Origin: Mesotoga sp. BH458_6_3_2_1
GTDB taxonomy: Bacteria; Thermotogota; Thermotogae; Petrotogales; Kosmotogaceae
Reading direction: 5' to 3'
Length of the DNA stretch: 64,000 nucleotides
Assembly: GCF_003664995.1 (NCBI RefSeq)
Contig: NZ_JFHL01000005.1
Location: 62,001 to 126,000, forward strand
The notes beneath the pieces were generated by a model, which saw nothing but the letters and a program-made list of their open reading frames with translations, had not been told where the DNA came from and did no database searches. Positions 1 through 64,000 of this stretch are shown one piece after another (positions within the stretch are counted from its first letter, which is position 1; each line of letters begins with the position of its first letter). Made by a program: the position numbers and the translations under genes.

Positions 1-537
1 TCAATGCTCTTGCTAACGAAGAGGGACGGAAGCAGACTTGTTTTATTGCTCGTGACGATTCTCTGCTGCACGGCAAGAACGGATCACGCTCTGTTTGGCG
101 CGTTGATTTACGGTCTGATGCACGGAATCGAATCACTTAGGAGAAGGCAATGGTTTGGGGCGCTATTCTCTGCGCTGCTCTTGGTAATTCCTGTGGCCGC
201 GACGGCTTTAATCAGTGTTTTTCTCTTTCCCGAAGCCGAGTACTATGTCGATCTCATTCAGTTAGAGTTCAATATTACTCATATATGGAGCTGGATCTTC
301 CCCTCGATTCTTCTTCTGTTGCCGATTGTCTTTTTCTCCCAAATCAAGCATGTCGAATTCTACAGAAAGACTTGGCCGTGGATTCCTTTCTTCGTAGCGG
401 CAAACTTTATCGTTGGAAAGACGGCCGAAGTGAGATTGTTCCTTCCCCTAGTCATTTACTCCATTCCTCTTGTCATAAGAGGCATGAACAGGTCTCTTGA
501 AGGAGAGGAGGCTTTGACGGACAGTGGGGAGGTTTGA
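1..537 (+). CDS. Multi-pass membrane protein, C-terminal part (cut by window start)
   Basis: The reading frame is open from base 1, so the start lies upstream of the window. The visible 178 or so residues contain about five hydrophobic segments. They closely match the C-terminal half of the next gene: both carry a VDLIQL motif, then an IWSWI(F/Y)P segment, a (F/Y)RKTW motif and a TAEVRLF motif near the end. The two genes are therefore tandem paralogues. I do not recognise the family; polytopic proteins of this shape are often glycosyltransferase-like or polysaccharide-related, and a Wzi-like barrel lies just downstream, but the function is unknown. Confidence 0.7.
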   Translation, partial: SMLLLTKRDGSRLVLLLVTILCCTARTDHALFGALIYGLMHGIESLRRRQWFGALFSALLLVIPVAATALISVFLFPEAEYYVDLIQLEFNITHIWSWIFPSILLLLPIVFFSQIKHVEFYRKTWPWIPFFVAANFIVGKTAEVRLFLPLVIYSIPLVIRGMNRSLEGEEALTDSGEV

Positions 538-691
538 GGAACGAGTCGGTTTTCGGCCTAATATGTTTCACAAGCTTTGCAGCAGGCAACGAAGATGAAA
601 GATCAAGACTCTATGATTTGAGAGATCCAATGGTATTATCTCTACAATCAGTAGCGAATGGCAGTCATCTGAAGAAATCCGGAGGTGAACC

Positions 692-1981
692 GTGGAAGAA
701 AAGTACAGTATTGGGCGAGGGGTTCTTCTCCTAATCATTTTTGCTTTGCTTTCCTACATATTCACATCGATGACTGTGTGGACAACTGATGGAAAGTATC
801 TCTTCGTATCAAGATATCTAAGAATCAATCAGCATAATCGTGTAATATCCGGAGAGAACTTCGCGCCCGATCAATACAGATTTGGCAGTTACTACCTTGT
901 GGAGAATCTTTTCAAATTCCTTCCCATCGAGTGGCTCGATGAAAACAGCGAAGAGCTTTCGAGGATGTTGTTGTCAAGGGACTACTGGACAGAAGAGAAG
1001 AAGGGCATGATAGACTCATACTTCCCGGTGGCCGAAAGAGAGAAACTTGTTTCGGACGGTGAGAAGGTTATCGAAGAGCTTGTCGATTCCGTAACCGGCA
1101 AGAACATTCTTCTGAACAACGCGCTCAAGGCGTTTGCGAGCAGTCTAAACTGGCAGGTGTACTTGACGGACCCTGCAACGACCGCTCTCCTTATAGGCGA
1201 AAGGTTGCCCGAAGACATCAAAAGGGCCGTGGAACTATCGAGTGATGAGAACCGGATTCTGAACGGCCATATCACGGCAAGATTCTTCTTCAACATTCTG
1301 ACGCTCATACTCCTGTACGGCTTTTGCAGAGTCTTCTCGTCGCCTTCCGAATCACTGCTGTCGACCGTGGCCTTTCAGGCCATAATGCCCCTTACGACCA
1401 TGTATTTCGGTTGGGAGACTTTTCATGGTGCGGCTCTTTTTATCGGTGGGCTGCTGTTGATAGCCAAAAGGGGCAGATTCTATCTCCTTTGCCTGTTGAT
1501 GGCACTTGGATCGCTTTTCAGACCGGACCATATGATATTTCTCTCTCTCATCTATCTACTGTTCAATTTGGAGAGCGGCCTGTCCTGGCAGAAAAGAGCG
1601 TTCATTCTGTCAAAGAGTCTAATTGCCGGCGCAATACCAGCGGTGCTGACTTTCGTCGTCAGTCGTTTTATATTCCCGGATGCGGAGTACTCGGTGGACT
1701 TGATTCAGTTAAGATACAATATGACCTATATCTGGTCATGGATTTACCCGATGATCTTTGCTTCGATTCCGCTGCTGTTTCTTAGAGAAGTGAAGCGCTG
1801 TGGCTTTTTCAGGAAGACATGGTTCTGGGTCATTCCGTTCATTGCCATGAATTTTCTCATCGCAAGGACTGCTGAAGTCAGATTGTTCACCCCGGTCATC
1901 GCTTTCTTGGCGCCGCTCATAGGGATCGGGCTGCAAAGGTTTTTTCCCGGCAGATCCATGGAGAACACGGCGATTGAATAA
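692..1981 (+). CDS. Multi-pass membrane protein, tandem paralogue of preceding gene
   Basis: 429 residues from a GTG start, chosen because GGAGGTG lies at 681-687. It has one N-terminal membrane segment (about residues 8-28), then a roughly 170-residue hydrophilic, mostly extracytoplasmic region, then about seven hydrophobic segments to the C-terminus. The second half matches the truncated gene at 1-537 through the motifs VDLIQL, IWSWI, FRKTW and TAEVRLF. No catalytic motif is obvious. A role in cell-surface polysaccharide handling is only inferred from the topology and the Wzi-like neighbour. The 154 bp between the paralogues show no further gene. Confidence 0.7.
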   Translation: MEEKYSIGRGVLLLIIFALLSYIFTSMTVWTTDGKYLFVSRYLRINQHNRVISGENFAPDQYRFGSYYLVENLFKFLPIEWLDENSEELSRMLLSRDYWTEEKKGMIDSYFPVAEREKLVSDGEKVIEELVDSVTGKNILLNNALKAFASSLNWQVYLTDPATTALLIGERLPEDIKRAVELSSDENRILNGHITARFFFNILTLILLYGFCRVFSSPSESLLSTVAFQAIMPLTTMYFGWETFHGAALFIGGLLLIAKRGRFYLLCLLMALGSLFRPDHMIFLSLIYLLFNLESGLSWQKRAFILSKSLIAGAIPAVLTFVVSRFIFPDAEYSVDLIQLRYNMTYIWSWIYPMIFASIPLLFLREVKRCGFFRKTWFWVIPFIAMNFLIARTAEVRLFTPVIAFLAPLIGIGLQRFFPGRSMENTAIE

Positions 1982-2136
1982 TCTAGGGACTCCCTGTCGA
2001 GTCCGATTATCGCGGCGTATTCTATACGACTCATTTTAGGCGGAACTGCAAGTTTTGTTTCAATCGCCTTTCGATAGAGGAATTCGGGCCCACTTATGGG
2101 ATAATCTCGTATAATCGATGGAGGAGGCTGCTCTAT

Positions 2137-3525
2137 ATGAAACGACTTCTACTGCTGTTCGTGATTGTTATTTCAGTTGCTTTGTGCGCAAAGACCGGGC
2201 TTTTTTTGAGCATTTATCCGGTTCTCTCCCTGAACAACTACACAGTTCACGATAGAGATTATCAACCTGGCTTCGATGACTTGCGCACTTACTTTTCTTA
2301 TCCGGCATTTGCATCGGCCGGCGTGGAATTTTCCGGAAGCAGTTATCGGGCATTGTTCAGGCTCGACTTCAGGCAGGACATTACCTCTTTTCTTCGAGGC
2401 AGGAGCTGGTCGAACTTTCCGATAAGGCACAACGCTTATACTCTCTACATAGATACAGATCTTCCCAGGGTCGGTTTTGCCGAGTTTGAAAATGATTTCT
2501 TGAGGATTTCTGCCGGTAAGCGAAGACTTCACTTCGGTCCCGCTACATACAATTTCGTGCTATCGGAGACCGTGCCCTATTTTGAACATCTGTGGCTCGA
2601 TCTTGGCGCGGAGGTTTTATCCGGTAAGTACTTCTACAGCTTTTTCGTCATATCTTCTGACCGATCAATCTTCGATAGCCCGAGAACTCTCATCGGCCAC
2701 AGCATCGGTTATGAGGGCAGTTCCACAAGAGTTGGTTTCGTCGAGACGAATCTCATCAGCAATACGTTTCCCGACCTGAGAGACATGAGTCCCTTCATGG
2801 TCTTTCACAACAACTACGCAAAGAACTCCAACGTCAACGCCGGCCTGTTCGTCGAATCGAGGATAGGAATTCTGGAGCTGTACGGCATGCTTTATGCCGA
2901 TGATATTTTGATCCCCGGTGATAGAACGGAAAACCCAACTTCGTTGGGATGGTATCTTGGAGGGGAAGCCGCTTTAATTGATGGAAATAGTTACGTGGGA
3001 CCAGTATTGTGGGACGAACAGTTCGGTCTCGGGGAGAAGACTCTTTTCAAAGAATCGGGGGGTTTGAAGCTGAAGTACGAGCACTATCACAGCACCCCGT
3101 ATCTCTATAATAGAGAGTTTGAGGAAGGAAAGTACATAAACCCGATCCGCTTCAACGCAGACGACATAGAGGGGGGGGCGTACCTTGTAATAAACGGCTT
3201 CTACGGGTTTCCGTACGGTCCCGATATCTCACTTGACCTTCTAGCCCTTTCTTATGAAACACGTAGGATTTTCACGGAATTGCGTATTGAATACATAAGG
3301 CAGGGTTCCTACAGGATAGAAGATTTCTACGGTGAACCGTTTGAATTTGACTGGTACAGACTCGCACAACCGATCACCGGAAAAGCGAGGCTCTCTCTGA
3401 ACTTCCATTACAGCCCTGATGAAAAGCAGGAGGTCACCCTCTCTGCTTCTATGGCATTGGGCGGAAAATCGGAATTCAGTCTAAAAATAGGTTACGGGAG
3501 ACTCTTCAACTTCCTGGAGTTCTGA
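2137..3525 (+). CDS. Wzi-like capsule-assembly outer-membrane beta-barrel
   Basis: 462 residues with a Sec signal peptide (about 1-18, ending LCAKT) and an ATG placed 10 bases after GGAGGAGG. The body is rich in alternating aromatic and polar strands and ends in F, as expected for an outer-membrane barrel. The stretch GKRRLHFGPATYNFVLS followed by PYFEHLWLDL resembles the conserved core of capsule-assembly Wzi proteins (G-R-x-x-x-x-x-GPG, LLLS, PP-x-x-L). Length fits the Wzi family (about 450-500 residues). In Thermotogota it would sit in the outer toga envelope. A TATAAT at 2110-2115 may be its -10 box, but no good -35 was found. Confidence 0.6.
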   Translation: MKRLLLLFVIVISVALCAKTGLFLSIYPVLSLNNYTVHDRDYQPGFDDLRTYFSYPAFASAGVEFSGSSYRALFRLDFRQDITSFLRGRSWSNFPIRHNAYTLYIDTDLPRVGFAEFENDFLRISAGKRRLHFGPATYNFVLSETVPYFEHLWLDLGAEVLSGKYFYSFFVISSDRSIFDSPRTLIGHSIGYEGSSTRVGFVETNLISNTFPDLRDMSPFMVFHNNYAKNSNVNAGLFVESRIGILELYGMLYADDILIPGDRTENPTSLGWYLGGEAALIDGNSYVGPVLWDEQFGLGEKTLFKESGGLKLKYEHYHSTPYLYNREFEEGKYINPIRFNADDIEGGAYLVINGFYGFPYGPDISLDLLALSYETRRIFTELRIEYIRQGSYRIEDFYGEPFEFDWYRLAQPITGKARLSLNFHYSPDEKQEVTLSASMALGGKSEFSLKIGYGRLFNFLEF

Positions 3526-3543
3526 GCCTCTTGCTTGTAAAGT

Positions 3544-4362
3544 CTATTTTTCGAACGAAGCCATCGAGAATTTCTCATTGCCTTTGTTTAACCAATGCGC
3601 TTCAAATATCTTCAGATCTTCTTCCAAAGATAACCTGAAACTCTCTTCGCATGATCCGAAGAAGTCGATCGGGCTCACAGAAATGAAGCCTTTGTTCACG
3701 TTCACGTAGTCGAGATCCTCCTCATGGGAATCGTGAAGGATCTCTTTCTGCATCCAGAACTCCTCTTCACCCCATTCGTTGACTTTCTTGTCGAACCAGC
3801 GCCTTTTTATGAGACCGCCCGGTCTCGTGCAACTGATTCCCCGGATCTTGTCTCTTGGTATCGCAGGCACGTTAACGTTAAGAACGGTATGTCTCGGGAG
3901 CTTGTTCCAGTTGTACTCCCTGACAAAGTTCTCAGAAAAGTCTACCGCTGCGATGAAGTCTGCATTCTCCTCACTTACTATAGAGATCGCCATCGCCGGG
4001 ATACCCTGAGTTCTCGCTTCGAGCGCTGCAGAAAGCGTACCGGAATATCTTATGTCCACACCAAGATTCTGGCCGTGATTGATTCCGCTTACAACGAGGT
4101 CGAAGCTGTTGATACCCTTGATTGTAGTCGCTGCAATAACACAGTCGGCCGGTGTCCCGCTAGTACAGAACGAGGAAACATTCTCTATAGTATTTGTTTC
4201 CCGTATCCTCACTGGAGTCAACCAGGTTATCGAGTGACTTACCCCGCTTCGATTGCTCTCGGGCGCAAATATCGTTACTTCGTGAGACCTTGAGAGTCTC
4301 TTTGCTAGAGATCTTATTCCAGTCGCCTGGATTCCATCATCGTTAGTCAAAAGTATTTTCAA
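3544..4362 (-). CDS. surE: 5'/3'-nucleotidase SurE
   Basis: 272 residues, starting with TTG after GGTGGTGAA. The N-terminal NDDG metal-binding motif (residues 7-10), the SGINHG motif near residue 92 with the metal-ligand Asn, and the GTPADCV segment are the family hallmarks. SurE is a metal-dependent cytoplasmic phosphatase acting on nucleoside 5'- and 3'-monophosphates. It lies 67 bp downstream of the purine-type operon on the same strand. It could therefore supply nucleosides from nucleotides to that pathway, though surE is a common stand-alone housekeeping gene. Confidence 0.92.
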   Translation of the reverse strand: MKILLTNDDGIQATGIRSLAKRLSRSHEVTIFAPESNRSGVSHSITWLTPVRIRETNTIENVSSFCTSGTPADCVIAATTIKGINSFDLVVSGINHGQNLGVDIRYSGTLSAALEARTQGIPAMAISIVSEENADFIAAVDFSENFVREYNWNKLPRHTVLNVNVPAIPRDKIRGISCTRPGGLIKRRWFDKKVNEWGEEEFWMQKEILHDSHEEDLDYVNVNKGFISVSPIDFFGSCEESFRLSLEEDLKIFEAHWLNKGNEKFSMASFEK

Positions 4363-4429
4363 AAGAATTCACCACCATTCATATTGTAACGTAGATTTCG
4401 AATTCTTTCCCGGTCTCGGTTATGAAGAT

Positions 4430-6481
4430 TCAATCGTACTCTATTCCCTGATCCCGGAGATTCGAGCTGTAGATAAGTTTTAATGAGCTTCTGAAGAATA
4501 GCAACAGCGGTAATATCCCGATTATTGAGGCGGCTCCAAAGAGATTCCAGGAGGTGTAGAAGCTTCTGACTTCTCCCACATAGCCGTAGATTTTCAGCGA
4601 GAAAGGCATAAGCTCCTGGCTGTTCAGCAGAATCAAAGGCATACTGAATGAGTTAAACGACGAAACGAGAACGTATGTAAGCAGGCCGCCAATTACGGGT
4701 AATGAAAGAGGAATCACAATTCTCAAGAAATAGCCTATTTCCGACAATCCTTCAATCAGAGAGACTTCCCGAAGCTCCTTTGGAATCGAGGAAAAAAACG
4801 AACCGAGAAGCAGTATTGTGAGAGGGAGCGACTGGATACAAACGACCATTCCTACACCAAAGAGACTGTCCGTAATTCCCAGTCTTTCGAAGACGAAATA
4901 CATTGGAAGCAATGTATGCATTCCAGTGTACAGGCTTCCGAAAAGTATCACCGCGGCTATTCCGTTAACAAAGGGAGTTCTCTTTGTTGCGAGGAGGTAT
5001 GAAAAGGGAATTCCCGCCAGAAGCACCATGACAAAAGCCCAGAAAGAGACTCCGATCGTATTGAAGATATTTGACAGAAGTCCGTCCGAGAGGACTCTCG
5101 AATAGTTCGAGAGGGTCGGCATGGTTAAAGAAGGCAGTATACTGGAGTCGGAAGCAAAAGAGAGAAAGAGGATATACAGTACCACAACGGCTGTGGGAAG
5201 CAGACAGACCGTTACTAGAACTCTCTTCAGCCATTCGGGCACCGAAAAATCAAATTGCGGGAGTCTGTATCTCAAAGAGAAAAGGATCAACGGCACGCTC
5301 AGCAGCGACGCAGGGATGATTCCGCTTATACCGCTCTGTGCCACACTGAAGATACTCAACATAACTTCGTACATCAGGAGAATGCCTACAAGTCTCCGGA
5401 AGCTCTTCTTGAAGCGGGGTATTATCAGAGGGAGAATCGCGTAGCCTGTAACTATGGGAATTATGTACCAGTTCCAGCCGGTCAGAAGCCCGAGAAAGAC
5501 ATGGGCGGCGCTGCTAAGAAAGAGAACCTGCCTGTGCCTCCTGGGAACCTCGCTTCTCGAGAAGAGAGCGCCAAGGATCCAGATGATCGCAAAGATGCCC
5601 ACGAACACTGCGTAGGCAGAGAGAAGTCCGTAATCCTTTGCAGTGTTGAACTTTCTGAACAGCACTATTCCCAGAAAGGTTGTTGAACCGGTAAGAGTCT
5701 GCGGTGTGAACCCTTCGGGTAGCAGAGGACCGTTTCCCGTCATAAGGAAGACCGAAGTGAATTCCTTCATCGATCTCGCCAGCTGGAACAGGAAATAGGG
5801 AATCAGCAGATACCGTATCTCTCCAAAGAGTATGTTTGAAGTAGCTACGTCTCCCGTTCCATCGATCTTCATTACATCGTCCAGTTCTCTGGAGACTCTT
5901 CCAAGCATGCCCAGAATGACCATTGTCGAAAGCGGTATCGAAAGCCACACGCTCACCAGAAGGGAGGAAGCGAATGCATGGAAGGCATTCAGTGTCACGT
6001 CTATCTCCGTTCCCAAAAGAGTGTTCAATAAAGAATATCCACCGTATCCCTGGACGAAGGCCCTCCACCCGGAAACGGTTATGAAGGAAGGTATGAACCA
6101 GCCGACCCCCAGCAGAAGAAGAGCCGCCTTACTACGTCTTGTCTCCTTTCTCAGTCTGAGAGCGATGAAGAAGGATATCGAGATCTCCAGTGTCGTCTTG
6201 AGAGTTGACCACAAAGCCGTCAGTCTTAAGGAAAGCTTGAAGCCTGAATCTCGAATCACTGCTTCGTAGTTCTTCAGACCGACCAAAACCGGAGCCGTTT
6301 GGAAGACTCCATATTCTGTGAAGGAGACATAGAGAGCCCACGCTATCGGCGCAACGGTAGCAATTGACAGAATAAAAGCTACCGGAAGCGCCATGGGCCA
6401 CTTTCTTCTCAAGATGAAGGGAAGCAGGCCCAGGGCAAAGAAAATCGGTATTACAACCGACATATCACCAAACAGATTCAA
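4430..6481 (-). CDS. ABC importer permease, two permease domains fused in one chain
   Basis: 683 residues with two binding-protein-dependent transport domains in tandem (about 80-310 and 430-675). Each has an EAA-type cytoplasmic loop: RELDDVMKIDGTGD at about 198-211 and KELREVSLIEGLSE at about 568-581, each followed by a proline-containing membrane segment. Normally these are two proteins; fused pairs are known in the ferric-iron/phosphonate/thiamine permease group (FbpB type, usually about 500-550 residues), and this one is longer because of extra membrane segments in the middle. It overlaps the binding-protein gene by 17 bp and ends the purine-type operon. No ATPase is encoded beside it. 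Confidence 0.85.
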   Translation of the reverse strand: MNLFGDMSVVIPIFFALGLLPFILRRKWPMALPVAFILSIATVAPIAWALYVSFTEYGVFQTAPVLVGLKNYEAVIRDSGFKLSLRLTALWSTLKTTLEISISFFIALRLRKETRRSKAALLLLGVGWFIPSFITVSGWRAFVQGYGGYSLLNTLLGTEIDVTLNAFHAFASSLLVSVWLSIPLSTMVILGMLGRVSRELDDVMKIDGTGDVATSNILFGEIRYLLIPYFLFQLARSMKEFTSVFLMTGNGPLLPEGFTPQTLTGSTTFLGIVLFRKFNTAKDYGLLSAYAVFVGIFAIIWILGALFSRSEVPRRHRQVLFLSSAAHVFLGLLTGWNWYIIPIVTGYAILPLIIPRFKKSFRRLVGILLMYEVMLSIFSVAQSGISGIIPASLLSVPLILFSLRYRLPQFDFSVPEWLKRVLVTVCLLPTAVVVLYILFLSFASDSSILPSLTMPTLSNYSRVLSDGLLSNIFNTIGVSFWAFVMVLLAGIPFSYLLATKRTPFVNGIAAVILFGSLYTGMHTLLPMYFVFERLGITDSLFGVGMVVCIQSLPLTILLLGSFFSSIPKELREVSLIEGLSEIGYFLRIVIPLSLPVIGGLLTYVLVSSFNSFSMPLILLNSQELMPFSLKIYGYVGEVRSFYTSWNLFGAASIIGILPLLLFFRSSLKLIYSSNLRDQGIEYD

Positions 6482-7568
6482 TATACGACTGCGCGCCTTT
6501 TAGGGCTTGATCGACTGTCATAGCGCCACTATATATAGCCTGCAAAGCTGGTTCCAGGGCTTCAAACAAAAGGGATTGGTACCCGGGACGATTGGGCATA
6601 AATCTTCCTTCGTCTATGATCTCTTCCAGTTCGGGAAGCCAGTCGGAACGGAATAGGGGATATTTGTCGCACTGAACGAAAAACTCCCTGCTGTGCTCGT
6701 TGAGGAAGTTTATGAAACTGAGACACTGGTCGCGGGTTTCTCCGTTGAAAAGAGCAAAGCCCTTCGAGTCTATTACACCTTTGATCTCTACGCCCTCGAG
6801 ATCGGGAAAAGGCACCATTGCGAATTTCGGCCCCTTCTCTCTGAATTTCTCGGCCATATAGCTTCCCTGGAGCATTATCCCGATTTTTCCCTGTCTGAAG
6901 AGACCATTCATTGCAGCTCTCTCTAGCCTCGAGATAGTCCCTTCGTCAAAGTATTTCATAACCTTCGATACAGCTTCTATGCTTCCTTGAGATCCCACAA
7001 GAAGATTTTCCGTCTCTTCCTCGGATTGCAGGGCCGAAACGTATGGAAACATTACGTAAGGGGATGTGAAATCGAATGCTATCGGGTAATCGACAACGCC
7101 GGCGAGCCTTTCTTCTATCAGTTCGAATTGAGAAAAGTCAAGTCCTTCTTCGAGATTCAATCCAGCTTGCTCAAACGCGTCGATATTGACAAAGGCAACC
7201 TGACTGTCCGCATAGTAGGGAACTGCTCCGACAACACCGTTCCAGATATATGGACTGAGATATCTTTCCGGGTAGTCTTTAAGCGCATCTTCCGAAATAG
7301 GGAGGCTCTTGTCTGAAGAGGCTACATCCCCTATATATGTATCTTTTATCAAAGCGGCATCGGGCAGATCACCTGTCTTCAGACTGATATTCAGCTTTTC
7401 CTCGATCTTGGGGAAGTAAACGATCTCTACAGGTATGCCTGTCTGGTTATAGAAATCGTCCGCAGCCTGTCTGTAGAAGGCCTCGCCTTCCCAGCTCACC
7501 CAGAAAGTTATGCTTAAGGCTGCCGAACAGAGCAATACAGCAAGTGCAGATGCAAGTAACTTCTTCAT
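6465..7568 (-). CDS. Extracellular solute-binding protein (family 1 type)
   Basis: 367 residues with a signal peptide (about 1-19) and the typical early motif ITFWVSWEG. GGAGG lies just before the ATG, inside the end of the molybdenum hydroxylase gene, and only 1 bp separates the two genes, so they are surely co-transcribed. The fold is that of family 1 binding proteins, which carry sugars, polyamines, iron or other solutes, so the ligand cannot be read from the sequence. Context suggests a purine, urate or a related nitrogen compound. No lipobox Cys is seen, so the protein is probably periplasmic. Confidence 0.85.
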   Translation of the reverse strand: MKKLLASALAVLLCSAALSITFWVSWEGEAFYRQAADDFYNQTGIPVEIVYFPKIEEKLNISLKTGDLPDAALIKDTYIGDVASSDKSLPISEDALKDYPERYLSPYIWNGVVGAVPYYADSQVAFVNIDAFEQAGLNLEEGLDFSQFELIEERLAGVVDYPIAFDFTSPYVMFPYVSALQSEEETENLLVGSQGSIEAVSKVMKYFDEGTISRLERAAMNGLFRQGKIGIMLQGSYMAEKFREKGPKFAMVPFPDLEGVEIKGVIDSKGFALFNGETRDQCLSFINFLNEHSREFFVQCDKYPLFRSDWLPELEEIIDEGRFMPNRPGYQSLLFEALEPALQAIYSGAMTVDQALKGAQSYIESVW

Positions 7569-7569
7569 T

Positions 7570-9882
7570 TCATACCTCCATACTCAGTATCTCGAAAAGA
7601 ACCCGTTCACTCTTGAAAGGAGCGTGTCGCAGGCGGATGCCGGTAGCGTCGAAAATCGCGTTGGCTATTGCAGGAATCGGCGTGTCTATTCCGATTTCGC
7701 CAATGCTCTTCGCCCCAAAGGGGCCCGTCGGTTCGTAACTGTCTACGAGTCCGCAGGTAAGCTTTCCGTAATCCATCCTCGAAGGAACTTTATAGGTGAA
7801 GAAATCATTTGTCAGCATTCTTCCGTTCTTTGCGTATATTATGTCTTCGTATAATGCCCACCCAATACCCTGCATCGAGGCTCCTTCGAGCTGACCCATC
7901 GCCTGAATTGGATTCAACGCAAGACCGCAATCGGCGTAGGAAACGTAATTGATCAGGGTGATCTTGCCGGTGTCTGTGTCGACTTCAACCTCTGCGAAAC
8001 TTGCCGCGAATGGCGGGGGAGACTCTTCGCCGACATAGGATGCCGACTCGGAAATCTGCTGCTGGTTGAACGTGTACATGTGCATAGTACAGAGTTCCGA
8101 TAGCGATACGGAAGAACCGTCTTTTCCTCTGATCACTCCGGATTCGAGCGTAAGTTCCGATCGATCCCTTTCCAGATACTCGGCCGCAAGATCAAGTACC
8201 TTTTCCTTTACCTTCTCTGCGGCGAGCCTGACGGCGTTTCCAGAGACATATGTGGTGCTGGAGGCGTATGCACCGACGTCAAAAGGAGTAAGGTCCGTAT
8301 CCGAGGAATATACGACGATCTTATCGAGAGGAACGGTTAACACCTCGGCGGCTATCTGACCGAGAATAGTGTCGCTTCCAGTGCCGAGGTCCGTAGCTCC
8401 CACGAGAAGATTGAATGAACCGTCTTCATTCATTTTGATGGTCGCCGCCCCCATATCGATCTTCGGGATTCCCGAGCCCTGCATTGCAAGCGCACATCCC
8501 ACGCCACGAACCTTCGTTCCGTTTTTCGTCTTCTTTCCCCGTTTGCTATCCCAGTCGATTGCCTTTTTTCCGAGATCGATGCACTCCTGAAGCTTACAGC
8601 TCCTCATGATCTGCGGAACCCCTTCTCTTCCTTCTCCCATGATTTCGAATATTGGAGAGGTCTCGCCCTCTCTTATGGAGTTCATCTCTTTGAGCTTCAG
8701 CGGATCCATTTTCATCTCGTGGGCCAGTTCGTCGATCGCGCAATCAAGCGGGAAAAGTCCCTGGGGCGCTCCATACCCTCTATATGCCCCCGCGGGAGGA
8801 AGGTTTGTGTAGACTATGTCGCCTCCGAAATGAACGGCGTCCACCTTGTTGTAAAGAGGCAGTGTCTTTGAACCGGCGACCATGAACGTAGTGAGACAGT
8901 GTTCTCCATATGCACCCGTGTTCGATATGCCTTGCAGCGATATGGCTCTGATTTTTCCATCTTTCGTTGCGCCGACGGCGACATCGAAACTCATTTCGTG
9001 GCGAATATTGGTTCCCATTGAGACTTCTTCCCTGCCGCAAACGATTCTTGCGGGCATTCCTGTCTTGATAGTTACGAGAGCCGCATAAGGTTCAACGATA
9101 ATAGACTGCTTGCCTCCAAAACCTCCGCCGATTCTCGGTTTTATCACACGAATATCCGCAATTGGCTTTTTCAATATGCGGGAAAGGATTCTCCTGCAAT
9201 GGAACGGCACCTGAGTTGAAGAAACGACGATAAGTCTTCCAACAGAGTCAAAATAAGTCAGAGCGTTGTGTGGCTCCAGCGCGGCATGAAGCTGTGTATC
9301 TACGTGATAGGTCTTCCTCAAGACAAAATCGCAGCTTTCCAGAGTCTTCTCCACATCGCCAATATCCATCACAAAGTGAGCGGCTATGTTTCTTGATTTA
9401 TCGAAGACGCCTGAGCAATCTTCTTCGTCATGAATTACTGGAGCTCCCTCATTCGACGCCTCTCTCATATCGAAGACCGGATCGAGAATTTCATATTCGA
9501 CCTTGATGTTCTTCACGGCCTCTCTTGCGGCCTTTTCGCTTTTTGCAGCCACAACAGCCACCACGTCTCCAACGTACCTTACCTTGCTATCCAGAAGATA
9601 AGTATCGTAGGGAGAAGGCTCCGGATATCCCTGACCGGCCCTTGTGAAAGGTATTCTATCGATATCTTTGAATGTGAAGACGCCGACTACATCGTGAATC
9701 GCCTCGGCCTGTCCGGTATCAATGCTCTTGATTTGAGCGTGGGCATGTGGCGAGCGCAAAAGCTTCACCACAAGAGCGTCAGGCGCATCGTAGTCGGGAG
9801 TGTACACCGGTTTTCCCCTAACGAGTGCCAGGCCGTCGACTTTCTTTTCTGGCCTTCCTACCGTTTTGAAGTGTTCACTCAT
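7570..9882 (-). CDS. Molybdenum hydroxylase, molybdopterin-binding large subunit (xanthine dehydrogenase family)
   Basis: 770 residues from the ATG at 9882, preferred over a GTG at 9891 because GGAGAGG fits it better. Family motifs are visible: GGGFGGKQ near 255, AYRGYGAPQ near 370 and GPFGAKSIGEIG near 730, whose Glu is the catalytic base of the family. With the 2Fe-2S and FAD subunits just upstream it would form a three-subunit hydroxylase that oxidises purines (for example hypoxanthine or xanthine) using water as oxygen source. It is the only large subunit in the cluster, although two FAD and two iron-sulfur subunits are present. Cytoplasmic. Substrate identity is inferred from context. 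Confidence 0.9.
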   Translation of the reverse strand: MSEHFKTVGRPEKKVDGLALVRGKPVYTPDYDAPDALVVKLLRSPHAHAQIKSIDTGQAEAIHDVVGVFTFKDIDRIPFTRAGQGYPEPSPYDTYLLDSKVRYVGDVVAVVAAKSEKAAREAVKNIKVEYEILDPVFDMREASNEGAPVIHDEEDCSGVFDKSRNIAAHFVMDIGDVEKTLESCDFVLRKTYHVDTQLHAALEPHNALTYFDSVGRLIVVSSTQVPFHCRRILSRILKKPIADIRVIKPRIGGGFGGKQSIIVEPYAALVTIKTGMPARIVCGREEVSMGTNIRHEMSFDVAVGATKDGKIRAISLQGISNTGAYGEHCLTTFMVAGSKTLPLYNKVDAVHFGGDIVYTNLPPAGAYRGYGAPQGLFPLDCAIDELAHEMKMDPLKLKEMNSIREGETSPIFEIMGEGREGVPQIMRSCKLQECIDLGKKAIDWDSKRGKKTKNGTKVRGVGCALAMQGSGIPKIDMGAATIKMNEDGSFNLLVGATDLGTGSDTILGQIAAEVLTVPLDKIVVYSSDTDLTPFDVGAYASSTTYVSGNAVRLAAEKVKEKVLDLAAEYLERDRSELTLESGVIRGKDGSSVSLSELCTMHMYTFNQQQISESASYVGEESPPPFAASFAEVEVDTDTGKITLINYVSYADCGLALNPIQAMGQLEGASMQGIGWALYEDIIYAKNGRMLTNDFFTYKVPSRMDYGKLTCGLVDSYEPTGPFGAKSIGEIGIDTPIPAIANAIFDATGIRLRHAPFKSERVLFEILSMEV

Positions 9883-10348
9883 CGGTTTCACCTCTCCTTA
9901 CTTCGGCCGCCTTCTTTATCGCTCTATTCTGAGGCTCATATCCCGTGCATCTGCATAAGTTACCGTTCAAAGCGAGCCGGATATCTTCATCGGTCGGATC
10001 GGGATTTTCTCTCAGCAGAGCTTCACCGGTCATAACAACCCCGGGAATACAGTATCCGCACTGGGCGGCACCCTCCTCGAGAATCGCTTCTTGAATTGGA
10101 TGGAGCTTATCGCCATCTGCCATCCCTTCTACCGTCTCTATGTTTTGCCCGTCTATCGAAGCGGCGAAAGTAGAACAAGATAGTATCGGTTTTCCGTTCA
10201 GCAGAACCGTGCAGGTGCCGCAGCTCGCTGAACCGCAGCTCCTTCTCACGCTCTTGTAGCCGATTCTTCTGAGAACTTCGAGAAGATATTCCCCGGGCTC
10301 GATGTCGAGTTCATGAAGCCTTCCGTTAACGGTTAATGCTATTCTCAT
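9875..10348 (-). CDS. Molybdenum hydroxylase 2Fe-2S subunit (first copy)
   Basis: 157 residues. It carries both clusters of the family: the plant-ferredoxin type (RRSCGSASCGTC, with a further Cys in PILSC) in the N-terminal half, and the helical C-terminal type (CGYCIPG and NLCRCTGY). It passes electrons from the molybdenum centre to the FAD subunit. The gene overlaps the large subunit by 8 bp and the FAD subunit by 4 bp (ATGA), which supports one complex with 7570-9882 and 10345-11184. The length is typical for the family. Confidence 0.92.
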   Translation of the reverse strand: MRIALTVNGRLHELDIEPGEYLLEVLRRIGYKSVRRSCGSASCGTCTVLLNGKPILSCSTFAASIDGQNIETVEGMADGDKLHPIQEAILEEGAAQCGYCIPGVVMTGEALLRENPDPTDEDIRLALNGNLCRCTGYEPQNRAIKKAAEVRRGETDE

Positions 10349-11184
10349 CGAATCATCCCCTTCAGCTTTTCGGCTGCTCTCTGAGCAAGGACCGACGCGA
10401 GGTGCTTTCTGTATTCGAAGGAAGCGGTCATATTCGATCCTCCGACAAAACTCTCGTAAAGCAGGCTCCTTACGATCGAAGGCATGACATCATTTATCTC
10501 CAAATCAGCCATGGCGCTCTCGACGCTTTCAAACCTCGCCGGATACTGCGGCCTCGATCCGCATACAACTCGGGCGGCCTTTATTCTTCCCTGTTCCGGC
10601 CTGATTGAAAGACCGACATTGACGGTCGCAATGTCGAAAGTAGTTTTAGAGAATTTTTCAAAGGCCGAGTACCAGCCGTCTCTCTTCAGCATTATGTGTG
10701 TTATCAAAGGTTTTTCGCCTGCAGGGAGGGAAAAGTAATCGGATATCAGCATTCTCTGATAACCGTCTACTCCGTAGACCATAAGGCTGGAGCCCGTGAC
10801 CAGGAGGCAGGTGCTTACGTCGGACCATCCTAGTTTCGGCGCTATAGAGCCTCCGATAGTCGCCATATTCCTAATTTGCCATGAACCGACGAGAGAGAAG
10901 GCCTCATAGAAGAACTCTCCGAACTCCTTTCTTATCAGCTGGTCCTTCCTGAAGGACTCAACGGTTGTCGTCGCGCCAACGACAATTTCGTCTTCGGTCA
11001 CAGAGACCGTGTCAAGTCTGAGCGATTTCAGATCGATGACTTTTTCGATGCGCGATGACTCCATCAAAGCCACGATAGTTCCTCCGGAAAGGAATATTGA
11101 ATGTTCTTTGTCGCTCTGCATAAGTTCGTATGCCTCTTCAACTGTCTGCGGTCTGAAGTACTCACTTACGTTAGTCAGCATCAT
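10345..11184 (-). CDS. Molybdenum hydroxylase FAD-binding subunit (first copy)
   Basis: 279 residues of the CoxM/XdhB FAD-binding family. An early FLSGGTIVAL segment and QIRNMATIGGSIAP near residue 110 are the two flavin-contact motifs. It accepts electrons from the 2Fe-2S subunit and passes them to NAD or another acceptor. The ATG follows AGAGGGGAT. It overlaps both neighbours by a few bases. It resembles E. coli YgfM in role and context. The paralogue at 11171-12007 is clearly divergent. Confidence 0.9.
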   Translation of the reverse strand: MMLTNVSEYFRPQTVEEAYELMQSDKEHSIFLSGGTIVALMESSRIEKVIDLKSLRLDTVSVTEDEIVVGATTTVESFRKDQLIRKEFGEFFYEAFSLVGSWQIRNMATIGGSIAPKLGWSDVSTCLLVTGSSLMVYGVDGYQRMLISDYFSLPAGEKPLITHIMLKRDGWYSAFEKFSKTTFDIATVNVGLSIRPEQGRIKAARVVCGSRPQYPARFESVESAMADLEINDVMPSIVRSLLYESFVGGSNMTASFEYRKHLASVLAQRAAEKLKGMIR

Positions 11185-12007
11185 ATCCCCTCTTTCTCCA
11201 GACTTTTAAGGTTCTCGAAATGAGATTCTTTATCACGGTACTTCTATACCACGAGCTTGCACGAACATCATCGATCGGTGTGACGGATTTCATTGCGAGC
11301 TCGATGAACCTGGCTTCGTCAAAGGACTCTCCAGATCTTGAATAGTACTCGCAGGCTTCGACTGGAACGACAACCACGGGAGCGACCGATCCGAAGGCCA
11401 TCCTGATCTCCGATTCTGAGATTAGAGATCCTACGGAAGCCACTGCAATGGCCATTGCGTTCCTCTGGCCAACTTTGTGGAACTGAGGAAAGAAATCTCC
11501 AGTCTTTTCGAACGTTATGGACTTGACGAATTCCCCACTCGCAAGAGAGGTCGATCCAGGTCCCTTTATGAAGTCGGCGATTCTTTCGACTCTCTCTCCT
11601 GTCGGCCCACCTATAGACAGCCTTGCATTGGAAAGCAACATAGGGACTATCGAATCGCCCGCGGGAGAAGCGTTGACGACATTTCCAACCAGTGTGGCCC
11701 GGTTTCTGATCTGTGGACTTCCAATCTCTCTTAAAGCCATCTCCAGTATTTTGCTGTGCTTGATAATTGCATCGCTGTTCAGAAGTTTGGACATTGTGAC
11801 CTTACAGCCTACTCTAAGCGAATCGCCCAGGTCTTCTATGGTATCAAACCCCTCGAGATGCCTCAGGCTTATCACCTTGTCTGGGAGTACTCTCTTCAAT
11901 CGTATCTTCACCAGCAGGTCGGTGCCGCCGGCAAGAATACAGCTTCTCTCAGAAAGGAGTGTTTGGAGCTCCTCCTCACTGGTCGGCATAAAAACCCTAA
12001 ACGACAT
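11171..12007 (-). CDS. Molybdenum hydroxylase FAD-binding subunit (second copy)
   Basis: 278 residues, same family as the preceding gene. The flavin motifs AGGTDLLV (about 25-32) and QIRNRATLVGNVVNASPAGD (about 104-123) are closer to the textbook XdhB/CoxM consensus than in the first copy. GGAGGTGA precedes the ATG. It overlaps the first FAD subunit by 14 bp. No second large subunit lies in the window, so it may serve an enzyme encoded elsewhere or alternate on the same large subunit. Confidence 0.9.
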   Translation of the reverse strand: MSFRVFMPTSEEELQTLLSERSCILAGGTDLLVKIRLKRVLPDKVISLRHLEGFDTIEDLGDSLRVGCKVTMSKLLNSDAIIKHSKILEMALREIGSPQIRNRATLVGNVVNASPAGDSIVPMLLSNARLSIGGPTGERVERIADFIKGPGSTSLASGEFVKSITFEKTGDFFPQFHKVGQRNAMAIAVASVGSLISESEIRMAFGSVAPVVVVPVEACEYYSRSGESFDEARFIELAMKSVTPIDDVRASSWYRSTVIKNLISRTLKVWRKRGYDAD

Positions 12008-12039
12008 CTCACTTCACCTCCAAAATCCTCTCTCGCTAT

Positions 12040-12630
12040 TTAAAAAGAATAATCGTGGTCAGAATGAACTATCTTGCCCGGGACATCGATGTCAAAGACA
12101 TTGTGTCTTCCGCCTTCAATTTCGCGAATCGATGCCAAGTTTCTTTTCACCAGTTGAAAGGCGCCCTTGTCACCGGAAATTCTGGAGAGTTCGGGGAACA
12201 GCTTCTTCGATATGAATGTCGGAAAGCCTTTTTTACCCCGAAAAACGAAGGAGACCATTTCATCATCTGGCCTTACGGAATCGAGAAGAGATTTTACGTC
12301 TTCTCCTGTAATCAAAGGCATATCTGCGAGCGACAAGACGATTCCTTCACAGCTTTTGGGGCACTCTTCCATCCCCCTGACTATGCTTGTCGATATACCG
12401 TCTGAATAGTTCTCGTTGACAACCGTTCTGAACGTACCGGTCCTGAATTTTCTGATTTCGAAATCCGGCTTCAGTACCAGAATCTTCTTTAGAGCAACGA
12501 CGCTTTCAAGATTATCGAGCGACCATTGAAGAAGAGGTTTCCCCCTGAAATCCGTAAGAAGCTTCTCGCCGCGAAAACGACTGGATTCTCCGGCCGCGAG
12601 AAGTATCAGTGCAACCGATTCACTATTCAT
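12040..12630 (-). CDS. mocA: Molybdenum cofactor nucleotidyltransferase, MocA-like
   Basis: 196 residues. The N-terminal LLAAGESSRFRGEKLL is the NTP-transferase motif typical of MocA (molybdopterin cytidylyltransferase), and SLADMPLIT near residue 99 holds the metal-binding Asp. MocA converts Mo-molybdopterin to the cytosine dinucleotide form used by many enzymes of this hydroxylase family. It sits between the two iron-sulfur/FAD modules, matching the E. coli island where mocA (ygfJ) neighbours ygfK-ssnA-ygfM-xdhD. It overlaps the upstream gene by 8 bp. CTP preference over GTP is assumed from the family. Confidence 0.8.
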   Translation of the reverse strand: MNSESVALILLAAGESSRFRGEKLLTDFRGKPLLQWSLDNLESVVALKKILVLKPDFEIRKFRTGTFRTVVNENYSDGISTSIVRGMEECPKSCEGIVLSLADMPLITGEDVKSLLDSVRPDDEMVSFVFRGKKGFPTFISKKLFPELSRISGDKGAFQLVKRNLASIREIEGGRHNVFDIDVPGKIVHSDHDYSF

Positions 12631-13096
12631 TTGCTTTCCTTAGGTTCTCAGCTGCCGTTCGTATTGCCTGTAGTATCTTGTAGTAGCCGGTACATCTGCA
12701 GAGGTTGCCCTCTATCGCTTCCATTATCTCTTCATCGCTTGGATTGACCTTCCGGTCGAGGAGCGCCTTCGTTGACATAATCATTCCCGGCGTGCAGAAT
12801 CCGCACTGAACTGCTCCTTCGTCAATGAAGGCCTTCTGAATGGGGTCAAGCTCTCCATTTCTAGAGAGCCCTTCGATCGTTGTGATCTCTGAGCCGTCTA
12901 TTTCAGGAAGAAGGACGAGACAGGAATTGACCGCTTTGCCGTCGATTATTACGGTGCAGGCTCCGCACTCTCCTTCGCCACAACCTTCCTTTGTCCCGGT
13001 GAGTCCCAGTTCGCCACGTAAGAAATCCAGCAACCTGATATCTTCCTTAACATCCATTGTTAAAGTCTCATCGTTAAGTGTGAAGGTGATCTTCAT
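12623..13096 (-). CDS. Molybdenum hydroxylase 2Fe-2S subunit (second copy)
   Basis: 157 residues with the complete set of cluster ligands: GCGEGECGACT plus a later Cys in VNSCLVLL, and CGFCTPGMIM with NLCRCTGYYKI. It has the same length and architecture as the copy at 9875-10348 but a different sequence, so it is not a recent duplicate. It overlaps mocA by 8 bp and the PLP enzyme gene by 4 bp. Its natural partner is probably the second FAD subunit (11171-12007). Confidence 0.92.
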   Translation of the reverse strand: MKITFTLNDETLTMDVKEDIRLLDFLRGELGLTGTKEGCGEGECGACTVIIDGKAVNSCLVLLPEIDGSEITTIEGLSRNGELDPIQKAFIDEGAVQCGFCTPGMIMSTKALLDRKVNPSDEEIMEAIEGNLCRCTGYYKILQAIRTAAENLRKANE

Positions 13097-14325
13097 CTAA
13101 GTGCCTCCTCAATAACATCTTTCTCCGGCGGGAGGGTCTTTACTTCGGGAAGAACAGTCGATACATTCTTGAGATCCTTCAAGCCATTGCCCGTAACGAC
13201 GACCAGAATCCTGCTACTTTCGTCGACAATCCCGATTTCTCTCGCCTTTCTGAACCCGGCAAATGCTGTCGCTCCGGCCGGCTCAGCGAATACGCCTGTC
13301 TCCCTTGCAAGTTCAATTATACCCCGAAGAATTCGGCTGTCTGAAACAGATAAAAAGAGACCTTCATGTGCTTTGGTGTAGCGACAGGCCTTAACGACAT
13401 CTCTCGGTTTTCCAACGCAGATACTGTCGGCAACCGTCGATGCCTCGAAATCGATCGGGTCGAAGGGGAAACCCCTTTCATAGGTTCTCATAATCGCGGC
13501 GGAGCCCTCTGCCTGCACTCCTACCATGGTCGGCATTTTGTTTATGATCCCTAGTTTGATGAGATCATCAAATCCCTTGTAGAAACTTGAAAGCACAGTT
13601 CCGTCTCCTGCCGAAACAAAAACGAAATCCGGGAGATTATCCCGCATCTCAAAGGCAAGTTCAAGCGCGCAAGTCTTTTTCCCTTCGAGAAGATATGGAT
13701 TTATTGCGCTGTTTCTACAATACCAGCCCATTGACATTCCAATCTCCATCGAGAGATCGAATACCCTGTCGTAACTCGCATCAATTGCCAGAATCTTCGA
13801 GCCATAAACCTGGAGCTGAGTAATCTTTGCTGTCGGGGCCGTTGCAGGCACAAATATCACGCTCTTCATACCTGCCACGGCAGAAAGCCCGGACAGAGAA
13901 CTCGCCGCGTTTCCGGTTGAGGCACAGAAGATCGTGTTGAATCCCTTCGCTTTGGCCTTTGCCACTGCGATTGCGCTAGCTCTGTCTTTAAAGGAGGCCG
14001 TCGGGTTTCTTCCGTCGTCCTTCACAAATACCTCTGCCACCCCATACTTTCTTGCAAGAGAATCGCTTCTATACAGCGGCGTGTTTCCAACCAGAAGCTC
14101 CGGAGGATCGACCTCTTCTTCAAAGGGCAGCAGAAAGTCGAAAGCCCAGATTCCCTTTCTGTGAAGCGGTAATGAACTGCATCTATATTGCTTTCTCACC
14201 TGCTCGAAATCATAAACGACTTCCAGTGTTCCCCTTCTCTCACCGCAATCGGGGCAGAAGTAATCTACTTCATCTTCTGTAAATTCCTTGCCGCAACTGA
14301 TGCACTTTAGAAAGTATTTTCTCAA
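13093..14325 (-). CDS. PLP-dependent threonine-synthase-like enzyme with N-terminal zinc ribbon; candidate YgeX counterpart
   Basis: 410 residues from a TTG that overlaps the upstream stop codon (TTGA), preceded by GGCGGTG; a longer in-frame start at 14388 lies inside the upstream gene and is unlikely. Two CxxC pairs (C8/C11 and C24/C27) form a zinc ribbon. The body is a fold type II PLP enzyme: TASFKDRAS carries the Schiff-base Lys, and STGNAASSLS is the phosphate/substrate loop. Closest in layout to threonine synthase, but the neighbours are all of the YgeW/YgeY/SsnA set, where E. coli has YgeX (2,3-diaminopropionate ammonia-lyase, also fold type II). A lyase role in purine carbon-skeleton release is inferred. 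Confidence 0.75.
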   Translation of the reverse strand: MRKYFLKCISCGKEFTEDEVDYFCPDCGERRGTLEVVYDFEQVRKQYRCSSLPLHRKGIWAFDFLLPFEEEVDPPELLVGNTPLYRSDSLARKYGVAEVFVKDDGRNPTASFKDRASAIAVAKAKAKGFNTIFCASTGNAASSLSGLSAVAGMKSVIFVPATAPTAKITQLQVYGSKILAIDASYDRVFDLSMEIGMSMGWYCRNSAINPYLLEGKKTCALELAFEMRDNLPDFVFVSAGDGTVLSSFYKGFDDLIKLGIINKMPTMVGVQAEGSAAIMRTYERGFPFDPIDFEASTVADSICVGKPRDVVKACRYTKAHEGLFLSVSDSRILRGIIELARETGVFAEPAGATAFAGFRKAREIGIVDESSRILVVVTGNGLKDLKNVSTVLPEVKTLPPEKDVIEEALR

Positions 14326-15401
14326 GTCAGGACACCGCCGATCGCGCCAACTGGGCAACGTGATTCGCACAGCCCGCAACCGAAGCACTCAGCCGTGTCC
14401 ACTTCCACCTTTTCATCCAGACTCAGCGCAAAGTAAGGGCAAACCGCAACACACAATCCGCATCTCGTACATTTATCGTGATCGATTACCGGATTCCTCA
14501 CCTCAAAGGACTCTTTCTGTCTTTCGGCAGAGTCGATCGCATCTTTCACACTCTCAAATCCTCTCTTTTCGAGAGCCGACGGAAGAGAGTCTACTATCCT
14601 TTTGAAAAGTTCTTTACCGTTTATCAGGGCTCCAGAAAGCATCTGCACCGCCGACGCGCCGCAAGAGAGAAAGTCAATAACATCATCTGCGCTTGAAACG
14701 CCACCGACTCCAATTATCGGCAGAGAACAGCCCTCGCGAATTCTCCTTACGGATGAGAGGGAAAGCTTCTTGATCACTGGACCGCTTATCCAGCCGAAGC
14801 CATCCCCGCTCCCCATCAAAGAACGATTGGCCTTCCGATCGAAGGGATAGACTGGACCGAGTGAGTTTATGGCAACGATCCCGTCGCCACCGGATTCCTG
14901 GACCGCTCCGGCCATCTCGGCGGGATCTGGAACCGAAGGGTCGAACTTCAGGAAGACCGGCTTGTCAGTTCCTTCTTTGACTGCCGAGATCAATTCCTTC
15001 ATGAGAGAGGGATCATCTGCAACGTAATGAGTCGACAACTCAAAACCATCTGCAAATTCAGAGAATAATGGAACGAGCTTTCTCAGATCTTCAGGGGAGT
15101 AGCCGAGACTAATTATCAGTGGAAGACCGGAATACTTCTTATACTCGGGGAGGAACTCCTCAAGCCATCTGTCGGGAGAGAACTCGCTCCATAGTTCCGT
15201 GTTCACTACGAAATCTCTTTCTGCGATTATGCAGGGTCTCGGGACCTTCGCGGCTATGGTGGATATGGTTTTCGTTACCATTGCCCCGACCCCCATCGTC
15301 TCGATGGCGCGCATCTTTCTGTGATCTCCTGTGAGCGGACCGGAAGCAGGCATCAACGGATTCTTCAGATAAATTCCGGCCACTTCTGTCGAAAGATTCA
15401 T
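14322..15401 (-). CDS. PreA-like flavoprotein with two 4Fe-4S clusters (dihydropyrimidine/dihydroorotate dehydrogenase family)
   Basis: 359 residues: an FMN-binding TIM barrel of the dihydroorotate/dihydropyrimidine dehydrogenase family (about 1-290; NPLMPASGPLTGD at the N-terminus, GVGGVSSADD near 235) followed by two ferredoxin-type clusters (CTRCGLCVAVCP and CFGCGLCESRCP). It resembles the PreA half of bacterial dihydropyrimidine dehydrogenase, without a PreT partner here. In the E. coli island this position is held by the large flavoprotein YgfK. The PreA-like protein may do the equivalent reduction of a purine ring. That is inference from position; the family itself is clear. Confidence 0.82.
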   Translation of the reverse strand: MNLSTEVAGIYLKNPLMPASGPLTGDHRKMRAIETMGVGAMVTKTISTIAAKVPRPCIIAERDFVVNTELWSEFSPDRWLEEFLPEYKKYSGLPLIISLGYSPEDLRKLVPLFSEFADGFELSTHYVADDPSLMKELISAVKEGTDKPVFLKFDPSVPDPAEMAGAVQESGGDGIVAINSLGPVYPFDRKANRSLMGSGDGFGWISGPVIKKLSLSSVRRIREGCSLPIIGVGGVSSADDVIDFLSCGASAVQMLSGALINGKELFKRIVDSLPSALEKRGFESVKDAIDSAERQKESFEVRNPVIDHDKCTRCGLCVAVCPYFALSLDEKVEVDTAECFGCGLCESRCPVGAIGGVLT

Positions 15402-15413
15402 CCAAGCACCTCC

Positions 15414-16712
15414 TTAGAACCTCTTCTCAAAAGCTTTGAATAGTCTTCGCGCCTCTTTGTATATAACATCTTCATCGATTCTTGCTGGTCTTCCCTCCGC
15501 GAGTATTCTCTCTCCGGCGACGAATGCGTCGCTTACCGAAATGTTGTCGCAGATTCCAAAGAAGAAGTGATCCATAAAGTTTTCTGCTGTGATCTCCGTT
15601 GGGCTGCGGTAGTTCAGGATTATGAAGTCCGCAGAGCTTCCTTCCCTGATCGTCCCGAGATTCACACCGAATGCGCTCGTTGCGAGATCGTAATTAGAGC
15701 CAAAAAGCGAACGAGTGAGATCGCCCGAATAGCTCGCTGCCGGATCACGATGAACATAGTGGGGGCAGAGAATCATGAATCTAGCGTCATGGCAGAGATT
15801 GAAGCCATAACCGTCGTTTCCCATAAGCAAGTTAGTGCCCTCATCGTTGAACTTCTTCCATTCCGGGAAGCCAACACCGTTGTTGATATTCGATTGACAG
15901 TTGACCACAATATAGCCTTTCGTGTCCTTTATGAGAGCTCTTTCAGATGCTGTCGTGTGAATGCAATGCGCATACAGCGAGTTCTGAATCATGAGCCCAG
16001 CTCTGTGAAACCGCTCCAGTATTCTTTGATCGTAAAGGCTAAATGTATGTTCCTGATCCTCGGGGCCCTCGGCGACATGAACGTGTATCGGAAGCCTTCC
16101 GGCTATCTCCTTCGAGGCCAAAGAGAGAGTTTCCTTCGAGAGAGTGAAAGAAGCGTGAAAGCCGAAGATCCCTTTCTTATAGGCTGTGTTCACTTTGGCG
16201 AAATCCAGGTTCTCGCGAATTCCCCTGTCCCGTCGTTCGAGTCCGTCTCGATCTGAGACTTCATAGGCTCCGCAATATCTGAGGCCTACAGTATTTACTG
16301 AAGAAGCTATCTTGTCAAGAGAACCCTCAATTGCATTCGGAGAGGAATTGTGGTCAAAGAGCGTCGTGACTCCTCCCTTCAGAGACTCTATAGCGGCGAC
16401 ATACGCAGAAAGTTCCAGGTCTTCATGAGTCAACGCTCTGTCCAGTCGCCACCACAAGTCCTCCAGCAGCTTGGTGAACGACGAGGGATTGAAGGGTGAC
16501 ACTCTCAGGCCCCTCGAGAAAGTCGAGTAGATATGAGTATGCGCATTTACCAGTGACGGCATAAGCAGTCTGCCCTCGAAATAGAGATTCTCTCCGTCAT
16601 ACTTGCAATCGCCGGCAGAGACTTTCACGATCTCTCCATTTTCAACTCTCACGTACCCTCTTTCGATGAACTCTCCGTCATTTGTAAAGATCGAAACACC
16701 GTTTATCTGCAT
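15414..16712 (-). CDS. ssnA: Amidohydrolase, SsnA family
   Basis: 432 residues from the ATG at 16712 (GGGGGAAGG upstream); it overlaps the hydantoinase gene by 10 bp. It is a metal-dependent amidohydrolase of the chlorohydrolase/guanine-deaminase group. NAHTHIYS near residue 55 gives the first metal His pair, HVHVAEG near 205 another, and GNDGYG near 300 the metal Asp. SsnA is a standard member of the yge/ygf purine island and of the anaerobic urate-degradation clusters. Ring opening or deamination of an oxidised purine is the likely role. Confidence 0.85.
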   Translation of the reverse strand: MQINGVSIFTNDGEFIERGYVRVENGEIVKVSAGDCKYDGENLYFEGRLLMPSLVNAHTHIYSTFSRGLRVSPFNPSSFTKLLEDLWWRLDRALTHEDLELSAYVAAIESLKGGVTTLFDHNSSPNAIEGSLDKIASSVNTVGLRYCGAYEVSDRDGLERRDRGIRENLDFAKVNTAYKKGIFGFHASFTLSKETLSLASKEIAGRLPIHVHVAEGPEDQEHTFSLYDQRILERFHRAGLMIQNSLYAHCIHTTASERALIKDTKGYIVVNCQSNINNGVGFPEWKKFNDEGTNLLMGNDGYGFNLCHDARFMILCPHYVHRDPAASYSGDLTRSLFGSNYDLATSAFGVNLGTIREGSSADFIILNYRSPTEITAENFMDHFFFGICDNISVSDAFVAGERILAEGRPARIDEDVIYKEARRLFKAFEKRF

Positions 16713-18085
16713 GAACCTTCCCCCCAGCGTACTCGTCCACGTTGGATAAAGCATCCTGAAGCCTTTGGAAGCAGCACATCGCCATCCCTGAAGGCGATCT
16801 TTCCTCTGTGGATTACCGTTTCAACGGAGCCCTTGAGCCTCATTCCCTCATACAGCGAATGGTCTGACCTGGTGAAAGGCGATTTCGACGCGGTAATCTC
16901 CGCATCTCTGTCAACCACTGCAATATTGGCCACGCTACCGGGAGCCAGGAGCCCTCTTTTTGGAAAGAGACCGAATATCCTGGCGGGATTAGCTGAAAGA
17001 AGGGCAGAGACTTTCACAAGATTCCCACTGAGCAGGGTATTTAAAGTGGCAAATGAAAGCCCCAGCGATCCCGAGCCGTTCGGCATCTTCGAATATTCGG
17101 CTCGATTCTCAGATTTTTCCTGGCTTAGGAAGGGACAGTGGTCCGTTCCGATTGAGGATATCTCGCCCCTTTGCACAGCAGAAACTAATAATAGACGCTC
17201 ATTCTCGCTCCTGGGCGGGGGGCAGTAAGTGTTGAGGTACCCTTCTTCTCCTTGAAGCGGTTCTTTGTTCAGAAGAAGATATTGTGGACAGGTCTCGAGT
17301 TTTGTGAAATCTCTCCAGTCGCCACCCATTGAAGAGAGAGTTCTTGTGGTCTCTCCGCTCGAAACATGAACCACATAAAGCTGACCATTTCTCTCGAGCG
17401 AAATCAGTGCGAGCTTGGCGACTTCGGACAGCTCACTAATGGTGGGCCTGAGAGACGAGAGCTCTCTGAAGGTCGAACTTTTGTAATCCGAAGCGATTTC
17501 GTTGATTATCTCATCGTTTTCCGAATGGGCCAGCAGCACGAATCCCAGTTTTCTTGAAAGCGAAAGCAATCTGTAAATCATCCCGTCGCCCGTTCTGCGA
17601 TTGGAGGAACTATAAGTTGTGAAGATCTTTATTGATGGCATTCTGGCCTCTATCGCCGCCTCTGCGATCTCTTTGGCAGAGAATTCGGGACTCCCGGCAA
17701 GCGTGACGTGAAAAGCATAATCTACTCTGCTGTCTGCAGCCGTCTGCATCCGACTCTTCTTCGCTTTCTCAAAGTCTGAAAGAGTGGAGACGGGATCGAG
17801 AAAATCTATCAGAGTGGTCACTCCTCCGCTTAGAGCAAGAGCCGATCCCGAATCGAAATCATCGACGGAAGTGTATCTTCCCAGATTGAGACTGAGATGC
17901 ACATGGGGATCGATAAACCCTGGAAGCAAAAACAACCCCGAACAGTCCAGGGTCTCCCTTGCAGGGAACTTTTCTCTAATTGAAGATATTACTGCGACTT
18001 CCTCGCCCGTCACGTAGACATTTGCAGGAAAAAGCCTGTCACCTGTACAGACAGTTCCATTTTCAAGGGCGAGGTCGTAACTCAC
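16703..18085 (-). CDS. hyuA: Cyclic amidohydrolase, hydantoinase/dihydropyrimidinase family (YgeZ/HyuA-like)
   Basis: 460 residues from a GTG overlapping the ygeW stop (GTGA). Motifs of the cyclic amidohydrolase family are present: DPHVHLSL near residue 60 (metal His pair), SIKIFTTYSS near 150 (the Lys that is carboxylated to bridge the metals), LLAHSEND near 180, VVHVSSGET near 235 and GTDHCPF near 315 (metal Asp). The enzyme opens hydantoin, dihydropyrimidine or allantoin-like rings. In the E. coli island the equivalent is HyuA/YgeZ. Confidence 0.85.
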   Translation of the reverse strand: MSYDLALENGTVCTGDRLFPANVYVTGEEVAVISSIREKFPARETLDCSGLFLLPGFIDPHVHLSLNLGRYTSVDDFDSGSALALSGGVTTLIDFLDPVSTLSDFEKAKKSRMQTAADSRVDYAFHVTLAGSPEFSAKEIAEAAIEARMPSIKIFTTYSSSNRRTGDGMIYRLLSLSRKLGFVLLAHSENDEIINEIASDYKSSTFRELSSLRPTISELSEVAKLALISLERNGQLYVVHVSSGETTRTLSSMGGDWRDFTKLETCPQYLLLNKEPLQGEEGYLNTYCPPPRSENERLLLVSAVQRGEISSIGTDHCPFLSQEKSENRAEYSKMPNGSGSLGLSFATLNTLLSGNLVKVSALLSANPARIFGLFPKRGLLAPGSVANIAVVDRDAEITASKSPFTRSDHSLYEGMRLKGSVETVIHRGKIAFRDGDVLLPKASGCFIQRGRVRWGEGSCR

Positions 18086-19071
18086 GGTCTTCCACCCATT
18101 GTGAGAGCCATGACCGCCTTGGAGGTGTGAAGTCTGTTTTCGGCCTCGTCTATTACGATCGATTGCGGACCGTCGATCACTTCATCCACGACTTCGCGTC
18201 CTCGATCTGCTGGAAGTGCGTGCATGTAGACAGCTCTCTTGTTTGCAACCTTCATTCTCTCGGGGGTGCAAATCCAGTCTTTGTTCTTCCTGACCTCCGT
18301 CATGATCTCCTGGGGATCTTCCGATACATAAAATCCTCCCCATGACTTCGGAATAACAATATCTGCATCTTTGAATGCCTCATCCATATCGTGGAGTATA
18401 TCGAACCTGGCCCCGCTCTCTTCTGCGTTAAGCCTTGCCTGATCAACTATGTCGGGCATCAAATCGAAGCCTTTCGGATATGCTAACTTCACGTCCATAC
18501 CGTATCTAGTGAAGAGAAGAATCTGGGACTGCGGAACGGAAAGTGGCTTAAGATGGCTCTCGGCGTAGGCCCAGGTTATTGCGACTTTAAGTCCGCTCAA
18601 GTTTGTCCCGAATCTCTCTCGAATTGTCATCATATCTGCCATAACCTGCATAGGATGATAGACGTCATCCTGGAGATTGAGAATTGGAACATCTGCATGT
18701 TCGGCAAGAGATCTCAGGTAAGGATTCCCCGCCTTGAACTTGCAGTGCCTGACGGCAATGGCGTGGCCGTATCTCGATAAAATCATGGCCGTATCACGCG
18801 GAACCTCTCCATGAGCCGTTTGCATCGTTGAAGGATCTAAATAGTGAGCATGACCGCCAAGCTGGGTTATTCCCGCTTCCATCGAATTTCGCGTTCTGGT
18901 GGACTGATCGAAGAACATCAAGAATACCGTCTGATATGGAAGCAAAGGTGTGGGATCATTCGTTGCGAATCTTCTCTTCAGATCAGAAGATAGATCGAGC
19001 ATAAGGTCAATTTCCGTTCTTCTGAAATCCTGTGTAGTAATGAAGTCTTTGCCTCTCAAAATACTACTCAT
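18082..19071 (-). CDS. ygeW: Knotted carbamoyltransferase, YgeW family
   Basis: 329 residues of the aspartate/ornithine carbamoyltransferase fold. FDQSTRTRNS near residue 55 binds carbamoyl phosphate, HPMQVMADMMT near 140 matches the HPxQ motif, and MHALPADRGREV near 290 replaces the HCLP motif of ornithine transcarbamylase, as expected for YgeW-type enzymes. GGAGGTAAC precedes the ATG. Its likely direction in catabolism is phosphorolysis of a ureido compound to carbamoyl phosphate, which yields ATP if a carbamate kinase is available; none is encoded in this window. Confidence 0.88.
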   Translation of the reverse strand: MSSILRGKDFITTQDFRRTEIDLMLDLSSDLKRRFATNDPTPLLPYQTVFLMFFDQSTRTRNSMEAGITQLGGHAHYLDPSTMQTAHGEVPRDTAMILSRYGHAIAVRHCKFKAGNPYLRSLAEHADVPILNLQDDVYHPMQVMADMMTIRERFGTNLSGLKVAITWAYAESHLKPLSVPQSQILLFTRYGMDVKLAYPKGFDLMPDIVDQARLNAEESGARFDILHDMDEAFKDADIVIPKSWGGFYVSEDPQEIMTEVRKNKDWICTPERMKVANKRAVYMHALPADRGREVVDEVIDGPQSIVIDEAENRLHTSKAVMALTMGGRP

Positions 19072-19087
19072 CTTGTTACCTCCTAAT

Positions 19088-20278
19088 CTATTGTGAAAGC
19101 CTTAACGGAAGAAGGGCATACATAGCCGCCGCCCTTACCAGATGATCGACAGGGCATTGATCGTCGGGACTGTGTGCGAAGATCTCATTTGCAGGGCCAA
19201 ATCCAATTGTTGGGATCGAGAAAACACCGGCGGTTGCGATTCCGTTGGTTGAGAATGTCCATTTGTCAACGAAAGGCTCCTCTCCGAAAACTTCTCTGTA
19301 GGTGTTTACCGTCTTCCGCACTATTTCGCTGTCCTCTTCCATTACCCATGTCGGGAAATACTTCTCGACTGGATAAATGGTTCCCGTATAGGAAGGTCTT
19401 TCATAGAAGAGTTCGACAATTTCAGCCTCTTCTCCGGCCATTTGAACGGCCTCTTGCAGCTCTCTGATAACCGTCTCTTTTGTCTCCCCGGCTGTCAGCC
19501 TCCTGTCGATCTGAATAGTGCACTCGTCGGCAACGGCGTTCTGCGAAGGGGATTTGAAGAATATCTGTGTCACGACTATCGTTCCCTTGCCCAGGAAGGG
19601 ATCGTCCGTGAGCCTTTCATTCAGTCTCTCGATTTCTGAAATGATTCGGCTCATCTTGTATATTGCGTTAATTCCTCGCTCGGGAGCGCTCGCGTGACAG
19701 GAGAGTCCCGAGGTTCTCACTTGAAGTTCCATTCTTCCTCTGTGTCCCCTGTAGATGTTTAAGTTCGTCGGTTCTGTAATGACGACATAATCCGGTATTA
19801 TACCGTCTTCCTTGATTATGTATCTCCAGCACAGACCGTCGCAATCCTCTTCCATTACCGTCCCTGTAACGTAAAGGGTGAAGTCTCCCAGAAGACCCTC
19901 TTCTTTCATTATCCTGGCTCCATAGACCATTGCTGCCATTCCGGCCTTCTGATCTGAAGCTCCCCTTCCGTAGATTACTCCGTCAGAGACCACTCCGCCG
20001 AAGGGATCTACTTTCCAGAGTTTCTCGTTTCCAACTTCGACGGTATCTATGTGGGCGTCCATTGCAATCACATTCTTGCCGGATCCTATTCTGCCAAGAA
20101 TATTCCCCAGTCCATCTATCCTGACTTCATCGAATCCAACTTTCTCCATCTCTTTTTGAATTCTCTGGACCACTTCTCTTTCGCCGGCGGAGAAGCTCTT
20201 GATACTAACAAGATCTCTAAGAAATTCGGTAAGTTCCTCGCGGTATGATTCAGCCTTGGTAAGAAGATCTCTCGACAC
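19088..20278 (-). CDS. ygeY: M20-family metallohydrolase, YgeY-like
   Basis: 396 residues if translation begins at the GTG at 20278, which has GGGAGTGA just upstream; the ATG at 20293 gives five more residues but no ribosome site. M20 metal ligands are visible: AHIDTVEVG (His), GASDQKAG (bridging Asp) and VMEEDCDGL (catalytic Glu and a metal Glu). The N-terminal region (FLRDLV, KEMEKVGFDEV, IDGLGNILG) closely resembles E. coli YgeY. This is the first gene of the 14-gene operon. It probably removes an acyl or carbamoyl group from an open-chain intermediate. Confidence 0.88.
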   Translation of the reverse strand: MSRDLLTKAESYREELTEFLRDLVSIKSFSAGEREVVQRIQKEMEKVGFDEVRIDGLGNILGRIGSGKNVIAMDAHIDTVEVGNEKLWKVDPFGGVVSDGVIYGRGASDQKAGMAAMVYGARIMKEEGLLGDFTLYVTGTVMEEDCDGLCWRYIIKEDGIIPDYVVITEPTNLNIYRGHRGRMELQVRTSGLSCHASAPERGINAIYKMSRIISEIERLNERLTDDPFLGKGTIVVTQIFFKSPSQNAVADECTIQIDRRLTAGETKETVIRELQEAVQMAGEEAEIVELFYERPSYTGTIYPVEKYFPTWVMEEDSEIVRKTVNTYREVFGEEPFVDKWTFSTNGIATAGVFSIPTIGFGPANEIFAHSPDDQCPVDHLVRAAAMYALLPLRLSQ

Positions 20279-20310
20279 TTTTGTCACTCCCATGCATTAG
20301 TATTTTCTTC

Positions 20311-20340
20311 ATTATAACTTCTTGCATATTGTAAAGAAAA
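20311..20340 (-). promoter_or_regulatory. Candidate promoter of the purine-type operon
   Basis: On the minus strand a perfect TATAAT occupies 20316-20311, about 33 bases before the GTG of ygeY. The -35 region (TTTCTT or TTTTCT at about 20340-20334) is weak, so activation by a regulator is possible. The divergent ABC ATPase gene begins 230 bp away and has its own TATAAT at 20479-20484. No regulator gene is encoded nearby. Confidence 0.5.
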
Positions 20341-20507
20341 GCAACATAAGAACCGGCTAACGCTCTAGTAATAGTATAGCTCGACTGACGGTGGTTCTCA
20401 AACAGATCATTTCGATGGAATTGGGCAGACTCTTGAGAGGGGAGTTCATGGGTGGCGAACTTTGCCACATACAATAGATATAATTATCATTAGAGGGAGG
20501 TGATTAG

Positions 20508-21431
20508 ATGAAAACTCTCGAAGTGAGAGATCTCAGTAGCAGAATCGGAAATTTCGATCTCGGCCCTATCGACCTCTCTGTGGAAAAAGGAGAGATTGTT
20601 GGTCTAATAGGACCTTCCGGCTGCGGCAAAACGCTATTGTTAAGGACTATTGCCGGACTCCAAGAGCCGCTCTCTGGAAGTGTAACAATTAATGAGGAAG
20701 ATGTGACCTTTCTGGAACCGCATCTAAGGGGACTCGCATTTGTGTTTCAGGATAACGCCTTGTTTCCTCATATGGATACTCACGATAACATTGCATTTCC
20801 TCTCTCGGTGATGAAGGACAGGGAGGCCGATGCCAAGGTCAGTAAAAGGGCAGGAGAGCTTGATGGCCTGTCTGACTACCTTGACCGCTGGCCTAAGGAA
20901 CTTCCGGCAGGAATGAAGAAGCTCACAGCATTTGCGAGAGAAACGGTGAAGAAATTCAATTTAATAATGCTGGATGAACCATTCGAGAGACTCGACAAGA
21001 AGATCAGAATAGAGATGAGATCGATGATCAAGAGAATGCTGATGGCGCTTGGGGAGTCCGTTCTCATAGTGCTGAACGACCCGGAAGATGCAATGGCCAT
21101 AGCAGATAGAGTCTTTATTATGGATAGCGGAGTCGTATTGAGACAAGGTTCTCCGACTGAGATCTATGATGAACCGAATTCTCTCTTTGTCATGGAGCTC
21201 TTCTCTACTATGGGAATAAACAGAGTTGGTGGGAGAGCATTCAGACCTCAGGACGTCGAACTTGACGACCAGGGCGAGGAGTTCAATCCAGAGCATTGCG
21301 GACCCTACGATTCGAAGCGAATCATCTGCAACGGGAAGTTAGGAGGAGAAGACGTCACGTTAATGCTGCCAATTGAGTGCAGGGACATGGACTCGATCTT
21401 CATTAGAATCACCAGGTTTTTCGATCTGTAA
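20508..21431 (+). CDS. ABC transporter ATPase with degenerate signature and H-loop motifs
   Basis: 307 residues. Walker A GPSGCGKT (35-42), the Q-loop Gln at 81, and Walker B LIMLDE (152-157) are intact, and a TOBE-like tail follows residue about 230 (FRPQDVEL). The signature that should read LSGGQ is ELPAGMKK (131-138), and the H-loop reads VLNDPED, so the switch His is Asn190. The protein is also shorter than the usual 350-370 residues of sugar-type ATPases. GGGAGGTGATT precedes the ATG. It lies divergent to the purine operon, which lacks an ATPase, and upstream of ugpBAE, which also lacks one; either may be its partner. Confidence 0.85.
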   Translation: MKTLEVRDLSSRIGNFDLGPIDLSVEKGEIVGLIGPSGCGKTLLLRTIAGLQEPLSGSVTINEEDVTFLEPHLRGLAFVFQDNALFPHMDTHDNIAFPLSVMKDREADAKVSKRAGELDGLSDYLDRWPKELPAGMKKLTAFARETVKKFNLIMLDEPFERLDKKIRIEMRSMIKRMLMALGESVLIVLNDPEDAMAIADRVFIMDSGVVLRQGSPTEIYDEPNSLFVMELFSTMGINRVGGRAFRPQDVELDDQGEEFNPEHCGPYDSKRIICNGKLGGEDVTLMLPIECRDMDSIFIRITRFFDL

Positions 21432-21533
21432 TCTACCGTCGCGTCTTTGCCTTTGTTAAGTGAGGTTTGAGCTAATTATCGGCAAAATGATGTATAATTA
21501 GTAATGGTGATGTGTAAAACGTTTTTATGAGAG

Positions 21534-21560
21534 GCCTTTCTCAACGAGAAAGGCTTTTCT
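21534..21560 (+). terminator. Rho-independent terminator after the ABC ATPase
   Basis: A perfect 9-bp stem (GCCTTTCTC 21534-21542 with GAGAAAGGC 21546-21554), a 3-base loop and TTTTCT after it. It lies between the ATPase stop and the end of the convergent glycerophosphodiesterase gene, whose stop codon touches the T run. Confidence 0.85.
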
Positions 21561-22491
21561 ATCGGTTCGAAACCAGCTCAATAAGCCTATCAGGATAGTC
21601 GGTAATGATTCCGTCAACGCCGAGATCTATCAATCTTTCCATCTCCTGGAGATCATTGACGGTCCACGGAATAATCTTCAAACCGGATTGATGAGCGCTC
21701 TCCACCCAGCCGTCGGTCATCAACGAGTAACTGGGTGAAATTACGCTGCAACCTATACTGGCCAGCATTCTTCCGATGTCGAATCCAAAGTTCCTCAATC
21801 TAAGCCCTGCAGTCCAGATTGACTTGTCCAGATTGGTTTTCGACACAAGAGCGGCAGTTTGAACTGAGGGTTCAAGTTCCTTCGAAATCTTGAGTGCCTC
21901 CCAGTTGAAGGACTGTATTGTCGCTAGCTCCTCAAAGCCTTCTCCCAAAAGTATTTCCAGGACTTTGTGAACATGTTCTTTCAGGTCGATTGTGTCTGAA
22001 GGCCTATCGGGAAAATGTTTGATCTCAATGTTTACCCTAACGGATTCTCCGTGTGAATCGTTATATTCATCGACCAGGGAAAGCACTTCTTTCAGTGATG
22101 GAACGCGCTGGCCGTCCAGCTGGGTCTGCTCGGGCCAGTCTTCCGGTTCGCTAAGCCTTCCAATGTCGAACTCTCTAAGCTCTTCGTAAGTGAGGTCCTT
22201 TATGAGTATTTTTTCTCGTATGAATTGCCCGTCTTTTCTTGTCCGCTGTGGATTGAGATAGGCTTCATGATTGATCACGACGACACCGTCCTTGGTGACT
22301 ACCGTGTCAAGCTCTATGGTGTCAACACCCAGTTCTAGAGCGTGCGTGAAGGCGGCGATAGTATTCTCGGGCATGAGACCCCTGCAGCCGCGGTGCCCCT
22401 GCACATCAAACTCTGCCGTCGCTGAAAGTGCCGTTGAAATAGAAAGAAGAACGATAATTGCCGTGAATTTCAAGATAACTCTCATAATCAC
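21559..22491 (-). CDS. Exported glycerophosphodiester phosphodiesterase
   Basis: 310 residues with an N-terminal signal peptide (about 1-25, ending ALSATA). GHRGCRGLMPENT near residue 32 holds the catalytic His and first metal ligands, and DTIELDTVVTKDG and VINHEAYL give the remaining GDPD motifs. It splits glycerophosphodiesters to glycerol-3-phosphate and an alcohol outside the cytoplasmic membrane. The nearby ugpBAE-like importer (23971-27061) would take up the product, forming a phosphodiester scavenging route. The ATG at 22485 is an alternative start. Confidence 0.9.
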   Translation of the reverse strand: MIMRVILKFTAIIVLLSISTALSATAEFDVQGHRGCRGLMPENTIAAFTHALELGVDTIELDTVVTKDGVVVINHEAYLNPQRTRKDGQFIREKILIKDLTYEELREFDIGRLSEPEDWPEQTQLDGQRVPSLKEVLSLVDEYNDSHGESVRVNIEIKHFPDRPSDTIDLKEHVHKVLEILLGEGFEELATIQSFNWEALKISKELEPSVQTAALVSKTNLDKSIWTAGLRLRNFGFDIGRMLASIGCSVISPSYSLMTDGWVESAHQSGLKIIPWTVNDLQEMERLIDLGVDGIITDYPDRLIELVSNR

Positions 22492-22557
22492 ACTCCATTC
22501 AGTCTTTTTGAATTGCAGGTTGTATAATTTCCACTAGTTGCGCGGAGGTAGATAGCG

Positions 22558-23688
22558 TTGAATCTGAGTATTCTCTTCTTTGAAGCTCTAATTTATGCGA
22601 GCCTGGCGACTAAGAATCTGCTTAGTCAGTATTTCGATATCTCGGGTTTTTCCTCGACAGAAATCGGGATACTGATGGCGGTCCTACCGGTCGTCTCGCT
22701 AGTTTCCAGTCCTCTGTGGTTCAAAATCAGCTCTGGACTGGGTCAGAACAAAATCTATTATATCGTATCTCTCTCTTCAGCCGTATGCATCTGGCCGATC
22801 TTTGCAGCCAGTGATTTCCTGACGTCCCTGCTCTTCATGATCCTCTTCTCTCTTTTCTTTTCGGCAGTCGTTCCACTCGGTGATTCGATAATAATGACGA
22901 GTATCAAGAAGACCGGAGGCCGTTTTGATCGCGTGAGGCTTTTCGGCACGATAGGGTTTGCAGCTACATCTCTGTTGCTGAGCACTGTCGTCGGAATCAG
23001 TTTCTTCTGGTTATTTGCGGCCACATCCGTGGTTCTGGCCTTCTCACCGATATTTCTCAAGAAAAAGTCGGACGCATCGAGAACAGAAGCCACTGAAAGC
23101 TCTGCCGGTGCAGGTTCCCTTCTTCAGTTTTCTATGATGACTATCGGAATGTTCTTTGGTATTACGTTGAACTCCTTCCATAATTCCTTCATTGCGGTCT
23201 TCACAAGGCAGAACGGGATGGACCCTTCGGTCGTTGGAATTGTCTTCGCAATTACCGCTCTTTCTGAGATTCCCTTCCTGCTGGTCGCCGACAGGATAAT
23301 CGAAAGAATTGGCAGTATGAAGATCCTGCTATTCGGTATGGCGGTAATTGGAGTCAGGATGATCCTCGTCTCCTTCGCGACGAACGTTTACGCGCTCTAT
23401 TTGGTGGAGTCGTTGCACGGTTTAACGTATATTCTAATGTATTACTCGCTTTTTCACTTCATCCATTACGGGCTTTCTGGCAGGCAGCAAATTTTCGCTC
23501 AAAGTGTCTTCTGGATTGTAAGGTCGGGACTGACCTTCATCGTAGGATCAATAGGAGGGGGAATAATTATCGACGCATTCTCAGTCTTCTTTGCCTTCAG
23601 GTTCTTTGGATATGTCGGGCTCTTATCAGCAATCATTATGACGATCGTTTACTTATCGTTTCGAAGATCACGATCTAATTCTGGATGA
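22558..23688 (+). CDS. MFS transporter (MFS_1-like / sugar-nucleoside symporter type)
   Basis: 376 residues and about 11-12 hydrophobic segments. The start is TTG with GGAGG at 22543-22547. The N-terminal half has an FSSTEIGILMAVLPVVSLVSSPLWF segment, typical of the group that includes LacY-like and 3-phenylpropionate-type carriers, and FDRVRLFGTIGFA in the first-half loop. The substrate is not evident. TATAAT at 22523-22528 is a likely -10 box. It is divergent from the phosphodiesterase gene. Confidence 0.8.
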   Translation: MNLSILFFEALIYASLATKNLLSQYFDISGFSSTEIGILMAVLPVVSLVSSPLWFKISSGLGQNKIYYIVSLSSAVCIWPIFAASDFLTSLLFMILFSLFFSAVVPLGDSIIMTSIKKTGGRFDRVRLFGTIGFAATSLLLSTVVGISFFWLFAATSVVLAFSPIFLKKKSDASRTEATESSAGAGSLLQFSMMTIGMFFGITLNSFHNSFIAVFTRQNGMDPSVVGIVFAITALSEIPFLLVADRIIERIGSMKILLFGMAVIGVRMILVSFATNVYALYLVESLHGLTYILMYYSLFHFIHYGLSGRQQIFAQSVFWIVRSGLTFIVGSIGGGIIIDAFSVFFAFRFFGYVGLLSAIIMTIVYLSFRRSRSNSG

Positions 23689-23970
23689 AGCTTCTGGGTC
23701 CGGGTATTTTGGACTTTCTCTCAGAACAGCGATTCATTGCTTCTAATGACAGATGGAAGCAATCTCAAGATTGAATAACGGGTCAGTCTTTCGAAGGAAT
23801 TCGTGAGTGATCCTATCTTTTCAAAGAACGAGAAAGAAGCGATATCCTGGGTCTGGCGAGCGATATCCGATTCTGTTGGCTTCTCAGGGAGCTTCTTGAG
23901 CGGGAGCACTCGGTGTTATAATTACTGCGGTATTCTGCCGTTTTCAATTTCTGAAAAGGGAGGGTTCTGT

Positions 23971-25266
23971 ATGAAAAAGCTTCTTGTACTGGTTCTTCTG
24001 TGTTTGTCTGTCTTTGCTTTTGGAAAGACCACTATCAATTTCTGGCACGCTATGAGCGGTAGCAGGTTGGGTGCAGTCGATGCGATTATCGAAGGTTTCA
24101 ATGCCGAAAATCCCGGCATTGAGGTAATTGCTCAGTTCACTGGCTCGTATGCCGAGACTCTTACCAAGGCTATAGCTTCATATCGAGCGGGAGATCAGCC
24201 TCACATCGTTCAGGTTTACGAGGTCGGTCTTCAGACCATGTTGGACAGTAACGCTATCAAACCGGTCTTTGAGCTTTCCGGTCCCGATTTTGATTGGGGA
24301 GACGTGATTGGCCCTATCCTCGATTATTACACAGTAGGCGACCAGCTCTATTCAATGCCTTTCAACTCTTCAAGCGCAATTCTCTATTACAACAAGGATA
24401 TCTTCAGAGCAGCCGGACTCGATCCCAACAAGCCCCCTTCGACTTTTGATGAACTCTACGAAATGGGAAGAACAATCGTAGAATCGGGAGCCGCACAGGG
24501 CGGAATTTCCTTTGGTTGGCCGGCTTGGGTCTTTGAGCAGACACATTCGGTTCATGGCCAGTTCTACGCGAACAATGAAAACGGCAGAGTCGGCAAGGCA
24601 ACGGAGGTTTATTTCAACGATGCTTTTGGTGTCAAGGTCCTTGCGGAATGGATAAAGTGGGCTCAGGCGAAAGTCTTCATGTACGGTGGCAGGGAGTACG
24701 ATGCCAACCAGGCCTTCCTGACCAAGCAGGTTGCCATGTTGATTCAGTCGACATCGTCGGTAAGTTCTATCGAGTCGAAGGCCGATTTCGAAATGGGAAC
24801 AACCTTCCTGCCGGTTATGCCAGGCTATCCAAAGGGAAACTCTGTCATTGGCGGAGCGACCCTGTGGGTAATGAAGGACCATACAGACGAAGAGTATGAG
24901 GCGATCTGGAAATTCTTCCAGTACCTTATGAAGACTGAAGTTACTGCCGAGTGGCATAAGTCGACGGGCTACTTCCCAGCAACCAATAGCGCAGTCAAGA
25001 AACTCATGGATGAAGGTTGGTTTGCCGAAAATCCAAATCACCTTACGGCCTTCCTGCAGATTCTTTCGGGAACGAGAATTCCCGAAGCACAGGGAGTAAG
25101 GCTAGGGAATTTCGTTGCAATAAGGGATATTGTCGACGGTGCTATCGAAAACGCAATTCAGTACACGGGAAGTGATTACGAGGGAGAGGCAAAGAGAATC
25201 CTCGATGACGCGGCAGAAAAAACGAACACTACTCTTGAAGAATACACATTGATCTACGGCAAGTAA
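23971..25266 (+). CDS. ugpB: sn-Glycerol-3-phosphate-binding protein, UgpB-like
   Basis: 431 residues from the ATG at 23971, which has GGGAGGG upstream and starts a clean signal peptide; longer in-frame starts lack these. The mature protein closely parallels E. coli UgpB: FWHAMSG, FNAENPGIEV, HIVQVYEVG, KPVFEL, PFNSSSAILYYNKD, GLDPNKPPST, NSVIGGATLWVM, AEWHKSTGYFP and GVRLGNF. It binds glycerol-3-phosphate or glycerophosphodiesters in the periplasm. It heads ugpBAE. A TATAAT at 23917-23922 is a probable -10 box. Confidence 0.92.
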   Translation: MKKLLVLVLLCLSVFAFGKTTINFWHAMSGSRLGAVDAIIEGFNAENPGIEVIAQFTGSYAETLTKAIASYRAGDQPHIVQVYEVGLQTMLDSNAIKPVFELSGPDFDWGDVIGPILDYYTVGDQLYSMPFNSSSAILYYNKDIFRAAGLDPNKPPSTFDELYEMGRTIVESGAAQGGISFGWPAWVFEQTHSVHGQFYANNENGRVGKATEVYFNDAFGVKVLAEWIKWAQAKVFMYGGREYDANQAFLTKQVAMLIQSTSSVSSIESKADFEMGTTFLPVMPGYPKGNSVIGGATLWVMKDHTDEEYEAIWKFFQYLMKTEVTAEWHKSTGYFPATNSAVKKLMDEGWFAENPNHLTAFLQILSGTRIPEAQGVRLGNFVAIRDIVDGAIENAIQYTGSDYEGEAKRILDDAAEKTNTTLEEYTLIYGK

Positions 25267-25276
25267 TTTTCTTCTG

Positions 25277-25304
25277 GATCCCCTGACAGAGATGTCAGGG
25301 GATC
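25277..25304 (+). terminator. Intergenic 12-bp hairpin between ugpB and ugpA
   Basis: A perfect 12-bp stem (GATCCCCTGACA, GAGA loop, complementary arm) followed by TTTAGTATTTTT. Placed after the binding-protein gene, it probably acts as a partial terminator and 3' mRNA stabiliser, giving more binding protein than permease. This is a common arrangement in ABC importer operons. Confidence 0.8.
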
Positions 25305-25332
25305 TTTAGTATTTTTCGGACGGTGATAAAGC

Positions 25333-26214
25333 ATGCATAGTCGTTTTCCAAACAGGTTCTTACCCTACTTGCTACTTCTACCTTCGGTGGTCGTGGTCAT
25401 CATCTTTTTGATTGTTCCAACTATTCAGTCGCTGTATTTGAGTTTCTTCAGGGTATCTCCTTTTGGTGACAGGCTGATATTCGTGGGCTGGTATAATTTC
25501 TCCAAGCTCTTCAAATCTTCAGATTACATTGACAGCCTCGTAATCACGCTTGTTTTTGCGGTTTTCGTCGTACTGATCGGTCTGACTCTGGGAATGTTGC
25601 TTTCAGTACTTCTCAATCAAAAGCTGAAGGGGCTGCAAGTATATCGAACTCTTTTCATCTGGACTTATGCGATTTCACCGGCCGTTGCGGGTACGATCTG
25701 GGCACTGATGTTCAGCCCTTCGAGCGGGCCGATCACGTTTTTGCTGAAGGCGATCTTCGGAGCAAACGTTAACTGGATGATGGATGGGAAAGTTGCCCTC
25801 GTTGCGGTAATCATTGCAGCTTCGTGGAAAATGCTCGGTTACAATATTATCTTTTTCCTGTCAGGACTCCAAACAATTCCTCAAGAATTGATGGAGGCTT
25901 CTGCAATAGATGGCGCATCGAGCCTTCGCAGATTCTTCAAGATCACTATTCCGTTGTTGTCGCCGACCACTTTCTTTCTGCTGATTATGAACACGCTGTA
26001 CGCCTTTTTTCAGGTCTTCGGACTGATCGACATAATGACGAAGGGCGGCCCTGGCGACGCAACGCAAGTGCTGGTTTACAAGTTGTACAGAGACGGATTT
26101 ATAAACCTCGATACCGGTTTCGCATCAGCGCAGTCAATAGTACTCTTCATTTTTGTTGCCATCTTGACGGTTGTGCAGTTCAGGTTTGCCGAGCAAAAGG
26201 TCTTCTATGGATGA
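25333..26214 (+). CDS. ugpA: Glycerol-3-phosphate ABC permease, UgpA-like
   Basis: 293 residues, six membrane segments, with the EAA loop ELMEASAIDGASSLRRFFKIT and IPLLSP at about 185-210 that docks the ATPase. The ATG follows GGACGGTGAT. It is the MalF/UgpA-type half of the importer, followed 17 bp later by the UgpE-type half. Assignment to glycerol-3-phosphate rests on the adjacent UgpB-like protein. Confidence 0.88.
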   Translation: MHSRFPNRFLPYLLLLPSVVVVIIFLIVPTIQSLYLSFFRVSPFGDRLIFVGWYNFSKLFKSSDYIDSLVITLVFAVFVVLIGLTLGMLLSVLLNQKLKGLQVYRTLFIWTYAISPAVAGTIWALMFSPSSGPITFLLKAIFGANVNWMMDGKVALVAVIIAASWKMLGYNIIFFLSGLQTIPQELMEASAIDGASSLRRFFKITIPLLSPTTFFLLIMNTLYAFFQVFGLIDIMTKGGPGDATQVLVYKLYRDGFINLDTGFASAQSIVLFIFVAILTVVQFRFAEQKVFYG

Positions 26215-26230
26215 CGGTGGGGTGAGCTAG

Positions 26231-27061
26231 ATGAAGCAGAGGAAATCATCGATCTTTCTGAGCTATCTCTTTCTGACAATAGCGCTCGTAGTAATAATGT
26301 TTCCGATTTACTACGCCTTCACCATGAGCACATTCGACGAAAAGGAAGCCTACTCATTCCCTCCCAAGTTCATTCCAAGCATCCACGCTGTCGATAACTT
26401 TGCAACGGCCTGGAAGACCGTGAATATGGGAAGATTGATCTTCAACAGCGCATTCATTTCAATTACCGTGGCACTTGCAAAGATATTTCTTTCGATGCTC
26501 GCTGCCTTTGCTTTCACCTATTTCGGCAATTTCAAAGGAAAGTACTTCTTTTTTGCAGTTATACTGATAACCCACATGCTGCCGCTTCCGATCAGAATCG
26601 TGCCGACTTATGAACTGATGAGAACATTCGGCTGGGTCAACACTTATCGAGCGCTTACAATTCCCTTTTTTGCCAGCGCAACAGGCACGCTTCTCTTCCG
26701 GCAACTGTTCATGACCGTTCCCTCTTCTCTTTCAGATGCGGCGAGGATCGACGGGGCGGGACCGATGAGGTTCTTGTTCAATGTTCTCATACCTCTTTCG
26801 AAGACTAATGTCGGAGCACTATTTCTGATTGAATTCACATATATGTGGAACGAGTACCTGTGGCCGATGATTGTTACCAACAGCAACAACATGAGGGTTG
26901 TTCAGATAGGAATAAAAATGCTTCTGGCCAGTGAGGCTCAGGCAGCGGAGTGGAACATTATTATGGCGGGAGCAATAATCGCTATGGTCCCTCCGTTGAT
27001 TATGCTGTTATTGTTCCAGAAAACCTTTATGGAAGGATTCAGCCTGAAAGAAGAGAAGTAG
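26231..27061 (+). CDS. ugpE: Glycerol-3-phosphate ABC permease, UgpE-like
   Basis: 276 residues, six membrane segments, with the EAA loop SLSDAARIDGAGPMRF at about 170-185. It is the MalG/UgpE-type partner of the preceding permease and ends in the usual short basic tail. GGTGGGGTGA precedes the ATG. No UgpC-type ATPase follows; the cluster ends here. Confidence 0.88.
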   Translation: MKQRKSSIFLSYLFLTIALVVIMFPIYYAFTMSTFDEKEAYSFPPKFIPSIHAVDNFATAWKTVNMGRLIFNSAFISITVALAKIFLSMLAAFAFTYFGNFKGKYFFFAVILITHMLPLPIRIVPTYELMRTFGWVNTYRALTIPFFASATGTLLFRQLFMTVPSSLSDAARIDGAGPMRFLFNVLIPLSKTNVGALFLIEFTYMWNEYLWPMIVTNSNNMRVVQIGIKMLLASEAQAAEWNIIMAGAIIAMVPPLIMLLLFQKTFMEGFSLKEEK

Positions 27062-27079
27062 ATCTACACCGACCTTCTC

Positions 27080-27481
27080 CTATCTGTTCAGGGCATTTTC
27101 GATCGCCTTTAGAATTACCTTACTGCTGTAGGTCGCCCCGGAGATTACATCCACCTCGACAGACTGGTTTTCGATAACCGATGCTGTGATCGCTTCCGCG
27201 GGCTTTCCTCTGCCGTTATTGTGCTTGACGATCTCAATTGATTTGATTTCATGCCCAGATACTGCTACTCTTACAGTTGCACTCACTATTCCGGCCCCGA
27301 AGCTGCCCTCGTAATACCCGTCATCCAGCTCAGAGAGATTGAGCGGTGCAAATTCGAGTGTGTCCAGTTCTTTCAGTCCGGCTTCGAGTTTTGGAACGAC
27401 AAATGCAAACATAATTATTAACAGGGCTGCTATGAGAATTCCAACCGTGACAAGTACTTTTATAAGGGTCCTTCCCTTCAT
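27080..27481 (-). CDS. Membrane-anchored FMN-binding domain protein
   Basis: 133 residues from the ATG at 27481, chosen for the GGAGGAAAG just upstream. One N-terminal membrane segment (about 6-28) is followed by an FMN-binding domain of the RnfG/NqrC type. The C-terminal SGATYSSKVILKAI matches the S(G)AT motif whose Thr carries covalently attached FMN in RnfG/NqrC. The domain faces outward. It lies 57 bp downstream of a flavodoxin-like gene, so a small flavin electron-transfer pair is likely. Confidence 0.85.
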   Translation of the reverse strand: MKGRTLIKVLVTVGILIAALLIIMFAFVVPKLEAGLKELDTLEFAPLNLSELDDGYYEGSFGAGIVSATVRVAVSGHEIKSIEIVKHNNGRGKPAEAITASVIENQSVEVDVISGATYSSKVILKAIENALNR

Positions 27482-27538
27482 TTTCTTTCCTCCTGAAATG
27501 TAGTCGTTACTGGATGTCTCCAAAAACAGATGAGCCGA

Positions 27539-28012
27539 CTAATCCTCAAAGTCTTTGACAAATCTGTCAATATTACCCGGGATGATATGGGGCTGTGGCT
27601 TACCCTTTGAGGCGGCTTTCAACATCATTTTTGAAAGGAATCCCAGTCTCTCTAGATTAAACTCACCTCCAAAGAAACCTTTAGCTTTGCATTTGTCGAG
27701 AAATTCCTTCGGGAAGTTTTGGGACAAGTACTCGTTGAAGTTCTCTTCTCCAGCACCCATACAAAGGAACACACCCAGGCGCTTTGCCTTAAGCGTTTCG
27801 AGGTTTTTCTGTACGAACTCGGAAATCTCTTTCTGTACTTTTCCGATTCTGATGGAAGCTCCAACGATAACTGAATCATATCCAGATAGATCTGGCGAAG
27901 AGACCTTCTTGATGTTGACGACGGTACTTTCGCCGGAGAGCATTTCAGAGATTTTTGCCGAGCACTTTTCGGCTGTTCCACTTCTCGTTGCGTAGATGAT
28001 TGCGGTTTTCAT
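27539..28012 (-). CDS. Flavodoxin-like protein (HemG-type flavodoxin domain)
   Basis: 157 residues from the ATG at 28012 with AGGAGGTG upstream. The N-terminal IIYATRSGTAEKC is the FMN phosphate-binding loop of flavodoxins, and DSVIVGASIRIGKV and FLCMGAGEENF fit the HemG-type (menaquinone-dependent protoporphyrinogen dehydrogenase) flavodoxin fold. No haem pathway gene is nearby, so a general electron-transfer or quinone-linked role is more cautious than HemG activity. Confidence 0.82.
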   Translation of the reverse strand: MKTAIIYATRSGTAEKCSAKISEMLSGESTVVNIKKVSSPDLSGYDSVIVGASIRIGKVQKEISEFVQKNLETLKAKRLGVFLCMGAGEENFNEYLSQNFPKEFLDKCKAKGFFGGEFNLERLGFLSKMMLKAASKGKPQPHIIPGNIDRFVKDFED

Positions 28013-28151
28013 GCTGCACCTCCTTTTATCACCCATCACGATGATATAGCTTTTTCAGTTTACATTATATGAGATATTGGTGATTGTGGTTATGTAAATG
28101 AAAACTGTGTTCCGTATTCTCTTTGAGAAAGCATTTTTCAGGCGGCCGCTC

Positions 28152-28179
28152 TTGAAGAATTCTGGCATTGTGTTATAAT
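28152..28179 (+). promoter_or_regulatory. Promoter of the rpsF operon
   Basis: TTGAAG at 28152-28157, a 16-base spacer and a perfect TATAAT at 28174-28179. Transcription would begin near 28186, leaving a leader of about 60 bases before rpsF. Confidence 0.75.
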
Positions 28180-28185
28180 TCTATG

Positions 28186-28244
28186 CGTTGAAATCCCGCT
28201 TTGCCACATAAGGCAAAGCCACAGTCCAAGGGAGGAGGAAGTTA
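28186..28244 (+). promoter_or_regulatory. rpsF leader hairpin, candidate S6:S18 autoregulatory element
   Basis: The short leader holds a perfect 8-bp stem (GCTTTGCC 28198-28205 with GGCAAAGC 28212-28219) around a 6-base loop, with CCCG just before the stem and CCACAG after it, then GGGAGGAGG. A leader of this kind, with a conserved CCG next to a hairpin, is known upstream of rpsF in many bacteria and is bound by the S6:S18 pair. Both S6 and S18 are encoded in this operon. The match is by eye only. Confidence 0.45.
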
Positions 28245-28718
28245 ATGAAGAGGATTTACGAAACGATGTTCATAGTCTCGCCAAAGCTAGATGAAGAAGA
28301 GCGTAATGCGATGGCTGAAAAGGTAAGAGACTACATTGTTGAACGAGTCGGAGGAACCATCGAAAAGTTCGACAGATGGGGTATTAGAAAGCTCGCTTAC
28401 AGAGTTGCAAAGGGCTTCAGTGAAGGTGACTACACGGTAGTTCAGTTCAGGGCCGAACCCGAAACTCTAGACATTCTTGAGAGATTCTTCGGTATTACAC
28501 CCGATGTTTTCAGGTGGCAGACCTTCAGGAGAGAGGATCTTGAGAAGGCGGAAAAGAAGGCCTCGCTGAAACCGGCTGAAACAGTTGAAGAACCGGAGAC
28601 TGTTGAGGTAGTGGAGAGTGTTGAAGCAGCGGCCGAGACCGTTGTAGAAGATAGCTCTGATGAAGCGGCCGGTGTGGAAACCGAGACGGTTGAAGAAGTA
28701 AAGCAGACGGAGGAGTAA
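28245..28718 (+). CDS. rpsF: Ribosomal protein S6 with acidic C-terminal extension
   Basis: 157 residues. Residues 1-100 are a typical S6 (start KRIYETMFIVSPKLDEEER; KFDRWGIRKLAYRVAKGF; YTVVQFRAEP). The last 55 or so residues are an acidic, Val/Glu/Thr-rich tail with repeated ETVE-type units, so the protein is longer than the usual 95-130 residues. GGGAGGAGG precedes the ATG. First gene of the rpsF-ssb-rpsR-rplI-rnz cluster; 3 bp from ssb. Confidence 0.95.
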   Translation: MKRIYETMFIVSPKLDEEERNAMAEKVRDYIVERVGGTIEKFDRWGIRKLAYRVAKGFSEGDYTVVQFRAEPETLDILERFFGITPDVFRWQTFRREDLEKAEKKASLKPAETVEEPETVEVVESVEAAAETVVEDSSDEAAGVETETVEEVKQTEE

Positions 28719-28721
28719 AAA

Positions 28722-29183
28722 ATGTCTATTAGCTACAATCATGTTGTCCTGATAGGTAGGCTTACTCGCGATCCTGAGATCAAGTTTGCCGCAAGCGGTA
28801 CCCAGATAACCACATTCACTCTTGCGGTAGATAGGAATATTCCATCGTCTAACAATGACAACACTGATTTCATTAGGATTGTAACTTTTGGCAAGACGGC
28901 TGAGTTTGTTGGAAACTACATAACCAAAGGCAGACTGATACTTGTTGAGGGTTCTTTGAGAATCAACAAGTGGAAGACCCAGGATGGGGAACCAAGATCG
29001 AACGCGGAAGTCGCGGCTTCCAATATTCGGTTCATGGAAACCAAAGCCCAGGCCCAACAGTCTTCCGGAGGTTTTGACAGACCGTCGCAGGATACCGGTG
29101 TGATTGAAGCCACTGGAAACGATGACATTACTTTCTTTGGAAGTGAGACAGAAGACTCCGGGAGCGACGATATCCCATTTTAA
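28722..29183 (+). CDS. ssb: Single-stranded DNA-binding protein
   Basis: 153 residues: one OB fold (about 1-108; NHVVLIGRLTRDPEIKF at the start, FGKTAEFVGNYITKGRLILVEGSL in the middle), a short flexible linker and the acidic tip DDIPF that recruits partner proteins of replication and repair. Located between rpsF and rpsR as in most bacteria. Confidence 0.96.
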   Translation: MSISYNHVVLIGRLTRDPEIKFAASGTQITTFTLAVDRNIPSSNNDNTDFIRIVTFGKTAEFVGNYITKGRLILVEGSLRINKWKTQDGEPRSNAEVAASNIRFMETKAQAQQSSGGFDRPSQDTGVIEATGNDDITFFGSETEDSGSDDIPF

Positions 29184-29198
29184 TGTAGGAGGAAGATT

Positions 29199-29432
29199 AT
29201 GGTAAGAGATAACAGAAGAAGAGGAAGAAGCAGAAGAAAGTGCAGACTCTGCGGTACAAAGACGACATACATTGATTATAAGAATATCTCTTTGCTCCGT
29301 GATTATGTGACAGAGAAGGGCAAGATAATTCCAAAGCGTATTACCGGAAACTGCGCCAAACACCAGAGGATGGTGAAGGAAGCGATTCAGAGGGCGAGAT
29401 TCATGGCGCTGCTTCCTTACACTAAAGAGTAA
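29199..29432 (+). CDS. rpsR: Ribosomal protein S18
   Basis: 77 residues, basic N-terminus ([17 protein letters not shown]) then [25 protein letters not shown] and an [17 protein letters not shown] segment typical of S18. A CxxC pair (C17/C20 region) together with later Cys and His suggests the zinc-binding form. It pairs with S6 on the ribosome platform. GTAGGAGGAAG precedes the ATG. Confidence 0.95.
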
Positions 29433-29442
29433 TAATCAATTC

Positions 29443-29468
29443 GGGAGGCGAAGAGCCTCCCTTTTTTT
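29443..29468 (+). terminator. Terminator between rpsR and rplI
   Basis: A 7-bp GC-rich stem (GGGAGGC 29443-29449 with GCCTCCC 29455-29461), a 5-base loop and seven T residues. No promoter is evident before rplI, so read-through probably sets the level of L9 and tRNase Z relative to the upstream genes. Confidence 0.8.
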
Positions 29469-29482
29469 AAAGGAGGTTTTCT

Positions 29483-29938
29483 ATGAAGGTGATTCTTCTC
29501 AAAGACTTAAGTAACGTTGGAAAAGCCGGTGAAGTGAAGAATGTGTCGGACGGTTACGGTAGAAACTTCCTGATTCCTAAGGGTTTTGCGGTTGAAGCCA
29601 ATGCCAAAGAGATGGCGAAACTTAAGCAGACGCAGAAACAGAAGGAAGAAAAGGAAGAAAGGATAAGGAAGGCGAGCGAGGAGCTGCTTCATGAGCTTCA
29701 AAAGCATCACTTCACAATAAAAGCAAAATCAGGCGTGAGCGGCAAGCTATTTGGAGCCGTGACCTCGGGAGATATTTCCAACCATATAAGGTCCGTAATA
29801 GGCGTTGATATCGATAAGAGAGAAATTGATCTAGAGGATCACATCAAACAGACTGGTGAATACAAAGTGGATGTCAAGCTTCCAGGCAATGTAAAGGGAA
29901 AGATCGCTTTGAAAGTCGAAGGCCTGGAGGAAGAATAA
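29483..29938 (+). CDS. rplI: Ribosomal protein L9
   Basis: 151 residues. The N-terminal domain reads [20 protein letters not shown] and [13 protein letters not shown] as in all L9 proteins, then a long Lys/Glu-rich connecting helix (about 45-75) and the C-terminal RNA-binding domain ([12 protein letters not shown]). AAAGGAGG precedes the ATG. Confidence 0.95.
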
Positions 29939-29939
29939 T

Positions 29940-30791
29940 TTGGAGTTTCAGATATTCTCGAAGGCGCTCTATTCTACATGGATTCTATATAGACCCGAAA
30001 GGGTCCTCTTCGATGTGGGAGAGGGTATATCGACTGTTCTTGGAAACAGCGTATATGCTATAAAAGACATCTTTCTTACTCACGGGCACGTCGATCATAT
30101 TTCGGGCCTTTGGGGTCTTATCAATACAAGAAACACGGCTATGGGAGACCGCAATAAGCAGTTGAGGATTAATTTCCCTTCGGGCAATCGAGCCATAGAA
30201 GCTTATTTGGATTTCATTATTGGAATGAATCCCAGGCTTAGATACAACATGATACTGAACCCGCTGAACGTTGGGGATGAAGTATATCTAAGAACGGCGG
30301 GCAGTTTCAGAAGGCACGTCACCCCCTTCAAAGTGAAGCACACGATTGGCGAAATCAGTTATGGTTATCACGTCTATGAAGAAAGAAGGAAGTTGAAAGA
30401 TATCTACGGCGGTCTTCCTTCAAAAGAAATCGCCAGTGTCGTAAAAGAGAAAGGCAGAGAAGCTATTACTGATACCTATCTTCAAAAAATCGTGACTATT
30501 AGTGGCGACACATTCGCTCTCCCGCCGGAAGTCATTAGTAACTCAGAGACTCTCCTTCATGAGTGCACATTTCTCGTCGGAAAAGACAGAAGAAATCAGA
30601 ACCATTCCAGTATAGACGAAGTCATCTGTACAGTGAGGCAGAGCAGCGGGATTAAGAGACTGATATTGTATCATATATCGGGGCGATACACCTCGAAGAT
30701 AAAAAAATGGCATAATATTATCAAGAAGGAGTTGGAAGGTACCGGAACTGAGGTTTTTCTTGTTCACCCGGAACATGTTTTCGAATTGTAA
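29940..30791 (+). CDS. rnz: tRNase Z (short Thermotoga type)
   Basis: 283 residues from a TTG that lies one base after the rplI stop, with GGAGG nine bases upstream. It is a metallo-beta-lactamase-fold tRNA 3'-endonuclease. THGHVDHISG (about 43-52) is the zinc motif, and FSKALYSTWI at the N-terminus with KVKHTIGEISYGYHVYE in the middle match the Thermotoga maritima form, which lacks a standard exosite. It matures tRNA 3' ends. Later zinc ligands: SGDT and LYHISGRY. Confidence 0.88.
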   Translation: MEFQIFSKALYSTWILYRPERVLFDVGEGISTVLGNSVYAIKDIFLTHGHVDHISGLWGLINTRNTAMGDRNKQLRINFPSGNRAIEAYLDFIIGMNPRLRYNMILNPLNVGDEVYLRTAGSFRRHVTPFKVKHTIGEISYGYHVYEERRKLKDIYGGLPSKEIASVVKEKGREAITDTYLQKIVTISGDTFALPPEVISNSETLLHECTFLVGKDRRNQNHSSIDEVICTVRQSSGIKRLILYHISGRYTSKIKKWHNIIKKELEGTGTEVFLVHPEHVFEL

Positions 30792-30824
30792 GGCTGTTCT
30801 GTGTACTCCGGGAGGAGGTAAAGA

Positions 30825-31268
30825 ATGGGTTACATAGGCTGGATGATTTTTGGTGTTGTCTTACTCGTGGCAGAGATACTTACTCCTACGTTCTTCTTTC
30901 TGTGGTTTTCGATCGGTTCCTTTCTCGCAGGTCTTGCGGCAATGTTTTCTTTTAGCCTTGGCTGGCAGGTACTTGTATTTGCATTAAGCAGCACTTTGCT
31001 TGTTCTTCTCACAAGACCAATTGCCAGGAAACTTTCCAAAGGCGATTCGCCAAAAAAGATGTACATAGACGGTCTCGTAGGCTCAAGAGGACGCGTAACT
31101 GTGGAGATAAATCCTCAGCTGGAAAAGGGATTGGTCAGGATAGAAGGAGAGGACTGGAGAGCGGCCTCGTTAAATGGCGAAACAATACCGGTTGACTCTT
31201 TGGTCAGGGTGACGAGACTTGAAGGCACTCTGATCTACGTCGAGAGAATAGCCGACGAAAGTAAATAA
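30825..31268 (+). CDS. NfeD-like membrane protein
   Basis: 147 residues: two or three N-terminal membrane segments (about 4-70) then an OB-fold domain (about 85-145; GLVGSRGRVTVEI, LVRIEGEDWRAAS) typical of short NfeD proteins. GGGAGGAGGTAAAG precedes the ATG. It lies 21 bp before an SPFH-family gene; NfeD-SPFH pairs are conserved and linked to membrane quality control or microdomains. Confidence 0.88.
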   Translation: MGYIGWMIFGVVLLVAEILTPTFFFLWFSIGSFLAGLAAMFSFSLGWQVLVFALSSTLLVLLTRPIARKLSKGDSPKKMYIDGLVGSRGRVTVEINPQLEKGLVRIEGEDWRAASLNGETIPVDSLVRVTRLEGTLIYVERIADESK

Positions 31269-31289
31269 CGATAGAAAGGGGGATTAACA

Positions 31290-32222
31290 ATGGTTTTTTG
31301 GTTGATACTTGCAGCAGTAATCTTCATCATTGCAGCTTCAGGAATAAAGATCATTCGTCCTTTCGAAAAGGGACTTGTCGAGAGACTTGGAAAGTACAGA
31401 AGAGATGCTAATCCGGGTCTTCAGTTCATTATTCCCTTTATCGAAAGAATGGTAAAGGTAGATCTGAGAGAGACCGTAATAGATGTTCCTCCTCAGGAGG
31501 TTATAACCAAGGACAATGTCGTGGTAACTGTCGACGCGATTATCTACTATCAGATAACCGACGCATTTAGAGTTGTGTATAACGTCTCGAACTTCGAGAT
31601 TGCCGCAATCAAACTGGCTCAGACAAACCTCAGGAACGTAATCGGAGAAATGGAACTTGACCAGACGCTTACTTCCAGAGAAAGGATCAACGTTACTCTG
31701 AGAGAGGTCCTGGACGAAGCTACGGACAAATGGGGCGTCAAGGTTACCAGGGTCGAGATCAAGAAGATCGATCCGCCTCAAGATATTATGGATGCCATGT
31801 CCAAGCAGATGAAAGCCGAAAGAACCAAGAGAGCAGTCATTCTTGAAGCAGAGGGTTACAAACAGTCAGAGATAACCAAGGCCGAAGGTGACAAGATGTC
31901 GGCGATTCTTCAGGCCGAAGGCCAGAGTGAATCGATAAAGAGAGTGGCGGAAGCCAACAAGTTCAAACTGATAGCTGAGGCCGAGGGTCAGGCAAATGCA
32001 ACGATCAATGTCTTCAAGGCAATTCATGAGGGAGATCCCACAAAGGACGTAATTGCCATCAGGTATCTTGACGCCTTGAAGCAGATTGCCGACGGCAAAG
32101 CAAACAAGGTCTTCTTACCATTCGAGAGCAGTGCAATGCTTAGCTCATTAGGTTCTATGGCGGAAATCTTCAAGGATGGGAAAGATAGTTCAAGTGTTAA
32201 TGAGAAGGAAAGCAAGAAGTGA
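31290..32222 (+). CDS. SPFH/Band 7 family protein (stomatin-like, QmcA type)
   Basis: 310 residues: one N-terminal membrane segment (about 3-22), an SPFH domain (about 20-190; [51 protein letters not shown]), then an Ala/Glu/Lys-rich coiled coil (about 175-250) that drives oligomerisation. It forms rings on the membrane with NfeD and often with proteases such as FtsH. GAAAGGGGGATT precedes the ATG. Confidence 0.92.
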
Positions 32223-32227
32223 TCTGA

Positions 32228-32779
32228 TTGCTGATTAGTGAGACTCTTCACGTCCTTTTCAGCGTCATAATTATTACTCTGTTGGCCACCGTCTTGTCGG
32301 TGGCCTCGGTTTTTGCATTTCAGCGTCAAATAAGGAAACCGACCTTCTTTCTGCTGTTCATGAATGTTGCCTTCGCCAGTGGTGTAATATTCTTGGCCAA
32401 TATTGTCTTTGCGCGCAACGACAGACTCCTGAACGTTGCCATCTTCTTCATTGCGTATCTTTACGTGTATGGATCACTGGGAAAACATACTTCCAGATAT
32501 GATGACACTTTCAGGATGCTTTTTCTCTCCATGGGATATACTCGGCAGGAATTCTTCAAGAACTATCTCCTATTGCAGGGGAAATGGAAGTTGGTCGACT
32601 GCGTCTTTACATTTTCAGCTATCGCTACCGCTATAAAACTCATGTCTGTTCATTTCAAGTACTTCTATCCAGGTGAATGGTTGAAGATTATGCTGCTTTT
32701 TATGGTCATCTGCATGGTTGTGGGAATCAGCAGATGGTTCGGAGACAATTCTGTAAACAAGTTGTCAAAGGAAGAGTAA
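32228..32779 (+). CDS. Hypothetical multi-pass membrane protein
   Basis: 183 residues from a TTG five bases after the SPFH gene stop; the ribosome site (AAGAAGTGA) is weak, so the start is uncertain. About five hydrophobic segments (10-30, 40-60, 68-85, 120-140, 150-170). I do not recognise a family. The tight spacing suggests it is co-transcribed with the nfeD-SPFH pair and might work with it. Confidence 0.6.
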   Translation: MLISETLHVLFSVIIITLLATVLSVASVFAFQRQIRKPTFFLLFMNVAFASGVIFLANIVFARNDRLLNVAIFFIAYLYVYGSLGKHTSRYDDTFRMLFLSMGYTRQEFFKNYLLLQGKWKLVDCVFTFSAIATAIKLMSVHFKYFYPGEWLKIMLLFMVICMVVGISRWFGDNSVNKLSKEE

Positions 32780-32787
32780 TATACAGG

Positions 32788-32816
32788 TGTTATGATACCC
32801 CTATAGGGTATACAAT
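32788..32816 (+). promoter_or_regulatory. Promoter with CsoR/CstR-like palindrome ahead of the PDO-trxB genes
   Basis: An inverted repeat ATACCC-CTATA-GGGTAT occupies 32795-32811, directly before and touching the -10 box TACAAT (32811-32816), with a weak -35 near 32788. TACCC/GGGTA palindromes in promoter spacers are the usual operators of the CsoR family (copper sensor CsoR, persulfide sensor CstR). The genes downstream are thiol redox proteins, which fits a persulfide or metal-thiol response. No CsoR-family gene is in this window. Confidence 0.6.
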
Positions 32817-32841
32817 TATTGAGTCCTAAGGAGGGATAGTC

Positions 32842-33486
32842 ATGGCGAAGCTATTGCCAGATAACATAACCAAGCAAGTGAAGGAGATTTTCAGCAACAT
32901 GGAAGGTTCTGTGAAAGCCCTGCTCTTCAAGAGTGAGAAAAACTGCGATTACTGCTCGACTGCCGAGCAGATGCTACAGGAGCTCTCGGAACTCGAAGCA
33001 AAGATCAGCTATGAGGTTCATGAGTTGGATTCTGAAATGGCAGAGAAATACAGTGTTGAATTGGCTCCCAGCATAATTCTTCTCACTCCCGACGGAGACG
33101 ACAAGGGCGTAAGGTTCTTGGGCATACCTGCGGGTCACGAATTTGGCTCGCTTTTGCAGAATATCGTCTCGTTTTCCAAGGGAGCCATTCCCGAGTTGTC
33201 TGAAGAGTCCATAAAAAAGATTGAAACGATTAGCTCTCCAGTAGATATAAAGGTCTTTGTAACCACCACATGCCCTTACTGCCCGAAAGCAGTTCTTACG
33301 GCGCATAATATCGCGATGGTCAATGAGAATGTGACGGCCTACATGGTCGAGGCAAACGAGTTCCAGGAACTATCAAAGAAGTACGGTGTCTCATCCGTTC
33401 CGCAGATCGTTATCAACGATAAGGTGACGTTTGTCGGAGCTTATCCCGAAGGGCAGTTTGTTGATCAAGTAATGAAGGCCGTTTAA
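32842..33486 (+). CDS. Protein disulfide oxidoreductase with two thioredoxin folds (PDO, glutaredoxin-like)
   Basis: 214 residues made of two thioredoxin-fold domains. Each has an active-site pair: CDYC in the first (about 36-39) and CPYC in the second (about 144-147), with cis-Pro motifs LAPSI and SSVPQI. This layout is that of PDO from hyperthermophiles, reduced by a partner thioredoxin reductase, which follows 11 bp later. It handles disulfide exchange in the cytoplasm. AAGGAGGGA precedes the ATG. Confidence 0.9.
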   Translation: MAKLLPDNITKQVKEIFSNMEGSVKALLFKSEKNCDYCSTAEQMLQELSELEAKISYEVHELDSEMAEKYSVELAPSIILLTPDGDDKGVRFLGIPAGHEFGSLLQNIVSFSKGAIPELSEESIKKIETISSPVDIKVFVTTTCPYCPKAVLTAHNIAMVNENVTAYMVEANEFQELSKKYGVSSVPQIVINDKVTFVGAYPEGQFVDQVMKAV

Positions 33487-33497
33487 GGAGGCGTAAA

Positions 33498-34457
33498 ATG
33501 TCGTTCTTCGAACTCGGAAGCGCGAAGAAAGCCGATTTGAAAGAGTATTACGATGTCACGATTATTGGAGGCGGTCCGGGGGGAATTACTGCAGGAATAT
33601 ACGCCGTCCAGGCCGGTCTGAAACCAATAATTGTAGAGAAAGCGCTCGACGGCGGTCAAATGAACAACACACAGACTGTAGAGAACTGGACCGGGTTCAC
33701 AACCATCAGCGGAATGGAACTGAGCGAAAAGATGGCCGACCATGCGAGAGCCTTCGATGTTCCCTTCGTATATGCGGAGGTTGTAGATATCGAAACCAAT
33801 GGACTCGAGAAGGCAGTGGTCCTTGACAACGGAAAGAGAATAAAGTCCAGGGTAATAATAGTGGCTACAGGATCAAATCCCAGAAAGCTCGGCGTGAAAG
33901 GCGAAGAGGAGTTCAAGGGCAGAGGGATCAGCTACTGTGCGACTTGTGACGGTCACTTTTTCTCCGACAAGCACATTGCGGTCATTGGCGGCGGAAACAG
34001 CGCTCTTGACGAATCACTCTACTTGAGCAAAATGGTGAGCAAAATAACCGTGATTCAAAATCTCCCGAAGCTAACGGCCGACAGACTTCTGCAGACGAAA
34101 CTGAACGATACTGGGAAGGTCGAGTACATATACAGTTCTGTTGTGGATTCGGTTGAAGGTGATTCACAAGTCAGAAAGGTAAACATCAAGGATGTCAACA
34201 GCAGTGAGACAACTTCGTTGGGGGTCGATGGAATCTTCGTGTTCATAGGTTTGATTCCAAACACCCAGTTCCTCAAGGGAAAGCTCGAAATGAATGAGTT
34301 TGGATACATAAAGGCCGATGATTTTATGGAGACAAGAACGAAAGGCGTCTATGCAATAGGAGATGTAAGAGAGAAGGAAGTTCGGCAGATCGTTACCGCG
34401 GCCGCCGATGGAGCAATAGCGATTTATCACGCGGCAAGAAACTATTTCAATGACTGA
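33498..34457 (+). CDS. trxB: Thioredoxin reductase
   Basis: 319 residues. FAD-binding GGGPGGITAG (about 24-33), redox-active SYCATCDGHFF (about 144-154), the NADPH-binding GGGNSALDE and the C-terminal YAIGDV FAD motif all match the low-molecular-weight TrxB family. With the PDO gene 11 bp upstream it forms a NADPH-PDO thiol system. AAGGAGGCG precedes the ATG. A strong terminator follows. Confidence 0.95.
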   Translation: MSFFELGSAKKADLKEYYDVTIIGGGPGGITAGIYAVQAGLKPIIVEKALDGGQMNNTQTVENWTGFTTISGMELSEKMADHARAFDVPFVYAEVVDIETNGLEKAVVLDNGKRIKSRVIIVATGSNPRKLGVKGEEEFKGRGISYCATCDGHFFSDKHIAVIGGGNSALDESLYLSKMVSKITVIQNLPKLTADRLLQTKLNDTGKVEYIYSSVVDSVEGDSQVRKVNIKDVNSSETTSLGVDGIFVFIGLIPNTQFLKGKLEMNEFGYIKADDFMETRTKGVYAIGDVREKEVRQIVTAAADGAIAIYHAARNYFND

Positions 34458-34480
34458 ATAGACTTAGATTCCATTGTATA

Positions 34481-34511
34481 AAAGAAAAGAGCGCCTGGCG
34501 CTCTTTTCTTT
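34481..34511. terminator. Bidirectional terminator between trxB and the LD-carboxypeptidase gene
   Basis: A 14-bp stem (34481-34494 with 34498-34511) around a CTG loop, GC-rich at the tip and A-rich/T-rich at the base, so it has a T run in both directions. It serves the two convergent genes. Confidence 0.85.
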
Positions 34512-35454
34512 ATTTTATCTTCGCTTCGGGAACCGATACTATCTCTATTGTTCCCTTTTCCATGTCAATCTCTACCCAGCGGCCCACCGGAAGAACGACT
34601 TTAGGAAAGTCACCATGATAACTTGGTAAGCCAATCCAGACGGGTATTTCCTTATCGAGAAAATAGTCGTGAATCATTCTCTTGATATCATCCAGGTCGC
34701 CGTTCTTTATCTCCGTGAATCCCGCAAAAACGACCCCCCTAAGAGATGAGAAGTCATCGAGATGTGCAATATTCCAGATCATCCTTTCAAGAGACTCTTT
34801 TGTCTCACTCACATCTTCAAGCACGAGGATCGCGTCCTTAAGAGAACCGAGATACTCTGTTCCCTGAAGCGCCTGGAACAATGAAAGATTGGCTGGAATT
34901 AATCTGCCGATCATCTTTCCTTCGATTACCGGGATAGACTGATAGTTGAAGCGAATCGTACTTTCACCGTTGAAGATAGCGGCGATGTTCTGGACGGACC
35001 TGGTATCCGATCCAAGCTCAACGGCAACCATTGGACCGTGAAATGTCGTTTGACCGGTCTTGAAATAGATGGAGAGGAGCAAGGCCGTGATATCGCTGTA
35101 ACCTACCAGAGGCTTTGGATTAGAAGCAATTACCTCCCAATCGAGCCAATCGAGGAGGTTGTACGAACCATATCCTCCTCTCGCCGCAATAATTGCATCG
35201 TACTCCGGATTCGCAAAAGCGTCGTTCAGCTCATTTGCCTTTTCTCTAGAAGAAAGAGAGACTTCGCAGCTTCTGCCTACTATGACTCTGTATCCCACAT
35301 TTCTCAAGGCGCTTACGCCGGCCTCGAGCTTCGATCTTTCGGGAAAGCTTGCCGGTGCTGTAACGAAAATCGTTCTTATCTCTTTAGAAATCAATACGGA
35401 CGAAGTCAAAAACATGCCAACACACAACATAAGTATCAACCATACCCTTCTCAT
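34510..35454 (-). CDS. LD-carboxypeptidase family protein (S66), exported
   Basis: 314 residues from the ATG at 35454 with GGAGGAACTC upstream. It begins with a signal peptide or anchor (about 1-22), then the S66 fold: VTAPASFPERSKLEAG, ARGGYGSYNLLDWLDW and VGYSDITALLL, whose Ser is the nucleophile, followed by TFHGPMVAVEL. The family includes LD-carboxypeptidase A, which trims peptidoglycan tetrapeptides, and the microcin-resistance protein MccF. An exported form fits cell-wall recycling. Confidence 0.88.
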   Translation of the reverse strand: MRRVWLILMLCVGMFLTSSVLISKEIRTIFVTAPASFPERSKLEAGVSALRNVGYRVIVGRSCEVSLSSREKANELNDAFANPEYDAIIAARGGYGSYNLLDWLDWEVIASNPKPLVGYSDITALLLSIYFKTGQTTFHGPMVAVELGSDTRSVQNIAAIFNGESTIRFNYQSIPVIEGKMIGRLIPANLSLFQALQGTEYLGSLKDAILVLEDVSETKESLERMIWNIAHLDDFSSLRGVVFAGFTEIKNGDLDDIKRMIHDYFLDKEIPVWIGLPSYHGDFPKVVLPVGRWVEIDMEKGTIEIVSVPEAKIK

Positions 35455-35622
35455 GAGTTCCTCCAACTTGGTTTACTAAGTATAGTTTGCCATTCATGAG
35501 GGCTAAAATCAATACGCAACAGGCAATTCCCGAAAAAAACATGCCGTTAACAATTGAGATCTAAATAAGACTAGAAAAACCATTGTCGAGAAGTTCGCTG
35601 AGAACACGAGAAAGCGAGAAAA

Positions 35623-35702
35623 GCCAGTCTGCTGACGCAGGCCAGTCAGGCTTCGCCTGGCCAGTCTCGCCTACGGCGAGGCCAGTTCCGACTTCGTCGG
35701 GC
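35623..35702. repeat. Hairpin array A, copy 1: four GCCAGT-plus-palindrome units
   Basis: Four units in a row, each GCCAGT followed by a short perfect palindrome: CTGC-TGAC-GCAG, CAGGC-TTC-GCCTG, CTCGCC-TAC-GGCGAG and CCGAC-TTC-GTCGG. Units are 18-22 bp. The spacer is constant while the stems differ. Confidence 0.9.
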
Positions 35703-36033
35703 AAACAAAGACCATTGAGAAAAAGCATTGCGGAGAGGTTCGCTGCGCTCACGAGAGAAGAGAGAGAGAGAAGAAACCAGTAAGATTGGCGATGAAACTT
35801 ACCCCGTCACATGCATATCTTTGATCTCACTTTGACTAACCAAGAAAAGACCCTTCCTCTGGAATTTTTTCCTCATTGACGTCTGCTCTTCTCGGAGAAC
35901 GGTGGACCGCCGACGGACAACGTTGTCTTCACAGCGATCAGCAGGTTTTCTCTAGGGTTGAGCGGATCTTTTTGTGTGAATAGACGGGGACCTCAGGCGC
36001 TCGTCCGTCCCCAATTCCGTTCCCTTATCAGTG

Positions 36034-36067
36034 CTCTTTCGGGCGAACAGCCGTTCGCCCCTACAAA
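36034..36067. repeat. 34-bp palindromic repeat, copy 1
   Basis: Contains the 8-bp stem GGGCGAAC / GTTCGCCC around AGCC, followed by CTACAAA. Identical to the copy at 36379-36412. Short GGGCGA...TCGCCC palindromes ending in CTAC occur as dispersed REP-like elements in many bacterial genomes. Confidence 0.9.
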
Positions 36068-36113
36068 CAGCCGACAAATTCTTCTGAACTTGATTCAGCA
36101 TCCTGTTCTTCAA

Positions 36114-36211
36114 AACCCGATTCTCATAACCCGCTTTTATCAACCCGATCTTGCTAACCCGAATTTCATAACCCGGGTCTAGTAACCCGATCCTCGTAAC
36201 CCGCTCCTAGA
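36114..36211. repeat. 14-bp tandem repeat array, seven units
   Basis: Seven consecutive 14-bp units, each starting AACCCG and followed by a variable 8-mer, often ATTCTCAT-like (ATCTTGCT, AATTTCAT, ATCCTCGT and so on). The AACCCG core is invariant in all seven. The period is not a multiple of three, so it is not coding. Confidence 0.9.
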
Positions 36212-36223
36212 CTCTGCTCTTTC

Positions 36224-36327
36224 CCCGCGAAGCGGGCATTGCGTCCTGGCATGTTCTTCGCCAGTCTTGCGTCCACTGATGCTCCTCAGTGCATTGCGAC
36301 CGCCGATGCTTCTCGACGCATTGCGGC
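36224..36327. repeat. Hairpin array B: palindromes separated by a CATTGCGNC-type spacer
   Basis: Palindromes CCCGC-GAA-GCGGG, CTGGC...GCCAG, CACTGA-TGCTCC-TCAGTG and CGCCGA-TGCTTC-TCGACG (one mismatch) alternate with the 9-base spacers CATTGCGTC, TCTTGCGTC, CATTGCGAC and CATTGCGGC. Confidence 0.85.
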
Positions 36328-36378
36328 TTCTCCTATGGTCCCTTTTTTCGAGTAAAAGGCAGAGATTCCAACCAAGAC

Positions 36379-36412
36379 CTCTTTCGGGCGAACAGCCGTT
36401 CGCCCCTACAAA
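36379..36412. repeat. 34-bp palindromic repeat, copy 2
   Basis: Identical over 34 bases to 36034-36067, in the same orientation, 345 bp apart. Contains the GGGCGAAC / GTTCGCCC stem and the CTACAAA tail. Confidence 0.9.
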
Positions 36413-36507
36413 AGATCGCATAATCGTCTGATATTGTAATCCCGTAGCTTTTCGAATAGTGGGCTGACGAGCTCCTGACGTCTGTCTACGTCTATTCACA
36501 ATAGGAA

Positions 36508-36568
36508 CCAGTCAGGCTTTGCCTGGCCAGTCTCGCCTTCGGCGAGGCCAGTTCCGACTTCGTCGGGC
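36508..36568. repeat. Hairpin array A, copy 2: three units
   Basis: Same order as the last three units of copy 1: CAGGC-TTT-GCCTG, CTCGCC-TTC-GGCGAG and CCGAC-TTC-GTCGG with (G)CCAGT spacers. The only differences within these units from copy 1 are single bases in the loops (TTC to TTT, TAC to TTC); all stem bases are kept. The first spacer lacks its leading G. Confidence 0.9.
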
Positions 36569-36626
36569 CTAAGAATCTCACACAGATTAGAGGACTGTCA
36601 GATAACGAAAACAAGAAGAGACTGTC

Positions 36627-36651
36627 ATCCCGTGATGCTTTTGCACGGGAT
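36627..36651. repeat. Single hairpin with 8-bp stem
   Basis: ATCCCGTG (36627-36634) pairs with CACGGGAT (36644-36651) around a 9-base loop containing ATGCTTTTG. The loop contains the TGCTTT theme seen in arrays B and C. Preceded by CTGTC. Confidence 0.8.
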
Positions 36652-36720
36652 CTCATTCTAAGAACCGCTGAACGCTCAAGAACGAAAACCCGCTGACCTG
36701 ACAGGCTTCCTGCGAAACAG

Positions 36721-36805
36721 CATCACTTCCTCGCGCAGCGAGCCTCACTTCCCCGGATGTTACTCCGGGCATCACTTCCTGGGATGTTCTTCCCAGCATC
36801 ACTTC
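36721..36805. repeat. Hairpin array C: three palindromes separated by CATCACTTC
   Basis: CATCACTTC (or CCTCACTTC) at 36721, 36743, 36770 and 36797 separates CTCGC-GCA-GCGAG, CCCGGA-TGTTAC-TCCGGG and CTGGGA-TGTTCT-TCCCAG. The spacer length is nine as in array B, and the two longer hairpins share with array B a six-base loop of TGYTNY form closed by GA/TC. Confidence 0.88.
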
Positions 36806-36868
36806 TGCTCTTTCCAGGCCCGGTTCTAACTGAGAGATCACTAGAGAAACCGTCATCGCAAGGAAGTG

Positions 36869-37615
36869 CTACACAATTGCCGAGAGGTCCGTCAAAAACT
36901 CGGCTATTTCCTCCGACATTGAGTCGAAGAACTGGGCTGGACTGCAATCCGCTGAGATTTCACCGTTCTTGAAGAAGATCACACGATTGGCAATGTGCTT
37001 TGCAAATTCAACTTCGTGCGTGACGATAATCATGGTTCTACCTTCCGAAGAAAGCCGCCTGATTACCCTCATGACCTCACCGACGAGCGACGGATCGAGA
37101 GCGGAAGTAGGTTCGTCCAGGAGCACGATATCGGGATTCATGACTAGTGCTCTGGCTATGCCCACTCTCTGCTGCTGGCCTCCTGAAAGCTGAGACGGGT
37201 GATTGTTCAACTTGTCGGCGAGGCCGACTTGACTTAGCTGAACTTCGGCCGCCTTTCTGGCATCAACCCAAGTCATGTTTTTTACTTTTACGAGAGGAAG
37301 CGCAACATTGTCGATGATTTTGAGGTGACTTATCAAGTTGAATCTCTGAAATACGAATCCAACTCTTGACCTGAAGGCCCTTATTGAATGCTTCGTTCGC
37401 TGCACCTGACTACCTTTGAAAAATACCTCGCCCCTGTCGGGAGTGATTAAATTGTTGATACAGCGGAGGAGAGTTGTCTTTCCTGCCCCGGAAGCGCCGA
37501 GAACGGCAATCACGTCACCCTCCTTGACTTCAAAGGAGACATCCTTAAGAACCACCTGGCCGTCAAATGACTTGGTCAGGTTCAAGAGTTTGAGTATTAC
37601 TTTTTCATCCTTCAT
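36869..37615 (-). CDS. Polar amino-acid ABC importer ATPase, GlnQ-like
   Basis: 248 residues. Walker A GASGAGKTT (about 35-43), signature LSGGQQQRVGIARAL (about 139-153), Walker B IVLLDEPTSALDP and the H-loop VTHEVEFA are all intact, as in the GlnQ/HisP group. The start overlaps the permease stop by 4 bp (ATGA). It powers the importer whose other parts are the next two genes. Confidence 0.92.
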   Translation of the reverse strand: MKDEKVILKLLNLTKSFDGQVVLKDVSFEVKEGDVIAVLGASGAGKTTLLRCINNLITPDRGEVFFKGSQVQRTKHSIRAFRSRVGFVFQRFNLISHLKIIDNVALPLVKVKNMTWVDARKAAEVQLSQVGLADKLNNHPSQLSGGQQQRVGIARALVMNPDIVLLDEPTSALDPSLVGEVMRVIRRLSSEGRTMIIVTHEVEFAKHIANRVIFFKNGEISADCSPAQFFDSMSEEIAEFLTDLSAIV

Positions 37616-38346
37616 GGAATAGCGAGCCTCCTTTCAAGTATCCTTCCCACTAGAGATACAAGGGAGGTCATTACGAGATAGCAGGCGGCCAGTACTATAT
37701 AAGCTTCAAAGACCGCCAGAGTTTGAGTTCCGACCTGTCTCGCTTTCATTGTGAGATCGCCCAGTGCGATGACTGATACGAGAGAGCTGTCCTTTATCAG
37801 AGTGACCAGCTGACCTATAAGAGGCGGGATTGAGATCCTGAATGCCTGAGGAAATACGATCGAAAACATTATCTGGCTCCTATACAGGCCCATCGCTTCT
37901 CCGGCCTCCTTCTCCCCAGAAGGAACGGCGTCAATGCCGGCTCGAAAGATCTCACCAACGTAGGCTCCCTCAAACAACGAGAGGGAGATCACGCCTGCCC
38001 AGAATCTATCAACATTGACCGCCGATCCAAAGCCGTAGTAAACAAGAAGGATGACGACCAGTAATGGCATGTTCCTGAAAAACCAGACATACAGTGTACC
38101 GGCATCACGCAAAAGGTTGACCTTTGAATCTCTTGCGAGAGCTACGGCTATTCCGACAATCACTGCAAGAGCAAGAGCGATGACACTTAGCTGAAGAGTA
38201 GTCACTATGCCGTCTAGAAAAAGTTTGTAATACTTCGTCAGGGTGCTCCAGTTAAAGGGGTAAACGGCCGATACAGATGAGTAGGAGAACCAGAGTAGAC
38301 CGGCGACAATAATCCCCAGAGTAATCTTCGACATCGCTCTTGACAT
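37612..38346 (-). CDS. Polar amino-acid ABC importer permease
   Basis: 244 residues from the ATG at 38346 (AAGGACGG upstream); a longer in-frame start would overlap the binding-protein gene and is unlikely. About five membrane segments; LDGIVTTLQLSVIALALAV at the start of the domain and the EAA loop SGEKEAGEAMGLYRSQIMFSI with IVFPQAFRI at about 170-195 are typical of HisM/GlnP-type permeases. A single permease gene suggests a homodimer. Confidence 0.88.
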   Translation of the reverse strand: MSRAMSKITLGIIVAGLLWFSYSSVSAVYPFNWSTLTKYYKLFLDGIVTTLQLSVIALALAVIVGIAVALARDSKVNLLRDAGTLYVWFFRNMPLLVVILLVYYGFGSAVNVDRFWAGVISLSLFEGAYVGEIFRAGIDAVPSGEKEAGEAMGLYRSQIMFSIVFPQAFRISIPPLIGQLVTLIKDSSLVSVIALGDLTMKARQVGTQTLAVFEAYIVLAACYLVMTSLVSLVGRILERRLAIP

Positions 38347-38357
38347 AAAAACCGTCC

Positions 38358-39125
38358 TTAGAACTCGGGCTCGTATTCTACGAACCAGTAGTCTTGGAGT
38401 TCTTGGAGTGTACCCGTTGTCTTTATCCACTGAATGAAAGTGTTCATCCACTGGAGCGTCTCGAAATCACCCTTTGGGATAGCCACGCCGAAGTCCTCTC
38501 TGGTGAGGAGGTCTTCAGTCACTTCAAGCTGGTCGTATTTCTTGGCCATGAATCTCGCGTAGATCGAGTCGAAGATCATTGCGTCGGCCCGCCCCGAAGC
38601 CACCTGGAAGGCCGCCTCGTCGATTGTCTCAAACATGAAGATCTGAGCTTCTGAGAGAAGCCTGTTCGCAGCCTCCGCACCTGTCGATCCAAGTTGTACG
38701 GCGATCTTGACATCTGGATCGTTCAAATCTTCTTCAGTGGGTGGGAGTTCATACTTGTTCGTGTTGTAGAGAATTATCTGACCCACAGTTAGATACGGAT
38801 CAGTAAAGTTGACTCTCAATGCCCTTTCCGGAGTAATAGTCATCGCAGACCAGATGATGTCGAACTTGTTTGAAACGAGAGCGGGAATTATTCCGTCCCA
38901 GTTTACAACAACAAATTCCAGCTTCACATCTAGTATCTCGGCCATCTTCTTCAGAATATCGACTTCCAGCCCTATGCGGTCGCCGTCGGGATTCGTTCCG
39001 TAAAGGGGCATGTAGCCTGCGTCCTGTCCGACTCGCAGTACACCTCTCTGCTTGACGTCATCGATGAGACTTCCAAATGCCAGGGTCATACAGAGTAAAA
39101 CCAAAACCAGCAGTAACTTCTTCAT
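38358..39125 (-). CDS. Polar amino-acid-binding protein (SBP family 3)
   Basis: 255 residues with a signal peptide (about 1-18). GVLRVGQDAGYMPLYG, GLEVDILKKMAEIL, WDGIIPALVSNKFDIIWSAMTITPERA and FTDPYLTVGQ follow the classic HisJ/GlnH pattern. The ligand is probably a polar or charged amino acid; the exact one is not clear. First gene of the three-gene importer, directly behind a leader with an attenuator-like terminator. Confidence 0.92.
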   Translation of the reverse strand: MKKLLLVLVLLCMTLAFGSLIDDVKQRGVLRVGQDAGYMPLYGTNPDGDRIGLEVDILKKMAEILDVKLEFVVVNWDGIIPALVSNKFDIIWSAMTITPERALRVNFTDPYLTVGQIILYNTNKYELPPTEEDLNDPDVKIAVQLGSTGAEAANRLLSEAQIFMFETIDEAAFQVASGRADAMIFDSIYARFMAKKYDQLEVTEDLLTREDFGVAIPKGDFETLQWMNTFIQWIKTTGTLQELQDYWFVEYEPEF

Positions 39126-39308
39126 AGTACACCTCCATTAAAATAAAAAGACCGGGCTATAAGCCCGGTCTGTTGAATTCTGAGAGAGCACGACTAAAGA
39201 GTGCCGCCTCCCGGAACCGGGCGCCGCAGTCTGTGATGATGAAGCTTGTTTGTTCTGATCGATGAACTGAAACTAATTCTCACAGGGATCACCTTCGTCG
39301 TGTTTTGA
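39126..39308 (-). promoter_or_regulatory. Structured 5' leader with terminator/alternative pairing: candidate riboswitch or attenuator
   Basis: The transcript from the promoter at 39315-39344 has a leader of about 180 bases. Near its end is an intrinsic terminator: 10-bp stem (39171-39162 with 39158-39149), 3-base loop, T-rich tail (39148-39141), just before the GGAGG of the binding-protein gene. Upstream, GCCCGGU (39222-39216, transcript sense) can pair with ACCGGGC in the terminator 5' arm (39169-39163), which would release termination. A long-range CTGTGA/TCACAG pair encloses a further GUUC/GAAC hairpin. It does not match the T-box or lysine-riboswitch signatures I know. Confidence 0.65.
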
Positions 39309-39314
39309 TAAACG

Positions 39315-39344
39315 ATAGTATCAGCACTGGATATCAAATGTCAA
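39315..39344 (-). promoter_or_regulatory. Promoter of the amino-acid importer operon
   Basis: On the minus strand TTGACA (39344-39339), an 18-base spacer and TACTAT (39320-39315). A clear vegetative-type promoter. Confidence 0.8.
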
Positions 39345-39385
39345 GTAACGTTTCGCGCAAAGGTGTTAAGAGAAGGTTTGGGGCC

Positions 39386-39991
39386 CTATAGAATTCTCAT
39401 AATCTCTTTCGTGATCTGCTGAGCCTTCTCCGGATTGATCACAATATCGACGGATCTCGCATCTATCTTGTAAATCGGCGAAAGATCGTAATCTCTTATC
39501 CAGCTGGAGTAAAGTCTGTCGAGTTGTTCCCAGTAGGCAATAGGGACCGCAGTTTCCATTTGTCTTCCCCTGCGTCTTATTCTCGCCAGAATGGTGTCAA
39601 CATCGGCATCTATATAGACCAGGAGATCAGGCTTCTTGAGATACTTGATCATTGAGTCGAACATTGTCACATACGCATTGAATTCCCTGTCGGACATCTT
39701 TCCGGTCTCGAAAAGGTTTCGAGCGAAAATCTCTTTGTCTTCGTATATTGAACGATCAAATACCGTATTTTCACTCTCCTCGGCACTCTTTAGGGAGCAG
39801 TATCTGTGGTATAGAAAGTAAGTCTGGAGATGATACGACCAACGCTTCTGATCGTAGTAGAAGTCTTCAAGGAAAGGATTATCGGATACCGACTCGAAGT
39901 GAATCTTATAACCCAGTCCTTCTGCTATTGCGTCTGCAATCGTAGATTTGCCGGCACCGACATTGCCGGCGAGGACTATTATCTTGCCCAA
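39386..39991 (-). CDS. Deoxynucleoside kinase
   Basis: 201 residues from a TTG with AGGAG upstream. GNVGAGKST (about 8-16) is the P-loop; VFDRSIYEDKEIFARNL (about 79-95) has the DRS motif and catalytic/substrate residues of the deoxyadenosine/deoxyguanosine kinase family; ARIRRRGRQME is the lid. It phosphorylates deoxynucleosides in salvage. It is monocistronic and divergent from the polyferredoxin gene. Confidence 0.9.
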   Translation of the reverse strand: MGKIIVLAGNVGAGKSTIADAIAEGLGYKIHFESVSDNPFLEDFYYDQKRWSYHLQTYFLYHRYCSLKSAEESENTVFDRSIYEDKEIFARNLFETGKMSDREFNAYVTMFDSMIKYLKKPDLLVYIDADVDTILARIRRRGRQMETAVPIAYWEQLDRLYSSWIRDYDLSPIYKIDARSVDIVINPEKAQQITKEIMRIL

Positions 39992-40102
39992 TGCGCATCA
40001 CTCCTGTAAATCTACTTATGGGACAATTCTAGCATTAGTTCTAAGGGAACTCTAAGGTTTCTCAAGTCAAATAGTATATTATCTATTTGAGGAAGTGAGA
40101 CC

Positions 40103-41668
40103 GTGAAAAACCGCTACCAGAAAACACGATTGGCAGTCCAGATAGTCTTCTTTGTTCTTATACTGTATATCAGCGTTGGTCATTATCTTGCAGAAAAACA
40201 TATAGCTGAACTGCCCGGGGTTGCAAGCCTTCATGCGGTCTGTCCATTCGGCGGTGTTGTGACAATATATAATCTAGTTACCGATGGCAGCTACATTCAA
40301 AAAATTCATCCTTCGAACCTCTATGTTATGGGAGGATTGTTGGCTTCGCTTATTATAGCAGGTGCCTTCTTCTGCGGCTGGATCTGTCCTCTGGGGAGCG
40401 TCCAAGAGTGGTTTGGAAAGCTGGGAAAGAGGGTACTAAGATCTCATTACAATAAGGTCCCCGTTCTTCTCGACAAGATACTGAGATCTGGTAAGTACTT
40501 GATGCTTCTATTTGTGATAATTCAGACGGCTAGAACGGCAACTCTGCTTTTCAGCAACTTTGATCCCTATTATAATCTGTTCAACATTTGGACTGACGAA
40601 ATCGCTATTACTGGTTACATTGCAGTCTTCCTCACGATTGGGGCTTCCTTCTTCGTTGAGAGACCCTTTTGTCGTTATGCATGTCCATTGGGAGCGATTA
40701 CCGTCTTATTCAACTCATTCAGCCTAATTAACATTCGAAGAAGAGCTTCCACCTGTATTGACTGTGAGCTGTGTGATATCGCCTGCCCAGTCGGCATAGA
40801 CGTTTCGAAAGTGACCGTTGTGAGGAGTCCAGCGTGCAACAGATGTCTGAAGTGTGTTGCCGTCTGCCCAACGAACGAAAATGGAACGCTTGCAACAAGG
40901 GCATTTTTCAGTAGAAAATCCGATACCCGAAGAAAGGAGATTCCAGCAAGGATTTATATTCTCGTTGCAGCCCTCGCCTTTCTTCTGCCGATAATGATTT
41001 CTGTCTTTGTCGGCGCTTTCGAGACGGAAAAGACCAGAGTCTACGTTGTTCCGGAAGATATCAAGGGTTCAACATCTTTTGCCGAGATAATCGACAACTA
41101 TTCACTTTCAAAAGAACAGCTCTTCAATAGTCTGGGAATTCCCGAATCGGCTTCAGTAGAATTGAAAATCAAAGATCTAACTGGGATTCTGGGTTTTGTT
41201 GGTGAAGAAGAGGTCATTTCTAGAGAGCACATCGCACTCTTAGTCGACAAATACAATGATCCAATCACTTCAATGGCCGACCGCGCCAAAGCAGATTTCA
41301 CCGAGATTCTCTCACTCGTAGAATCGGCCGGTCTCAATGGATCGGATTCGGTCTCTGAGGTTATGAAGGAAGGACCCCGCGGGTTGTTCGCATATCTCTT
41401 CAGCGGAAGATGGCCATCTGAATCGTCCGCAGTTGATACACTTGTCATTGAAGCGCCTTTAGAAGACCACGGCAAATCGACTTCAATTGACATCAAGGGT
41501 TCAACAAGCCTTTCCGATATCAGCTCGTCTGTTGAGGATTTCGAAGCTTTTCTCGAGCATTTCGGAATACCAAAGGATGAGCCCGTGACATCGCAATTGA
41601 AAGATTTGAAAACAAAATACGGCATCGAAGTATCCGATATAAAGGAATATCTCTCTGAAGAGAGATGA
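40103..41668 (+). CDS. Membrane polyferredoxin (4Fe-4S, NapH-like) with duplicated C-terminal domain
   Basis: 521 residues from a GTG after AGGAAGTGA. Four or five membrane segments in the first 200 residues carry CGWICPLGSVQEW (about 92) and CRYACPLGAITVLF (about 192), the motifs of NapH/NosR/RdxA-type proteins. Two 4Fe-4S motifs follow (CIDCELCDIACPVG about 219, CNRCLKCVAVCP about 246). After another membrane segment (about 290-310) there are two copies of a small domain starting KGSTSFAEI and KGSTSLSDI, each with a (F/L)GIP motif. It probably moves electrons across or along the membrane; the partner is unknown. Confidence 0.85.
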   Translation: MKNRYQKTRLAVQIVFFVLILYISVGHYLAEKHIAELPGVASLHAVCPFGGVVTIYNLVTDGSYIQKIHPSNLYVMGGLLASLIIAGAFFCGWICPLGSVQEWFGKLGKRVLRSHYNKVPVLLDKILRSGKYLMLLFVIIQTARTATLLFSNFDPYYNLFNIWTDEIAITGYIAVFLTIGASFFVERPFCRYACPLGAITVLFNSFSLINIRRRASTCIDCELCDIACPVGIDVSKVTVVRSPACNRCLKCVAVCPTNENGTLATRAFFSRKSDTRRKEIPARIYILVAALAFLLPIMISVFVGAFETEKTRVYVVPEDIKGSTSFAEIIDNYSLSKEQLFNSLGIPESASVELKIKDLTGILGFVGEEEVISREHIALLVDKYNDPITSMADRAKADFTEILSLVESAGLNGSDSVSEVMKEGPRGLFAYLFSGRWPSESSAVDTLVIEAPLEDHGKSTSIDIKGSTSLSDISSSVEDFEAFLEHFGIPKDEPVTSQLKDLKTKYGIEVSDIKEYLSEER

Positions 41669-41684
41669 TCATAGAGAAGTCTAT

Positions 41685-41711
41685 TTGTTGCGCCTTCTCC
41701 TGTTGTATAAT
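41685..41711 (+). promoter_or_regulatory. Candidate promoter of the first small exported protein gene
   Basis: TTGTTG (41685-41690), a 15-base spacer and a perfect TATAAT (41706-41711), 47 bases before the GTG start at 41759. The spacer is short for a standard promoter. Confidence 0.5.
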
Positions 41712-41758
41712 CGGGTAGAACTCCGGTTGAGTTCATGCATTTAAGAGGAGGGATAGAT

Positions 41759-42217
41759 GTGAAGAAATTCTTGTTGATTGCAGTTGTCCTAGGTCTGGCC
41801 GTTGCGCTTTTCTCTGAGCCGCTGATCGTCTGGCCAGATAAGTCTCATGGAAAACCACTTGTAGCCGGTCTGCACGCTCCCGTTTACGGTGAAGCAAAAC
41901 TAGACGTCTTTGGAAATATTACCGGTTGGACCGGTCCGAATCTAGGGCTTGGATGGACTTGGAAGACATACTTTAGTCCGTTAGAACTTCAGAAGATCAA
42001 CTTTTACTACGAAATCGGAACAAATATCGTGATACTGCCTTATATCGGGGCCGGTTTCGATTACGCTCTAGTTCTTCAGAATAACCAGACGCTTCTCGTT
42101 GGAGCGGGTGTATCGGCTTCTCCATTAACCGTTCTCGGCTTTTTCTTCAAGTCGCCTTCTGCGATTCTATCGTCCGTCTTGAGTTCTGTAAGACTGAATG
42201 TCGCGGTAGTTTTTTGA
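41759..42217 (+). CDS. Small exported protein, paralogue of 42823-43191
   Basis: 152 residues from a GTG with AGAGGAGGGA upstream; an in-frame ATG at 41735 has no ribosome site and would precede the signal peptide. Signal peptide about 1-18. The mature part has alternating hydrophobic strands and a GNITGW motif, then (F/S)PLEL and a GTNIVILPYIGAGFDYAL segment, which line up with the second gene. Probably a small envelope beta-rich protein. No known family recognised. Confidence 0.7.
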   Translation: MKKFLLIAVVLGLAVALFSEPLIVWPDKSHGKPLVAGLHAPVYGEAKLDVFGNITGWTGPNLGLGWTWKTYFSPLELQKINFYYEIGTNIVILPYIGAGFDYALVLQNNQTLLVGAGVSASPLTVLGFFFKSPSAILSSVLSSVRLNVAVVF

Positions 42218-42236
42218 TCGACGGCTATGTATAATT

Positions 42237-42259
42237 GACCCCGAAAGGGGTCATTGTTT
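42237..42259 (+). terminator. Hairpin between the small exported protein gene and the next gene
   Basis: A 6-bp stem GACCCC (42237-42242) and GGGGTC (42247-42252) with a GAAA tetraloop, followed by ATTGTTTT. It may terminate the upstream transcript. Its 3' arm also contains AAGGGG, the only visible ribosome site for the TTG at 42259, so it could instead hide that site. Confidence 0.55.
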
Positions 42260-42693
42260 TGAGTGAACTGGAGAACAGTGGGAGAGAAAGAGATCAGGCG
42301 GAGAAGAAAGTGGACAGTGAAGTCAAATCTGTCCTTACCAAATACACGTTTGTTGCAGTCTTAGTGCTTGCAGTGGTTCTGATGCTTCTCTCTTCAAGAG
42401 GCAGGGTTGAGGAGTTCGATCCGGAGAGTGTGTTTCCAACTATTGAGGAGACGTCTCTTCTCTTCATAAATGAAAGCCTTCTTCCGGAAGGCGAGGAGAT
42501 TGAACTTCTGGAGATAGTCTCCATCGACTACAGTGAAATCGAGTGGGGATTATACTCGTATGAGACTATTGTGAAATACTACTTATCTGGAGCTGTCAGA
42601 AGCCTCCACACTGTCTGGGAATACAGAGTTCGAGATGACAGCGTCGATCTTTCCCAATACTCGTTAGATGGAAAAGAGTGGCTTGAACCTTAA
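42259..42693 (+). CDS. Hypothetical single-span membrane protein
   Basis: 144 residues from the TTG at 42259; an upstream TTG at 42235 lies inside the hairpin and is unlikely. A charged N-terminus of about 30 residues, one membrane segment (about 30-48) ending at SSRGR, then an acidic domain of about 95 residues outside. No family recognised. It lies between the two paralogous exported proteins. Confidence 0.6.
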   Translation: MSELENSGRERDQAEKKVDSEVKSVLTKYTFVAVLVLAVVLMLLSSRGRVEEFDPESVFPTIEETSLLFINESLLPEGEEIELLEIVSIDYSEIEWGLYSYETIVKYYLSGAVRSLHTVWEYRVRDDSVDLSQYSLDGKEWLEP

Positions 42694-42746
42694 CTGTTAT
42701 CAGCCACACTGTATGCCAAAAATTGCGTTTGGAGAATGAAAACACG

Positions 42747-42776
42747 TTGACTTGATGCGGGTAATAAGTGTAAAAT
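42747..42776 (+). promoter_or_regulatory. Promoter of the second small exported protein gene
   Basis: TTGACT (42747-42752), an 18-base spacer and TAAAAT (42771-42776), about 47 bases before the ATG. A good vegetative-type match. Confidence 0.7.
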
Positions 42777-42822
42777 CATTAGGTAGGGATAAGCTCAACA
42801 TTACTTAAAAGGGGGTAATTTA

Positions 42823-43191
42823 ATGAAAAAAGTCTTAATTCTTGTGGCAGTACTTCTGGTTGCGTCGGTTTTCGTTGCAGCTCCGAAGAACTTCATTCTC
42901 GGCCAGGGTCTCTATGGAGATGTAGTTTATGATCTAGCAGGAAACATAACCGGTTACGAAGGAATGGACTTCTACCTTTTCCAGGCCAGCACATACTATG
43001 AAAAGGCACTGACGCCAAATGAATTGAACGCATACACTTTTGACGGCAAATTCCTTTTCTTCATCCCGGTGTTCGGCAGAGGATGGGAATTCGTTCTGAG
43101 ACCAGTCGATAGCATAGTTTTGACTGCGGGACTCAGTTTACTTTATAACTTCCTTCCTGGACCATATCTAAATCTGACAATACTTCTATAA
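42823..43191 (+). CDS. Small exported protein, paralogue of 41759-42217
   Basis: 122 residues, signal peptide about 1-19 (MKKVLILVAVLLVASVFVAA). The mature part shares the GNITGY motif, a TPNEL motif and a FLFFIPVFGRGWEFVL segment with the protein at 41759, so the two are diverged paralogues. AAAGGGGG precedes the ATG. It has its own promoter and terminator and is likely well expressed. Probably a short envelope protein; function unknown. Confidence 0.72.
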   Translation: MKKVLILVAVLLVASVFVAAPKNFILGQGLYGDVVYDLAGNITGYEGMDFYLFQASTYYEKALTPNELNAYTFDGKFLFFIPVFGRGWEFVLRPVDSIVLTAGLSLLYNFLPGPYLNLTILL

Positions 43192-43211
43192 TTGTTTTGG
43201 TAATGAGACGA

Positions 43212-43240
43212 AGACGGTGTTCATACACCGTCTTTTTCTT
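43212..43240 (+). terminator. Terminator after the second small exported protein
   Basis: A 9-bp stem AGACGGTGT / ACACCGTCT (43212-43220 with 43225-43233), a TCAT loop and TTTTCTT. The 224 bp from here to the glycerate kinase start hold no further gene that I can support. Confidence 0.88.
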
Positions 43241-43464
43241 ATTCTAGAGATGAGATACCCACTGTCTCAAAGGTTGTATTTAGGACTGGTTTCCAATCGA
43301 GTCTGGTGATGATTAAGTCGCTTTCTTCAGTTAGTGCTTTTGAGTTGCCGGTTCCTTCATTAAGTCGGCGCAGCCCTGAAATAGCCAATTTGACAAGTAA
43401 GAATGTGACAGTGTTTTCGCTAACGATTATTCAAAACCGACTCGCTACCGCAAGGAGGATCGAT

Positions 43465-44706
43465 ATGAGAGAAATCAGAGAAGACGCCAGGTACATAATA
43501 GAAAAGTCTGTTGAAGCAGTTCAGCCAGAGAGCTCAGTGAAGAAGGCTCTCGAGAAGGCAGGACTTACCGGTCCGATCTTTCTACTGGCAATTGGGAAAG
43601 CGGCTTGGAGAATGGCAAGTGCAGCGAAGGAGAAGCTTGGCCAGGAAATCGAAAGCGGAATAGTCATCACCAAGTATGGCTACAGTCAAGGAGAAATAGA
43701 AGGTATAGAGGTTTTCGAGGCTGGCCATCCGATTCTCGATATAAAGACGGTTGAGGCCACCGAGCATGCACTGAAAGTCATAGAGTCCAGAAAGCCCGAA
43801 AAACTTCTCTTTCTTATTTCAGGCGGTGGATCGGCGCTTTTTGAGAAACCTGTTGAAGGGGTCACTTTCGAGGATCTCGTTCAGATTAACAATAAGCTAT
43901 TCCGGTCCGGAGCAAGCATTGTTGAAGTCAATACAGTCCGGAAGCATCTCTCGTCAGTTAAGGGAGGTCGCTTTGCCAGGCTTGTCGCTCCATCGCAGAT
44001 ATTCACGCTGGTGCTTTCCGATGTGCTGGGAGATCGACTCGATTCAATAGCGTCCGGTCCCGCATATCCTGATAGCAGCACAAGCGAGGAGGCCCTGGCC
44101 GTTATTGAGAAGTATGGACTAAAACCAAGACCGGAGGTACTTGAAGCTCTAAAGGTTGAGACCCCTGATCGACTCCACAACGTTCAGACGGAGGTTATAG
44201 GGAGTATTACAAGGGCCTGCGAATCTGCGGTCACATTCGCAAGAGAGCTCGGATACAACACCTCTATCCTCACAACTTCCCTCGACTGCGAGGCAAGAGA
44301 TGCGGGTTTATTTCTTGCCGCAATCGCGAGGGAAGAGCTTTTCGACAGGCCTTTGAAGAGACCGGCGGCGCTGATCGTTGGTGGTGAGACCGTTGTACAC
44401 GTTAGAGGCGAAGGCCTCGGAGGTAGATGTCAGGAACTCGCTCTTGCCTTCTCAATCGCGGCCAACGGTATGGAGAACGTTTCACTTGCCTGTATCGGAA
44501 CGGACGGCACCGATGGTCCGACCGACGCCGCAGGTGCCATAGTTGGAGGCCGCTCGATGCAGAGAATGATCGACGCAGGGATTGATCCTCATCGCTTCCT
44601 GCTGGATAACGATTCGTACCATGCTCTGGAGAAATCCGGGGACCTCGTGAAGACCGGTCCTACAGGCACAAATGTGAATGATTTGATCGTCCTCCTCTGC
44701 GAATGA
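43465..44706 (+). CDS. Glycerate 2-kinase (GckA/MOFRL family)
   Basis: 413 residues from the ATG at 43465, which has AGGAGG upstream; longer in-frame starts lack one. LAIGKAAWRMA near residue 38, FLISGGGSALFEKP near 115, NTVRKHLSSVKGGRFA near 155 and SDVLGDRLDSIASGP near 185 are the glycerate kinase motifs; the C-terminal MOFRL domain holds GTDGTDGPTDAAGA and the TGTNVNDL tail. It makes 2-phosphoglycerate from glycerate, as in serine or glyoxylate-linked sugar breakdown. Confidence 0.92.
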   Translation: MREIREDARYIIEKSVEAVQPESSVKKALEKAGLTGPIFLLAIGKAAWRMASAAKEKLGQEIESGIVITKYGYSQGEIEGIEVFEAGHPILDIKTVEATEHALKVIESRKPEKLLFLISGGGSALFEKPVEGVTFEDLVQINNKLFRSGASIVEVNTVRKHLSSVKGGRFARLVAPSQIFTLVLSDVLGDRLDSIASGPAYPDSSTSEEALAVIEKYGLKPRPEVLEALKVETPDRLHNVQTEVIGSITRACESAVTFARELGYNTSILTTSLDCEARDAGLFLAAIAREELFDRPLKRPAALIVGGETVVHVRGEGLGGRCQELALAFSIAANGMENVSLACIGTDGTDGPTDAAGAIVGGRSMQRMIDAGIDPHRFLLDNDSYHALEKSGDLVKTGPTGTNVNDLIVLLCE

Positions 44707-44782
44707 TTCAGCGATAGTGATCTGACTTAACTTAAGGGATTGTTCACAGCTTCAACCCCTTCTTCCCTGGGAGTTGGAATCC

Positions 44783-45616
44783 CTATTTAATCGTCCAACC
44801 TACCATTCCCTTTACGTAATACCTCTGCAACAGGATATAAATTAGAATTGGAACGATCATAACCATCAAAGATGCTGCGGAAAGCAATCCCCAGTCTACG
44901 TGGTAGACGCCGCGCATCAAAGGAATTCTTTGAGTCGCAAGCAATTTTCCGGGAGAATAGACAAGGATGAGTGCTAGGAAGAAATCGCTCCAAACCCAGG
45001 TAAACTGAAGAGCTGAAGCCGAAGCGATGGCTGGAAATGCATTTGGGAGCACAACGCGAAAGAAGATCCCAAAATCTCCAGCTCCATCGATTCTCGCTGC
45101 CTCTTCCATGTCGGCAGGAAGAGTTTTGAAGTAGTTCCGCATGAAGAAGGTTATCCATGGTACTCCCCATGCAGTGTGAACCAGAATCAAGCCAAAATAA
45201 GTATCCACAAGTCCCAGCCCGCTCATGATTCTAAAAATCGGTATGGCTATCATCTGTTGTGGAAGGGCCAGAGTAAGCACAACCGTTAGGATAAAAGTTT
45301 TCCTCAAAGGGAAGCCATATCTGGAGACACCATATCCCGCCAGTGTGGCAAGCAACAACGGAGCAATTGTTGCAGGAATTGCGATAATCAAGGAGTTTAT
45401 CATTCCCCTATACAAAGGTGCAGTTTGGTGGTTCAGCGCCCCGAAAAAATTGGAGAGAGTTGCATTAAATGGTTCGAATTTCCACCAGCCATTTATTACT
45501 TCACTGAAGGGCCGTATAGCTGTCATTACAACACCCATCAGCGGGAGAATCCAGACAAGGGCGATAGTCCATGCGACGATTGTCTTCACCAGAGTGTTTT
45601 TCTGCAATCTCTTCAT
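44783..45616 (-). CDS. Sugar-type ABC permease (MalG-like)
   Basis: 277 residues, six membrane segments, with the EAA loop ADMEEAARIDGAGDFGIFFRV and VLPNAFP at about 185-210. It is the last gene of an SBP-MalF-MalG importer and overlaps the MalF-like gene by 4 bp. No ATPase gene is adjacent, so it must share one encoded elsewhere. Substrate unknown, probably a sugar or oligosaccharide. Confidence 0.9.
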   Translation of the reverse strand: MKRLQKNTLVKTIVAWTIALVWILPLMGVVMTAIRPFSEVINGWWKFEPFNATLSNFFGALNHQTAPLYRGMINSLIIAIPATIAPLLLATLAGYGVSRYGFPLRKTFILTVVLTLALPQQMIAIPIFRIMSGLGLVDTYFGLILVHTAWGVPWITFFMRNYFKTLPADMEEAARIDGAGDFGIFFRVVLPNAFPAIASASALQFTWVWSDFFLALILVYSPGKLLATQRIPLMRGVYHVDWGLLSAASLMVMIVPILIYILLQRYYVKGMVGWTIK

Positions 45617-46497
45617 TCTGCCTCATCTCCTGCGGACTTCATCATGGGAATTGCTGCAAGCAGGGTGGAAGCAGTAATTAGCACGGCAACAACTGCCGAC
45701 TTTCCAAAATCCCACTCTCGAAAACCGTATAGATACATTTGAAGTGCAAGAACGTTCGATGAACCACCAGGACCTCCCATCGTTGCTATATAGACGATAT
45801 CGAAGACCTTCAATTCCCACAGAAGAGTCATGGTAAGAACAACTACGGTTATGGGTTTCAGCAAAGGAATCGTGATCTTGAACAGCATCTTTGCTTTCGA
45901 GGCACCATCTATTTGAGCGGCCTCGTAATACGTGTTCGGTATGGTCTCAAGTCCGGCAGAATAAAGAATCATTGAGAAACCTGTCCACAACCATACTGAA
46001 CCGAAGATCAGTGCAAGCAGTGCAGTCTCTGGATATGCAGTCCAGGTCTTCGCCTCCAGTCCAAACGTTTGGAGAACCAGGTTAACAACTCCCACATTCT
46101 CCTCAAACATGAACCTGATCATTATTCCACCGACAATCATCGGCATTACCATTCCGAGGAATATTATGGATTTGACGATTCCACCTCCCTTAACACCTCG
46201 CAGTAGAACTGCAAGAGACAATCCGACTATTGTCGTGAGGGGAAGGTGGATTGCGATCCACATAATATTGTGAATTAGGGAACCAAAGGGGAAGCCTCTT
46301 TCGAAGCCGCGGGTATCTAGAATATCTCTGCTGGAGAAAACCTCTCTATAATTTGAAAGAGAGAGGCTTCCTTCTTCATCCGCGAAACTCAAGAATATTG
46401 TGTTTAGAGTGGGGTATAAAACAAAAACGACCAGAAGAAACAGGGCCGGCAGGATAAAGTAGGAGAAATGCTTTAACTTAGCCTTTCTTAAAGCCAA
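45613..46497 (-). CDS. Sugar-type ABC permease (MalF-like)
   Basis: 294 residues, six membrane segments. The EAA loop NTYYEAAQIDGASKAKMLFKI with TIPLLKP lies at about 200-225 and FDIVYIATMGGPGGSSNVLALQ-like sequence follows, typical of MalF/UgpA-type permeases. Partner of the MalG-like gene downstream and of the binding protein upstream. Confidence 0.9.
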   Translation of the reverse strand: MALRKAKLKHFSYFILPALFLLVVFVLYPTLNTIFLSFADEEGSLSLSNYREVFSSRDILDTRGFERGFPFGSLIHNIMWIAIHLPLTTIVGLSLAVLLRGVKGGGIVKSIIFLGMVMPMIVGGIMIRFMFEENVGVVNLVLQTFGLEAKTWTAYPETALLALIFGSVWLWTGFSMILYSAGLETIPNTYYEAAQIDGASKAKMLFKITIPLLKPITVVVLTMTLLWELKVFDIVYIATMGGPGGSSNVLALQMYLYGFREWDFGKSAVVAVLITASTLLAAIPMMKSAGDEAE

Positions 46498-46520
46498 CTA
46501 TCTCACCCCCGAAGAAAGAA

Positions 46521-46542
46521 GTGGGACCCTTTTGGGTCCCAC
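46521..46542 (-). terminator. Intergenic hairpin between binding protein and permease genes
   Basis: A 9-bp stem GTGGGACCC / GGGTCCCAC with a 4-base loop, followed on the minus strand by TTCTTTCTT. Like the ugpB-ugpA hairpin it probably lowers permease expression relative to the binding protein. Confidence 0.7.
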
Positions 46543-46555
46543 AAGAGGAGATCTG

Positions 46556-47719
46556 CTATTCGGGCATCTTTTGCTCAAGATCCATTAGAACGTCATCAAG
46601 TCTCTCAGGTCTCACCCACAGCAGCTTCAGCTGATCCCAGAAGGCGGTCTGCCAGAGGCCTCCAATTGAATCGTCGAGGTCGTTTACTGTCTCGACGCCC
46701 TCTGTTAGCTTCGCGATTTCCTTATCTACCGGTGGGTAGTTGGACACATCGACTTCAACCGTTGCTATATGGCCGCCCTGTGAAACCTGGATACTCTGTC
46801 CCTTTTCTCCCGAAAGGAATTTCACCAGTTCTAGAGCTTCTGTCTTGTTGGCTGCGAATTCGGGGACAAAAGCGTAGTCGATACTGAAGACCATTCCACG
46901 GCTACCCGGCAGGCTGAAAACAGCCAAATCATCTGAATCATCTACCATACCGGTAATCCACTGTCCCATGAAATAGAGTCCATATTCTCCATTCCACCAC
47001 TGTTCAAGAATGGTCGTCCATTCAGTTGGTTCACTGAAATATCCTCTTTCAATTAGATAAACCAGTTTGCCTATTGCGTTACGAACAGCGTAGCTGGTCC
47101 AGGATGTGTTGCCTTCAATAAGATCCTTTTGAAGCTCGGGTCCACCAAAGGCAATCAGGAAATGTTCGGTTACGTCAGAAAGTGGCCATCCAACTCCGTT
47201 TCCACTTGCTATAACGTTTTTGATGCCTGGTGTTGCTTTGATCTTTTCGAGCAATGCCACAAATTCGTCCCAGCTGCTAGGGGCCGTTAACCCATGGGCC
47301 TCAAAGAAGGATTTTCTGTACCAGAATCCCGGTTTAACCTTTGCGGTGTATGCAATTCCGTATACCGCGCCATCTGCAGCAGTGACATTATCCAGTGCGC
47401 CTGGAATGTACGCATCTGTATCGATCACTTCGGTCAATTCCACAATGCTTTTTGTGTTGCTGGTAATGAAACTTGACCACATGAATATGACGTCTGCAGG
47501 AGATTTCTTAGCGGAAAACTGGGCGGGCAAAACATTGGCCAGATCCTCTGCTCTGTATGTCTGGTAGGTGTAGTCAATTCCTGTTTCTGCTTTGAATGCC
47601 TCAAGAACAGGAATAAAAGCATCCATTTCAACACCCGACCAAGGACCGATTACCGAAACTGTACCGGCGAAAAGCGCTGCAGAGATGAGAATTAGAACCG
47701 CTACCAAAAGCTTTTTCAT
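46556..47719 (-). CDS. Sugar-type extracellular solute-binding protein
   Basis: 387 residues from the ATG at 47719 (AAAGGGGG upstream); a longer in-frame start precedes the signal peptide and is unlikely. Signal peptide about 1-18 (ending ALFAG). The mature protein starts VSVIGPWSGVEMDAFIPVLEAFKAETG, as in family 1 sugar-binding proteins, and has WWNGEYGLYFMGQWITG in the middle. Delivers its ligand to the MalF/MalG-like permeases. Ligand not evident. Confidence 0.88.
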   Translation of the reverse strand: MKKLLVAVLILISAALFAGTVSVIGPWSGVEMDAFIPVLEAFKAETGIDYTYQTYRAEDLANVLPAQFSAKKSPADVIFMWSSFITSNTKSIVELTEVIDTDAYIPGALDNVTAADGAVYGIAYTAKVKPGFWYRKSFFEAHGLTAPSSWDEFVALLEKIKATPGIKNVIASGNGVGWPLSDVTEHFLIAFGGPELQKDLIEGNTSWTSYAVRNAIGKLVYLIERGYFSEPTEWTTILEQWWNGEYGLYFMGQWITGMVDDSDDLAVFSLPGSRGMVFSIDYAFVPEFAANKTEALELVKFLSGEKGQSIQVSQGGHIATVEVDVSNYPPVDKEIAKLTEGVETVNDLDDSIGGLWQTAFWDQLKLLWVRPERLDDVLMDLEQKMPE

Positions 47720-48208
47720 CGAAAATACCCCCTTTTCAATGCATGATTTGTTTTCAGTAGACAATTCCCTCAAGACCGCAAGAGGAGCTCAAATTCTGGG
47801 CGCGCCAAAGAGTCGAATTCAGTGTGCAGATAAGCATTCTTTCAATTTGACTTTCATCAGTAGAGGTTTGTTCAACATGTATCAACATGTTAGTAAATAA
47901 GCAGGCTCGTACAAACCTCTTTGCCAGAGAAGAGCAATCGGAATCGTTGTGCATTCTTAGGACGTCTTGTCGGGAGCATCGAGCTTCTCTTTGGGCGGTT
48001 CGAAAACCGTGAACATGAATAAAATGGCTTATCGAAAACGAATGAAAGACGTTATATCGAGGAATCGCTAAGCTTTCAGTGGTGCTTCCTTTCATTATTT
48101 CACGACTCAATTCCAAGAGAAAGGGAGCGAGTCAATCCGAATACAATGCGAAGCCTTAGAGAAAGCTTCTTATGGTATCGTTAATAGTGTACCTACGGGG
48201 TCAGGCAA
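47720..48208 (-). promoter_or_regulatory. Upstream region of the sugar-type importer with nested repeats
   Basis: 489 bp without a supported gene. It contains a perfect 10-bp inverted repeat AGAGGTTTGT (47862-47871) / ACAAACCTCT (47911-47920), and between the arms two direct copies of TCAACATGT (47872-47880 and 47882-47890). On the minus strand TTTGTA (about 47913-47908) and TAACAT (47890-47885) give a plausible promoter inside the same repeats. This looks like an operator region for a sugar-responsive regulator; no regulator gene is adjacent. Confidence 0.5.
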
Positions 48209-48415
48209 TCATCTGCTCAATCTCTCTTCAACACTGCCGTCGGGAAGAACGAAATCAGGAGAGTTGCCGATTATCTCGTCTAGTTGAAATCTTGCGCATT
48301 CTTTCCAGTTACCTTCACAATACATTCTTATCCATTCTCCATCGATCTTGCCATGTTCGTAAGCTTTCACGACGGGGCATTCATGATAGTTGATGCAACT
48401 TTCTCCTTCCACCAT
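48209..48415 (-). CDS. Small Cys-containing protein
   Basis: 68 residues, ATG with AAGGTGGTGAT upstream. Four Cys and a His in the pattern C-x(3)-YHECPV and YCEGNWKECARFQLDE. Similar YC-x-G-x-x-x-x-CARY segments occur in small stand-alone proteins and at the ends of some regulators in anaerobes, and could bind a metal or an iron-sulfur cluster. Function unknown. It is divergent from the lipoprotein gene. Confidence 0.65.
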   Translation of the reverse strand: MVEGESCINYHECPVVKAYEHGKIDGEWIRMYCEGNWKECARFQLDEIIGNSPDFVLPDGSVEERLSR

Positions 48416-48496
48416 ATCACCACCTTGTTCTAGTCGATATTTATGTTATCACAAAGGGCGGAAATTGCAATAGCCATTATTTGTAAGCGGCAGCTT

Positions 48497-48526
48497 TTGT
48501 AATATTTTGTGCATCCGTTATACAAT
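48497..48526 (+). promoter_or_regulatory. Promoter of the lipoprotein gene
   Basis: TTGTAA (48497-48502), an 18-base spacer and TACAAT (48521-48526), 37 bases before the ATG; GGGGGTGATC is the ribosome site. Confidence 0.6.
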
Positions 48527-48562
48527 ACTTAGTATGAAGGAATAATTTTCGGGGGTGATCTA

Positions 48563-50131
48563 ATGCAAAAGAGATGGATGCTGATCCTTGTCACGTCTTT
48601 GGTCCTTGTGCTTGCCCTTTCCGGGTGCATTTTCCGGCGGTTCTCAGTCACGGTGACCTGTACTCCTCTGATCGAGAAGATTGAAGTGGGGACCAGAGAG
48701 AGAGACCTTCCTTACAGTTTCTCAGTCAGAAAGGGACAAACTGTGAATGTCAAGGCTCCGCTAGTTCCCGGCTATGATTTTGAGGGCTGGCTGGTAAACA
48801 ATGAATTGAGAGAGACTGCTGAAATCGCCGTTACGATTGAAGACAATACTACAATCAAGGCAATATACAGACCCAGACTTGTTAATGAAATGACTTATGG
48901 TGGTTCGGGAGAAGAGCTTGGAAAAGGACTGGTAGTAGAAAGCTCTTCCGAGATAGTCATTGGAATTACTTCAAGCTCAACAGATAGCTCCCTAATTCTT
49001 GAAAACAAGGGGGGCAGCGATTTCTGGGCGCCTTACCTTCAGTATGCGTCTGGCAACTATACTGTTGAACCCCAGCTGTCCTTTGGAGGCAGCAAAGACG
49101 AGAATCTTCTCGATACTGTGAGCATAACGGGCGGTTACGTCTCCGTCGGCTGGACAGTTTCCGGAGATATAGTCTATTCTGGAGGCGGTTATCCGTATCA
49201 CGGCGGCACGGATGGATATGTAGTCATGACCAGCAACGACGGCTCGCTCAAATGGCAGACTTATTTAGGAGGCAGTGGAGACGATAAGGTATTTTCAGTG
49301 AATACGACTGTTGGCGAGAAACTTGTCTTGACGGGAATGACGACTTCTTCGGATTCCAATTTCGTTGACAGCGGTTACCATGGATCGAAAGACGGCTGGA
49401 CGGCGATAATGAGTTCCAATGGTACTCTGATTACCGGGCTTATAAGAGCTTACGGTGGGTCTGAAGACGATGAATTGCTTTACGGAATGCAGACCAAAGA
49501 GGGTGGTTATATAGTCTGTGGGTATTCGAAGTCGTCTGACGGTGACCTGAACACCCTCGGCAGGTCGACGGGAGAGGATCTGTGGATAATGAAACTCGAT
49601 CCGCAACTGAACATACTCTGGCAAGATCTTCTTGGCGGTCAGAATAATGAAAGAGCGAACGTAGCAAAAGAAGTGAGTGACGGGTACATAGCGGCTGGCT
49701 TCACAGAATCCACTGGAGGCGACGTCAATGAAAACAAGGGAGGCAAAGATCTTTGGGTACTCAAATTTTCATTTGATGGTGGACTCGAATGGAGCAGAAC
49801 ATATGGCGGGAGCGAGGATGATGAAGGATTCGATATCATTGAGACCGCAGATGGAGGATACGCAGTCTGTGGTTACACAGAGTCTTCAGACGGAGACATC
49901 TCTCATGAGAACAGAGGTATGCGAGATCTCTGGATTGTGAAGCTGGGGCCTGACGGTTACCTTGAGTGGGAATCGACTCTTGGCGGATCGAAAAATGAGA
50001 CGGCGGCAAGAGTTAGAGAAACCGAGAAGCGCGAGCTGATTGTTATAGGAACGACAGCTTCCTCAGATCGCGACATCAAACGTAAGATACAGGGGCCCTC
50101 CGACGCATGGTTGCTAAGGCTTGGAAGATAA
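48563..50131 (+). CDS. Lipoprotein with InlB-like repeat domain and seven propeller-type repeats
   Basis: 522 residues. Signal peptide with lipobox LALSGC (Cys22). Residues about 28-104 resemble an InlB-type beta-grasp repeat (PGYDFEGWLVNN). From about 113 there are seven repeats of about 60 residues, each beginning GGS-x-(D/E)-(D/E)/(N)E (113, 175, 236, 298, 358, 415, 474) and containing GGY-x-V-x-G-(Y/W)-T-x-S-x-D-G-D, often ending DLW(I/V)xK. Seven such units suggest a seven-bladed beta-propeller. It is anchored on the outer side of a membrane and probably binds a ligand or partner. Function unknown. Confidence 0.82.
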   Translation: MQKRWMLILVTSLVLVLALSGCIFRRFSVTVTCTPLIEKIEVGTRERDLPYSFSVRKGQTVNVKAPLVPGYDFEGWLVNNELRETAEIAVTIEDNTTIKAIYRPRLVNEMTYGGSGEELGKGLVVESSSEIVIGITSSSTDSSLILENKGGSDFWAPYLQYASGNYTVEPQLSFGGSKDENLLDTVSITGGYVSVGWTVSGDIVYSGGGYPYHGGTDGYVVMTSNDGSLKWQTYLGGSGDDKVFSVNTTVGEKLVLTGMTTSSDSNFVDSGYHGSKDGWTAIMSSNGTLITGLIRAYGGSEDDELLYGMQTKEGGYIVCGYSKSSDGDLNTLGRSTGEDLWIMKLDPQLNILWQDLLGGQNNERANVAKEVSDGYIAAGFTESTGGDVNENKGGKDLWVLKFSFDGGLEWSRTYGGSEDDEGFDIIETADGGYAVCGYTESSDGDISHENRGMRDLWIVKLGPDGYLEWESTLGGSKNETAARVRETEKRELIVIGTTASSDRDIKRKIQGPSDAWLLRLGR

Positions 50132-50150
50132 GCGCCGAATGGGTGATTGA

Positions 50151-50828
50151 TTGAAAGCCGAAAACATTGTTGAGAGCGAAGTAATTGCGCTTCTCAAAGA
50201 GGGTAATGATTGTCCTGTTTGCCGCTCTATGGAGAAATCCGTAGATGGATGGGTGATAGGCGCCTTCTCGAATCTTCTTCACAACGAGAACGCACGTCTC
50301 GAGATGAAAAGAGATGGGTTCTGCGCAGACCATTTGAGAAGAATAACTGAACTTGCCAGAGAGAAATCAGATGTCGGATCACTGGCCGTATCGATAGTCT
50401 TTCGAGAGCTCTTAATCGAGCAGCTTGCCTGGCTGAGAGTCAGAAAGGAACCAATCTTTCGGACGAAAGCGAAGCAGGGAGCTGGAAGCTGCGTTCTCTG
50501 TTCGATTGCCAATCAGACCGAAAGGATCTATCTATCGGCCTTCAGCAGATTTCTCCAGAGCCTTGAAGTAAGGAAGAAGTATGAAGAATCGGGGTCGATC
50601 TTCTGTATCAATCATTCAAGATATCTTCTGAAAAAGGTTGGCCAATCAACGCAAGAATGGTTAACTGTCATTCAGAAAAGGAAATATGGACAACTGACGG
50701 AGGAAATAGAGGAGTTCGTTTCAAAGCACGACTATCGTAATAAGGTTCCGATTGGCGAAGAAAGAACTGCCTGGCTGAGAGCCTCAAGAGTAATCGGTGA
50801 GAGAGAATCTGGAAATGACGTGGGATGA
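50151..50828 (+). CDS. DUF6062-like cysteine-motif protein
   Basis: 225 residues from a TTG with GGGTGATT upstream, 19 bp after the lipoprotein gene. Two similar halves each have a CPVC or CVLC pair followed by a later C-x-DH or C-x-NH (GFCADHLRR near 60; IFCINHSRY near 145), a probable duplicated zinc site with long helices between. This fits the DUF6062 family, whose function is not known. Co-transcription with the lipoprotein is likely. Confidence 0.65.
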   Translation: MKAENIVESEVIALLKEGNDCPVCRSMEKSVDGWVIGAFSNLLHNENARLEMKRDGFCADHLRRITELAREKSDVGSLAVSIVFRELLIEQLAWLRVRKEPIFRTKAKQGAGSCVLCSIANQTERIYLSAFSRFLQSLEVRKKYEESGSIFCINHSRYLLKKVGQSTQEWLTVIQKRKYGQLTEEIEEFVSKHDYRNKVPIGEERTAWLRASRVIGERESGNDVG

Positions 50829-51017
50829 GATTACGTACATCATATGCAGAGACAGATCTCACAGAATGGAAGTCTCTTCCGAAGGTTCGCTCGAGCACTA
50901 GTTAGATAATTTGATTCGGGAGAGCAAGAACTCAGATAAGATTGAAGTTCCTATTCTCTTATATCGTCCTCGGACTGCGCTCAATACAAGTTTTGTAATT
51001 CTGGAGACAAGGTATAA

Positions 51018-51370
51018 AGAAGGCCCCTTTCGGGGCCGTCGCAGGAAAGTGCTTCCATTGGAAGCTTCCGGGGTGACTTCTATGCAACCAGGTGCATTTC
51101 TTCACTTTCTGAGAGCCTTCAAGAAAACAGTGCTTCAGTTGCTTCTGAGACTAATTCTTTTCAGGGGTTTCGTACATGACACGGCTCATATGACTAGAGC
51201 TGCGGCAAAGGTCGAAACTTCTGTTCTCGAGTTTTATCTACAAACCCAGTGTTACTCTGTACAATCTTGTGCAACTCTCTTCAAACAACTTTCTTTTTTC
51301 AGCTTTCTTTTCAATGTTTTCTTTAGTATTCAACGAATAAACCCGCCTTTTCAAACATCAACTTGTTTAT
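51018..51370 (-). ncRNA. Orphan minus-strand transcription unit, putative small RNA or gene remnant
   Basis: A strong promoter (51377-51405) should start transcription near 51370. About 340 bases later is a terminator-like hairpin: GGCCCC / GGGGCC with a GAAA loop (51037-51022) and TTCTTTATA. No open frame of useful size lies between, only an 11-codon frame near the 5' end that lacks a ribosome site. The 3' part can fold into small hairpins (GCTTCC/GGAAGC; ATGCA/TGCAT). It does not look like tmRNA, RNase P RNA or SRP RNA. The rest of the 820-bp gap from 50829 to 51648 shows no supported gene. Confidence 0.5.
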
Positions 51371-51376
51371 ATTTAT

Positions 51377-51405
51377 AATATACTAAATAATATTCAAGAT
51401 GTCAA
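51377..51405 (-). promoter_or_regulatory. Strong promoter of the orphan unit
   Basis: On the minus strand a perfect TTGACA (51405-51400), exactly 17 bases and TATATT (51382-51377), in an AT-rich stretch. One of the best vegetative promoters in the window, yet no minus-strand gene follows it. Confidence 0.75.
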
Positions 51406-51648
51406 GTCACAAATTCAATATATGTCTTTACAATTTTCAGTATTTCCAGGTATTGTATTAAAAAAAGACTGTCGGTACGCATTAAGGAGTGTGTTAACTC
51501 ATCTCTTTCCAGTAAGGTTCTTCTCTCTTGAGTTTTTCAACCTTTCCGCTCTTCACGATACGCTGGAAAATGGCACCGCGTAACATTTGTTACTGAAGGA
51601 ATTCTGACGAAGAGATACGATTCATTTAGAAGATATGGAGGTGAAGAA

Positions 51649-52836
51649 ATGAGTGAGCTATTCAATAAAGAAGAGTTCTTGAAACGGTTAATAAAGAGGC
51701 TTCACGAAGAACCCGATAGCATCGAGAGCATAAGGGAAGATTTCATGAAGGTGGTAAGAGAGCTTACACCGGTAGAGATCGCTCAGGTTGAGCAGAAGCT
51801 TGTGGAAGAAGGCATGCCGGCAGAGAGCATACAGCTCATGTGTAATATCCATCTAGACGTATTCAAGGAAGCGTTGGACGAGGACGATATTAACGTTGAA
51901 CCCTGGCATCCCTTACATATACTGATTGAAGAGCATCGAGACATGCTGAACAAATCCAAGAAATTGAGGGATCTGGCCGGAAGGATCGGCAGCAATAGCG
52001 ACATTGAAGAAGCCGCTGAACGGCTTTCCTCTCTCCTGGATTACCTGGATCTTGTAGATCTGTATTTCTCGAAAGAGGAAAACGTGCTCTTTCCTTACCT
52101 CGAGAGACATGGTCTGGTTCAGCCTCCTGCGATAATGTGGAAGGAACACGACGACGTAAGAGAGTTGAGAAAGGCTCTTAAGAAGGAGTCTACGAGTGTT
52201 GGAGGCGATTTCAAGAGAATAAACGAGCTTGCAATAGCGATAGGCGAGATCTTCTCAAATCACATCTACAAGGAGCACAAGATCCTGTTCCCTTCATCAC
52301 TTAAACTGCTTTCACATGAGGAGTGGGAGGAAATAAGAACGCAGTTCGACGAAATCGGATATTTCGCGTTTGAACCGATGCCCTTCTCTTCTTCGGCAAG
52401 TGAACCTGAAGCCGAGACTTCAAGAGACGTTTTGAATCTCGGAAGCGGTTTCCTCAAACTAGAACAGCTTAAGCTACTTATGAACAACCTGCCTTTCGAC
52501 ATCACCTTCGTTGATGAAAACGACGTCGTCCGTTATTTCAGCGAGGGAAAGGAAAGAGCCTTCGTCAGAACGAGAGCCATAATCGGCAGGAAAGTGCAGA
52601 ACTGTCATCCTCAGAAGAGCGCTCACGTAGTTGAAAAGATTCTCTCCGACTTCAAGGAAGCAAAGAGAGACGTTGCAGAATTCTGGCTCAGTTTGGGGCC
52701 GAAGATGGTTCACATAAGGTATTTCGCTCTCAGAGATGAAGAAGGAAAGTACGCCGGTACGCTAGAGGTCACTCAAGAGATTTCGAAGATCAGGGCTCTG
52801 GAGGGAGAAAAGAGGATTTACGACCCTCTGGACTAG
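51649..52836 (+). CDS. DUF438 / hemerythrin-like / PAS-domain protein
   Basis: 395 residues: a DUF438 domain (about 8-75), an HHE hemerythrin-like four-helix domain (about 85-225; PLHILIEEHRDML, KEENVLFPYLERHG, WKEHDDVR, HIYKEHKILFP, giving the His/Glu ligands of a di-iron site), and a PAS-type domain (about 270-385; LPFDITFVDENDVVRYFS, VQNCHPQKSAHVV). Such proteins are thought to sense oxygen, nitric oxide or redox state. GGAGGTGAAG precedes the ATG. Confidence 0.88.
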   Translation: MSELFNKEEFLKRLIKRLHEEPDSIESIREDFMKVVRELTPVEIAQVEQKLVEEGMPAESIQLMCNIHLDVFKEALDEDDINVEPWHPLHILIEEHRDMLNKSKKLRDLAGRIGSNSDIEEAAERLSSLLDYLDLVDLYFSKEENVLFPYLERHGLVQPPAIMWKEHDDVRELRKALKKESTSVGGDFKRINELAIAIGEIFSNHIYKEHKILFPSSLKLLSHEEWEEIRTQFDEIGYFAFEPMPFSSSASEPEAETSRDVLNLGSGFLKLEQLKLLMNNLPFDITFVDENDVVRYFSEGKERAFVRTRAIIGRKVQNCHPQKSAHVVEKILSDFKEAKRDVAEFWLSLGPKMVHIRYFALRDEEGKYAGTLEVTQEISKIRALEGEKRIYDPLD

Positions 52837-52928
52837 CGAGAGACCTGTCAAATTCAAAACCAGGAGCAGATATTGTAGAATAGAGTGTACTCACTTTAGT
52901 CTTCAAATAACCTTTCGGAGGTATCGCG

Positions 52929-54056
52929 ATGATTCGCAGAGACATGGGAAAGACCAAAGAGAAAGTATCTGCACTGGGTTTTGGTTGCATGAGGCTGCCC
53001 ACACTCGACGATCAGTCAATAGATGTTGACGAAGCTAAGAAGATGCTGAGATTTGCAGTGGATAATGGCGTCGATTACGTAGACACTGCTTGGGGATACC
53101 ATAATGGCCAGAGCGAACCATTCGTTGGTCTTGCTCTTCAGGAAGGCTATAGAGATAAAGTAAAACTTGCTACTAAGCTTCCTAGCTGGCTAATCAAGAG
53201 TCGCGAAGATATGGATTATTATCTGAATGAGCAGCTGAAGAGATTGAGAACCGACGTGATCGACTTCTATCTGATCCATTCTCTGAACCGAAGATTCTGG
53301 AAGAATCTAAAGGAACACGATATCTTCGACTTCATGGATTCTGCTCTCTCAAGTGGCCGGATCCGACACATCGGTTTCTCCTTTCACGATACTCTTGATG
53401 TCTTCAAAGAGATAATTGATTCTTACGATTGGGAGTTCTGCCAGATACAATATAATTTCCTCGATACAGAGAATCAAGCCGGCGTTGAGGGTTTGGGATA
53501 CGCGTCAGATAGGGGAATCGGGATAGCGGTTATGGAACCCCTACGGGGAGGAAAACTGGCCAACAATGTTCGAAAGGATATTCGCCAAATCTGGCAGTCC
53601 GCCGAAATTCAGAGAACCCCTGCAGCCTGGGCGCTTAGATGGGTATGGAATGATCCAAGAGTGGGTGTTGTTCTGAGTGGGATGTCGACTATGGATCAGG
53701 TGAGAGAAAACATTGAAACGGCCAGAGAAGCTGCTCCAGATTCCTTGACTCCTTCTGAACTGGCAACGGTTGAAAGGGTTAAAGCGGAGTACATAAGGAG
53801 AATAAAGGTAAACTGCACGGGCTGCAGTTATTGCATGCCATGCCCGAGTGGCGTAGCGATTCCCACCTCCTTCGACTTTTTTAACGACGCCTTCATGTTT
53901 GACAACATCGAGGATCAGAAGAAGGTCTACTTGAGATTTGTCAAGGAGGAGAACAGAGCGTCCCGCTGTGTTGAGTGCGGGCGGTGCGAAGAGCTCTGTC
54001 CACAGAATATAGAGATAATCAAGAATCTCAAAGAAGTCTCCGCCCTCTTCGAATAA
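52929..54056 (+). CDS. Aldo/keto reductase with C-terminal 4Fe-4S domain
   Basis: 375 residues: an aldo-keto reductase barrel (about 1-280; LGFGCMRLPT, DYVDTAWGYHNGQSE with the catalytic Asp/Tyr, KLATKLPSW with Lys, FYLIHSL) and a C-terminal ferredoxin-like domain with CTGCSYCMPCPSGV (about 298) and CVECGRCEELCPQ (about 356). This two-part family is common in anaerobes; substrate unknown. GGAGGTATCGCG precedes the ATG. Confidence 0.9.
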   Translation: MIRRDMGKTKEKVSALGFGCMRLPTLDDQSIDVDEAKKMLRFAVDNGVDYVDTAWGYHNGQSEPFVGLALQEGYRDKVKLATKLPSWLIKSREDMDYYLNEQLKRLRTDVIDFYLIHSLNRRFWKNLKEHDIFDFMDSALSSGRIRHIGFSFHDTLDVFKEIIDSYDWEFCQIQYNFLDTENQAGVEGLGYASDRGIGIAVMEPLRGGKLANNVRKDIRQIWQSAEIQRTPAAWALRWVWNDPRVGVVLSGMSTMDQVRENIETAREAAPDSLTPSELATVERVKAEYIRRIKVNCTGCSYCMPCPSGVAIPTSFDFFNDAFMFDNIEDQKKVYLRFVKEENRASRCVECGRCEELCPQNIEIIKNLKEVSALFE

Positions 54057-54169
54057 GAGAGTCTTGACGGAGAGAATGTCTTTCGCGGCTGCGCTGCCTT
54101 TTTCTCTGATAGTGCTATATAATTGTGCCGTAATTGGGAACGTCACTAACCTCTAAGGGGGTAATATAG

Positions 54170-55519
54170 ATGACCGGAATAGTTCTTGCCGCTGGTCAGG
54201 GCACTAGGATGAAATCGAAGTATCCTAAAGTCATACATAGAATTCTCGACGTGCCTATGGTCAATTGGGTTGTATCGGCTCTTAGAAAGGCCGGTGCCGA
54301 CAGAATAGTCGTTGTAACCGGATACGAAGCCTCGATGGTCGAAGATATTCTCGATGACGACATCATCTCAGTGAGGCAGAATCCCCAGCTTGGAACGGGC
54401 CACGCGGTTATGACCGCCGTCGATTATCTGGACGACGAAGAGATAGTCGTTATTGCTGGAGACGAACCTTTGGTACGGCCCTCGACACTTAAAGAACTTG
54501 TCTTTGCTAGGGGTGAAAAAGATCTTGATGTCGTCTTCTTGACTATGAAACCATCCGATCCGACAGGATACGGAAGGGTCGTCAAAGATGGAAACAGGGT
54601 GAAGATTGTAGAACACAGAGATGCAGATCCAGAGACGAGAAAGATCAACGAAGTCAACTCCGCAATTTACGCTTTCAGAGGAAGCTTCCTAAGGTCGGCA
54701 ATCAGCAGACTGTCGAACAACAATGATCAGAAGGAGTACTACCTGACAGACACCGTAGCTATGGCAGAGAAAGCCGATACGATCATTGTCGAAGATGCAA
54801 GGGAAGTCCTTGGCGTGAATGACAGGATTCAACTGGCCGAAATAAATTCGATAGCTCAGAGAAGGATAAATGAGGAGCTCATGAAGAACGGTGTAACTCT
54901 GGTTAATCCTACCACCTGTTACATTGGACCTGAAGTTCAGATCGGTATTGACACCGTAATTGAACCTATGGTTTTCATTACAGGAAGGACCACCATTGGC
55001 GAAGGTTGTCTGATTGGTCCGATGACGAGAATCGAGAACTCGAAAATAGAAGACAATGTGGAAATCGTAAGATCCGAGGTTTCCTCGGCGGATGTACGTT
55101 CAGGAGCAAGAGTCGGCCCGCTTTCCAGACTCAGACCCGGTGCGGTAGTTATGAACGATGCTCACGTCGGCAACTTTGTGGAATTGAAGAAGACCGTCCT
55201 TGGAAGAAGATCAAAGGCGCAGCATTTGACCTATCTGGGTGACACGAATGTTGGGGAAGATGTGAACATTGGAGCGGGTACAATAACCTGCAATTACGAC
55301 GGAAAGAACAAACACAAGACCGAGATCAGTGATAGAGCGTTTATCGGCAGTAACACAGCTTTAGTTGCCCCGGTGAAGATCGGTGAGAACTCTGTGATAG
55401 CAGCCGGTTCTGCGATTACCGAAGATGTCCCGCCCAACTCACTTGCGTTTGGTAGAGCGAGGCAAGTCGTAAAAGAAGGAAGATTCTCAAATAATAATGG
55501 GCAGGAGGAGAAAAGCTGA
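54170..55519 (+). CDS. glmU: Bifunctional GlmU: N-acetylglucosamine-1-phosphate uridylyltransferase / glucosamine-1-phosphate acetyltransferase
   Basis: 449 residues. N-terminal pyrophosphorylase domain ([18 protein letters not shown] at the start, QLGTGHAV near 72) and a C-terminal left-handed beta-helix of hexapeptide repeats (from about 250; [23 protein letters not shown] near 365 is the acetyltransferase site). It makes UDP-GlcNAc for peptidoglycan. A TATAAT at 54118-54123 is a likely -10 box. The stop overlaps the prs start by 1 bp (TGATG). Confidence 0.95.
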
Positions 55520-56466
55520 TGCCTTACCAGACAAACGAGATGAAAGTATTCGCTGGTTCTGCGAGCCTACCTTTGGCAGAGAAGATCTCGCAACATCTTG
55601 GAATTAGGCTTGGAGATTGCAGAACAAAGAGGTTTTCCGACGGCGAGATAAATTTGAAGATTGACGAGACGGTCAGGGGCCACGATATCTTTATAATTCA
55701 GTCCACATGTAGCCCGGCCAACGAGAACCTCATGGAGCTACTCATAATGATCGATGCCTTTAGAAGAGCTTCAGCCCATTCAATTGCCGCCGTAATCCCA
55801 TACTATGGTTACGCACGTCAGGATCGAAAGGCAAGAGGCCGCGATCCAATTACTGCAAAACTGGTGGCGAATCTTCTCACGACTTCAGGAGCGAGCAGAC
55901 TAATCACCATAGATTTGCATGCCGAGCAAATACAGGGGTTCTTCGATATCCCCGTCGATAATCTGTGGTCTTTCCCCGCCTTTTTCAGGTTCTTCAACCA
56001 GGGACGGTTCGACAGAGAAAAAATGGCGGTCATTTCTCCTGACATCGGAGGAGTGAAGCGGGCGAGCAAGTTTGCGGCGAAACTCGGTGTTCCTCTTGCT
56101 ATTCTAGACAAGAGAAGACCAAAGGACAACGTTGCCGAAATGGTACACATAATAGGCGATGTCGAGGGAAAGACAGCAATAATCTTTGATGATATAATTG
56201 ACACCGGCCGTTCACTGGTTGAGGCAGCAAAGATGCTAAAATCCAACGGTGCGAAGAAGATCTATGCCTGTGCCACCCATGGCGTCCTCTCCGGCGAGGC
56301 GACAAAGATAATTGCGGAGTCGGAGATTGAGAAGGTCTTCATTACTGACACGATATATCATGAAGATCTTCCTGACAACATAATGGTGTTGTCTATTGCT
56401 CCGTTATTGGCGGAAGCATTAACCCGTGTCAGGAAAAATCTTTCGGTGAGTATTTTGTTCAGATAG
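55519..56466 (+). CDS. prs: Ribose-phosphate pyrophosphokinase
   Basis: 315 residues of the class I PRPP synthetase family. YGYARQDRKARGRDPITAK (about 95-113) is the ATP loop, DLHAEQIQGFF (about 131) holds the metal/ribose-5-phosphate residues, and IIFDDIIDTGRSL (about 217-229) is the PRPP-binding motif. It makes PRPP for nucleotide synthesis. glmU-prs-rplY-pth is a gene order found widely in bacteria. Confidence 0.95.
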   Translation: MPYQTNEMKVFAGSASLPLAEKISQHLGIRLGDCRTKRFSDGEINLKIDETVRGHDIFIIQSTCSPANENLMELLIMIDAFRRASAHSIAAVIPYYGYARQDRKARGRDPITAKLVANLLTTSGASRLITIDLHAEQIQGFFDIPVDNLWSFPAFFRFFNQGRFDREKMAVISPDIGGVKRASKFAAKLGVPLAILDKRRPKDNVAEMVHIIGDVEGKTAIIFDDIIDTGRSLVEAAKMLKSNGAKKIYACATHGVLSGEATKIIAESEIEKVFITDTIYHEDLPDNIMVLSIAPLLAEALTRVRKNLSVSILFR

Positions 56467-56479
56467 AGGAGGGAAACAA

Positions 56480-57124
56480 ATGCACGAAATAAATCTCGTT
56501 GCTGAACCGCGCAACGGTGAAACGAAAGCGAAAATCCTGGTAAATCAAGGCAGGATCCCTGCAGTGGTTTACGGACCAGAAATGGAAACGATTTCCATAA
56601 GTCTGGATAAGGTCGAGGTCTTGAGAATTATGAACAGGGTTGCAGAGACGACTTCAATAGTTCTCTCTCTTGATGGCAAGGAGTACCGCGCCTTTCTCAA
56701 GGGAGTTCAGAGAGACAAGGTTACCGACTCGGTTATGCATCTCGACTTTTTCATTCCTTCCAGTGGTCACAAAATGGAGCTTCATATTCCAATCAAGTTG
56801 AAGGGCACGCCAATCGGAGTTGAAAAGGGAGGAATCGTCGATCATATTATCAATGAACTTCCTGTCTCCGTTCTTCCAAAGGATATTGTGGAAGAGATAG
56901 TTGTGGATGTAAGTTCCTTTGATGTTGGTCACGTTCTCAGGGTTGGAGATCTGGAGATTCCCGAAGGTATAAAACCATTGCTTGACGATGAAGATGCGAT
57001 CATGCTCATTGCTCTTCCAAGAGCAGCTAAGGAAGTTGAAGAGGAAGAGGTTGAAGAGCTTGAAGAAGATGTCGAGCCTGAAGTAATAAACAAGGGAAAG
57101 AAAGAAGAGGAAGAAGAGGAATAG
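56480..57124 (+). CDS. rplY: Ribosomal protein L25 (CTC/TL5 form)
   Basis: 214 residues: N-terminal L25 5S-rRNA-binding domain (about 1-90; QGRIPAVVYGP near 26) and a C-terminal TL5/CTC domain (about 95-185), then an acidic Glu-rich tail with VEEEEVEELEEDVEPE-type sequence. The long CTC form is the usual one outside the enteric bacteria. GGAGGGAAAC precedes the ATG. Confidence 0.93.
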   Translation: MHEINLVAEPRNGETKAKILVNQGRIPAVVYGPEMETISISLDKVEVLRIMNRVAETTSIVLSLDGKEYRAFLKGVQRDKVTDSVMHLDFFIPSSGHKMELHIPIKLKGTPIGVEKGGIVDHIINELPVSVLPKDIVEEIVVDVSSFDVGHVLRVGDLEIPEGIKPLLDDEDAIMLIALPRAAKEVEEEEVEELEEDVEPEVINKGKKEEEEEE

Positions 57125-57127
57125 AGA

Positions 57128-57703
57128 GTGTTCCTTTTTGTTGGACTGGGAAATCCTGGCCCACGTTATGCGCTTACGAGACATAACGTGGGTTTTCTCT
57201 TCGTAGACGAGATGATCAAGCTAGGCCTCAGAAAAACCATTCAGAAGAGGATCTACGAAGCCTATCTTCTTGAGGGTGAAGAGAAACTCTATGTGGCGAA
57301 GCCTCTCACTTTCATGAACCTCAGCGGCGTTGCCGTAAGGATGATGCTGAAGGATCTCAACTTTTCCGATGGCGACACTCTCGTACTCGTTTATGACGAC
57401 GTATGGATACCCCTTGGAAGAATACGAATCAGAGAAAGTGGTTCAGACGGTGGACACAATGGGTTGAAGTCGGTGATTTCGGAGATCGGCACAAAAGACT
57501 TTCCCCGAATAAGAATTGGAGTGGGACCACTGCCTGAATACGGAGATATGGTAGACTACGTACTCGGCAAATTCAGCAACGATGAATACGAAAGGGTAAG
57601 CAGGGCAATTGATCTCTCGGTAACCGCCGCAAAGGAGCTGGTTATCGGTGATATCAGAAAAGTAATGTCGATCTACAACGGTATCGAAACGATTGATTCC
57701 TGA
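57128..57703 (+). CDS. pth: Peptidyl-tRNA hydrolase
   Basis: 191 residues from a GTG 3 bp after the rplY stop. FVGLGNPGPRYALTRHNVGF carries the catalytic His, then PLTFMNLSGVAVR and VYDDVWIPLGRIRIRESGSDGGHNGLKS are the other signature regions. It frees tRNA from prematurely released peptidyl-tRNA. Confidence 0.95.
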   Translation: MFLFVGLGNPGPRYALTRHNVGFLFVDEMIKLGLRKTIQKRIYEAYLLEGEEKLYVAKPLTFMNLSGVAVRMMLKDLNFSDGDTLVLVYDDVWIPLGRIRIRESGSDGGHNGLKSVISEIGTKDFPRIRIGVGPLPEYGDMVDYVLGKFSNDEYERVSRAIDLSVTAAKELVIGDIRKVMSIYNGIETIDS

Positions 57704-57706
57704 TTT

Positions 57707-57739
57707 AGAGACTTCTATATGTTTTGTCTCTTCTTTTTT
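57707..57739 (+). terminator. Candidate terminator after pth
   Basis: A 6-bp stem AGAGAC (57707-57712) / GTCTCT (57726-57731) with a 13-base loop and a T-rich tail, overlapping the 3' end of convergent uvrB. Modest stem, so medium confidence. Confidence 0.5.
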
Positions 57740-59721
57740 AGGCTGTGCATCTCATCTCTCAGGATAGCCGCGTCTTCAAACCTGAGCTCCCCTGCGGCTC
57801 TTATCATCTCTTCGTTGAGAAGTGCAACGTAATCGTCGTAATCGAGAGACTCCTTAAGTGCAAGGACACCCTCCAGGTAAGTTGCTCTAGCCTTATCTTC
57901 CCGCTCTTTATTGAGATCTTCTCCGGCAAACTCTTCGAAGATATTTCTGTATAGCGGCTTCACTATTGTTTCGGGAGTGATATTATGCTCTTTGTTGTAG
58001 ATTAGTTGCTTTAGTCTTCTTCTGTTGGTCTCATCTATTGCCCTCTTCATAGAGCCGGTTACAGTATCGCCGTACAGAATTACCTGACCGTTGATGTTTC
58101 TGGCCGCCCTTCCAATTGTTTGAACCAGAGTAGTCTCCGAGCGTAGAAAACCCTCTTTGTCGGCATCCATTATCGCAACCAGAGAGACTTCGGGAAGATC
58201 CAGCCCTTCTCTCAAAAGGTTCACCCCTACCACAACCTCCACAGTTCCGTCTCTAAGTTTCCTCAATACCTCGACTCTCTCGATTGCATCGAGCTCGGAA
58301 TGAAGATACTCCGCCTTAATCCCGATTTCGTTCAAATAGTCCGAAAGCATTTCTGCCGCCTTTTTCGTCAAGACAGTGACCAATGCTCGTTCATTTCTCT
58401 TCTTGACTGTTCTCATCCTTTCTATGAAGTCGTCGACCTGACTCTCGGTTGGATGAACTATAACTTCGGGGTCAATGAGACCCGTCGGCCTTATAACCTG
58501 GTCGATTACTCTCGAAGAATGTTCGACCTCAAAGTTTCCAGGAGTTGCAGAGACGAATATTATCTGACCTACGGTGCTGAGAAACTCTTCAAATCTTAAA
58601 GGACGATTGTCAAAGGCAGCGGGCAGCCTGAAGCCGTAGTCAACGAGGTTCTTCTTTCTCGAGTAGTCTCCCCTGTACATGGCCCCCAGTTGAGGGACTC
58701 CGATATGAGACTCGTCAATGAATGTAATGAACTTTTCTCTATCAAAGTAATCGAGCAGGGTGTACGGTCTCTCTCCTGGCATTCGACCATCGAAAAACCT
58801 CGAGTAGTTCTCGATTCCCGAGCAGTAACCAACGCTCGAAAGCATCTCCATATCGTATGTCGTACGCTGCTTCAATCTCTGAGCTTCGAGATATTTCCCC
58901 TCTCTTTCAAGCTGCTTGATCCTCTCTTCAAGTTCGCTCTCTATATTCCTCATAGCTCCGGAAATCTTTTCCTGAGTTGTAACGAATTCCTTTGCAGGAT
59001 ATATAGTCACCATATCGAGCTCTTCTATCGTCTTTCTGTTGATTGGATCGAAGGTGACAATCCTTTCTATCTCATCATCAAAGAAGTAGAGCCTTATTCC
59101 AAAATCCTCGTATGGGGGGAAGATTTCAAAGATCTCTCCTTTAACGTGAAATACTCCTCCCACGTAGATGTCTTCGGAACGATTGTATTGAATGTTTGCC
59201 AGCCGAAGGGCGAGCTCCTTTCGGTTAAATGTATTTCCGCGTTCGATATGGATATTCATCGTTGCAAAGTCTCTCGGATCACCGCTCGCATAGATTGCGG
59301 AGACGCTTGCAAGGACGACGGTGTCGTTTCTGGTCAGAACGGACTTCAGAGTAGAGATTCTCATCCTTTCCAGTGTTTCGTTTATCTCGGCTTCCTTTTC
59401 AATAAAGAGGTCCTTGGATGGTATGTACGATTCGGGCATGTAATAGTCGTAATAGCTTATGAAAAGTTCTACTTTGTTTTTCGGAAAGAAAGTCTTGAAC
59501 TCTCTGTACAGTTGAGCAACGAGGGTCTTGTTTGGAGAAATGACTATGGCCGGTCGTTGAAGGGAGCTTATTAGGTTTGCCATCGTGAAAGTCTTTCCCG
59601 AGCCGGTAACTCCCAGGAGAGTCTGAAATCTGTCGCCGCTTTGGAGTCCTTCGATCAGTTTTTCGATAGCCTGCGGTTGGTCGCCCTGAGGTTTGTACGA
59701 AGAATCAAGTTCGAAGAGCAC
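57715..59721 (-). CDS. uvrB: Excinuclease ABC subunit B
   Basis: 668 residues from the GTG at 59721, which has AAAGGAG upstream; the longer TTG start at 59739 would include that ribosome site in the coding region. [13 protein letters not shown] is Walker [13 protein letters not shown] the beta-hairpin that locks damaged DNA, and the C-terminal UVR domain ([22 protein letters not shown]) contacts UvrC. It performs damage verification in nucleotide excision repair. Length is typical. Confidence 0.95.
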
Positions 59722-59810
59722 CAGATCAACTCCTTTCAATCGTAATGGTGAACAATTTTACACCATGCAGTCAGTTGTTTTCAATCGAGAAGACAATCGA
59801 TTTCTTCAGC

Positions 59811-59990
59811 TCAGAAGAAATTACCGGTGGCCCTCAGGCGCTTCAGAATAAAGCGTCTTTCAATGGGTGAAGGGACTTCTGGACATTTTATGAGATACTT
59901 CGCTCGAAGAGACTTACCGTTATTTCTCTTCGAATCGCTCTGCCATAAAGACTCTCTGCCGCCAAAGCAGGTTCTCTTACGCAGTGCCAT
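59811..59990 (-). CDS. Small basic hypothetical protein between ruvA and uvrB
   Basis: 59 residues, very rich in Arg and Lys, from the ATG at 59990 with GAGGAA five bases upstream; it starts 29 bp after the ruvA stop on the same strand. Contains one CFGG and one KCPEVPSP motif and a C-terminal RRFILKRLRATGNFF. I recognise no family. The good ribosome site and tight position support a real gene; comparison with relatives would settle it. Confidence 0.45.
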   Translation of the reverse strand: MALRKRTCFGGRESLWQSDSKRNNGKSLRAKYLIKCPEVPSPIERRFILKRLRATGNFF

Positions 59991-60019
59991 AAGGTTCCTC
60001 AAGTGTTTCGCTGCACGTC

Positions 60020-60613
60020 CTACTTTCTTATTTCTTTGAGGGCCCTCTTGAGCAACTCCTGGGTATCAATCTCTTTGTTCTCTTTCAAGATCTTGACAAC
60101 GACCTTCCTGGCCTGGTTTTCATCGAAACCGAGGGATGTCAGTGCGACCATCGCCTCTTCACCCTGGGAACGCTGTACGGCTGGCACTTCATCTCCACTT
60201 TCTATTTCCGATGTTTCTATTAAAGAGGCTATCTCAACTATCATTCTCTCGGCGGTCTTCTTCCCAATTCCCGGAAGTGAAGATAGCTCGGCTACGTTTT
60301 TCGAGGAAATTATGTGTTTTATTCTCGAAGGAGAAGCGGAAGACAAGATCTTCATGGCGGATTTCGGACCTATTTTGCTGGCCTTCAGCAAGATGTTGAA
60401 CAGCTCTTTCTCTTCATTGTCGATGAAACCATATAGTTCTGGCGGTCTGTCCTGTGAGTAGGCCATGAATGTTAGAAAGTAGAACTCCTTCTCTCCTGTA
60501 AGCTTCCCGATAGTATTCGGAGTGCAGTTAAGTCTGAAAAACAGACCCCCCACCTGCACTACGACTTCAGATTCCCTTATCTCCTTTACCCGTCCCTCAA
60601 TGCCTTCCAGCAC
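60020..60613 (-). CDS. ruvA: Holliday junction helicase subunit RuvA
   Basis: 197 residues from a GTG. N-terminal OB fold (MLEGIEGRVKEI, GGLFFRLNCTPNTI), two helix-hairpin-helix motifs (LLKASKIGPKSAMKIL and LPGIGKKTAERMIVE) and a C-terminal RuvB-binding domain (ALTSLGFDENQARKVV). It binds four-way junctions in recombination. It overlaps folC by 17 bp. Confidence 0.95.
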   Translation of the reverse strand: MLEGIEGRVKEIRESEVVVQVGGLFFRLNCTPNTIGKLTGEKEFYFLTFMAYSQDRPPELYGFIDNEEKELFNILLKASKIGPKSAMKILSSASPSRIKHIISSKNVAELSSLPGIGKKTAERMIVEIASLIETSEIESGDEVPAVQRSQGEEAMVALTSLGFDENQARKVVVKILKENKEIDTQELLKRALKEIRK

Positions 60614-61916
60614 TTTCCTTCACTCCAGTCAGGCTGTTTCTTATCTCGCTAACGAGATAGAGAGAACCACAAACGAGAATCTTTTCCGAAGTACTTAGAG
60701 CCGTCTCAAAAGCTGCCTCGTGAGACTCGACGAGATCCACGAATGAACAATACTTTCTCCACGTATCGGCTACTCTTTCGGGATGAACGCTTCTGTGATT
60801 TGGCACTCTGCATACGACAACTCTGTCTGTGATCTTCGAAAGCGTTCTGATGTTGCTCTCATAATCCTTATCGTCCAGGCTTCCAAAAAGAAGCGTAACC
60901 TTTTCTTTGGGAAAATACCTCTCCACAGTCTTTCTGAGAACTTTAGCGGCCTCGGGATTATGGGCGCCGTCAAGCACAACAGTTTTCGAGTTTATACTGA
61001 AGACCTCGAATCTCCCGGGCCAGCGGACATTTACCAAAGCTTCTCTCAAGCACCTCTCATCCACTTCATTGCCCATTTTTTCCAGTCCAATTTCCGTGGT
61101 CTTTATTGCAATGGCCGCGTTTGCAATCTGGTGCTCTCCATTGAGTCTGATCCGAAGATTTCGAATCGTCTTGTCTCCACGATAGTCGAAAGTGTTGTTA
61201 TTTATAGCGTACTCTCTTCCGTACGCGTCGAAATCCCTCTGGTAGAAGAAGGTTGGAGCATCAAGTCTTCCGGCCGTTTCGGAAACAATTCTCCTGATTG
61301 CCGGTCTCGTGATTCCAGATACTACCGGGCTATTGACCTTGATGATTCCCGATTTCTCTCTTGCTATTTTTTCTTCGGAATCGCCGAGAATTGCAGTGTG
61401 ATCCAATCCAACGCTGGTAATAACCGAAACAAGGGAGGAAGCAATAACATTGCTTGCATCGAATCTACCTCCAAGCCCGACCTCGAGGACTACGGCGTCG
61501 CACTTCTGTTCTTTAAAATGCAAGAAGCTCATTGCAGTCACTACTTCAAAGAAACTGGGGGCATACTCCTCTCCCTTTCTGTCCATCTTCGCGAGAAAGG
61601 GCTGGAGTTTTCTAAGAGTTTTACAGACATCTTCTTCGGAAATATCGCGTCCGTCGACCTGGATCCTTTCTCTGAAAGTCGTTATGTGAGGCGAGATATT
61701 CAGCCCGGTCTTAAAACCATGAGACGTTAGGATCGATCTCGTAATTTCGGCAACGCTTCCCTTTCCGTTTGTGCCAGTTATATGCACTATAGGATATGAT
61801 TCTTGGGGATTCCCGAGAAGTTCCAGAAGCTCTCTGATTCTGTATAGACCATACTTGATCTTTCCATAAGGTCTCGAATTGTATAGATAATGGATAGCTT
61901 CTGAGTATGTTTTCAT
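60597..61916 (-). CDS. folC: Folylpolyglutamate synthase / dihydrofolate synthase family
   Basis: 439 residues of the Mur ligase superfamily. HITGTNGKGSVAEI (about 47-60) is the ATP loop, HITTFRERIQVDG (about 82) and EVGLGGRFDASNVI (about 150) are FolC motifs, and VLDGAHNPEAAKVL (about 320) lies in the C-terminal domain. It adds glutamate to folates. It overlaps valS by 4 bp (ATGA), a neighbour pair common in bacteria. Confidence 0.93.
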   Translation of the reverse strand: MKTYSEAIHYLYNSRPYGKIKYGLYRIRELLELLGNPQESYPIVHITGTNGKGSVAEITRSILTSHGFKTGLNISPHITTFRERIQVDGRDISEEDVCKTLRKLQPFLAKMDRKGEEYAPSFFEVVTAMSFLHFKEQKCDAVVLEVGLGGRFDASNVIASSLVSVITSVGLDHTAILGDSEEKIAREKSGIIKVNSPVVSGITRPAIRRIVSETAGRLDAPTFFYQRDFDAYGREYAINNNTFDYRGDKTIRNLRIRLNGEHQIANAAIAIKTTEIGLEKMGNEVDERCLREALVNVRWPGRFEVFSINSKTVVLDGAHNPEAAKVLRKTVERYFPKEKVTLLFGSLDDKDYESNIRTLSKITDRVVVCRVPNHRSVHPERVADTWRKYCSFVDLVESHEAAFETALSTSEKILVCGSLYLVSEIRNSLTGVKESAGRH

Positions 61917-64000
61917 CTTAGGTCTTCGATAATCTTCTCGATCCTGAGAATGTTGTCTTGACTTATCGAAAGTCTTTCTCTGTTCTCATTGACAACTTCT
62001 TCAGGAGCATTGTCGACAAAGCTCTTGTTTTCAAGCTTCGATTTGGTTCGGGTAAGATCGTTTCTCTCCTTCTCGAGTTTTCCCTGTAATCTCTGGATTT
62101 CAGCCTCGGTGTCAATCTCACCCAATACTACATAAAGCGTATTTTCATTATCTGCCCAGGCTGAAACGCTTCCCGAGGTCTTTTCATCTCTCCGGCCAAT
62201 CTCATTTGAATTCGATAGATGAGATACAAGCTTCAGGACTTCTGAATCAATCTCTCTTCCGAGACAGTAGACATCGGTCTTCGAGGAGGGAGGAATATTC
62301 ATCTCCGCCTTAACGTTTCTGATTCCTCTCACTATTTCCATGATCCTCGAAAACTCGTTTTCTGAAGCATCGTCGAAATCCGACTCATCGAACTCCGGCC
62401 ATTCAGAAGAGATCAGCAAGCCTTCGGAACCAGGGAGTCTCTGCCAGATTTCTTCGGTTATGTACGGCATGAAGGGATGAAGCATTCTCAAAGAGGCGTC
62501 TAGGATCTTAATGAGAACATTCTGCGCTACAGCTCGATCTTCGGCTCCTCTGTTCAGTCTCGGTTTTATACTTTCAATGTACCAATCACAGAATTCATTC
62601 CAGAAGAAAGAATAGATCGTCTTGGAGGCTGTCGGGAAATCATAGACGTCGATTGAGCTTTCGACTGCCGTCACAGATTTCGCCAATCGGGACATTATCC
62701 AGCGGTCCTCCACAGCTAGCTTCGTTTCATCGATCTCCATCTTTTCGAAACCCTCCATGTTAAGGAAGACAAACCTCGAGGCGTTCCAGATCTTGTTGGC
62801 GAACTTCTTGTAAGTATCAAAGAATCTTACATCGAGTTTGATATCGTGATTCTGGGCCGCAAGAATGGCAAGTGTGAAACGCATGGCATCCGTACCGTGT
62901 TCCTCTATTACATCAAGTGGGTCGATGCCGTTTCCCAGTGACTTTGACATCTTTCTTCCGTTTTTGTCTCTGATTAAACGAGTGATATAGACATGATCAA
63001 AAGGCTTATCTCCCATGAAGTGGTACCCGGCCATTATCATCCTTGCCACCCAGAAGAAGATGATATCGAAGGCCGTTACCAGAACACTCGTTGGATAAAA
63101 AGCTTTCAGATCGGATGTCTTTTCTGGCCAGCCCAGAGTGGTAAATGGCCACAGCTGTGAAGAGAACCAGGTATCCAGAACATCTTCATCCTGTCTCAGC
63201 TTTCTGGAGCCGCACCTGGGACAGAATTCGGGATCATGTTCTTCAACTATTATCTCGTTGCAATCATCACAATACCATACGGGAACCCTGTGGCCCCACC
63301 ACAACTGGCGCGAGATACACCAGTCGCGAATTTCGTGCATCCAGTTCAAATATACCTTCTTCCAAGTTTCGGGAAAGAAGACTACGTCTCCTTGCTCGAC
63401 AGCCTCTATAGCCCTTTTTGCAAGCGGCCCAACTTTGACATACCATTGATCGGAAAGCGAGGGTTCAACTATGGTCTCGCAGCGATAGCATCTTCCGACG
63501 GCATGCACCATGGGTTCGACTTTTATCAGGAAGCCCTGTTCCTCGAGATCTTTGACGACCTGTTTCCTCGCTTCGTATCTGTCGAGGCCTCTATACTTCC
63601 CGCCATTCTCGTTAATCCTTGCATCTTTATCGATTACCTCGATCACTTCCAGACCATGTCGCAGGCCTATCTGAAAATCATTGGGATCGTGAGCCGGTGT
63701 TACCTTTAGGGCTCCGGTTCCAAAGGATGGATCTACATACCTGTCCTGAATTATCGGAATCTCTCTGTTCATTAGCGGCAGAATAACCGTCTTGCCTGCA
63801 ATACCCTCATATCGTTCGTCGGAAGGGTAGACCGCGACTGCCGTATCCGCAAGCATTGTCTCGGGCCGAGTAGTTGCGATTACAACGTATTCTTCGCTAC
63901 CCTTTATAGGGTACTTTATATGATAGAAGGCTCCCTTTTCATCTTCATGCTCGACTTCTTCGTCGGACAGAACTGTTGCACATCTCGGACACCAGTTCAC
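61913..64000 (-). CDS. valS: Valyl-tRNA synthetase, C-terminal part (cut by window end)
   Basis: The frame is open to the last base of the window; about 695 C-terminal residues are visible, so roughly the first 150-180 including the HIGH motif are outside. NWCPRCATVLSDEEVE and a second CPRCG with CxxC pairs belong to the zinc and editing regions; ATTRPETMLADTAVAVYP is the editing-domain motif; GRKMSKSLGNGIDP is the KMSKS loop. The C-terminal coiled coil (last 65 or so residues) is typical of ValS. Confidence 0.96.
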   Translation of the reverse strand: MNWCPRCATVLSDEEVEHEDEKGAFYHIKYPIKGSEEYVVIATTRPETMLADTAVAVYPSDERYEGIAGKTVILPLMNREIPIIQDRYVDPSFGTGALKVTPAHDPNDFQIGLRHGLEVIEVIDKDARINENGGKYRGLDRYEARKQVVKDLEEQGFLIKVEPMVHAVGRCYRCETIVEPSLSDQWYVKVGPLAKRAIEAVEQGDVVFFPETWKKVYLNWMHEIRDWCISRQLWWGHRVPVWYCDDCNEIIVEEHDPEFCPRCGSRKLRQDEDVLDTWFSSQLWPFTTLGWPEKTSDLKAFYPTSVLVTAFDIIFFWVARMIMAGYHFMGDKPFDHVYITRLIRDKNGRKMSKSLGNGIDPLDVIEEHGTDAMRFTLAILAAQNHDIKLDVRFFDTYKKFANKIWNASRFVFLNMEGFEKMEIDETKLAVEDRWIMSRLAKSVTAVESSIDVYDFPTASKTIYSFFWNEFCDWYIESIKPRLNRGAEDRAVAQNVLIKILDASLRMLHPFMPYITEEIWQRLPGSEGLLISSEWPEFDESDFDDASENEFSRIMEIVRGIRNVKAEMNIPPSSKTDVYCLGREIDSEVLKLVSHLSNSNEIGRRDEKTSGSVSAWADNENTLYVVLGEIDTEAEIQRLQGKLEKERNDLTRTKSKLENKSFVDNAPEEVVNENRERLSISQDNILRIEKIIEDLR

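Follow-up and report, generated by a model that had tools for sequence, protein, structure and literature searches.

A Mesotoga operon for a predicted ferredoxin-linked form of reductive uric-acid degradation

A contig of Mesotoga sp. BH458_6_3_2_1 (NZ_JFHL01000005.1) carries a compact set of genes resembling those for anaerobic purine breakdown, which raises the question of whether its products would attack purines by oxidation or by reduction, and which enzymes would complete the route. The window analysed here is a stretch of 64,000 nucleotides of this contig. In its ORF list, 14 minus-strand ORFs are packed tightly between positions 4430 and 20293, and adjacent ORFs overlap or are separated by gaps of at most 32 bp, as the original prediction had described (14 same-strand genes, gaps of at most about 32 bp or overlaps). 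The transcription order is YgeY, YgeW, HyuA, SsnA, UacX, PLP enzyme, FeS2, MocA, FAD2, FAD1, FeS1, Mo subunit, solute-binding protein and fused ABC permease (Table 1), so that there are two Fe-S and two FAD subunits to a single Mo subunit. The longest overlaps, 67 bp between PLP enzyme and UacX and 52 bp between SsnA and HyuA, are probably due to over-extended ORF starts; since pLDDT stays below 50 over the first 22 residues of the PLP ORF, the true start of this enzyme probably lies about 20 codons downstream of the ORF start. All the families named in that prediction are present, and the gene content bears out its reading as a yge/ygf/ssnA-type anaerobic purine or urate cluster. Most of these families score below NCBIfam cut-offs: among those named in the operon, only YgeY and the generic thrC model are above them, and SsnA (381 bits, cut-off 444), YgeW (229, cut-off 453), XdhA (about 676, cut-off 780) and MocA (102, cut-off 186) are below. 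The set had also been called complete-looking, but it is not a full copy of that of E. coli, with YgfK replaced by UacX and YgeX absent.

The gene order of the operon is identical in five other genomes of the host genus whose loci were read, and two further genera of the family share it with small insertions, for example an XdhC gene. Among the phylum's more distant families, YgeY-YgeW-HyuA-SsnA-UacX is kept as a five-gene core, and in split clusters the PLP enzyme lies with electron-transfer subunits, mostly beside the XdhD-type Mo gene, or adjoins UacX. Based on the recurrence of the order across genus and family and of the core across the phylum, we suggest that the operon is more than a chance arrangement.

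Li et al. (2025), using enzymes of E. coli and C. difficile, showed that XdhD-YgfM reduces urate to 2,8-dioxopurine, or yanthine (PMC12507026). Yanthine is then dearomatised by YgfK or UacX, and SsnA and HyuA open the product to 2,3-diureidopropionate, whose ureido groups are removed by YgeW or UacY and by YgeY before YgeX cleaves 2,3-diaminopropionate to pyruvate and ammonia (PMC12507026). The same pathway is reported to have been reached by a second group, with disagreement over the sequence in which the ureido groups are cleaved (PMC12990295). We consider it highly probable that the Mesotoga operon encodes a ferredoxin-linked variant of this pathway. Every step proposed here is based on homology, diagnostic residues, gene order and co-occurrence, the chemistry itself having been demonstrated only for homologues from E. 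coli and Clostridium. In this scheme, the ABC system would import a purine or urate, and adenine deaminase together with an orphan xanthine dehydrogenase, which would borrow FeS2 and FAD2 of the operon, would make urate. The XdhD-type Mo enzyme with FeS1 and FAD1 would dehydroxylate urate to 2,8-dioxopurine, which UacX would reduce and dearomatise, probably with reduced ferredoxin. SsnA and HyuA would open the two rings to give 2,3-diureidopropionate; YgeW would phosphorolyse one ureido group to carbamoyl phosphate and YgeY would hydrolyse the other. Carbamate kinase, encoded on another contig (C2), would convert carbamoyl phosphate to ATP, CO2 and ammonia, and 2,3-diaminopropionate would yield pyruvate and ammonia, most likely through the threonine-synthase-like PLP enzyme and possibly with a second PLP enzyme of 460 residues.

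Table 1. Features of the operon and its flank, with window positions and supporting matches (Ec, E. coli; XDH, xanthine dehydrogenase; UacX+, carrying UacX)
Feature	Position	Strand	Support
Fused two-domain ABC importer permease	4430..6481	-	weak GlcU/MalF/UgpA-type permease matches in both halves; operon-linked in genus and in genome G019
Extracellular solute-binding protein of importer	6465..7568	-	PF13416/PF01547; adjoins Mo subunit in genus and family
Mo-hydroxylase large subunit, XdhD type, predicted urate reductase (urate to 2,8-dioxopurine)	7570..9891	-	score, insertion, tree
2Fe-2S subunit 1 (FeS1), putative urate reductase partner	9875..10348	-	FeS1 clade 100/99 in tree
FAD subunit 1 (FAD1), YgfM-like position, putative urate reductase partner	10345..11184	-	best E. 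coli match YgfM, 71 bits; FAD1 clade 99/97
FAD subunit 2 (FAD2), proposed partner of orphan XDH (contig C29)	11171..12007	-	FAD2 clade with XDH-linked FAD subunits 89/92
MocA-like molybdenum cofactor cytidylyltransferase	12040..12630	-	TIGR03310 102 bits, cut-off 186 not reached
2Fe-2S subunit 2 (FeS2), proposed partner of orphan XDH	12623..13096	-	identity to XDH-adjacent FeS subunits
Threonine-synthase-like fold-type-II PLP enzyme, proposed YgeX substitute	13093..14388	-	motifs, co-occurrence, AF2/Foldseek
UacX-like flavoprotein, predicted yanthine-dearomatising reductase	14322..15401	-	PF01180 and Fer4
SsnA-type amidohydrolase, putative ring opening	15414..16754	-	PRK07203 381 bits; 63/67 UacX+ genomes
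HyuA-type hydantoinase/dihydropyrimidinase, putative second ring opening	16703..18085	-	TIGR02033 264 bits; EcHyuA 28%
YgeW-type carbamoyltransferase, shorter than E. coli YgeW	18082..19071	-	EcYgeW 41%/219 bits; best solved relative 3q98
YgeY-type M20 hydrolase, putatively acting on second ureido group	19088..20293	-	PRK13004 598 bits, cut-off 321; EcYgeY 55%
Divergent promoter-like sites of the two units	20373..20490	20401-20373 minus; 20462-20490 plus	consensus scan, weak
ABC importer ATPase, divergent from operon	20508..21431	+	opposite YgeY, conserved in genus

The large Mo subunit is closer to E. coli XdhD (40% identity, 520 bits) than to XdhA (35%, 431 bits). Both it and XdhD contain an insertion (MGEG here, IGEG in E. 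coli XdhD) that holds the equivalent of XdhD Glu606, a residue tied to yanthine formation and stated to be absent from XdhA (PMC12507026). This insertion with its Glu is present in all eight aligned Thermotogota copies of the XdhD type and in one Marinimicrobia copy, while in the same alignment neither XdhA nor the three Thermotogota xanthine dehydrogenases included have it. In the tree, Mo subunits of the window type join E. coli XdhD (99/99) apart from XdhA, with the E. coli rows on long branches. Based on the score, the tree and the insertion, we suggest that the operon begins with a reduction; its Mo enzyme is predicted to be of the urate-reducing XdhD type and its core to be reductive, not oxidative. 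In two other genera (g6 and g11), UacX and the PLP enzyme are present but the Mo enzyme is a different, non-XdhD one; no XdhD-type Mo gene was found in their genomes, and SsnA in this version scores above its cut-off, up to 642 bits.

The second FeS/FAD pair appears to belong to another locus. Contig C29 carries an XDH-type Mo large subunit together with adenine deaminase, accompanied in several other genera by guanine deaminase, and no FeS or FAD gene was found beside this xanthine dehydrogenase or its counterparts in six other genera. In contrast, genome G052 has only one FeS/FAD pair at its urate-reductase locus and an XDH-type Mo gene with its own pair. FeS2 is 49-62% identical to FeS subunits adjoining XDH-type Mo subunits in other genomes, which FeS1 matches less well, and in the tree FeS2 falls outside the FeS1 clade, without firm placement. 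Taking together the orphan enzyme, the arrangement in G052 and the trees, we suggest from these sequence comparisons that the second pair of the operon probably serves the distant xanthine dehydrogenase. We infer that oxidation of purines to urate belongs to the separate C29 locus, by means of adenine deaminase and the orphan enzyme. The earlier claim that purines are oxidised and opened without oxygen is corrected on this point: oxidation would not be the work of the operon, whose Mo enzyme is predicted to be of the XdhD type.

The UacX-like flavoprotein, with 359 residues, consists only of a DHODH fold and two 4Fe-4S clusters and has no FAD or NAD(P)H domain, suggesting that reduced ferredoxin is probably its electron donor. 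The same architecture has been described for C. difficile UacX, which was linked to ferredoxin, and by that description the window protein is predicted to be of the UacX type (PMC12507026).

Here, we need to consider two other readings of this gene set. The Mo enzyme of the operon might itself be a xanthine dehydrogenase, with purines oxidised first and their rings opened afterwards, since XdhA models score highest at family level (about 676 bits, without reaching the cut-off of 780) and XDH-type FeS2 and FAD2 subunits lie within the operon. However, the Mo subunit is nearer to XdhD and has the insertion found only there, a separate XDH-type subunit accompanies adenine deaminase on C29 (joined by guanine deaminase in other genera), and the best solved relative of the operon's subunit is 4-hydroxybenzoyl-CoA reductase (1rm6), itself a reductive dehydroxylase; an oxidative catabolism is thus improbable in our view. 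We give even less credence to a uracil/thymine pathway, in which the PreA-like and hydantoinase-like genes would carry out reductive pyrimidine degradation among unrelated neighbours. UacX is PreA/DHODH-like and HyuA has dihydropyrimidinase as its best match, as that pathway would have it, but no beta-ureidopropionase is found among the operon ORFs, and SsnA, YgeW, YgeY and XdhD are part of the urate set. In addition, dihydropyrimidine dehydrogenases of the PreA/PydA type have an SCP segment (NFSCPQM in E. coli PreA), which we take to hold the catalytic cysteine. This segment has no counterpart in any of the 13 aligned UacX copies, all of which show an invariant STHY in its place, so that uracil is disfavoured as a substrate of UacX, and the pyrimidine pathway was rejected on the missing cysteine segment.

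Within the reductive urate pathway, SsnA and HyuA are neighbours in the cluster and were assigned by best-matching family, at scores below equivalog cut-offs. The products named in the original prediction, carbamoyl phosphate, a C3 acid and ammonia, follow from the enzymes present, and its expectation of a carbamate kinase outside the window agrees with the search of the genome, which located the gene at C2:77314-78243 (415.8 bits, cut-off 358). There it adjoins a genuine ornithine carbamoyltransferase, and it may equally serve arginine catabolism. The best solved relative of the genome's own ornithine carbamoyltransferase is 1vlv (466 bits; next best 324), a Thermotoga maritima protein, which is consistent with placement in Thermotogota.

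We then consider cleavage of 2,3-diaminopropionate. YgeX (TIGR01747, diaminopropionate ammonia-lyase) was found in none of the 103 genomes of the phylum, the E. coli control being positive. The AF2 model of the operon's PLP enzyme (pLDDT 82.5) has threonine synthases as its best PDB matches in Foldseek, and the protein scores 188 bits with the generic thrC model, above the cut-off of 167. When compared with the genome's own enzyme on contig C1 and four solved threonine synthases, it has STGNA for STGNT and NPYLLEG for NPYRLEG. Both changes are kept in all 14 aligned copies from the phylum and in ten from other phyla, and across operon-type copies the Arg of NPYRLEG is replaced by Leu, Ile or Thr; we take the changed Thr and Arg to be the substrate-loop and phosphate-binding residues of threonine synthase. 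The enzyme occurs in 65 of the 67 genomes with UacX and in none of the 36 without, and the two exceptions are genomes that are 71% and 82% complete. Five phyla besides this one (Fidelibacterota, Atribacterota, Gemmatimonadota, Ignavibacteria and Chloroflexota) also encode it beside YgeW or in its vicinity. A second, cysteine-synthase-like PLP enzyme of 460 residues lies on C29 with adenine deaminase and the xanthine dehydrogenase large subunit, shows the same distribution (65 of 67 and 0 of 36), and in G052 is encoded directly upstream of YgeY. Judging from these sequences, the threonine-synthase-like enzyme, perhaps with the second one, most likely does the work of YgeX.

It is also conceivable, though rather unlikely, that an ordinary biosynthetic threonine synthase happens to be encoded here, or that the threonine-synthase-like enzyme has some other role, with 2,3-diaminopropionate falling to a different PLP enzyme, for instance the 460-residue protein. 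The thrC score and the top fold matches would suit such a role, but a canonical threonine synthase with both motifs is already encoded on C1 beside a 729-residue aspartokinase-family ORF, the Thr and the NPYRLEG Arg are lost in all aligned operon-type copies, and the enzyme is confined to genomes with UacX. The 460-residue enzyme, which co-occurs equally and abuts YgeY in G052, may be the real YgeX substitute; since both PLP enzymes track the pathway equally, either is a candidate for the role.

The distribution of these genes was surveyed by profile and sequence searches in the same 103 genomes, of which 10 belong to the host genus. This search for the gene set, which the original prediction had proposed, shows the cluster to be widespread: UacX is found in 67 genomes, SsnA in 63 and the XdhD-type enzyme in 59, and the 36 genomes lacking UacX contain no copy of SsnA, the XdhD-type enzyme or either PLP enzyme. 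Inside at least four families, the presence and absence of UacX and of the PLP enzyme switch together, and the P values for co-occurrence leave shared ancestry out of account.

Complete genomes contain two or three Mo hydroxylase genes each. At E <= 1e-50, MoaA was found in none of the 10 genomes of the host genus, closed ones among them, and was not found in 46 of the 67 UacX-positive genomes. As independent support for Mo enzymes the MoaA profile failed, its distribution not following that of the pathway (21 of 67 genomes with UacX against 11 of 36 without). The gap in MoaA likely reflects a divergent enzyme or a limit of the search, and less probably a problem with the Mo cofactor. A selenium-dependent variant of the Mo hydroxylase was rejected: at E <= 1e-30, none of the 103 genomes showed SelD (TIGR00476).

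On the flank of the operon, the divergently transcribed ABC ATPase probably energises the operon's permease, and we infer that the importer takes up a purine or urate. No purine, xanthine or molybdenum-cofactor riboswitch was found near the operon at Rfam gathering thresholds.

Members of the phylum are known as free-living anaerobes. Since most of its families carry the pathway, reductive urate degradation is probably an environmental way to take nitrogen, carbon and ATP from purines, whereas the pathway, proved only in 2025, has been discussed as a matter of gut and gout. Literature searches found no paper linking Thermotogae or Mesotoga with purine degradation, xanthine dehydrogenase or uric acid, and Thermotogota are not mentioned in the main text of PMC12507026. 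What is new here is apparently the host phylum and the apparent replacement of YgeX, the reductive urate pathway itself being known from 2025. This branch would escape genome annotation that looks for YgeX as its marker, and a candidate substrate can now be proposed for two so far unassigned families of PLP enzymes. Only tentatively do we raise the broader possibility that reductive urate degradation has a second biochemical branch in several environmental phyla. In such a branch, a neofunctionalised threonine-synthase paralogue and the 460-residue enzyme would stand in for YgeX, the operon's two electron-transfer sets would be divided between its urate reductase and a xanthine dehydrogenase encoded far away, and many members would obtain the Mo cofactor without a recognisable MoaA.

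Compared with known systems, the operon's PLP enzyme has the fold and the PLP-lysine motif in common with threonine synthases (e.g. 6cgq, 2zsj, 1uim), but the Thr of STGNT and the Arg of NPYRLEG are both replaced throughout the operon-type family. With the E. coli ygeW-xdhD island (PMC12507026), the operon shares the XdhD-type Mo enzyme, a FAD subunit at the YgfM position, SsnA, HyuA, YgeW, YgeY and MocA, and carbamate kinase is present in both genomes, here outside the cluster. Unlike that island, it has UacX for YgfK, no YgeX, separate FeS subunits with a second FeS/FAD pair, and an ABC importer instead of a UacT/XanQ-type permease. The C. difficile UacX/UacY cluster (PMC12507026) likewise has a UacX without FAD or NAD(P)H domain, whereas the operon described here keeps YgeW instead of UacY, has a Mo enzyme with FAD subunits and lacks YgeX, in a phylum without SelD.

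Two to three Mo hydroxylases were found per genome in the window's own genome and in the rest of the genus. The third Mo hydroxylase of the window's own genome, located on contig C11, adjoins a cyclase-like protein, the oxamate carbamoyltransferase subunit AllG (PF06545), an FdrA-like CoA-ligase protein and a CoA-transferase-like protein, and this gene set is kept in a second genome (G023, locus L075). The locus looks like a further catabolic operon yielding carbamoyl. On contig C29, a sugar-type ABC transporter comes after the row of adenine deaminase, xanthine dehydrogenase and PLP enzyme, and a row of this type is kept throughout the phylum, with guanine deaminase often included. The two overlapping ORFs in genome G048 represent either a split gene or a frameshift. 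MoaA gave no match in the genus at E <= 1e-50, and its occurrence across the phylum is independent of Mo hydroxylases. SurE, which lies beside the operon, could supply nucleotides to its pathway or be unrelated.

SurE beside the operon, and Mo hydroxylase loci elsewhere
Feature	Location	Coordinates	Remark
SurE 5'/3'-nucleotidase	window	3544-4362	minus strand, as operon; 67 bp downstream of it
Adenine deaminase, orphan xanthine dehydrogenase large subunit, 460-aa PLP enzyme	contig C29 (L049)	6630-12006	consecutive
Third Mo hydroxylase	contig C11 (L050)	about 5.9-19.8 kb	with FeS and FAD subunits
Mo hydroxylase large subunit	G048 (L056)	13526-15849	encoded by ORFs of 443 and 331 aa that overlap

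In Chloroflexota (L104, L106, L107 and L108), two carbamoyltransferase genes, one YgeW-like and one more distant, lie adjacent or near to each other beside purine genes, and these organisms might phosphorolyse both ureido groups. A full cluster in Marinimicrobia (L089) comprises an XdhD-type Mo protein, HyuA, SsnA, YgfK, YgeY, YgeW and a threonine-synthase-like PLP enzyme, and YgeX is absent from the contig carrying it; the cluster also holds a xanthine dehydrogenase with its own FeS and FAD subunits.

Follow-up and report, generated by a model that had tools for sequence, protein, structure and literature searches.

The window analysed here, a 64,000-nt stretch of the genome of Mesotoga sp. 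BH458_6_3_2_1, contains an intergenic gap of 1402 bp (35467–36868). It lies between an LD-carboxypeptidase gene (34510–35466, minus strand; Pfam Peptidase_S66) and an amino-acid ABC transporter ATPase gene (36869–37615, minus strand; Pfam ABC_tran). A non-coding island of 1.4 kb had been predicted at 35455–36868; the gene-free gap is real, with its borders corrected to the positions given above. The sole open reading frame of more than 100 aa inside the gap (36179–36499, minus strand) overlaps repeats and had no Pfam match. No credible gene and no transposase, cas or integrase gene was found in the gap by ORF and Pfam scans, in line with the predicted absence of genes, transposases and cas genes. 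Promoter and terminator scans of the gap gave chance levels only. We describe the whole gap as a mosaic without strand, based on the ORFs, the two flanking Pfam matches and the coverage of its repeats by HSPs to other islands. The two GCCAGT arrays, two arrays with nine-base spacers, 14-bp array and duplicated 34-bp repeat of the original prediction were all found where it had placed them. The elements it had missed are a CGTC-type REP (36623–36653) and two 46-bp palindromes (35978–36017 and 36454–36497).

The two copies of the 34-nt repeat (36034–36067 and 36379–36412) are 100% identical, with 0 such pairs expected by chance. What had been called a 34-bp palindrome is really a 20-nt palindrome with an 8-bp stem within a repeated module of ∼119 bp (36330–36448, plus strand), which was delimited by genome matches and carries the second copy. 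Both copies are GTAG-type REPs on the minus strand. In the first, an unpaired GTAG (36061–36064, minus strand) adjoins the 8-bp stem with its 4-nt loop (36041–36060), and the REP folds beyond shuffles (z = −4.2). GTAG-type REPs have been described as palindromes with a 6–13 bp stem beside an unpaired GTAG (PMC3733652; PMC8266576). As expected for a REP, the sequence is high-copy and mostly intergenic: the core has 74 exact copies in the source genome (G000; 3.23 Mb in 36 contigs) against 0 in the reversed control, and was intergenic in 15 of 16 cases in the G003 sample. The ∼119-bp module has at least 42 matches in the source genome, at least 43 in G003 and at least 40 in G006. On C1 of G003 the modules are strongly concentrated in two regions, ∼1.16–1.28 Mb and 165–195 kb (L106, L107, L080), and the sampled part of 250–890 kb was free of islands. 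The 20-kb stretch L106 in the REP-rich part of this genome also encodes a mutator-type transposase and AbiEi/AbiEii-like, AbiL-like and PIN proteins. The exact core of the GTAG REP was additionally seen on three viral contigs from IMG/VR (L151, L152, L153).

The REP of the second type (36623–36653, plus strand) has the composition TGTC AT CCCGTG loop CACGGG AT CT, that is, a TGTC tag followed by the stem ATCCCGTG/CACGGGAT, and folds with z = −4.4. This agrees with the CGTC-3 family, for which a CGTC or TGTC tag, A-T pairs starting the stem and a stem of 8–9 bp have been reported (PMC3733652). The CGTC REP pattern gave 78 matches in half of G003 and 0 in the control.

The first of the 46-bp palindromes (35978–36017, minus strand) is a degenerate copy (GAATAGGGGACTGAC...GTCTGTCCCCGTCTATTC) that was assigned by sequence comparison, its lone fold not going beyond shuffles. 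The second (36454–36497, plus strand) was assigned by comparison and fold. Both are of the type that flanks a RAYT-like gene outside the window. The source genome has two genes for RAYT-related Y1 transposases, whose products score 61 and 57 bits, short of the 80 bits that NCBIfam requires for REP_Tyr_transpos. One of these genes (L058, 7339–8202) has the 46-bp palindrome on both sides, at 7280 and 8207. The stretch L058:7280–8250 is thereby a TIRtron-like unit, with a Y1 gene between copies of the GGGGACTGAC...GTCTGTACCC palindrome. TIRtrons have been described as tyrosine transposases (TIRYT) with terminal inverted repeats of the motif GGGGWSAS (PMC3733652). The palindrome is dispersed, with 49 fuzzy matches (both strands counted) in the G000 sample, which consists of stretches mostly picked around REPs and is biased in this respect, against 1 in the control. 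As the flanks of the RAYT-like gene match the TIRtron layout, the solitary 46-bp palindromes are likely to be non-autonomous copies of a TIRtron-like unit.

A REP lies ∼500 bp from this gene, whose direct flanks are the 46-bp palindrome. Every repeat family was present in G003 and no Y1 transposase was found there. Conversely, G001 and G004 have Y1 transposases and lack the REP module.

The remaining repeats form arrays. Family A is represented by two GCCAGT hairpin arrays on the plus strand, one with the stems CTGC, CAGGC, CTCGCC and CCGAC (35623–35702) and one with CAGGC, CTCGCC and CCGAC (36508–36568); the second is 97% identical to the first over 61 nt. Array B (36218–36325, minus strand; stem order CCCGC, CTGGC, CACTG, CGCCG-like) has the nine-base linker CATTGCGTC/GACGCAATG, and array C (36706–36805, minus strand) the nine-base linker CATCACTTC/GAAGTGATG. 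The 14-bp array (TAACCCG; 36114–36203, plus strand) consists of AACCCG followed by 8 variable bases. That all of these were hairpin arrays was borne out for part of them. Folding beyond shuffles was seen for the GCCAGT arrays (z = −3.3) and for array C with its CATCACTTC linker (z = −2.25). The 14-bp array, in which 6 tandem matches were counted where shuffles predict 0, folds no better than shuffles (z = −0.4) and is thus no array of hairpins. Taken in its entirety, the CATTGCGTC array does not fold beyond shuffles either (z = −0.9); its individual hairpins are still visible. Repeated linkers marked 24 arrays in 423 kb of the REP-centred G000 sample, compared with zero in shuffled sequence.

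Within the arrays the stems change while linker and loop stay constant. With units delimited by their linkers alone, so that complementarity was not demanded, own-arm pairing exceeded cross-arm pairing in family B (4.83 vs. 2.61 of 5), family C (4.67 vs. 3.13) and family A (3.76 vs. 1.95). Some arrays contain broken stems, chiefly in family A. One 8-nt loop, AAAAGCAT, occurs with the perfect stems CGCCG, CCCGG, CTGGG, CGGCG and CACTG. Identical loops with differing perfect stems mean that both arms changed together. Single stem mismatches comprised 13 G-T and 17 A-C pairs, i.e., there was no excess of G-T. Mismatches of the A-C kind being as frequent as G-T, selection of the stems at the RNA level is unsupported, and the numbers argue for a process on DNA. 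A comparison of substitutions in stems and loops between G000 and G003 covered 4 long alignments, with 2 events in arrays. The order of stems in family B (CCGGC, CACTG, CTGGC, CCCGC) is kept between arrays, so stem divergence preceded the spread of whole arrays as units.

Arrays A and B are found in the majority of species of the genus but hardly anywhere else in the order (A, B) or the phylum (B), and within the order the 14-bp array is confined to the genus Mesotoga. One B array and two A arrays were seen in G032, a genome of the same family and another genus, by transfer or contamination. In G007, dense runs of B arrays (L154–L158) lie on one strand over ∼30 kb in C8 and mostly on the opposite strand in C11.

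The modules recur across the genome. In a BLAST search of the gap against other islands, 35565–36825 was almost wholly covered, and nearly all of this part recurs elsewhere in the same genome and in close Mesotoga relatives. Unique DNA is confined to the two gene-proximal ends, with ∼100 bp at one and 40 bp at the second. The modules were found in dozens of other gaps, which makes the locus in the window one island among many. Larger blocks of 250–350 bp combining two families also recur (35620–35970, 36218–36497 and 36034–36325). The first of them, a dispersed segment of ∼340 bp on the plus strand that starts with a GCCAGT array, is found at 85–88% in L058 and L063, and a further inverted copy lies beside the RAYT gene (L058, ∼6940–7270).

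The families also cluster. In a half-sample of G003 (every second 20 kb; 75 stretches of 20 kb), 9 gaps held three or more families, against 2.3 expected and at most 7 in 1000 placements in which clusters were dealt to gaps according to length. For every family in this sample the majority of matches was intergenic. The co-occurrence is partly explained by block copying, as the two-family blocks at 36034–36325 and 36218–36497 recur. Relative orientation is kept as well: REP, CGTC REP and 14-bp array share one direction, and B and C have the opposite one. In the G000 sample, same and opposite orientations numbered 28 and 1 for REP and 14-bp array, 0 and 10 for B and 14-bp array, 0 and 14 for C and 14-bp array, 12 and 0 for B and C, and 1 and 22 for B and CGTC-3; the counts in G003 were 4 and 0 for B and C, and 9 and 0 for REP and 14-bp array. 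Family A is less strict and runs counter to its usual sense in the window. The families had been called unrelated. There are indeed several distinct ones, but they co-occur above chance, in fixed relative orientation and partly in recurring two-family blocks.

On C1 of G003, the polarity of the islands stays coherent across more than 100 kb (sign product 0.50–0.56 at 30–120 kb; 0 of 300 permutations). It switches near 2.09 and 2.79 Mb and not at dnaA (1.1 kb). GC skew gave no clear replichores. A simple lagging-strand rule tied to the replication fork is unsupported, polarity being unchanged across dnaA and GC skew being uninformative. This long-range polarity is a testable property of the islands.

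The gap's content is subject to turnover between species. Using the flanking genes as anchors we located the homologous gap in four relatives. In G003 it is unchanged at 1414 bp apart from 13 substitutions. In G006 it is of similar length and contains the same families reordered, with hairpin units lost; its array C includes a hybrid hairpin, CCCGG..CCCAG, that fuses two units of the window across a 27-bp deletion. In G007 it holds different B/C arrays and a broken transposase, and in G009 it is 147 bp long and free of repeats. The comparison of the gap that had been proposed as a check thus revealed turnover among relatives, some of which have it rearranged or empty, and this rules out a conserved locus. 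In the G007 gap the transposase remnant (L045:7380–7690) is C-terminal and belongs to the mutator family (PF00872). Between near-identical strains, no insertion with precise target borders was detected.

Taken together, the gap is probably a fast-turnover intergenic mosaic of short non-coding repeats, in which REPs and 46-bp palindromes would be spread by ssDNA transposases and the arrays would be passengers. GTAG-REP modules, CGTC REPs, palindromes like those flanking the RAYT-like gene, hairpin arrays and the 14-bp array would have gathered in one gap as elements inserted, multi-family blocks were copied and 27-bp hairpin units were gained and lost in tandem. The enzymes spreading the REPs and 46-bp palindromes would be single-strand transposases of the HUH superfamily (IS200/RAYT-type). 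The hairpin arrays may ride along. Two processes acting on DNA could keep their stems self-complementary: folded ssDNA may be the recognised or copied form, or one arm may be mended from the other by template switching. Against this reading stand the repeats of G003 alongside no Y1 gene, the Y1 genes of G001 and G004 alongside no REP module, the scores of both RAYT-like proteins under the cut-off, the lack of a cleanly bounded insertion between near-identical strains, and the broken stems in some arrays. The prediction had offered a hot spot for passive elements or a functional structured locus; the former fits, and the latter does not, as the gap content turns over between species.

We consider it unlikely that the islands are remnants of a single decayed mobile element of 1–1.5 kb that once carried all parts. 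Such an origin could account for the recurrence of 250–350 bp two-family blocks with fixed relative orientation, and the RAYT gene in C7 lies within a mosaic of this kind. Family order and number vary between islands, however, the gap holds no coding remnant, and searches of plasmid and phage records with the gap gave zero matches. Moreover, the exact REP core is present in Cyanobacteria, Chloroflexi, Nitrospirae, Planctomycetes and others, besides one Mesotoga record, and is therefore not tied to the other, Mesotoga-restricted families.

Still less probable is a functional RNA or regulatory locus in which the arrays form a structured transcript controlling the flanking genes. Several hairpins do fold beyond shuffles, and stems are kept while loops vary, though this contrast is biased by groups being defined by their stems, for which reason we relied on the test of own-arm against cross-arm pairing. 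A structured RNA is expected to show conservation of the locus and covariation of the RNA type. Instead, an Rfam search of the gap gave zero matches, the mismatches have no G-U bias, and the content differs in G006 and G007 and is absent in G009 with the flanking genes retained. The families are also found in co-directional, convergent and divergent gaps, most of them having no consistent orientation to the flanking genes. An array of the CRISPR or integron sort, suggested by constant 6- or 9-nt words alternating with changing segments, can be dismissed with near certainty, since what alternates with these words are self-complementary hairpins and not unique spacers, their stems belonging to a small set that recurs in conserved order in many arrays, the locus has no cas or integrase gene, and linkers of 6–9 nt are far below the 24–48 bp of CRISPR repeats (PMC3733652).

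Within the preferred reading of a fast-turnover mosaic, we read arrays A, B and C as passive elements that persist in the form of DNA hairpins, by whatever unproven means they spread. More tentatively, and with more doubt than confidence, they could be a class of non-autonomous ssDNA element of their own. An enzyme would read linker and loop on folded DNA, leaving the stem free to vary as long as it pairs; arrays would grow, swap stems in both arms and spread with fixed strand polarity. TnpA-REP and related single-strand enzymes are reported to make contacts to the loop, irregular bases and a flanking motif, and few to the stem (PMC8266576), a pattern that would fit stem-variable arrays. In the open-licence literature we met no account of hairpin arrays that run head to tail, keep 6- or 9-nt linkers constant and exchange their stems; head-to-tail REP dimers are described there as absent or under-represented, and rare (PMC3733652). 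Hairpin arrays with changing stems and constant linkers and loops thus appear to be an undescribed variant.

REP-type mosaics are familiar from Proteobacteria and Neisseria, and here they occur at scale in a deep-branching phylum. The mosaic type is also extended by arrays in which the stem is changed in both arms with linker and loop constant. These arrays offer a natural test between palindromes kept by selection, enzyme recognition of folded single strands and template-switch correction.

Several components have been described already, namely GTAG and CGTC REPs, CGTC-3 in M. prima, TIRtrons and the mosaic intergenic clusters of Neisseria (PMC3733652). With published GTAG-REP/RAYT systems (PMC3733652; PMC8266576) the Mesotoga REP shares the GTAG tag and palindrome, the intergenic location, the many copies (∼70) and RAYT-like genes in the genome. 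It differs in sitting in a ∼119-bp module with other families, in that the RAYT-like gene examined is flanked by a different palindrome, and in occurring in G003 in the absence of a Y1 gene; GTAG REPs are not listed for Thermotogae in PMC3733652. The REP at 36623–36653 shows no notable difference from CGTC-3, a family known from M. prima and Kosmotoga olearia: the TGTC tag variant, AT as the first two stem pairs and the long unusual loop are as given for M. prima (PMC3733652), a species in which a 2025 survey counted many REP candidates (PMC12306157). In the hairpins of array B a CGTC-like linker end likewise precedes the hairpin, but they lack the AT pairs and are arranged head to tail. As in TIRtrons (PMC3733652), the L058 gene lies between palindromes (GGGGACTGAC) of which solitary copies are dispersed, two of them in the window; their motif is one base off GGGGWSAS, and the unit is a candidate mobile element. 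The 14-bp array resembles the TAACTGA direct repeats of Beggiatoaceae (PMC4679880) in having a short fixed word, here AACCCG per 14 bp, in intergenic arrays, and differs in the word, in the 8 variable bases that serve as spacing and in its restriction to Mesotoga within the order.

As a whole, the gap comes closest to BIMEs and the intergenic mosaic elements of Neisseria, which likewise are gene-free gaps of interleaved short repeat families; several such families are interleaved here in one non-coding gap, and at many loci. The turnover of its content between relatives places it with these mosaics rather than with conserved RNA loci. In the E. coli sense, BIMEs have REPs in alternating orientation, whereas both REPs of the gap have the same orientation. 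The repeat families are also different, and the hairpin units run head to tail in arrays with constant 6- or 9-nt linkers. Intergenic repeat mosaics are thus a known kind of “junk” patch, and it is the stem-changing arrays that look new.
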